Below, piece by piece: positions 1-23,020 of a stretch of DNA of 23,020 bases. The stretch covers positions 1-23,020 of IMG/VR virus record IMGVR_UViG_3300030109_002358; one strand, written 5' to 3'. Under the pieces are notes generated by a model, which did not search any database, was not told the DNA's origin, and saw only the letters and a list, made by a program, of their open reading frames with translations. Both the position numbers and the translations under genes were made by a program. The DNA is from a virus. How positions within the stretch are numbered: the stretch's first letter is position 1; every line of letters starts with the position of its first letter.

Positions 1-93
1 GGAAGGTGTTCAATGTGTGGGCGTACCTTAACTGCTGACAAGTCAATTGAGGACGGCATCGGGCCAGTGTGCAAGAAAAATTGGGGTCTATGA
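1..93 (+). CDS. C-terminal end of a DUF6011-like zinc-binding protein (5' truncated)
   Basis: The reading frame is open from the first base and stops with TGA at 91-93, giving 30 visible residues; the start lies outside the window. The tail has a CxxC pair (residues 3 and 6), then GRTLT, a short charged stretch, GIGPVC and a terminal KKNWGL. The order CxxCGRxLT...S...GIGPVC is the signature I associate with DUF6011, a short zinc-binding module found in many phage and actinobacterial proteins, sometimes fused to other domains. Its function is unknown. What precedes this tail cannot be seen. The next gene starts 39 bases downstream with its own ribosome binding site. Confidence 0.6.
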   Translation, partial: GRCSMCGRTLTADKSIEDGIGPVCKKNWGL

Positions 94-132
94 TCCCTAA
101 CACTAAATCAAACAAGAAGGGAGAATAATAAA

Positions 133-312
133 ATGTTCTACGAAATACAAAAAGTTGACGGTCTGAATAAAGCTTATTTTGTCGTTGTAGATAACTTGAA
201 CGATACCTCATCACGTCTTTTCGCATCTTACGCTGATGCGTGGATAGCGACGATGAAAACTGTCGGATCAGCACCAGACGGTGTTGATGTGCCTGCATCT
301 CAAATCGTTTAG
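133..312 (+). CDS. Small hypothetical protein, 59 aa
   Basis: I do not recognise this protein. It starts MFYEIQK with a good Shine-Dalgarno (AAGAAGGGAG) about ten bases before the ATG. It is soluble and of mixed charge: a beta-rich first half (YFVVVDN) is followed by a helix-like stretch with SYADAWIATMK. The pattern resembles many small phage proteins that begin with a YxIxK...Y.V strand, but no function follows from that. Its last codons and TAG stop lie inside the repeated structured element at 295-378, so the end of the gene and the element may have evolved together. Confidence 0.7.
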   Translation: MFYEIQKVDGLNKAYFVVVDNLNDTSSRLFASYADAWIATMKTVGSAPDGVDVPASQIV

Positions 313-378
313 CCACCTGCCACAGTGCCTGCATGTCGGGCACTGTATCGGTCTGACTAGACCGTTAATAATTTTACT
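295..378 (+). promoter_or_regulatory. Structured intergenic element, copy A (two hairpins)
   Basis: The element begins with GCATCTCAAATCGTTTAG, containing the stop codon of the preceding gene, followed by CCACCTGCC. Hairpin 1 pairs ACAGTGCC (322-329) with GGCACTGT (339-346) around the loop TGCATGTCG. Hairpin 2 pairs CGGTCT (349-354) with AGACCG (359-364) around GACT. An AT-rich tail, TTAATAATTTTACT, ends at 378 and the next gene starts at 397. Copy B at 4676-4760 has the same flanks and the same hairpin 2, but a completely different hairpin-1 stem of the same length. This points to a selected RNA structure. It is not a classical terminator because no U-run follows either hairpin. Possible roles are RNase III processing, mRNA stabilisation or protein binding. 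Confidence 0.75.
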
Positions 379-396
379 AAACCATGAGGAAATCCC

Positions 397-705
397 ATGA
401 ACAATACAGCAGAAATTTTTGTAGCAGAAACCGCGAAAGGTTATGAGGTCACCGTACCGAATTCGGTAGCAAGTGGCACCTTTCATTCTATGCATGACGG
501 TGATCAAATGAGTTTTGACACCTACAGAGTCGAACGAATCCTTGTTAGTTTGGGCCTGAAAGAAGACCCATTTTTCAAGCGGTGCCCAGTTACAAATGAG
601 TCAATTGAGCGTGGCGATTATTCCACATACTGCGCCTACTCAAACGAATTAGTCGTGCGCTTTTTCAATCTCGCGAATGCTAAGGCTTTCGCAACACTTC
701 TTTAA
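397..705 (+). CDS. Hypothetical protein, 102 aa
   Basis: The family is not recognised. The ATG at 397 follows ATGAGGAAATCCC, with GAGGA as the ribosome binding site. The sequence looks like a compact alpha/beta protein without membrane segments. A beta-rich N-terminal part is followed by HDGDQMSFDTYRVERIL, then a cysteine-containing middle (KRCPVT) and a helical end (FNLANAKAFATLL). There is no nucleotide-binding or zinc motif. It lies between copy A of the repeated leader element and a gene with a strong AGGAGGT site. The base composition is richer in G+C than the replication genes downstream. Confidence 0.7.
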   Translation: MNNTAEIFVAETAKGYEVTVPNSVASGTFHSMHDGDQMSFDTYRVERILVSLGLKEDPFFKRCPVTNESIERGDYSTYCAYSNELVVRFFNLANAKAFATLL

Positions 706-733
706 TCAAAATAATTTCATATAGGAGGTTAAT

Positions 734-931
734 ATGTCAGGTGCAACAGCAAAAGAATTTACAGAGTGGACAGCGAAAGCTAAGACTCTGTCCGTGGATT
801 CACTACGTTATGTAGTGCGAGATTGTAGAAATGCAGAACAAGCGATGCGGGGACATAACCCTGAGCGTGAGTGCTACTACGCCGATCAGGCTATGACATT
901 CGGAGATGAACTCCGTAGGAGGTTAAAGTAA
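734..931 (+). CDS. Small hypothetical protein, 65 aa
   Basis: This is a short, probably all-helical soluble protein. It begins MSGATAKEF and contains two alpha-helix-like segments: SVDSLRYVVRDCRNAEQAMRG, and the end with YADQAMTFGDELRRRLK. The start is secure, with AGGAGGT eight bases upstream of the ATG. The pattern of an S-x3-L-x3-I/V-xDC segment followed by a YxDQ...Y/F.DEL.RR end is something I remember from many small phage proteins without assigned function. Its TAA overlaps the ATG of the next gene (TAATG), which suggests translational coupling. Confidence 0.75.
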   Translation: MSGATAKEFTEWTAKAKTLSVDSLRYVVRDCRNAEQAMRGHNPERECYYADQAMTFGDELRRRLK

Positions 932-1413
932 TGAAAAAAATTAATATTCGGGGTTTCGATATCCCAACGCAAGTTGAATTTGACATGGTATCCAAGGGTA
1001 AATATTGGATACAAAATTTCTGGGGGTGCCGGGTGCGCATGGAGAAATCCGAACACGCCATTGGATGGGGTGACCAGTGGTTTGTCGAGGTGTACTACAA
1101 GAGGGAGAGAAAACCGCTATTCGCGAATCAATACCCCCCAAAAGTTGAGAGTTCAGAACCTAATGAACGCGATTGGGTGTCCACGTGCACCTTTCAACCA
1201 ACCCGGCGCGATTGCGTGGACTACCTATTGCGCATCGCGAAGGCTTCGCTGGAGGGTAAGGAGATTACTTTCAGGCATCGAGTGATGATCGATTCAGAAG
1301 GTATGTGGGCCGGTAAAGAATTGCGGCACCCATACTTCAAAACAGTTCTTAAACCTATCACCCGTAGGAGGGTAGCACATGAAAATACATCCTGTAATCA
1401 AGCCGCGCAATAA
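931..1413 (+). CDS. Hypothetical protein, 160 aa
   Basis: I do not recognise this protein. It starts at the ATG of a TAATG junction, with AGGAGG in the end of the previous gene. It is basic and rich in aromatic residues (KYWIQNFWGCRVRM, IGWGDQWFVEVYYKR), with a C-terminal part rich in Arg and His. The last 35 bases overlap the next gene. The end runs past the conserved-looking part, since GRRRVAHENTS is read over the next gene's ribosome binding site. The tail may therefore be an extension acquired by loss of a stop codon. No catalytic motif could be named. Confidence 0.65.
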   Translation: MKKINIRGFDIPTQVEFDMVSKGKYWIQNFWGCRVRMEKSEHAIGWGDQWFVEVYYKRERKPLFANQYPPKVESSEPNERDWVSTCTFQPTRRDCVDYLLRIAKASLEGKEITFRHRVMIDSEGMWAGKELRHPYFKTVLKPITRRRVAHENTSCNQAAQ

Positions 1414-1900
1414 GTCGCGGCACAATCGGTACTGTGGCCCGTGCGCTCTGTCTATTTTGACAGGTCAGGATACAGGCCAGTGCGCTTCAATAATCCGTTT
1501 ATTGTCTGGTGTGCATGCGGTAACAGGCACCAGCGCAGGTCAAATATTTAATGCATTAAATTGGTTTGGTTACCGTGTTGACAAGGCGCACTACCCAACC
1601 TTAATGCAGGAGGGCGAGTGGGATACAGGAGCACGGGCATCTAATGGTGAGCATGCCGAAAGCTCGACAATCGAAGCGCGTAAAAATTGGAAAAAATGCC
1701 CTACACTCGCCTCTTGGCTAAAACAGACCAAAGATATACGCACCACTGGGCGCGTGTTCCTAGTCTGCGCAGGGTGGCACTGGCAGGTCATCTCAGGCAG
1801 ACGTTATGCCTGTGGACTAACACAAGACATCGTGAGTGTACGTAAGGCACCGCATAGACGCGCTCGCGTAACAGGCGTATGGGAAATAATGAAAGTATAA
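1379..1900 (+). CDS. Papain-like/C39-like cysteine peptidase-fold protein, 173 aa
   Basis: The N-terminal motif RYCGPCALSILTG places a candidate nucleophile at Cys19 (with Cys22 next to it) at the start of a helix, as in C39-type and related papain-fold proteins. A hydrophobic strand, VFLVCAGWHWQVISGRRY, offers His134, and CGLTQD follows as a possible third polar residue. Between them are a helix-rich region and a stretch with SAGQIFNALNWFGYRV. I recall a similar layout, (Y/F)CGPxALS...(N/G)HW.V..G, in many marine phage hypothetical proteins. Whether it cuts a peptide, acts as a transglutaminase-like enzyme or is inactive cannot be told. It has no signal peptide, so action in the host cytoplasm is expected. 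The start is fixed by AGGAGGG eight bases upstream, although this overlaps the previous gene by 35 bases. Confidence 0.55.
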   Translation: MKIHPVIKPRNKSRHNRYCGPCALSILTGQDTGQCASIIRLLSGVHAVTGTSAGQIFNALNWFGYRVDKAHYPTLMQEGEWDTGARASNGEHAESSTIEARKNWKKCPTLASWLKQTKDIRTTGRVFLVCAGWHWQVISGRRYACGLTQDIVSVRKAPHRRARVTGVWEIMKV

Positions 1901-1909
1901 GGAGAAATT

Positions 1910-2161
1910 ATGATACAGCCTACATATTTTTCATCAAAGGAATTAGCAGAAAAATGGACGCTCGTTGCTGAGTACAAGCGAGCAGAGTTAATTGCGTATC
2001 GCTCGAATGATTCGGGTCTGCTCAGACTCATAGATATTGAGTCGGGGCATGATATTTTAGAGGGTGGCCCAAGGGGTAATCCATTCACAGCATCAATCGA
2101 AGACGCAAAGGCTAAGGCTTATGAATTGATCTATGGCAATTTGCCTTCCGATCTAGAGTGA
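1910..2161 (+). CDS. Hypothetical protein, 83 aa
   Basis: No family is recognised. AAGGAG sits a few bases before the ATG and the gene begins nine bases after the preceding stop. The protein is acidic overall. An N-terminal YFSSKELAEKW suggests a helix, the middle shows an alternating beta-like pattern (AELIAYRS, LLRLIDIESG), and the end is helical (SIEDAKAKAYELIYG). The size and the strand-strand-helix pattern could suit a small regulator or binding protein, but nothing specific supports that. The TGA stop is part of the hairpin element at 2159-2208. Confidence 0.7.
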   Translation: MIQPTYFSSKELAEKWTLVAEYKRAELIAYRSNDSGLLRLIDIESGHDILEGGPRGNPFTASIEDAKAKAYELIYGNLPSDLE

Positions 2162-2208
2162 CAGCTATATGGCATCCATGTGGTGCCATATGTCAGTCAT
2201 TCCGACTG
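2159..2208 (+). promoter_or_regulatory. Structured intergenic element, copy D (shares the hairpin loop)
   Basis: A long hairpin starts at the stop codon. TGAC (2159-2162) can pair with GTCA (2192-2195), AGCT bulges out, and ATATGGCA (2167-2174) pairs with TGCCATAT (2184-2191) around the loop TCCATGTGG. A smaller hairpin follows, CAGTC (2194-2198) with GACTG (2204-2208), partly competing with the outer pairing. The Shine-Dalgarno AAGGAG comes right after. The flanks differ from copies A-C, but the loop follows the same rule T-S-C-N-N-G-T-S-G as copies A and C. There is no U-run, so it is not a simple terminator. Confidence 0.6.
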
Positions 2209-2225
2209 AATATAAGGAGAATATT

Positions 2226-2483
2226 ATGAATACTTTCTTAGGAGTAACTGAAGAGGCCAAAGTAGCGGCTGTGAATGCGCTACTGAACTTGGTTCAAGAC
2301 GACGATGCGTTCTACCATATGACCGCCAAGAATGAGCTAAAAACTCGATTGAAGATTATTCAATTCGTAGCACCAATGGCGCATGCGGTGAACGGAGAAC
2401 ACGGCCTGTATCTGGCCGAAGAGTACGCACAAGAGCAGTTTGCAAGACGCAAAGAGGAGGGTGAGGCATACGCAAATCGCTAG
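2226..2483 (+). CDS. Hypothetical protein, 85 aa
   Basis: This is a small helical protein that I do not recognise. I chose the ATG at 2226 because AAGGAG stands at the right distance before it. An in-frame ATG at 2169 would start inside the hairpin of copy D, with no ribosome binding site. From 2226 the protein begins MNTFLGVTEEAKVAAVNALL and contains a helix-rich middle (KNELKTRLKIIQFVAPMAHAV). It ends with a charged helix (LAEEYAQEQFARRKEEGEAYANR would span it, residues 63-85). It is soluble, with no motif. Its TAG stop belongs to copy C of the repeated element, just as the stop of the 133-312 gene belongs to copy A. Confidence 0.75.
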   Translation: MNTFLGVTEEAKVAAVNALLNLVQDDDAFYHMTAKNELKTRLKIIQFVAPMAHAVNGEHGLYLAEEYAQEQFARRKEEGEAYANR

Positions 2484-2521
2484 TCACTTGTTACAGCGCA
2501 TCCCCGTGGTGCGTTGTATCG
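2466..2521 (+). promoter_or_regulatory. Structured intergenic element, copy C (single hairpin)
   Basis: The upstream part, GCATACGCAAATCGCTAG, including the stop codon, then TCACTTGTT, matches copies A and B with a few changes. Hairpin 1 pairs ACAGCGCA (2493-2500) with TGCGTTGT (2510-2517), including one G-U pair. The loop is TCCCCGTGG, and ATCG follows as in A and B. The second hairpin and AT-rich tail of A and B are missing; the gene at 2553 begins 31 bases later after AGGAG. The stem differs in sequence from A and B but keeps eight pairs. Confidence 0.65.
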
Positions 2522-2552
2522 TAAATGAGTCATCCATAGGAGAAGTTGGAGC

Positions 2553-2810
2553 ATGAGTAATATAAATATGCAAAACTGGCAGAACAAATCGGAATTGCAA
2601 TTGATGCAAGCTGTGTTTAGTCAAACACATAAGATGGTGCGTGGCTGTGAACCACCGCCTTTGCCTGTAGAAAGCTGGACTGATATTAATTGGTTGTCCA
2701 CTACTGCTGAAAAAATGCTAGATGAATATATAGACATGGCGGAAGACATGGAAAAAGTATTAGATAATATATCTGATGAAGTATTGAAGGAGATGAATAA
2801 TGGCAATTGA
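2553..2810 (+). CDS. Hypothetical protein, 85 aa
   Basis: No family is recognised. The start follows ATAGGAGAAG. The N-terminal half contains KSELQLMQAVFSQTHKMVRG and a proline-rich turn (CEPPPLPVESW). The C-terminal half is a strongly acidic amphipathic helix (DEYIDMAEDMEKVLDNISDE region) that could form a coiled coil. A 7-base inverted repeat, TGTGTTT-AGTC-AAACACA, lies in the coding sequence at 2612-2629. The last 11 bases overlap the next gene, so the two are probably translated together. Confidence 0.7.
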   Translation: MSNINMQNWQNKSELQLMQAVFSQTHKMVRGCEPPPLPVESWTDINWLSTTAEKMLDEYIDMAEDMEKVLDNISDEVLKEMNNGN

Positions 2811-3111
2811 AATAAGAGATGTTGCGTATCATCGCAATGGGATAGGAGGGCTACCATTCTATGTGGTCCTGTTTAACGACACTGATGAAGGGATGTTCAA
2901 TCAGGTTGCGACAATCGATGAAGACGGCACAGACTGCCGTGTCATCAATGCGGGACTGATTGTGACTGCCAGTGAGATTGGTAACCGCCACATGAATAAG
3001 TGGCGAGGTGACCAGTACCTATCCATGATTAAAGAGGCTATGCGGGAGCACAGACCCAGTGACTACGTTCGTATCTTTGAGGGAGAACAGGAGATTTCAG
3101 ATGTGGAGTAA
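2800..3111 (+). CDS. Conserved phage hypothetical protein, 103 aa (YHRNGxGG type)
   Basis: The N-terminus reads as a beta strand followed by AYHRNGIGGLPFYVVLFND. It has NAGLIVTASEIG in the middle and KWRGDQYLSMIKEAM near residue 80. I remember the combination V.YHRNGVGG..F.VV.F ... WRGD.Y...(I/L) as a common small phage protein without known function, so this is a family resemblance rather than a functional assignment. The WRGD-containing C-terminal helix looks amphipathic. Translation likely starts at 2800 after AAGGAG, overlapping the previous gene by 11 bases. Its own end overlaps the next gene by 11 bases. Confidence 0.7.
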   Translation: MAIEIRDVAYHRNGIGGLPFYVVLFNDTDEGMFNQVATIDEDGTDCRVINAGLIVTASEIGNRHMNKWRGDQYLSMIKEAMREHRPSDYVRIFEGEQEISDVE

Positions 3112-3277
3112 ATATATATTACCTATAAACCTTGTGGTTATGGGTACGCCACTTTTCTTTGGGGGAGTGGCATTGGTCCAAGAGGATTGGATCGGGGTGC
3201 CGGTTGCATTAATCGGTTTGGGATTGTATGTGGCTAGCTACACGCTAGTGCTTAGAATAAAAACATTTGACATTTAA
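3101..3277 (+). CDS. Small membrane protein, 58 aa, two transmembrane segments
   Basis: I start the gene at the ATG at 3101 rather than at an in-frame ATG at 3059. CAGGAG lies before 3101, and the longer version adds only a charged stretch inside the previous gene. The protein is MWSKYI followed by two hydrophobic helices (about residues 7-25 and 31-51) separated by QEDWIG, ending in LRIKTFDI. Two helices joined by a tight charged turn would suit a holin-like or membrane-anchored regulatory protein. There is no lysis gene nearby, so no role is proposed. Its TAA lies inside the hairpin at 3267-3301. Confidence 0.65.
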   Translation: MWSKYILPINLVVMGTPLFFGGVALVQEDWIGVPVALIGLGLYVASYTLVLRIKTFDI

Positions 3278-3314
3278 GCAAGTGAGCGTTTAAGATGTCA
3301 ATTCTTTAGTAGAA
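3267..3314 (+). promoter_or_regulatory. Intergenic hairpin at the stop codon (element E)
   Basis: TTGACAT (3267-3273) pairs with ATGTCAA (3295-3301). Inside this, TTAA (3274-3277) can pair with TTAA (3290-3293) with one bulged G, and GC pairs with GC around AAGTGA. The stop codon of the membrane protein gene is within the stem. A short TTCT-TTAGT-AGAA hairpin follows, then AGGAG for the next gene. The sequence is unrelated to copies A-D, but the order of stop codon in hairpin, second hairpin and Shine-Dalgarno is the same. The TTGACA inside the stem lacks a matching -10 box, so I do not call a promoter here. Confidence 0.45.
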
Positions 3315-3336
3315 ATCAACTCTTAGGAGAGTAAAA

Positions 3337-4227
3337 ATGAGTGTTTATGAAAATTTTGCAGGTATGCCATCACTTCCAGTTGAACTTGATTTTGATCCAG
3401 TTCGCGAACCAGCCAAGCGTATTGCGAAGAATGGTAACACGCAGATTATTGCTGGTGTGTTCAATATTATTAATCCTATGACGGACACTGTGATGACCGT
3501 ATCTAAATCTAAGCACAATCCAGTAAACTACGCGATTGCGTGGGAATCATTCCGTGCGGGTATTGAAGCTTCTGGCCTAGATACATCGGATATTGAATGT
3601 AAGTTTAATGTATCCCCAGATGGTAAGTCATACACTTGTGACATCATCTTGAAGCGATTCAACTTTGAGAAAGTTGTCGGTGAACCTGTGTACATGCGTT
3701 TTCGCATTACCGATTCGCATGACATGTCATTCGTCCGGGACTTCCTATGTGGGCTATGGAGGTTGTGGTGCACCAATGGCTGTTCATCTGTCCATGAGCA
3801 ATTGCGATTACGGGAGAAGCACACGCTAATGTCTGACCCCGAAAAAGTTGGATCAGTTGTAGCTGAGTATCCTGCCAGACTTGAGGCAGAAGCAAAATTA
3901 TATCCAATAATGATGAACACCAAAGTATCGCAGGATCAAGCTATCGACTTTATGGAGCGCAACCTTGCTACCTACCGCACTAATGCAGGTAAGCTGAAGC
4001 TTAATAACAAGACTCTAGAAGAATGCAATCGCATTTGGTCAATGTACAACTCAATGGGTAATACAGGCTACCGTCTGTATAATACTTTGACTCACATTGG
4101 CACACATGTGGAAGGTCGTGAGGGTACTAACATAACCCTTAAACAGGCCCGTATGGAACAGAAAATACAGGAAGTTGTTAGCCTTCCTGAGTTCAAGTCA
4201 CTGGTGGGTCTGCCACTAGCGGCTTAA
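3337..4227 (+). CDS. DUF932-family phage/plasmid-like protein, 296 aa
   Basis: The core matches what I know of DUF932 proteins. Strand-rich N-terminal halves lead to the hallmark FLCGLWRLWCTNGCSS (CTNG at residues 145-148), followed by a long helical C-terminal half. That half has repeated helices (ATYRTNAGKLKLN, RIWSMYNSMG) and an NTLTHIGTHVEG segment. DUF932 proteins are widespread on plasmids and phages and are usually predicted to be DNA-associated; their biochemical role is not established. The size is usual for the family. AGGAG lies before the ATG. It is the longest gene of the left region and is bracketed by two structured untranslated stretches, which suggests it may be expressed at a level different from its neighbours. 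Confidence 0.65.
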   Translation: MSVYENFAGMPSLPVELDFDPVREPAKRIAKNGNTQIIAGVFNIINPMTDTVMTVSKSKHNPVNYAIAWESFRAGIEASGLDTSDIECKFNVSPDGKSYTCDIILKRFNFEKVVGEPVYMRFRITDSHDMSFVRDFLCGLWRLWCTNGCSSVHEQLRLREKHTLMSDPEKVGSVVAEYPARLEAEAKLYPIMMNTKVSQDQAIDFMERNLATYRTNAGKLKLNNKTLEECNRIWSMYNSMGNTGYRLYNTLTHIGTHVEGREGTNITLKQARMEQKIQEVVSLPEFKSLVGLPLAA

Positions 4228-4233
4228 TATAAC

Positions 4234-4304
4234 AGTATCTATGGGGTTGTTTAGGTACTCAGGTAGGTAGGTATACCTTAACCCTGTTTACCCCCATAGA
4301 TACT
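4234..4304 (+). promoter_or_regulatory. 71-base stem-loop with 13 perfect pairs and competing inner pairings
   Basis: AGTATCTATGGGG (4234-4246) is perfectly complementary to CCCCATAGATACT (4292-4304). The 45-base inner part contains short AGGTA repeats (CAGGTAGGTAGGTATACC) and can fold further, TTAGGTA with TACCTTAA. GGGGTT (4243-4248) can instead pair with AACCCT (4280-4285), excluding the top of the long stem. It sits seven bases after the DUF932 stop and ends 30 bases before the next ATG, so it is a leader structure of the following gene. No U-run follows, which argues against intrinsic termination. Confidence 0.6.
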
Positions 4305-4334
4305 ATTCAAATTAGCTCTGAGGGAGTATTTAAA

Positions 4335-4646
4335 ATGAAGAGAGTAGACATACTAAAAATGCAGTTGCTAAATAGCAAAGGACGTTTTTTCACTGCTGAG
4401 TGGAAAGGCTTAGGTGCCATTGATGAAAACGGCAATTTGGTTATCGGCGAAATGATTAAGGCCAACTTTAAAGTTGTAGATATTATCGATGTATCATCTG
4501 ATCGCATCTGTGCGGCAGTCTACATACCTCGTACTGGTGACACCCTGTGCCTTAACTTTATGACTAATGCTGAAGGTGACTGCACCTATATAGCCAGCGA
4601 CAAGTCGAAGTTTGAAATGTCTGGCAAACAAGCATTCAAGTTTTAA
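4335..4646 (+). CDS. Hypothetical protein, 103 aa, probably beta-rich
   Basis: The protein is not firmly recognised. It starts MKRVDILKMQLLNSKGRFFTAEW. The segment NSKGRFFTAEWKGLG followed by alternating hydrophobic strands (NLVIGEMIKANFKVVDIID, ICAAVYIPRTG, TLCLNFM) suggests a small beta-barrel. It is loosely like the SH3-barrel phage proteins that carry a G(K/R)xFxVxF motif near the N-terminus; the match is weak. GAGGGAG lies upstream. The gene is preceded by the 13-pair stem-loop and followed by copy B of the repeated element, so it is the most heavily structured transcript segment in the window. Confidence 0.65.
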   Translation: MKRVDILKMQLLNSKGRFFTAEWKGLGAIDENGNLVIGEMIKANFKVVDIIDVSSDRICAAVYIPRTGDTLCLNFMTNAEGDCTYIASDKSKFEMSGKQAFKF

Positions 4647-4657
4647 TTACTGAGGGG

Positions 4658-4678
4658 TGTGTAACGTTTCTTTACGCA
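4658..4678 (+). promoter_or_regulatory. Short hairpin before copy B
   Basis: TGTGTAA (4658-4664) pairs with TTACGCA (4672-4678), including one G-U pair, around CGTTTCT. Its 3' arm abuts and slightly overlaps the beginning of copy B. No U-run follows. It may simply add to the structure of the 130-base gap between the genes at 4335 and 4777. Confidence 0.35.
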
Positions 4679-4760
4679 TCTTAAATCGTTTAGTCACCTG
4701 CCCATGTACATCCTTTGAGGTGTACATGATCGGTCTGACTAGACCGTTAATAATTTTACT
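4676..4760 (+). promoter_or_regulatory. Structured intergenic element, copy B (two hairpins)
   Basis: The element begins GCATCTTAAATCGTTTAG, differing from copy A at one base, although no gene ends here; the upstream gene has stopped 30 bases earlier. CACCTGCC follows. Hairpin 1 pairs CATGTACA (4703-4710) with TGTACATG (4721-4728) around TCCTTTGAGG. The next 32 bases, including the CGGTCT-GACT-AGACCG hairpin and the AT-rich tail, are identical to copy A. The gene at 4777 follows after GAGGATG. Identity outside, total replacement inside a preserved 8-pair stem, is the best evidence for RNA-level selection. Confidence 0.75.
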
Positions 4761-4776
4761 GAGGATGTAACAGAAA

Positions 4777-5022
4777 ATGATTAAACGTATTCATGTAAAT
4801 CAACATCACGTTAAACACAACGCTAAGAATCCAGAAGATCCGAAGCCTGTGTTTACGGTGAAGACATCTAGATCGAATACAAAGGGTGACACTGTCTACG
4901 TTCCGGGTGGAGTCAGCTTTGTGTACAGCCCCGACAAACCATTGTCGTGTGGGGCAAAAGTGTGGGCAGAGACTACAGGATCTGTAGTTGTGTACAACGG
5001 AGAGGAGGTGATCGATCTATAA
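4777..5022 (+). CDS. Conserved phage hypothetical protein, 81 aa (RIHVNQH...SCGAxVW type)
   Basis: The N-terminus KRIHVNQHHVKHNAK and the C-terminal half with VYSPDKPLSCGAKVWAETTG correspond to a short protein I have often seen in marine phage genomes. The pattern is K-R-I-H-V-N-Q, basic stretch, V-T-V-K-T-S, and S-C-G-A-x-V-W. Its function is unknown. The alternation of strands and the single Cys in SCGA suggest a small beta protein, and the basic N-terminus could bind nucleic acid, but that is inference. The start follows GAGGATG and copy B of the leader element. It is the last gene of the G+C-richer left region. Confidence 0.7.
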   Translation: MIKRIHVNQHHVKHNAKNPEDPKPVFTVKTSRSNTKGDTVYVPGGVSFVYSPDKPLSCGAKVWAETTGSVVVYNGEEVIDL

Positions 5023-5034
5023 CACTTGACATGC

Positions 5035-5059
5035 CTTTTAAAATATTTCTTTTAAAATA
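5035..5059 (+). repeat. Tandem CTTTTAAAATA repeat upstream of the integrase gene
   Basis: Two identical 11-base units, 5035-5045 and 5049-5059, are separated by TTT, and each contains the palindrome TTTTAAAA. The second unit runs into the Shine-Dalgarno (AATAGGAG) of the integrase gene. A TTGACA at 5026-5031 stands just before the repeats, but no convincing -10 box lies 16-18 bases downstream. The arrangement could be an operator for control of the integrase or an arm-type binding site. It could also be chance in AT-rich DNA. Confidence 0.4.
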
Positions 5060-5074
5060 GGAGACTGTGAAATA

Positions 5075-6082
5075 ATGAGTGATCTAACTGAGCAAGCTGA
5101 AGAGCACAAGAAGATGCAACAGGCTAGTATGGTTGTTGAAGTTAAAGGAACGATGTTAAAACATCTTGTAGATGCCTATTTAATATCTCGTGACTTTAAA
5201 CGTGTATCAGCATCTCAAGATCAGTACCGATACTGGTTGCGTGTGCTGTGTGAAACATTATATTTTGATAGTAATGTTGGACAATTGAAGTATAAGAGGT
5301 TGACTGCCCCGGAAGCACAAATAATCTATGATATCCTATCAGATCGCGGTATCACTTTTGCAAATAGGATAATTGCCGTAGCTAGAAAGATGTTTAACTA
5401 CGCTATAAAATATGGAATTGTAGATAATAATCCTTGGTCTAGCATCCAAGTAATTACGCCTAAACCGCGTAGGGTAACGTGGCAACCCCAAGATGTACAT
5501 GCCTTCCTTAAAACCGCATACAGCAGGTTTGAGACACGTTCGCTGGGGTTAGTCGTGCAAATGGCATATGAATGGGCACAGCGTATTGGCGACATGCGAA
5601 TGCTTACTTGGGATAAAATTGACTTTGAAAATAAGGTATTGCATTTAGAACAATCAAAACGTAGGGCGGTTGTGCATTTACCAATTTCAGATGATTTAAT
5701 GTACATGCTGAATCAACAGAATGGTGAGTTTGATTGGCAACCCTACGTGGCACCAAATGTGAACGCTAAAACTAACAACGGCTACAAGCCATACGGATTG
5801 GAGGTAATATCTCGTGTCGCAAAGAAAATTATTATTAAGGCGGGACTTGATCCTGAACTCAGACTTGCTGACCTTAGACGCACGGCGACAACGGAAATGG
5901 TGGAAGCAGGTGTCGGCATTGCTCAAATCATGCAAGTTACAGGACATCAATCACCGCAATCTGTCACGCCGTATATGAAGAACACTTTGACAGGTGCTAA
6001 AAACGCCTGTACACTCCGTTCTGTTCACATGGCAGGTGGTACACCTATGGTAGAGGACATAAAGCGTGTTAAAAATCAGTGA
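5075..6082 (+). CDS. int: Tyrosine recombinase (phage integrase), 335 aa
   Basis: The protein cuts and rejoins DNA at att sites through a covalent phosphotyrosine. The N-terminal ~120 residues look like a SAM-like core-binding domain. The catalytic domain has Arg170 in EWAQRIGDMRMLTW, Lys195 in the LEQSKRR hairpin, Arg268 in LADLRRTATTEMVEAG, His291 in QVTGHQSPQS and Tyr300 in TPYMKNT. All essential residues are present, except that box II has Ala265 where His is usual. The length fits phage integrases. There is a good AGGAG before the ATG. The last 17 bases overlap the primase gene, so the integrase is co-translated with replication genes rather than sitting in a separate lysogeny block. No excisionase or repressor gene was recognised in the window. 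Confidence 0.9.
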   Translation: MSDLTEQAEEHKKMQQASMVVEVKGTMLKHLVDAYLISRDFKRVSASQDQYRYWLRVLCETLYFDSNVGQLKYKRLTAPEAQIIYDILSDRGITFANRIIAVARKMFNYAIKYGIVDNNPWSSIQVITPKPRRVTWQPQDVHAFLKTAYSRFETRSLGLVVQMAYEWAQRIGDMRMLTWDKIDFENKVLHLEQSKRRAVVHLPISDDLMYMLNQQNGEFDWQPYVAPNVNAKTNNGYKPYGLEVISRVAKKIIIKAGLDPELRLADLRRTATTEMVEAGVGIAQIMQVTGHQSPQSVTPYMKNTLTGAKNACTLRSVHMAGGTPMVEDIKRVKNQ

Positions 6083-6875
6083 GTATTTAAATTCTCTAGA
6101 TATACCAGTTGATGGAACCTACAGGGGTAACTGCCCAAACTGCTATGGTAAAAATACTTTTACTGTGACGAATGACAAAGGCAATATTATTTATAATTGC
6201 TACAGGAATAGTTGCGGGATTAAAGGCACTAAACATCTCCGGATGGGTGCCTCTCAAGTTAAATCTATTATATCTAATATTGATAGCGTATCTTTTGATG
6301 AATATGAAACTGTTATGCGTCAATCCTATGAGATGCCACCCTACCTATCTGTTATGAAGCCTCGCAATGAGGCTGTATCTAACTTTATGCTTACATGGCA
6401 TATTAACCCTGACGATGTGTTCTACGACATTAGACAGGACCGTGTAGTTTTTCCGATATATCATAATCGACTCTTAGTAGATGCTGTGGGTAGGTCTATA
6501 GGTAATAGAAAACCTAAGTGGTTACGTTATTCTTCTTCACCTATACCTTACATGTATGGTGACGGGGATACTTTTGTATTAGTCGAAGATGCTATAAGTG
6601 CTTATGTTGTAGGTAATATATTTAATAACGTAGTAGGCGTAGCATTATTGGGCACACAGTTAACTACTTTTCATAAATGGTTTTTTGATAAGTATTATAA
6701 GTATAATAAGTATATTATTGCCTTGGACTATGATGCATTCAACAAAACTCCTAAAATGGTTAAAGAGTTGCGCGGGTGCATTAACACCGTGTATGGTTTA
6801 AAACTGTATCACGATTTAAAGTATTGCAATGTTCAAGATATGGATAATTTAAAGGAGATGATAAATGAATGTTGA
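6066..6875 (+). CDS. Phage primase: zinc ribbon plus TOPRIM domain, 269 aa
   Basis: This is the primase half of a T7 gp4-like system, making RNA primers for DNA synthesis. An N-terminal zinc ribbon has Cys23, Cys26, Cys45 and Cys50 (CPNC and CYRNSC). The centre contains RQDRVVFPIYHN and VDAVGRSIG, typical of the RNA-polymerase-like subdomain. The TOPRIM motifs are Glu174 (VLVEDAISAY), Asp221 and Asp223 (ALDYDA), and a late acidic stretch around Asp258/Asp260. No RecA-like helicase domain is attached; a separate helicase gene lies 2.4 kb downstream. Translation starts at a GTG inside the end of the integrase gene, with AGAGGA upstream. That start gives the N-terminal MLKISEYL before the ribbon. 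Confidence 0.88.
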   Translation: MLKISEYLNSLDIPVDGTYRGNCPNCYGKNTFTVTNDKGNIIYNCYRNSCGIKGTKHLRMGASQVKSIISNIDSVSFDEYETVMRQSYEMPPYLSVMKPRNEAVSNFMLTWHINPDDVFYDIRQDRVVFPIYHNRLLVDAVGRSIGNRKPKWLRYSSSPIPYMYGDGDTFVLVEDAISAYVVGNIFNNVVGVALLGTQLTTFHKWFFDKYYKYNKYIIALDYDAFNKTPKMVKELRGCINTVYGLKLYHDLKYCNVQDMDNLKEMINEC

Positions 6876-7023
6876 AAGAATAGTTTTATTTGATATGGCT
6901 TCTTTTGAAACTACCTCGTATTACTGGATTATGGCTATCACGGGTTGGGGGATTGTTTTAGCCTACGCATTTTTGCTTTTTAAGTTATGTTCTTTTGTTA
7001 TGGGGGGAAAGGTAAAACAATGA
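6865..7023 (+). CDS. Small single-pass membrane protein, 52 aa
   Basis: The ATG at 6865 follows AAAGGAGATG and overlaps the end of the primase gene by 11 bases. The 52-residue product starts MNVERIVLFDMASFETTS and continues with one long hydrophobic stretch from about residue 19 to 46 (YYWIMAITGW, then GIVLAYAFLLFKLCSF). It ends in the basic GGKVKQ, giving a likely cytoplasmic C-terminus. I do not recognise it. Its stop overlaps the next ATG (ATGA). Small membrane proteins in such positions can be superinfection-exclusion or host-takeover factors, but nothing here decides that. Confidence 0.65.
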   Translation: MNVERIVLFDMASFETTSYYWIMAITGWGIVLAYAFLLFKLCSFVMGGKVKQ

Positions 7024-7316
7024 AAGATTGGACCTGCGAAATAGAAATTAAAGGATGGTCAGAGACAGACATGGATGAGCTACAGAGCATGTGGAAAAAG
7101 GGCAAAACAGTACGGGAGATAGCAGAAAAACTTAAGCGCACTCCTAGCTCTGTAAAAGGATATGTTTGCAGGAATAGAGAAACACTAAATTTAAAAAGCA
7201 GAATAAATTCTACCGGACGGCCCCGATCAAACAACCCTAAGTTTGATAAACAATGGTATGGTTGCGTTCCATGCCGCCACTGGACGATCACCAAACCTTG
7301 GAGTAAAGTTTTATGA
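7020..7316 (+). CDS. Helix-turn-helix protein, GcrA/SANT-like, 98 aa
   Basis: I start it at the ATG at 7020, which has GGGGGGAAAGG upstream and forms an ATGA junction. An in-frame ATG at 6987 would add 11 residues with no ribosome binding site. Residues 13-50 read W-S-E-T-D-M-D-E-L, then LWKKGKT-like QSMWKKGKTVREIAEKLKR and TPSSVKGYVCRNRE. This has the shape of a SANT/Myb or GcrA-type DNA-binding domain (W...L..LW..G.S..EIA..L.RT..SV...). The C-terminal half is basic, with GRPRSNNPK and a CVPCRHW motif. A role in transcription control of host or phage genes, or in DNA packaging, is possible. GcrA itself is alphaproteobacterial, which agrees with a marine alphaproteobacterial host but does not prove it. 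Confidence 0.6.
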   Translation: MKDWTCEIEIKGWSETDMDELQSMWKKGKTVREIAEKLKRTPSSVKGYVCRNRETLNLKSRINSTGRPRSNNPKFDKQWYGCVPCRHWTITKPWSKVL

Positions 7317-7663
7317 TCTTTAGAGATGAAGAAATGAAAAATAAGCAAATAGCAATAACAGGTAAAGATTATTATTTTTATGAGGAGTTTAAACAAGCTG
7401 AGTATACTCCTGACATTCAGATATTCAGTTCTCCGCAGAGTGTACACAATGTGATAAGCAGTATATTCTGGCTGGACGAAGAGGGTATGGAGGGTGAGTA
7501 TCTTAATGTTCTTGAGGATATTGCCAATAACAACGAAAATGACCTTATCTCTTCCGATATTAATATTGGTGGTTGCTTCTACAATTTGTTTAACTTAATT
7601 GCATCTGTTCAGTTGCTCGTCGAGGAGAGAGATTTACTGAAGAAAAAACTGGAGGCACGATGA
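7313..7663 (+). CDS. Hypothetical protein, 116 aa, acidic
   Basis: I do not recognise this family. The start codon overlaps the previous stop in an ATGA junction; a second in-frame ATG at 7334 is also possible and would remove seven residues. The protein has a first part with KDYYFYEEFKQAEY and a long acidic middle (WLDEEGMEGEYLNVLEDIAN). The C-terminal helix SVQLLVEERDLLKKKLEAR looks like a coiled coil. There are no membrane segments or metal sites. Confidence 0.65.
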   Translation: MIFRDEEMKNKQIAITGKDYYFYEEFKQAEYTPDIQIFSSPQSVHNVISSIFWLDEEGMEGEYLNVLEDIANNNENDLISSDINIGGCFYNLFNLIASVQLLVEERDLLKKKLEAR

Positions 7664-7782
7664 GTTATCCAAAAACAAAGTGTATGTACTGCCGTACTAA
7701 AGATGCAGTCGCTGTTGAAAAAGATACATTCTTTTATTGTGCTTTGTGCTGGTTAAAAAAATATAGGGAGAAAATAAAATGA
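7660..7782 (+). CDS. 40-residue zinc-ribbon-like protein
   Basis: The gene is joined by ATGA overlaps to both neighbours. The product has a CxxC pair at residues 8 and 11 (KCMYC) and a second at 27 and 30 (YCALC), 15 residues apart, with a basic C-terminal tail (WLKKYREKIK). Four cysteines in two CxxC knuckles of this spacing are typical of a minimal zinc ribbon. Such mini-ribbons in phages can bind nucleic acids or host proteins such as RNA polymerase; no specific partner can be named. The internal AGGGAG serves the next gene. Confidence 0.65.
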   Translation: MSYPKTKCMYCRTKDAVAVEKDTFFYCALCWLKKYREKIK

Positions 7783-8018
7783 GTAAAAAACCACCAGTTG
7801 TTTATGCCTACGATGGGACAGGGCTAACAGGCGAATCAGCCTATCTGTGGTCACTGTTCTTAGCACACGAAGCAGACATGGCGGATGATTATGTAGCCTA
7901 CGATAAGTGGCGACACCTCGTAGATTCGTTAAAGCCTCGCAGTGATGTGCCAGTGCCTGCTTCTTTTTATTGTGGGGATCTCATGGATGCAATCGAGGGG
8001 TACAATAAAAATGATTAA
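7779..8018 (+). CDS. Hypothetical protein, 79 aa
   Basis: No family is recognised. The ATG lies in an ATGA junction with the preceding gene and has TAGGGAG upstream. The product starts MSKKPPVVYAYDGTG, then has an aromatic helical segment (ESAYLWSLFLAHEADM) and an acidic stretch with DDYVAYDKWRHLVDSL. It is soluble and acidic, with one Cys near the end (YCGDLMDAIEGY). Its last bases overlap the next gene by eight bases, and that gene's GAGGGG ribosome binding site is inside this coding sequence. Confidence 0.65.
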   Translation: MSKKPPVVYAYDGTGLTGESAYLWSLFLAHEADMADDYVAYDKWRHLVDSLKPRSDVPVPASFYCGDLMDAIEGYNKND

Positions 8019-8280
8019 ACTATTAAACCCTGCATACAATGGGCTAAAGAATGCACCACCGGAATACAAGTTTTTGCTGTCCATATTACTTGCATCGATG
8101 TGGTGCATAGCGTTTGGTATATTTACTGCTGAATTATTATTTATTGGATACAATATCATAGGGCATATCGCCTTGATCTTTTGTGTATTTGTTACATGGA
8201 GTGCTTTTAAGTACACTAAAAAAAGATTTGACCCCGCAACATCAAATAAAGTTAAATGGGATATGGAGCGAGAAGCGTGA
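8011..8280 (+). CDS. Small membrane protein, 89 aa, two transmembrane segments
   Basis: I place the start at the ATG at 8011, preceded by GAGGGG. A longer in-frame reading from 7942 would run deep into the previous gene and lacks a binding site. Residues 20-42 (KFLLSILLASMWCIAFGIF region) and 44-68 (LLFIGYNIIGHIALIFCVF region) are two hydrophobic helices with a very short loop. A basic C-terminal tail (KYTKKRFDPATSNKVKW) should face the cytoplasm. The hairpin topology and size would fit a class II holin, but there is no endolysin nearby, so this remains a guess. The TGA overlaps the next ATG. Confidence 0.6.
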   Translation: MIKLLNPAYNGLKNAPPEYKFLLSILLASMWCIAFGIFTAELLFIGYNIIGHIALIFCVFVTWSAFKYTKKRFDPATSNKVKWDMEREA

Positions 8281-8456
8281 TGATAAATTATTACGATGTA
8301 TACTATTATGGGAAACTTGTGATATCTAATGTTCGTGCAGTAAGCGAGGATGATGCAGTAGCGCAAGTCTACGTGAGGGATAAGCAAGCATCAGCATCAG
8401 CATACACGGGAAGATCTAAAGAAAATTACACAGCAACAAGGAAAAATTATGAATAA
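8280..8456 (+). CDS. Hypothetical protein, 58 aa
   Basis: The gene is taken from the ATG at 8280, at a TGATG junction with the preceding gene; GGAGCGAGAAG lies upstream. An in-frame ATG at 8256 adds eight residues without better support. The product is rich in tyrosine at its N-terminus (INYYDVYYYGK). It continues with VRAVSEDDAVAQVYVRDK, like a strand-helix unit seen in small phage proteins where an ASxxDA helix follows two strands. A run of GCATCA repeats at 8387-8402 encodes the QASASAY part. No function is evident. Confidence 0.6.
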   Translation: MINYYDVYYYGKLVISNVRAVSEDDAVAQVYVRDKQASASAYTGRSKENYTATRKNYE

Positions 8457-8688
8457 GACAGCGTATGAAATTGTCGTTGGGGGAAATCTGCCTCGTATAG
8501 GTTCCGGTTATCGCCTTGTCTATGCATCAGAGGGACGCAAGTGGGTTCACCTAACTACCCTCCAAGGAGATGGTAAAACTAGGCTATCTAAAATAGCATG
8601 GGGCAAGATCAAAAAACGTGGCACACTAGATGAGAGAGATATCAAGCGTGGCTTACGCAAGGCAAAGAGGGCGCTGTACAGAAAATGA
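8449..8688 (+). CDS. Small basic protein, 79 aa
   Basis: I do not recognise this strongly basic protein. It overlaps the previous gene by eight bases, with AAGGAAAAA before its ATG. The first half has beta-like strands (YEIVVGGNLPRIG, YRLVYASEGRKWVHLTTL) and the second half is Lys/Arg-rich (KTRLSKIAWGKIKKRG and DIKRGLRKAKRALYRK). The charge and the pattern of a small beta fold plus basic helix suggest nucleic-acid binding. ATGA overlap with the following gene. Confidence 0.65.
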   Translation: MNKTAYEIVVGGNLPRIGSGYRLVYASEGRKWVHLTTLQGDGKTRLSKIAWGKIKKRGTLDERDIKRGLRKAKRALYRK

Positions 8689-8891
8689 ATATTTTTATTC
8701 TAGTAATTAGTATATGGGGTTATACTGGCACAGAGTGGGAATACATAGGCAATCAAGCAGTCTATCAAAAGCCTATGACACTTGCCGAATGTAAGAGTAT
8801 AATCAATAATTGGAAAAAGTTTGAGGACAATGAATTTTATAAGATCTCATTAGATTGTACTTCAGCAACAGAGTCAGGATTACTGCTATGA
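8685..8891 (+). CDS. Conserved small phage protein, 68 aa, hydrophobic N-terminus
   Basis: The product starts MNIFILVISIWGYTGTEW, continues YIGNQAVYQKPMTLAEC and then NNWKKFEDNEFYKISLDC. I remember similar short proteins in marine phage and prophage sequences, with a hydrophobic strand or short signal, G-x-T-G-x-E-W-x-Y-I-G-N, an (M)T-x-x-x-C motif and two conserved cysteines (Cys36 and Cys58 here). Their function is unknown. The first nine residues are too short for a normal signal peptide, though the cysteine pair would fit a periplasmic or exported location. The gene is bounded by ATGA overlaps on both sides. Confidence 0.6.
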   Translation: MNIFILVISIWGYTGTEWEYIGNQAVYQKPMTLAECKSIINNWKKFEDNEFYKISLDCTSATESGLLL

Positions 8892-9061
8892 AAAAGCAAA
8901 AGAAACACTGGAAAGAAGCGATGAATGAAAGGAATCAAGATTGGATAGACAGTCGTGAAAAACCTAAAGGAATTATAGGAAAAGCGGTATCTTCTACTTA
9001 TCGAGATAATTGGGAAAAAATATTTAGCAATAAAAAGGATGTTAAAAATGATAATGAATAA
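8888..9061 (+). CDS. Small charged protein, 57 aa
   Basis: It is read from the ATG at 8888, in an ATGA junction with the previous stop. An in-frame ATG at 8855 would overlap the previous gene more and is not needed. The product starts MKKQKKHWKEAMNERNQDW and is highly charged throughout, ending NKKDVKNDNE. It has a predicted helix in the first half and no recognisable motif. The ribosome binding site is only AGGA. Because it fills the gap between overlapping neighbours exactly, I think it is real. Confidence 0.55.
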   Translation: MKKQKKHWKEAMNERNQDWIDSREKPKGIIGKAVSSTYRDNWEKIFSNKKDVKNDNE

Positions 9062-9263
9062 CTCACCAGAGGCAACTATTAACTTTGTATCTTCTGATTT
9101 AAAAGATTGTTTGTCAGACTTTATGAACTGCTACAACAGTAGACAAAAGGGGGATAATTCTGCTGTCTTTTATGATGATAAAGAGAAAGATATAGAAGAA
9201 ATACAAAAGCATATTGACGCACTTGATTTAATCATACGCTTTTACGATGAGGTGCCATCTTAA
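9048..9263 (+). CDS. Hypothetical protein, 71 aa
   Basis: Several ATG codons are in frame at 9039, 9048 and 9054. I choose 9048 because AAGGA at 9035-9039 is then about eight bases upstream, while it is too close to 9039. The product is acidic and helical, with DLKDCLSDFMNCYNSRQ in the first half and EEIQKHIDALDLIIRFYDEV at the end, where a helical hairpin or coiled coil is plausible. No family is recognised. The stop codon overlaps the helicase start (TAATG), so it may set the translation rate of the helicase. Confidence 0.6.
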   Translation: MIMNNSPEATINFVSSDLKDCLSDFMNCYNSRQKGDNSAVFYDDKEKDIEEIQKHIDALDLIIRFYDEVPS

Positions 9264-10474
9264 TGGAGTTAGCTATAATCAAAAGCTTACTAAATAAAGA
9301 GTTCTACGATTCTCATAAAGGCTTTAACTGCCCTCGTAGTTTGTTTTCTACTGAAGTAAGCAAAATAAAAACAGCAATTGACATGGCTATGGACAAATAC
9401 AATCGAGATCTTACAGTGGATGAAATAGAAGGTTTGTTTGTTGCGTCTGAACCTACGCTTACCGCTCCTCAAAAGGCTGGATATAGAGGTATATTTCAAA
9501 AGCTACGTAATCAAAATGCTATAAGCACTGATGTAGCTCAAGAAATATTAAGTAAACTTTTTCAGCGGCATATTGGTGATGAGGTTTCAGACATCGCCAT
9601 GTCTTATGTAAATGGCAAACAGAATACGCTAGAACCCTTACGAAGAGTGCTGGAACAGTATAAAGATAATTTCTTGCCTGAATTAAATATTGAATGGGAT
9701 GATCTTGAAATAGAAACACTACTTGAGAAAAATGATATAGAAGCACGTTGGCATTTTAATGTGCCAACTCTTGCTACCCGCATCGAAGGAGTTAATGATG
9801 GGCATCTGATTGTTGTGGGTGCAAGGCCCAACACAGGTAAAACTTCTTTTCATGCAAGTATAATCGCTGGTCCAGATGGCTTTGCACATCAAGGGGCAAA
9901 GTGTGTAATCCTTTGTAATGAAGAAGGGACACACAGAGTCGGGGCACGTTACTTAACAGCGGCATCTGGTATGACACTTAAAGAAATTAAAAACAGCCCC
10001 CGCACAGCACAAAAACGCTGGGCTAAGGTCAAAGAAAATATTAAAATTAAAGATGCTACTGGCAGAGATATGGCGTGGGTTGAAGTTGTGTGTAAAACAT
10101 ATAGCCCAGACATCTTAGTTATCGATATGGGGGATAAGTTTGCTAGTGATCAATCACACGAGGGATTAAAGAATTGCGCTATCCACGCTAGGCAAATTGC
10201 AAAAGAGCATGGATGTGCAGTGTTTTATATGTCTCAGCTATCTGCTGAAGCGGAAGGTAAAATAGTATTAAATCAATCTATGATGGAAGGCAGTAAAACT
10301 GGTAAAGCATCAGAGGCAGATCTAATGTTATTAATTAGTAAAAATCCTTCCGTTGAAGGACAAGAAGAAGATGATTATCAAAGACACATTAACTCAGTAA
10401 AAAATAAATTGACGGGTTGGCATGGGTACATTACTTGTTCATTATTGAATCGTACAGGCAGGTATGAGGTATAA
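9263..10474 (+). CDS. Replicative DNA helicase, DnaB-like RecA ATPase, 403 aa
   Basis: This is the hexameric helicase that unwinds the fork and probably partners with the separate primase. The first ~150 residues are helical and poorly conserved, like a DnaB N-terminal domain. The RecA core begins near residue 165, with Walker A GARPNTGKT at 186-194. Glu220/Glu221 lie in VILCNEEG, Walker B is ILVIDMGD with Asp288, the SQLS motif is at 325-328, and a C-terminal GRYE region holds the arginine and tyrosine seen in the phage members. It is somewhat shorter than bacterial DnaB. It has no primase domain, unlike T7 gp4. Translation starts at the ATG of a TAATG junction with GAGGTG upstream. The next gene starts two bases after its stop. 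Confidence 0.88.
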   Translation: MELAIIKSLLNKEFYDSHKGFNCPRSLFSTEVSKIKTAIDMAMDKYNRDLTVDEIEGLFVASEPTLTAPQKAGYRGIFQKLRNQNAISTDVAQEILSKLFQRHIGDEVSDIAMSYVNGKQNTLEPLRRVLEQYKDNFLPELNIEWDDLEIETLLEKNDIEARWHFNVPTLATRIEGVNDGHLIVVGARPNTGKTSFHASIIAGPDGFAHQGAKCVILCNEEGTHRVGARYLTAASGMTLKEIKNSPRTAQKRWAKVKENIKIKDATGRDMAWVEVVCKTYSPDILVIDMGDKFASDQSHEGLKNCAIHARQIAKEHGCAVFYMSQLSAEAEGKIVLNQSMMEGSKTGKASEADLMLLISKNPSVEGQEEDDYQRHINSVKNKLTGWHGYITCSLLNRTGRYEV

Positions 10475-10476
10475 GC

Positions 10477-10974
10477 ATGGCTCATAGTAAAACTAATGGA
10501 AGGTACTATAAGGATGATCCAGAAGCAGTTCGCGCTAGGGACGCTAAAAGAATGTACGTCAATGGTAAGGAAGTATCTAAGTTACATCCATTGCATAAGT
10601 CTGGGCGTTATGCATCTTGGCAGGATGCTTGGAACAATAATGAGTTAGAGAAGAAAGCAATTGATGGGCATGTGTATGCCATAGGAAATCCTGCTTGGCC
10701 TGCTTGGATTAAGATAGGAAAAGCTGTAGATGCAATGGACAGACTGAATGCATATCAAACATCATCACCACACCGTGATTATTTTATTATCCACAGCAGG
10801 TACTTTTCTAACCGAAGCAATGCAGAATCAATTGCACATGAAACATTGATCGATGAAGGATTCCAGAAGATTAACGAATGGTTTATGATTTCACATGACA
10901 GAATCAAAAATCTATTAGATAATATAGATATCACAGCTAGGCAACAGGATTTATTTTATGAAAGTAGTTCTTGA
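10477..10974 (+). CDS. GIY-YIG-like (T5orf172-type) nuclease-fold protein, 165 aa
   Basis: The central domain reads GHVYAIGNPAWPAWIKIGKAV (VYAIG at 66-70 and IKIGK at 78-82). These stand for the two GIY-YIG strands, followed by Arg89 in DAMDRLNAYQT and by Glu117 in NAESIAHETL. A C-terminal NEWFMIS strand closes the fold. This is the order of the T5orf172/MUG113 branch of the GIY-YIG superfamily, whose members are found as stand-alone phage proteins and homing-type nucleases. The N-terminal 60 residues are basic and may bind DNA. It lies between the helicase and DNA polymerase genes, a common insertion place for homing endonucleases, but both flanking genes are whole. Its end overlaps the polymerase gene by 17 bases. 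Confidence 0.7.
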   Translation: MAHSKTNGRYYKDDPEAVRARDAKRMYVNGKEVSKLHPLHKSGRYASWQDAWNNNELEKKAIDGHVYAIGNPAWPAWIKIGKAVDAMDRLNAYQTSSPHRDYFIIHSRYFSNRSNAESIAHETLIDEGFQKINEWFMISHDRIKNLLDNIDITARQQDLFYESSS

Positions 10975-13009
10975 CGTAGAGAACACAGTGACTAAAAGGG
11001 GCGGTAAGCTTCATCTTGATCCCTATGAGGCAACTAATAGTCTTGTAATGGTTGGTATTCAAGTAGAAGGGCAAGAACCTGTACAATACACTTTTGATCA
11101 CACTGAATATAATTGCGAAACAGATAAATATAATTCTGACCAGATAGAAATACAATCTATATTAGATAAAACAACATTATTAATAGGGCATAACATTAAT
11201 CACGACTTACTGTGGTTGTGGGAGACAGGGTTTAGATATGATGGCCCTGTATACGACACGATGATAGCGGAATACATATTGCAACGCGCTCAAAAAGAGC
11301 CGCTATCTCTTGAGGCAGTAGCAGAGCGCAGAGACTTATTATTTAAAAAGCAAGATACACTAAAACAGTACATGAAACAGGGCGTATCAATTGATGCAAT
11401 CCCCTACGAAGAATTGCAAGAGTATCTGTACGCTGATTTACGCACTACCATGCAATTATACTTAGAACAATTATCTGATTATCAAGATGAATACAACAAA
11501 GGTCTTTTGCCTGTAGTTGATTTGTCTATGGAAACTTGTGCATTGCTTGCTAAGATGTATAGGAATGGCTTCACTGTAGATGCAAACGCATTAGAAGCAG
11601 TGCGTAATGAATTTGAGAATGAAAAGCAATCACTTATTATTGAGTTAAATAAACAAATTAAATTACTGATGGGGGATACCCCAATTAATTTAAACTCTCC
11701 TGAACAGTTATCGTGGGTCATTTATTCGCGTAAGCCTCGCAATAAAACGCAATGGGCAAACGACTTTGATCCTTATATGAAACCTGATTTGTTTAAACGC
11801 CTTGTTAATAGCTCATCTATTGCTGTACGCAAAACAAACGCACAAAAATGTATGGCATGTAAAGGGTATGGTACATACTATAAAAAGAAAAAAGATGGTA
11901 ATGCTTACAAAAACCCAACAAAGTGCCCTGAGTGTGTAGGTGCTGGGTATATATTAAAAAATATAAACGAGTTAGCAGGTTTAAAATTCTCACCTCCCAA
12001 CGCAAAATGGCATAGTGCAAATGGTTTTACTACTAGCAAAATAAATCTTGAGTTTTTAGAGCGTGTCGCTAAAAGTAAAAACATGGATGATGCTGTTAGT
12101 TTTTTATTTAATATAAGAAGACTAAGTGCGATTGATACATATCTAAATAGTTTTGTAGAGGGGATTAATACTTTTTTAAAACCAGATGGTAAATTACACG
12201 TTCGTTTGACACAGCATATGACTTCTACTGGACGATTCTCTGGACGAGATCCTAATATGCAGAATATGCCAAGGGGTGGTACATTTCCTGTGAAAAAAGT
12301 GTTTGTTTCACGCTGGGATGGCGGCAAGATTATGGAGGCTGACTTTGCTCAGCTAGAATTTAGGGTGGCGGCATTTTTGTCGCAGGATCAAGTGGCAATG
12401 AAAGAAGTATCGGAGGGTTTTGATGTCCACTCATACACCGCAAAAGTCATTTCGGAAGCGGGTCAGGCAACTAGCAGGCAGGAGGCGAAAGCACATACAT
12501 TTGCGCCGCTCTATGGAGCGACAGGATACGGCAGAACTGTCCCAGAAGCCAAATACTACGAACACTTCACAGAAAAGTACAAAGGAATCGCAGGTTGGCA
12601 TCAAAGACTAGCTAAAGAAGTGTTGACCCATCGTAAAATTACTACACCTAGTGGCAGAGAATTTTCATTTCCTAATGTAAGGCGCAGGAAAAATGGAACG
12701 ATTACAGATTTTACTGCCATAAAAAATTACCCAGTACAATCTTTTGCTACCGCAGACATAGTTCCTGCTGTGCTATTAGAAATAGACCTAAGAATGGCAG
12801 GTATGCAATCTAAAATTGTTAACTCTGTGCATGACTCAATCGTAATTGATGTTCATCCTGATGAGGAGAAGCGAATAATAACTATTATAGATGCTGTTAG
12901 CTGTAGTTTAAAATCAATAATAGATGAAAGGTTTAAGATTAATTTTAACGTACCCCTTGCGCTAGAAGCAAAAATTGGTGTAAACTGGCTGGATCAAAAG
13001 GAGGTCTGA
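10958..13009 (+). CDS. polA: Family A DNA polymerase with 3'-5' exonuclease and zinc-motif insert, 683 aa
   Basis: This is the replicative polymerase. The proofreading exonuclease has Exo I with Asp6 and Glu8 (LDVENT), Exo II with Asn79 and Asp83 (GHNINHDLL), and Exo III with Tyr156 and Asp160. An insert at about residues 295-332 carries two CxxCxGxG motifs (Cys298/Cys301 and Cys323/Cys326), as in half a DnaJ zinc domain. Polymerase motif A is ADFAQLEFR (Asp462), motif B is RQEAKAHTFAPLYG (Arg507, Lys511, Phe515, Tyr519), and motif C is VHDS (His625, Asp626). Phe515 corresponds to residue 762 of E. coli Pol I. Motif C ends in Ser where Glu is usual. The insert lies in the thumb region, roughly where T7 polymerase carries its thioredoxin-binding loop. 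The gene overlaps the preceding nuclease gene by 17 bases. Confidence 0.95.
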   Translation: MKVVLDVENTVTKRGGKLHLDPYEATNSLVMVGIQVEGQEPVQYTFDHTEYNCETDKYNSDQIEIQSILDKTTLLIGHNINHDLLWLWETGFRYDGPVYDTMIAEYILQRAQKEPLSLEAVAERRDLLFKKQDTLKQYMKQGVSIDAIPYEELQEYLYADLRTTMQLYLEQLSDYQDEYNKGLLPVVDLSMETCALLAKMYRNGFTVDANALEAVRNEFENEKQSLIIELNKQIKLLMGDTPINLNSPEQLSWVIYSRKPRNKTQWANDFDPYMKPDLFKRLVNSSSIAVRKTNAQKCMACKGYGTYYKKKKDGNAYKNPTKCPECVGAGYILKNINELAGLKFSPPNAKWHSANGFTTSKINLEFLERVAKSKNMDDAVSFLFNIRRLSAIDTYLNSFVEGINTFLKPDGKLHVRLTQHMTSTGRFSGRDPNMQNMPRGGTFPVKKVFVSRWDGGKIMEADFAQLEFRVAAFLSQDQVAMKEVSEGFDVHSYTAKVISEAGQATSRQEAKAHTFAPLYGATGYGRTVPEAKYYEHFTEKYKGIAGWHQRLAKEVLTHRKITTPSGREFSFPNVRRRKNGTITDFTAIKNYPVQSFATADIVPAVLLEIDLRMAGMQSKIVNSVHDSIVIDVHPDEEKRIITIIDAVSCSLKSIIDERFKINFNVPLALEAKIGVNWLDQKEV

Positions 13010-13011
13010 AA

Positions 13012-13908
13012 ATGACAAATCAAATAACTACGCTTGACTCTGGAAACTTTGCTGAAATGGCAAAGGCTATGGGCATGATGCAAGATATGGAAATAGATGG
13101 CAAATCCAAAGCTTCTACACTTCCCCGTCTTCGCATTTGGAATCAAGCAGTAATGGGTCAGGTGGAGATTAAGGGCAAGATGAAGAATATGGAGGTAGTG
13201 CCTGCTGGTATGTACCGTCTTCAAATGCCTGATGACACATATGTATATGCAGAAAGAGCACATCTACGTATATTTGTACAGCGTTTTATGTACAAGCGTT
13301 ATGACTCAAACAATAATATGTATATTAAAACACTGATGGCAGAAGATCTAAAAGGAGACCTTAAAGATAATACAGGTGGCCTTAACTGTGGTAAACCCGC
13401 TGGTTACATTAAAGATTTTCAAGCATTGCCTGAAGACACGAAAACATTAATTAAACAGATTAAAAGAGTACGTGTGCTACTAGGCGAAGTTACACTCGAA
13501 AATGCGGTTGATGGAGAAGGTAATGAAGTATCTTCAGAAATAATACAACCTTTCATTTGGGAAATAGACAATAGAGATGCTTTTAAAACAATGGGTGAAC
13601 CATTCACTCAGTTAGCAAAGCAACGCCGCTTACCAGTACAGCATTCTATTGATTGCGATACTGAAGAACGGTCTATGGCAACTGGTGTTAAATTTTATGT
13701 ACCAACTGCAAGTGTTGACTTAACTAAAACAATTGATCTTTCTGAAGACGATCAGAAAAAGTTTAGTGACTTTATAGAGTGGATTAATAATTACAATGAC
13801 TATATTGTTTCTGCTTGGAATGAAAAGCGCACAGAAAAACTTTCTGCTGAAGATGCAGAGTTAGTTAATGACTTTGTTGAAATAGAGGCTGATGAGACAG
13901 ACGGATGA
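13012..13908 (+). CDS. Conserved replication-module protein, candidate single-strand DNA-binding protein, 298 aa
   Basis: The family is not named with certainty. I have seen the same kind of protein following polA in marine phages: an N-terminal LAELAxAMGM-like helix, a P-R-L-R-I strand and VVPAGMYRL, LRIFVQRFMYKRY, GGLNCGKPAGYIKDF and VRVLLGEVTL. The beta-rich middle, the aromatic and basic strands, and a very acidic C-terminus (NDFVEIEADETDG) are the usual signs of a single-strand DNA-binding protein with an interaction tail. It is preceded by AAGGAGGT, the best Shine-Dalgarno in the window, which suits a protein needed in large amounts. A recombination or DNA-annealing factor is an alternative. 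No other SSB candidate is visible nearby. Its stop overlaps the nuclease start (ATGA). Confidence 0.55.
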   Translation: MTNQITTLDSGNFAEMAKAMGMMQDMEIDGKSKASTLPRLRIWNQAVMGQVEIKGKMKNMEVVPAGMYRLQMPDDTYVYAERAHLRIFVQRFMYKRYDSNNNMYIKTLMAEDLKGDLKDNTGGLNCGKPAGYIKDFQALPEDTKTLIKQIKRVRVLLGEVTLENAVDGEGNEVSSEIIQPFIWEIDNRDAFKTMGEPFTQLAKQRRLPVQHSIDCDTEERSMATGVKFYVPTASVDLTKTIDLSEDDQKKFSDFIEWINNYNDYIVSAWNEKRTEKLSAEDAELVNDFVEIEADETDG

Positions 13909-14786
13909 ACATAAATCACTCTGGCGAAATTAAAGTACATAAGTACTTAAATGATGTTCGCAAGGGCAAACGTGGCATGTCAGATGCCACTATTGCTCGT
14001 GTGGTAAAAGATGTAGAAGAAGCTGTTAAAAAACAATTTAATCAAGGCGAACATAAATTCACATTAAGAATGTCAAACATAGGAAGGCCGTATTGCCAAC
14101 TATGGTTTGCTAAGAATAAACCCAAAGAAGGCATTGATCCCCCTCCTAATTTTCTTATGAACATGATGTTGGGAGACATCGTAGAAGCTGTTTTTAAAGG
14201 AGTGTTAACAGAAGCAGGTGTAGATTTTAGTGATGGCTTTAAGTCTACGCTTAATGCTGGAGAGCACAAAATACAAGGGACACATGATTTAATTGTAGAT
14301 AATAAAGTAGACGATATTAAATCTGCTTCTCCGTGGTCTTATAAAAATAAATTCAAGGACTATGAAACTCTAAGAGACCATGACGCATTTGGTTATATAG
14401 GTCAGTTAGCAGGATATGCTAAAGCACTAGGAGTAGAACCCGGAGGGTGGTGGGTCATAAATAAAGCTAATGGAGAATTTAAGTATGTTTCTGCATGGAA
14501 CATGCTACCAGAAGTTGAGGATGTTTTAGATGAAGTAAAACAAAAAGTAGATGAATTAGAAACAACTAATAAGTTTAGACGTTGTTTTGCCCCAGTCGCT
14601 GAAACTTTTAGAAGAAAAGAAACAGGTAACACCATTTTAGCTGAAGAATGTTCTTGGTGTAGTTACAGACATAAGTGTTGGCCCTCCCTCAAAGAGCTAC
14701 CCTCACTTCCATCCCAAGCAAAAGAGCCGCCTACGGTTGGATATATTGAGATAGCAAATGAGTATAAAATCAAGCAAAGCGCGTAG
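13905..14786 (+). CDS. PD-(D/E)XK nuclease, Cas4/RecB-like with iron-sulfur cysteines, 293 aa
   Basis: This is probably the phage exonuclease that degrades host DNA or processes ends. The nuclease motifs are in order: Glu94 in LGDIVEAVF, Asp128 in IQGTHDLIVD, Asp137 with Lys139 in VDDIKSASP, and Gln167/Tyr171 in YIGQLAGYA. One Cys before the core (Cys64 in GRPYCQLW) and three after it (Cys249, Cys252, Cys258 in EECSWCSYRHKCWP) form the four-cysteine set that holds an iron-sulfur cluster in Cas4 and AddB-type nucleases. The length is usual for phage Cas4-like exonucleases; there is no CRISPR locus here. It is joined by ATGA to the candidate SSB gene, and its last 29 bases overlap the endonuclease gene. 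Confidence 0.85.
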   Translation: MNINHSGEIKVHKYLNDVRKGKRGMSDATIARVVKDVEEAVKKQFNQGEHKFTLRMSNIGRPYCQLWFAKNKPKEGIDPPPNFLMNMMLGDIVEAVFKGVLTEAGVDFSDGFKSTLNAGEHKIQGTHDLIVDNKVDDIKSASPWSYKNKFKDYETLRDHDAFGYIGQLAGYAKALGVEPGGWWVINKANGEFKYVSAWNMLPEVEDVLDEVKQKVDELETTNKFRRCFAPVAETFRRKETGNTILAEECSWCSYRHKCWPSLKELPSLPSQAKEPPTVGYIEIANEYKIKQSA

Positions 14787-15219
14787 TAATGCCCTTAAAC
14801 ACGGATATCGTTCTGGATTAGAGCTAACTGTGCTAGAATCTTTGATTAAGCGCAGATGTAATGCTAAGTACGAGTGTTTAAAAATTGAGTGGGAAGATTT
14901 AACGTATAGAAAATATACTCCAGATTTTTTACTGCCTAATGGTATTCTTATAGAAACTAAGGGCAGGTTTACTCCCGCAGACAGACTAAAACATTTGACG
15001 ATTAAAAAACAACATCCGTCTTTAGATATAAGATTTGTATTTACAAATAGTAAATCTAAATTAAGAAAAGGTTCTACTACTACATATGCTGATTGGTGCA
15101 GTAAGCATGGCTTTATGTATGCTGATAAAGATGTTCCAGAAAGCTGGATTAAAGAAAGGAAAAGAAAAATGCCTTCTAAACTAGTATTCTTTCCATTTAA
15201 AAAAATTAAGAGGTTGTAA
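14758..15219 (+). CDS. Endonuclease I (T7 gp3-like Holliday junction resolvase), 153 aa
   Basis: The enzyme cuts branched DNA and, in T7, also helps degrade host DNA. It matches T7 gp3 along its whole length: YRSGLE with Glu22, TPDFLLPNGI with Asp56, IETKGRF with Glu66 and Lys68, then KKQHPSLDIRFVF and WCSKHGFMYADK before PESWIKE. These are the four catalytic positions of the T7 enzyme. The size is nearly the same as T7 gp3. The start at 14758 overlaps the previous gene by 29 bases with a poor ribosome binding site. It is kept because no other start leaves the SGLE motif in place with an N-terminal arm like that of T7. Confidence 0.9.
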   Translation: MSIKSSKARSNALKHGYRSGLELTVLESLIKRRCNAKYECLKIEWEDLTYRKYTPDFLLPNGILIETKGRFTPADRLKHLTIKKQHPSLDIRFVFTNSKSKLRKGSTTTYADWCSKHGFMYADKDVPESWIKERKRKMPSKLVFFPFKKIKRL

Positions 15220-15590
15220 TGTCAGAAGATAAAAAAAGCTCCTCATTCGCTGTAGCAATAATTCCATCCTTTGATGATGATGGAAAATGGGACGGCACTA
15301 TTTCTACACAGTTAGAGGAAGAAATAGGAAACGATCTTTTGGAAGATGAAGTAATTCAAATTCGTGGTATTTGTGGCATGATGACTGCATGTTTAAAATT
15401 AATGGAAGAAGAACCTGAATTATTGGACTACATAAAAGAATACTTTATTGCTAACTTTCAAGACATGCTACGTGAAATAATCGGGGAGCCAGAGGAAGAA
15501 GAAGAAGAAATAAAACCTCTGTTTACTCGTAGTAAAGATGGAAAAGTTATTACTTTAAATTTTAATACAAAAACATTTGGAAATGCATAA
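15219..15590 (+). CDS. Acidic hypothetical protein, 123 aa
   Basis: No family is recognised. It starts at the ATG of a TAATG junction with the endonuclease gene and ends in the same way at the next gene. The protein starts MSEDKKSSSFAVAIIPSFDD. Its central helical part is QIRGICGMMTACLKLMEEE, followed by a run of Glu (EPEEEEEEIKP, encoded by repeated GAA codons at about 15495-15510). It ends with a short strand region (VITLNFNTK). The run could slip during replication. A protein-interaction or DNA-mimic role could be imagined from the charge but is not supported by a motif. Confidence 0.65.
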   Translation: MSEDKKSSSFAVAIIPSFDDDGKWDGTISTQLEEEIGNDLLEDEVIQIRGICGMMTACLKLMEEEPELLDYIKEYFIANFQDMLREIIGEPEEEEEEIKPLFTRSKDGKVITLNFNTKTFGNA

Positions 15591-15904
15591 TGGGTTTAGA
15601 AAGTATACGTTCTGAATTAACAGAAGAATTAAATGCAATAATAGAGGATACCGTTGAAGATGAAATCTTTGATATGGTTACGAAACCAAAACATTACAAT
15701 ACTGGTAAATATGAAACATATGACATTATTGTAGATGTTCTTGGCAAAAAAGAGGCTATCCATTATTGCCGTGGTAATGTTTTAAAGTACATGTTGCACC
15801 GCCTTTGGAACAAAGGAGATCCAATTGAAAATGCTTGCAAGGCTCAGTGGTATCTTGAAAAGATGATTGAATTAATGAAAGAAACAGAAGGAACTGATTG
15901 GTAA
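15590..15904 (+). CDS. DUF3310 protein (T7 gp1.7-like), 104 aa
   Basis: The C-terminal 75 residues match DUF3310 clearly: KPKHY (32-36), TYDIIVDVLGKKEA, the hallmark YCRGNVLKYMLHRLWNKGD (59-77) and KAQWYLEKMIELM at the end. DUF3310 includes T7 gp1.7, a nucleotide kinase acting on dGMP and dTMP, so it fits its place just before the ribonucleotide reductase genes. It may help supply deoxynucleotides; whether this short member is active is not shown. The first 30 residues are acidic and variable. Translational TAATG junctions lie on both sides. Confidence 0.85.
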   Translation: MGLESIRSELTEELNAIIEDTVEDEIFDMVTKPKHYNTGKYETYDIIVDVLGKKEAIHYCRGNVLKYMLHRLWNKGDPIENACKAQWYLEKMIELMKETEGTDW

Positions 15905-16083
15905 TGTCAGTTGAAATAAAAGTTGACTTACAGTTTGAAATCAATATAACTGAAGTTTCAGAAGAACATAGGCACGAAGATGGAATCAGAGAAATTATAT
16001 CAGAAGTGCTCGATGCGTGTATGTATGACATTCCGGGTTCGGAACTCAAAAGCTGTGAAATCGCTATTAAAGGAATTGATTAA
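15904..16083 (+). CDS. Small hypothetical protein, 59 aa
   Basis: It is read from the ATG at 15904 in a TAATG junction. A TTG two codons earlier is in frame but is not needed. The product starts MSVEIKVDLQFEINITEVSEE and reads as strand, strand, helix (IREIISEVLDACMYDI), strand (SCEIAIKGID). It is acidic, compact and soluble. No family is recognised. Its stop overlaps the nrdA start codon, so it is co-translated with the reductase and could be a small accessory protein, but this is position alone. Confidence 0.6.
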   Translation: MSVEIKVDLQFEINITEVSEEHRHEDGIREIISEVLDACMYDIPGSELKSCEIAIKGID

Positions 16084-17861
16084 TGCAGTACCTCATTGAC
16101 TACTTAGGTATTGAGATAGATTTAAACAGGGACAGAGAGCTTAGTGAGCAAGCTATGTCTTTACTTAAAGAATATTACATGATTGATAAAGAGACTAAAG
16201 CACAAGAAGCATTTGCTCGTGCGGCAGTAGCTTACTGTGAAGGAGACTTAGATTTTGCCCAACGTATTTATGATTATGCTAGCAAGCAATGGTTTATGTT
16301 TGCTTCTCCTGTATTGTCTAATGCACCAAGACATGGAGAAAAAATCAAAGGTTTGCCTATCTCTTGTTTCCTTACTTATGTTGGGGATACTTTGGAATCT
16401 CTCATTTCACACAATGCAGAAGTCGCATGGCTTTCTGTCAAAGGAGGTGGCGTGGGAGGACACTGGTCTGATGTACGTCCAGTAAGTGATAAAGCACCGG
16501 GTGTTGTACCCTTTATGAAGGTTGTTGATTCTCAGATGACAGCCTATAAGCAGGGCAAGACCCGTAAGGGTAGTTATGCCGCATACCTTGACATATCACA
16601 TCCTGAGATTATAGAATTTATTAAGTTTAAAGATCCCACTGGTGGGGATTCAAATCGTAAGTGTTATAATTTATTTAACGCAGTTAATATTACAGATGCT
16701 TTTATGGAGGCAGTACAACGTGGAGAACAATGGGAATTACGATGCCCTGATTCAGGAGCTATTAGATCTACAATCCAAGCTAGAGAGTTGTGGAAACGAA
16801 TACTTGAAGCTCGCTTCAAAACAGGGTCACCTTATCTTAACTTCATCGACACAGCCAACAGAGGGCTTCCAGAGTCTCAACGATCACTTGGCCTCGCAAT
16901 TAGAGGCTCTAACTTATGCAATGAAATCCATCTCGCTACATCTGAAGAACGCACAGCAGTTTGCTGTCTCTCCTCAGTCAACCTTGAAAAGTGGGATGAA
17001 TGGCGAGACACCCGAATGGTTCAAGACTTGGTACGACTCTTGGACAACGTCCTTAAATTCTTTATCCGCAATGCTCCAGAAGAAATAGAGAAGGCTAGAT
17101 ACAGTGCGTACATGGAAAGATCAATTGGCCTTGGAGCAATGGGCTTTCATGGTTACCTGCAAAACAAAGGAATTGCTTGGGAGTCTCGACAAGCAACAGG
17201 CCAAAATTATCAAATGTTTAAACGCATCAAGAAGGATGCTCTTAAATCAACCTACGAGCTTGGTAAGGAAAGGGGTGAGTGTCCTGATATGGCGGGTACA
17301 GGGAGGCGTAATGCTCACCTACTTGCGATTGCTCCGAATGCTAACTCGTCAATCATTTGCGGGTGCTCAGCGTCTATTGAGCCTATCAAGTCGAATGCAT
17401 ACACGCACAGAACTCGTGCAGGGGCGCATTTGGTCAAGAACAAAGCCTTAGAAAAAGTGTTGGAGGCACATGGTGAAAATACAAAGGCAACGTGGAAAAG
17501 CATTATTATTAGCGAAGGCTCTGTCCAGCATCTGGACTTCCTCACAGATCACGAGAAGGATGTTTTTAAGACAGCCTTTGAACTCGATCAGGGGTGGGTT
17601 GTTGAACATGCGGCTAAGAGACAGGAATTTATATGCCAAGGGCAATCGGTAAATCTGTTTTTCCCTGCTGGTGTAGAACCTAAATACCCTAACGCAGTGC
17701 ATATGAAAGCGTGGAAAGATGGGCTTAAAGGTTTGTATTATCTACGCACTAATGCAGGTGTGTCTGCTGATAAAGTAGGTAAGTCTGTTGCTCGTACTGC
17801 TTTAAAAGACTATGCATCTCAAGAGGAAGAGGGGGATGAATGTCTCTCCTGTCAGGGATAA
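16083..17861 (+). CDS. nrdA: Class I ribonucleotide reductase, large (alpha) subunit, 592 aa
   Basis: The enzyme reduces ribonucleoside diphosphates to supply deoxynucleotides for phage DNA synthesis, together with the beta subunit. Catalytic features are visible: redox Cys95 (ISCF), the N-x-C-x-E motif Asn277, Cys279 and Glu281 (NLCNE), the partner cysteine at 294/295, and the PNANSSIICGCSASIEP loop. The radical-relay Tyr552-Tyr553 (LYYLRT) and the C-terminal CLSC (587-590), which is re-reduced by thioredoxin or glutaredoxin, are also present. It starts almost at the catalytic core, so the N-terminal ATP cone that switches off bacterial NrdA is missing. It is much shorter than E. coli NrdA (761 aa). 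The start is a TAATG junction. A terminator follows 70 bases after the stop. Confidence 0.95.
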   Translation: MQYLIDYLGIEIDLNRDRELSEQAMSLLKEYYMIDKETKAQEAFARAAVAYCEGDLDFAQRIYDYASKQWFMFASPVLSNAPRHGEKIKGLPISCFLTYVGDTLESLISHNAEVAWLSVKGGGVGGHWSDVRPVSDKAPGVVPFMKVVDSQMTAYKQGKTRKGSYAAYLDISHPEIIEFIKFKDPTGGDSNRKCYNLFNAVNITDAFMEAVQRGEQWELRCPDSGAIRSTIQARELWKRILEARFKTGSPYLNFIDTANRGLPESQRSLGLAIRGSNLCNEIHLATSEERTAVCCLSSVNLEKWDEWRDTRMVQDLVRLLDNVLKFFIRNAPEEIEKARYSAYMERSIGLGAMGFHGYLQNKGIAWESRQATGQNYQMFKRIKKDALKSTYELGKERGECPDMAGTGRRNAHLLAIAPNANSSIICGCSASIEPIKSNAYTHRTRAGAHLVKNKALEKVLEAHGENTKATWKSIIISEGSVQHLDFLTDHEKDVFKTAFELDQGWVVEHAAKRQEFICQGQSVNLFFPAGVEPKYPNAVHMKAWKDGLKGLYYLRTNAGVSADKVGKSVARTALKDYASQEEEGDECLSCQG

Positions 17862-17891
17862 CAAATACTGTGATATACTACTAAAAATATA

Positions 17892-17919
17892 TTGACTAAT
17901 TCTCTCGTGTGAGTATAAC
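17892..17919 (+). promoter_or_regulatory. Sigma-70-like promoter before nrdB
   Basis: A TTGACT at 17892-17897 and TATAAC at 17914-17919 are 16 bases apart, in the context tATTGAC...GTATAACTA. The same wording recurs at 18963-18990 downstream of nrdB. The expected start would be near 17926, only a few bases before the terminator hairpin at 17932. This makes sense only if the terminator is leaky, regulated or avoided. Recognition by host RNA polymerase is inferred from the boxes; no phage RNA polymerase is seen in the window. Confidence 0.5.
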
Positions 17920-17931
17920 TACTCTCCTGTT

Positions 17932-17954
17932 GCCCACTCCGGTGGGCTTTTTTT
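17932..17954 (+). terminator. Intrinsic terminator between nrdA and nrdB
   Basis: GCCCAC (17932-17937) pairs with GTGGGC (17942-17947) around TCCG and is followed by seven T. It would stop the long replication transcript after nrdA. It would also stop transcripts from the promoter-like site 12 bases upstream after about 30 nucleotides, unless termination is incomplete. nrdB starts 25 bases after the T-run. Confidence 0.85.
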
Positions 17955-17979
17955 ACGCTATAAAACGGAGCTATACAAA

Positions 17980-18942
17980 GTGCCACTATTAGAAGAAACT
18001 AAAACTTACAAGCCTTTTCAATATCCTTGGGCTGTAGAAAAAGCAATATCCCATGAAAAAGTACATTGGGGTGAATGGGAATGTAAGCTACAAGATGATG
18101 TAGCTCAATGGGGCAATGGGAAGTTAACAGATGTCGAACGAAACCATATCACGCAAATACTTAGACTATTTACGCAGTCAGATGTCCAAGTTGGAACTAA
18201 CTATTTGGAATGCTATATACCAAAATTTAAAAACAATGAAATACGTGCAATGCTTACTAGCTTTGCTAATCGTGAATTTGTTCACCAGCGTTCTTATGCT
18301 CTACTTAATGATACGTTAGGTCTACCTGAAGAAGAGTTCTCAGCCTTCCTAGAATACTCTGAGATGGCAGATAAGATTGAGTTCATGGCTGACATAGACG
18401 TAAACACTTACAGTGGCTTAGGCAAGGCTGTAGCGCGTTCTGTGATCAATGAAGGTATGTCTTTGTTCAGTGCATTTGTTATGCTACTTAACTACCAAAG
18501 ATACGGCAAGATGAGAGGCATGTGTGAGATAGTGGAGTGGTCAGTTCGTGATGAGACTATGCATTGCGAAGGAATGACAAAACTATTCCATACATTTTGT
18601 GAGGAACACCCAAGGATTGTTAACGATGAATTTAAATCAAATATCTATCAAATGGTTAGAGATGCAGTCGCACTTGAAGATAAAGTTATTGACCTTGCGT
18701 ATGAGATGGGGGATCTTGAAGGATTATCTTCAGACGAAGTTAAACATTATATACGCTACATTGCCGATAGAAGACTTATACAGTTGGGCCTCAAGGGTAA
18801 TTACAAAGTTAAAGAGAACCCTTTGCCGTGGGTAGATTGGATTATTGCTGGGGATTCCCATAAGAACTTCTTTGAGGGCGTTGTTACAGACTACAATGCC
18901 GCAGGTATGGATGGTGATGATTGGGGTTGGCAAGCCGCGTAA
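17980..18942 (+). CDS. nrdB: Class I ribonucleotide reductase, small (beta) subunit, 320 aa
   Basis: The protein holds the di-iron/tyrosyl radical cofactor that activates the alpha subunit. The ligand set is visible in order: Asp68 (TQSDVQVG), Glu99 and His102 with the radical Tyr106 in NREFVHQRSYALL, Glu158 in VINEGMSLFSAF, then Glu192 and His195 in RDETMHCEG. The radical tyrosine is kept, so a normal Tyr cofactor is expected. The end, DDWGWQAA, is the likely alpha-binding tail. It starts with GTG at 17980, with CGGAG upstream, giving an N-terminus PLLEETKTYKPFQYPW. The position after a terminator means it needs read-through or the promoter-like site at 17892; lower expression than nrdA is possible. 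Confidence 0.93.
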   Translation: MPLLEETKTYKPFQYPWAVEKAISHEKVHWGEWECKLQDDVAQWGNGKLTDVERNHITQILRLFTQSDVQVGTNYLECYIPKFKNNEIRAMLTSFANREFVHQRSYALLNDTLGLPEEEFSAFLEYSEMADKIEFMADIDVNTYSGLGKAVARSVINEGMSLFSAFVMLLNYQRYGKMRGMCEIVEWSVRDETMHCEGMTKLFHTFCEEHPRIVNDEFKSNIYQMVRDAVALEDKVIDLAYEMGDLEGLSSDEVKHYIRYIADRRLIQLGLKGNYKVKENPLPWVDWIIAGDSHKNFFEGVVTDYNAAGMDGDDWGWQAA

Positions 18943-18962
18943 TAAGTATTTAATATAACCTA

Positions 18963-18990
18963 TTGACATTTATGTTAATTAGTGTATAAC
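18963..18990 (+). promoter_or_regulatory. Sigma-70-like promoter after nrdB
   Basis: A consensus TTGACA at 18963-18968 and TATAAC at 18985-18990, 16 bases apart, share ATTGAC...GTATAACTA with the site at 17892-17919. Downstream on the plus strand there is no gene, only about 95 structured bases ending in a terminator. The predicted start is near 18997. It is the strongest -35 box I noticed in the intergenic regions. Confidence 0.55.
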
Positions 18991-18996
18991 TATTAG

Positions 18997-19091
18997 TTAT
19001 ATGAGATAAACTACTACAGTGGTTTTCCCTCCGCTGTTTGATCTCACCCTTACAGCAAAAAGTATAAGCCCCTCGCAATGAGGGGTTTTTT
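18997..19091 (+). ncRNA. Candidate small RNA between the converging arms
   Basis: Transcription from the preceding promoter-like site would give about 95 nucleotides ending at the T-run of the terminator. The first part folds as TGAGAT (19002-19007) with ATCTCA (19041-19046), enclosing ACAGTGG (19016-19022) with CCGCTGT (19031-19037), with one G-U pair. The loop TTTTCCCT, together with the next CC, resembles an anti-Shine-Dalgarno sequence. Loop CCCTC (19027-19031) can also pair with GAGGG of the terminator (19080-19084), a possible competing fold. No open reading frame of useful size is present. It could also be only a nrdB 3' untranslated region. Confidence 0.4.
19069..19091 (+). terminator. 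Intrinsic terminator at the junction of the two arms
   Basis: CCCCTC (19069-19074) pairs with GAGGGG (19080-19085) around GCAAT and is followed by six T, so it works for plus-strand transcripts. It ends six bases before the stop of the minus-strand gene. In the opposite direction the nearest run is TTTTT about ten bases beyond the hairpin, so it would be a poor terminator for the virion genes. Confidence 0.85.
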
Positions 19092-19096
19092 ACTGT

Positions 19097-22000
19097 CTAA
19101 AACCCGGAGACTTTCTTCGTAAATGTTTTTCCTATCTCAATCAGTAGCTTTAAATCCTTTTCGTTCCGCAAGTTCGGTTTTCTTTTTACTTGATTTTTAA
19201 ACTCAGCCACTGCCAAATTTCTTTTGTCTTTTGTTAGGGATTCAAATTGTATTCTCATAACTTCAGGTACGGAGTAATCTATATCGCCTTTTCTAGCTTT
19301 AAATTGCAGAACATCAAACACACGATTTCTAATCTCTGCTACATGAGATCGTGCGGCGAAAAGTAACATCCCCTTCTGTGTGACTTTGTCCTTATCAGCG
19401 TACACACTACCTTCCAGTGTACTTTTTAAAAAACTATTTAATGATTGAGAATCACCGTTGCCAGAAAGCTCTCTGCGCATAAGCACATCCGCAGGGCCAA
19501 ACTTCATGTTTTTATACAAGTCGTACGCCGTTAGCCCAAGTCTGTTAAGCTCTTTCTCTAGTGCATTCAGTGGACGAGATCTAGCCAGACCTGTAACGGC
19601 AGTAGCAAATGGATCTCTAGTCTCTGTTGGCTCATCCGAAGTTATTTCATATCGGTACGGTGTTATAGGCTCACGTTCCAGTTTGTTTAATGCTTTTTCT
19701 TTTAGTGGTTGAGGCAAAGCACGAGATGCCCGTACACGGAATATGTCTCCAAACGTGACCTGACCATTAGTCTCATTAATCAAGCGATTTTCAGCATCTG
19801 TTATCTTATATATATCTCTTGCTACAGCTATTGGCATTGCGTATGAAAGTGTTGCTACATAGTCACCTGCAAATCGTCCCATAGCCTTTTCAAACTTCAT
19901 GTTTGATACATAATCAGTATCTTCGCCTACGCCCGTAACCCATGCGGTTAACTCAGGCAATGCTTCAGATGCAAAGTATCCACCTGCACCAACACGCATA
20001 CTTGTACCTAACATAATCTCAGATACAGTTTTTGCCTTTGCATTATCGACTATTTTTTTAACATTGTCTGCTTGAGTCGCAGTAGAATCGTAGTGTCTGT
20101 ATAGCAGATCACCTAAATACAAAGGCAAAGACAATGGACCAAGGAATGGACGAAGATCTGTTTTATCGCCAGTTTCATCTACATACTGATACCACTGTGT
20201 GCCTTCTCCTTGTGATGCACGAAGCTGATACCCTATCGCAATCATTCCAACACCACTAATTTGCTTAGCAATTTTTTCTGGCGCATTTGTTTTATTCATT
20301 CCTATTAAACCAATTATAGGAGCGTGATCATAGGCGAACTCTATTTGATTCATAATAAAACGAGGAAAAGGAATAAGCATCCCCATTGCCACACCAGAAA
20401 CTGGATGCTTGTCAAAATCTAAGTATGCTCTTCCAAGTCTTCCCATTCTAGTTTGCGAACTTGGAGTTTTCTGATATAACAATTCAAAAGCTTTTTCAGT
20501 TGCTTTGTTTAATAATTTGTTGTCTATTCTAGCAAAGTCACCGTCACCTACAATTTGCAACAAGTCCCTGCCAGTTTTACCATTAATTTCGCTACCCTTT
20601 ACAAGACGATTTAACTCACCTGTAAAAATAGCTTTTTTGAAGTAATTATCTGAGAATCTGTTAGCAAAGTTAAGAGCACCACCAATGCCCTGAAGTACAT
20701 TTCCTATAGCACCTTTGTGAGCAACATCTGCTGAATCGATAAAAGTACCAAACAATCGTTGCGCACTTGCTGGATTACCTGCCGCATACATGTTAGCAAC
20801 TACATCAGCCACAACCCTGTTTTCTTTTGTAGGTAATATAGGATTCATAAACTTTAAGATGCTTAATGAATCAGATCTAAATTCATCTGCTTGATACACT
20901 TTTTTTCCAGCAAAAAAGTTAACTATGTTTCTGATTGCATTTTCAAATAAAGTTTCTGGTGCATCTATTATAATTCTTGCCGCACCACCAGCAAAGTTAC
21001 GAACGGTAGTTTGCGGTTGTGACGTTAAGATTGCACGGCGCATCCGCTCAAAGCCTGAAACAGCACCCCCAGTTTCTTTGGCTAGGGCACTCATAATTTC
21101 TGGGATATCAGCGATGAAACCTACTTGCTCATCCGTCAACGCAATGCCTTGTCCAGTTTTAGTGTCAGACAGTTTTTGCACGTCTTCTACTAATCCACGA
21201 AGCATTGCTTTCTTTATTTGACCTGCCATCTGTAATGAACGTGCGGCATCAGAAATGTCAGCAGTAAAGATAAGACCTATCTGTTCTTTAGTAAGATTGT
21301 ACTTGTCACCAATTTGATCTATTTCTTTAGTTGATAATTGTTTATCTCTTATTCTATTAGCTACAATTTCAGTAACACGAGCATTTTCATCTTGAGCTAA
21401 TATCTTTTTACCTGTGGGGCCAAGCAAATCAATTGCGGCGGCAGTAATAGCTTTTTTAGTTTCTAGGTCAAATGAAACCATAAGCATTTCATTTTCACTA
21501 AGTTTCTCTTTTTTCGCGCCCCGGCCCCCTTCGACAACTTTAGGGTCAAGCGGTCTTAGTTTAGTTTGTAAAACTTTTTCTACGTCTTTATTTTTATTGA
21601 TTACTTTATCTGCTGTTTTTGCCGCAAGTTTTTTGTTTTCGGCGGTCGCTTGCTTAGCTAATGTTTCAAGCTCACCTGCTTTAGCTACCTGTCTCTTCTT
21701 TATAAATCCTGTAAGGCCACCGCCTACTGTGCCAAAAGCACCCTGTAACAATGTGTTTGTAGCAATTGCAACATCATTTTCTTCTTCTTGTGCGCCAACT
21801 TCAACACGCCCCTTTTGTCTGGATTTCTCTTGAATATAACCAGCAGTGCCTTCTACAGTGCCTCCAGCAATTGCACCTGATGCTATAGGGGACTTTGCCG
21901 TTGCCTTACCAACATTGTATAGCAATCCTCTTATACCCGTTCTGGCGGCTTGCTGTGCGCCAAGAGAAGCAACTTTACCTGCACCTGCGGTAATAAACCC

Positions 22001-22342
22001 AAGCCATGTGGAAGGAGAAGAAAGAACGGAGAACCCATAATCTTTAGCTAGCTCAGAGATGTCGTCATTAGCGTTACTTTCTAGCGCATCATAAGTCTGA
22101 AACAATCTAGCCATTCTATTTTTCATTTCAGGTTCAGCACGTTGAGCAAACATTAAATCACGGACAGGAGTAACATCGTTGGTGCTGTGCCAGCGCATAT
22201 GACTCAAGTAGTTTTCAAATACTTCTTCTGGCTCAGTATAAAAGCTACCAGTTCTCTGAAGTAAGAACTCAGATGCATCATTTAAAAATTGATCATCTTG
22301 AATAAGGTCTTCTTTTTTAATTTCGTTAATTTGCTCTGCCAT
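19097..22342 (-). CDS. Large candidate internal virion/DNA-ejection protein, 1081 aa
   Basis: I do not recognise a named domain, but the make-up is that of the long internal core proteins of short-tailed phages. The N-terminal ~110 residues are charged and helical. Residues ~110-215 form a Gly/Ala-rich, membrane-active-looking stretch (WLGFITAGAGKVASLG, SPIASGAIAGGTVEG, GAFGTVGGGLTGFI). A long charged helical part follows (AKQATAENKKLAAKT), then QPQTTVRNFAGGAARII near residue 446. The second half has several moderately hydrophobic segments (VAMGMLIPFPRFI, IGVGMIAIGY-like) and a basic tail. Such proteins leave the virion and line a channel for DNA entry. No lysozyme or transglycosylase active site was seen. 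It lies on the opposite strand from the replication genes. The ribosome binding site is weak (TTGAG), and the upstream gene ends 12 bases before. Confidence 0.6.
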   Translation of the reverse strand: MAEQINEIKKEDLIQDDQFLNDASEFLLQRTGSFYTEPEEVFENYLSHMRWHSTNDVTPVRDLMFAQRAEPEMKNRMARLFQTYDALESNANDDISELAKDYGFSVLSSPSTWLGFITAGAGKVASLGAQQAARTGIRGLLYNVGKATAKSPIASGAIAGGTVEGTAGYIQEKSRQKGRVEVGAQEEENDVAIATNTLLQGAFGTVGGGLTGFIKKRQVAKAGELETLAKQATAENKKLAAKTADKVINKNKDVEKVLQTKLRPLDPKVVEGGRGAKKEKLSENEMLMVSFDLETKKAITAAAIDLLGPTGKKILAQDENARVTEIVANRIRDKQLSTKEIDQIGDKYNLTKEQIGLIFTADISDAARSLQMAGQIKKAMLRGLVEDVQKLSDTKTGQGIALTDEQVGFIADIPEIMSALAKETGGAVSGFERMRRAILTSQPQTTVRNFAGGAARIIIDAPETLFENAIRNIVNFFAGKKVYQADEFRSDSLSILKFMNPILPTKENRVVADVVANMYAAGNPASAQRLFGTFIDSADVAHKGAIGNVLQGIGGALNFANRFSDNYFKKAIFTGELNRLVKGSEINGKTGRDLLQIVGDGDFARIDNKLLNKATEKAFELLYQKTPSSQTRMGRLGRAYLDFDKHPVSGVAMGMLIPFPRFIMNQIEFAYDHAPIIGLIGMNKTNAPEKIAKQISGVGMIAIGYQLRASQGEGTQWYQYVDETGDKTDLRPFLGPLSLPLYLGDLLYRHYDSTATQADNVKKIVDNAKAKTVSEIMLGTSMRVGAGGYFASEALPELTAWVTGVGEDTDYVSNMKFEKAMGRFAGDYVATLSYAMPIAVARDIYKITDAENRLINETNGQVTFGDIFRVRASRALPQPLKEKALNKLEREPITPYRYEITSDEPTETRDPFATAVTGLARSRPLNALEKELNRLGLTAYDLYKNMKFGPADVLMRRELSGNGDSQSLNSFLKSTLEGSVYADKDKVTQKGMLLFAARSHVAEIRNRVFDVLQFKARKGDIDYSVPEVMRIQFESLTKDKRNLAVAEFKNQVKRKPNLRNEKDLKLLIEIGKTFTKKVSGF

Positions 22343-22354
22343 TCATAATCTCAA

Positions 22355-23020
22355 TTAATCAAATGGGTTGAAAGATAATATAGCCTTGCGTCGATTTTCA
22401 TATGTTTTATCTACAAGAGGCATTGCCGATTTAAATGTTTCTTCAGTAACGTTTTCTTGAAGCGTCCCGTCATCATTTAAATACTGTCCATACGTATCGT
22501 CCCAAGCCTCCCTGAAATCTCGTTCTCCTTGTTTATTTTGAAATTCCGGTTTTGGTATAGCACCTTTCAATAACTTAATAGCTTCTTTAGTATCTCCGCC
22601 ATCTGTTGTTTCAGGATTTTCTGTTTGCTTCGTTGACTCAGTTACAGTGCCAAATCCTTTAATAATTTCTTTATCTTCAGTGGTCATTGTTTTTAGCAAC
22701 TTAATTATTCTTTCTCTGGGTGGGCCATCTGGAATAGTTTTTAATATTTCCCTTGCTGTTTTTCCTTGCGAAATGCTTTGCAAAATACTTGCTACTTGAG
22801 CATCGTCAAATCCTATATCTTCGTCTTTTAATTCTTTAGTGACTCCGGCAATCTTGCTACCACTAAATTTATCGATGTAAGCAGACAAGCTAGTGTTAAA
22901 TTGGTCTAATCCCGTTTTACCTCCTGCATCTGAATCATCTTCTGCATCTCCTGCTACAGAAGAAGTTAATGCGGCATCTGCGTCACGAAGTATTTCTGCA
23001 TCAGTTTTTCCACCTTCCGT
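22355..23020 (-). CDS. Probable virion-associated protein, 5' part outside the window
   Basis: The frame is open from the stop at 22355 to the window edge (221 residues visible). The first possible internal start, a TTG at 22888, is not needed, since the frame continues upstream with acidic, Ala/Gly/Asp-rich sequence (AEILRDADAALTS, GDAEDDSDAGGKTG). The visible part is hydrophilic and helical, with DAQVASILQSISQGKTAREI, an EIIKGFGTVTEST linker and a terminal AILSFNPFD. No domain is recognised. Because it precedes the candidate ejection protein by 12 bases on the same strand, it is most likely another internal or structural virion protein, but this rests on position. Confidence 0.6.
   Translation of the reverse strand, partial: TEGGKTDAEILRDADAALTSSVAGDAEDDSDAGGKTGLDQFNTSLSAYIDKFSGSKIAGVTKELKDEDIGFDDAQVASILQSISQGKTAREILKTIPDGPPRERIIKLLKTMTTEDKEIIKGFGTVTESTKQTENPETTDGGDTKEAIKLLKGAIPKPEFQNKQGERDFREAWDDTYGQYLNDDGTLQENVTEETFKSAMPLVDKTYENRRKAILSFNPFD

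Follow-up and report, generated by a model that had tools for sequence, protein, structure and literature searches.

The window analysed here, a stretch of 23,020 bases, is, to judge from its DNA polymerase, a fragment of an HMO-2011-type marine phage: this protein is 62% identical to that of Puniceispirillum phage HMO-2011 and 53–60% identical to those of several Roseobacter phages. Cultured phages gave no near or distant DNA match, either to the window or to the repeated element described below. The copies of the element lie in an early region with small genes, and an integrase gene (5075-6082) and replication genes lie downstream of it.

Two copies of the element, each of about 65 nt, could be found on the + strand by direct reading. 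Copy A (302..369) contains the last codons and the stop of a small gene taken from the ORF list (133..312, + strand, 59 aa). Its first stem, P1, joins a 5' arm at 309-315, containing the TAG stop of this gene, to a 3' arm at 354-360. The conserved strands CCTGCC (316-321) and ATCGGTC (347-353) stand on either side of the apical stem P2 (322-331/337-346), and a further hairpin, P3, pairs 349-353 with 360-364. Copy B (4683..4751) is 4.4 kb away, with P1 at 4690-4696/4736-4742, P2 at 4703-4712/4719-4728 and P3 at 4731-4735/4742-4746; the gene upstream of it stops at 4646. The two copies have 93% identity over their 27-nt 5' parts and 100% identity over 32 nt from positions 347 and 4729 onward, an exact repeat that is not chance within 23 kb. 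The P2 sequences are unrelated and, because the copies share their flanks but not P2, this stem has been exchanged as a block. Both copies fold better than shuffled sequence (A, -24.5 kcal/mol, z -2.66; B, -26.4 kcal/mol, z -5.0). An initial annotation had described these copies (295-378 and 4676-4760) by their shared flanks and unrelated apical stems, which is how they read, although the apical stem comprises 10 pairs, one of them U.G, and not 8. It had also pointed out that the bases of copy B equivalent to the gene end of copy A are non-coding, and this is so in the sequence. They lie 3' of a ribosome-binding-like sequence (ACTGAGGGGTGTG), and the site looks as though a gene body was lost there.

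A scan with the pattern AAATCG...TAGYCACYTG returned mostly chance matches, but its one real match, in contig L187, opened up a family. This contig encodes an unrelated primase-helicase and carries five copies of the element at gene ends. After wider pattern scans, a covariance model, the tool that the initial annotation had recommended, was built from 22 distinct copies. Its training set included A and B, which it recovers with E=6.1e-19 and E=9.5e-18, and left out two divergent copies in the window, C and D, which it also finds. Copy C (2148..2213, + strand; E=9.5e-4; fold -23.4 kcal/mol, z -3.2) has a divergent sequence but retains all three pairings, namely P1 at 2156-2162/2196-2202, P2 at 2167-2176/2182-2191 and P3 at 2194-2198/2204-2208 (CAGTC/GACTG); the TGA stop of the gene at 1910-2161 falls within its P1. 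Copy D (2473..2521, + strand; E=1e-4) consists of the P1 5' arm with a TAG stop at 2481-2483, TTG, P2 at 2493-2502/2508-2517 and ATCG. Its P3 half is absent or degenerate, and because of this loss copy D may be inactive.

The model accepts 44 copies in 13 whole contigs, 7 in five further contigs and the 4 in the window, which brings the total to about 55 in 19 contigs, all viral and including unrelated phages, where the copies occur in clusters of one to five. The carriers fall into about five groups with some near-identical members, so that the copy counts do not represent independent events, and one additional contig (L271) duplicates a contig already in the tally. The initial annotation had called the element phage-specific, and nothing contradicts this: every accepted copy is viral, and among the 92 matches of one pattern scan of bacterial genomes the model accepted none of the 80 loci checked. 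An exact pattern of the 23-nt hairpin had no match in viral contigs. Conservation in relatives, which the same annotation had named as a test, is mixed. The element is absent from 80 HMO-2011-type contigs related by their polymerase, most of which are short and do not extend as far as the early region, and from the early regions of 7 cultured relatives searched with filters off. It is present in three contigs that are close to the window across the early genes (L267, L268 and L270). Since relatives by DNA polymerase carry none, the early genes, and not the phage core, appear to track the element. Rfam 15 yielded no family match at the elements in the window down to E 5, and on the carrier elements just one sub-threshold match to mir-921, on the opposite strand of one copy; a known RNA family was thereby ruled out as its identity. 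A search of open-licence papers found no description of the motif, and the element looks like a previously undescribed RNA family.

The stems are supported by extensive covariation. In the 22 distinct copies, 97.3% of the cells at 20 pairs hold standard pairs, compared with just 27–35% in controls in which the arms were slid. Both sides have changed in 14 of the 20 pairs, double-change cells number 89 where shuffles give 35.5, and the covariation score of 0.583 (0.243 shuffled) is reached by 0 of 500 shuffles. Compensatory changes thus exceed both kinds of control, as is characteristic of a conserved structured RNA. The selection on RNA structure that had been suspected from copies A and B is therefore supported, with changes in the stems keeping the pairing and not breaking it equally often. 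The P1 arms occur in 15 combinations that are complementary throughout (e.g. TAGTCA/TGACTA, CAGTGT/ACACTG, CACTGT/ACAGTG, TAGTGA/TCACTA). When P1, the middle helix, P2 and P3 are taken together, 30 distinct copies contain 68 G.U pairs, 30 of which represent one invariant U.G, versus 5 A.C pairs. This excess indicates that it is the transcribed strand that folds and on which selection acts.

The minimum-energy fold of A and B is a single long hairpin made up of P1, a short CUG/CGG helix and the 10-pair P2 as its cap. In this fold, P1 is formed by the 5' flank around the TAG and the loop region of the CGGTCT-GACT-AGACCG hairpin, which is P3, and the two stems share bases. The state containing P3 is less stable than the long hairpin by 3.8 kcal/mol on average. 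P3 is nevertheless retained in all 30 distinct copies: it is fully Watson-Crick in 25, among them one double change (CGATC/GATCG), has one G.U in four, and has a G.U plus one A.C in the last. It should matter in its own right, because most of GACCG takes no part in P1 or the middle helix and is conserved all the same. The RNA may switch between the two folds; alternatively, P1 would form as a pseudoknot in which the 5-6 nt of the P3 loop pair with the 5' flank. The two successive hairpins originally drawn are thus one of two conserved folds but not the only one, as pairing of the second hairpin's loop with the 5' flank is conserved as well.

In most copies the stop codon of the upstream gene overlaps or adjoins the 5' arm of P1, so the stop codon inside the element, noted at first for copy A, is not special to it. 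Next come a ribosome-binding site and a start codon, in general within about 15-40 nt. About one third of the distinct copies have, further downstream, a separate terminator-like hairpin with a T run; it would be superfluous for a pure processing site and counts against one.

Several carriers contain type II hammerhead ribozymes in addition. Rfam locates them, on the same strand as the elements, in L187 (1933-1999), L253 (9805-9870 and 10147-10210) and L224 (3231-3294; matches in L370 are the L224 contig again), and a descriptor adds two in L224, giving three there. They occupy gene borders in the element operons and overlap the upstream stop codon. By descriptor, 218 kb of carriers hold 5 hammerheads (6 with that of L187), compared with a single one in 2.9 Mb of non-carriers, which is located in the cultured Roseobacter phage CRP-7 and likewise lies over a stop codon; sixteen unrelated viral loci (147 kb) have none. 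The two RNAs even exchange places. Upstream of one homologous gene, the border is occupied by a hammerhead in L187, L253 and L224 and by the element in L209, L219, L226 and L229; the comparison thus involves three contigs with hammerheads and a few with the element, some being close relatives of one another. In L187 and L209 the sequence adjoining this gene, TTAATAGTCTAGGGAGAC, is preceded by a hammerhead in one and by the element in the other. Further copies of the gene turned up in the known contigs only and none among cultured phages. The elements themselves show neither a hammerhead core nor a hammerhead score in Rfam (window to E 5, and carriers), while the true hammerheads in the carriers do score. 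As the element is devoid of this core, the two would share a function by position and not by descent. For prophage hammerheads that flank single genes, it has been proposed that they divide long transcripts into mRNAs of gene length, and cleavage was shown for several of them (PMC3088659).

Because it replaces hammerheads at a homologous border, the element most likely does the job of a hammerhead. We therefore favor, with a probability of roughly 0.6, a cis-acting structured RNA that punctuates the polycistronic early mRNAs of these phages and, like a hammerhead, marks the long transcript for cutting. The assignment as an mRNA-processing module at gene borders, already made in the initial annotation, gains support from the interchange with hammerheads. 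The cleavage site of a type II hammerhead separates two hairpins, stem III upstream and stem I downstream. Since P2 and P3 follow each other in the same order, the cut in the transcript would be expected between them, with P2 then closing the upstream mRNA and P3 opening the downstream one. The RNA might adopt the long hairpin before cutting and P2 plus P3 afterwards, or else contain the pseudoknot of the P3 loop with the 5' flank. A ribosome halted at the overlapping stop codon could hide the 5' arm of P1 and in this way shift the balance of the folds. As cutter, our first guess would be a host double-strand RNase of the RNase III type, and the RNA itself would be the alternative. It is also conceivable that the fold serves at 3' ends in another way and could bind a protein or protect the mRNA, without any cut.

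RNase III would be the simplest agent, because the long hairpin resembles the R1.1 signal of phage T7. The internal loops of the P1-P2 hairpin would then be cut, and P3 would fold at the new 5' end. The long fold is an interrupted hairpin of about two turns, with about 20 pairs in two parts, internal loops and a length of about 60 nt, close to R1.1. It is situated at a gene border, its pairing stays while the stems change, and the state with P2 and P3 lies just ~4 kcal/mol above it on average. However, CCUGCC/UCGGUC and the P3 partner are conserved more strictly than a double-strand cutter should need, and we hold this version only tentatively. Self-cleavage would be the more novel option. The element would then represent a small self-cleaving ribozyme of a new class, encountered up to now in phages only and interchangeable with type II hammerheads, in which the conserved CCUGCC and NUCGGUC strands form the core and the pseudoknot between P1 and the P3 loop provides the shape. 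Beyond the replacement of hammerheads, such a ribozyme is suggested by the small size, by a short conserved core amid three stems of freely changing sequence and by the full complementarity of a hairpin loop with a flank, recalling type II hammerheads, which commonly pair loop I with their own 3' tail (PMC3088659); none of the Rfam ribozyme families gives a match. We nonetheless consider it unlikely, as the double pairing duty of CUG/CGG and CGGUC/GACCG explains most of the core and leaves few unpaired invariant bases and, among nested folds, a plain interrupted hairpin is the most stable.

P3 or the long hairpin might instead end transcription, under the control of translation of the upstream gene. 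Competing folds that overlap a stop codon are what a translation-sensing switch needs. However, no T run follows P3, the tails of the elements are AT-rich but mixed, unlike an intrinsic terminator, and the terminator-like hairpins that do occur are the separate ones further downstream. A scan of the window called no terminator-like site at A or B, and a simple terminator was set aside on this ground. Terminators or attenuators of this kind are thus improbable.

Some of the small genes seem to move together with the element. A gene in the window (2223..2483, + strand, 86 aa from 2223) ends within copy D, and its homologues in the unrelated contigs L264, L269 and L187 (tblastn, 89%, 83% and 63% identity) each have an element. 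In blastn, the unit consisting of ribosome-binding site, gene and copy D up to ATCG (2215-2521) matches L264 at 84% and L187 at 73%; the similarity ends at 2521, and both contigs are otherwise unrelated to the window. In L267, an extra gene of 116 aa lies between 11-nt repeats (TCGAACTAGTC), the second of which extends into the P1 arm, and in L268 the gene is absent while one repeat and the element are retained. Gene gain and loss as well as the exchange of P2 fit recombination at repeated RNA elements, with no need for a dedicated recombinase. An attC-like folded DNA site, at which a tyrosine recombinase would move gene and element as a cassette, could draw on these shared units, on the gene present or absent between repeats and on the integrase of the window, yet it is highly improbable: the copies have no common crossover point, ordinary recombination at repeats can account for the gains and losses, and the 68 G.U against 5 A.C pairs on the coding strand, the reverse of what a bottom-strand DNA fold predicts, led us to set it aside.

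These findings bear on why phages put self-cleaving ribozymes between their genes. Because an RNA built around another core takes up the same stop-codon-overlapping borders and can stand in for hammerheads upstream of one gene, it would be processing, or the structures left at the ends, that is selected, and not the hammerhead itself. The approximately 30 distinct sequences of ~65 nt form a clean set of candidates for in vitro cleavage assays. The passage of gene-plus-RNA units between unrelated marine phages is also relevant to the gain and loss of small early genes.

Among known systems, integron attC sites are folded sites that have a variable apical stem and stand at the 3' ends of small genes arranged in series. 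The element shares the position at 3' ends of small genes and the variable apical stem, but its pairing statistics favor an RNA of the coding strand, and an integron integrase and a common crossover point are absent. RAGATH motifs are RNAs located close to genes of the kind that accompanies twister and hammerhead ribozymes. The element likewise keeps genomic company with hammerheads; however, it has no RAGATH match in Rfam and was found from one phage sequence, not in a gene-association screen. The R1.1 signal of T7 is a structured RNA of 60 nt with an asymmetric internal loop, located between the early genes 1.0 and 1.1 (PMC6121014). Our element, too, is an interrupted hairpin of ~60 nt at early-gene borders, but it has a conserved internal-loop sequence and P3 as a conserved alternative hairpin, and its cutting by RNase III is only proposed. 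In contrast to the T7 signals, it is spread over unrelated phages with hammerheads alongside. The closest counterpart is the type II hammerhead (RF02276). The element lacks its CUGAUGA...GAAA...UH core and any match in Rfam, we infer its cleavage, and its loop pairs with the 5' flank and not with the 3' tail. Like the hammerhead, however, it lies over the upstream stop codon and ahead of the ribosome-binding site that follows; the two RNAs share operons and strand, and the element consists likewise of two successive hairpins with freely varying stems, the second of which has a loop that can pair with a flank.

Gene content at the element, the structured RNA found at phage gene borders, differs between two of the viral contigs that carry it: a gene for 116 aa is present in L267 (8050-8436) and absent from L268. 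It is flanked by 11-nt direct repeats, the second of which extends into the 5' arm of the element. Upstream of copy B, the element copy at 4683-4751 of the window, positions 4647-4682 hold the ribosome-binding-like ACTGAGGGGTGTG and then GCATCTTAAATCGTTTAG, a sequence that reads as if the gene body 5' of the copy had been lost from there.

The gene gap at 4234-4305 of the window contains a stem of 13 pairs (AGTATCTATGGGG/CCCCATAGATACT) capped by a long structured loop; it does not belong to the element family. The viral contig L096 carries close to 30 tRNA genes (1166-13625), among them a predicted selenocysteine tRNA (5609-5699), and the element-carrying L266 has an Rfam match to Mu-gpT-DE RNA (2170-2227) on the opposite strand.

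The cultured Roseobacter phage CRP-7 (MK613349) harbors a type II hammerhead at 570-633; a small ORF that lacks annotation has its stop codon overlapped by this ribozyme. CRP-7 offers a ready system for mapping cutting at gene borders.
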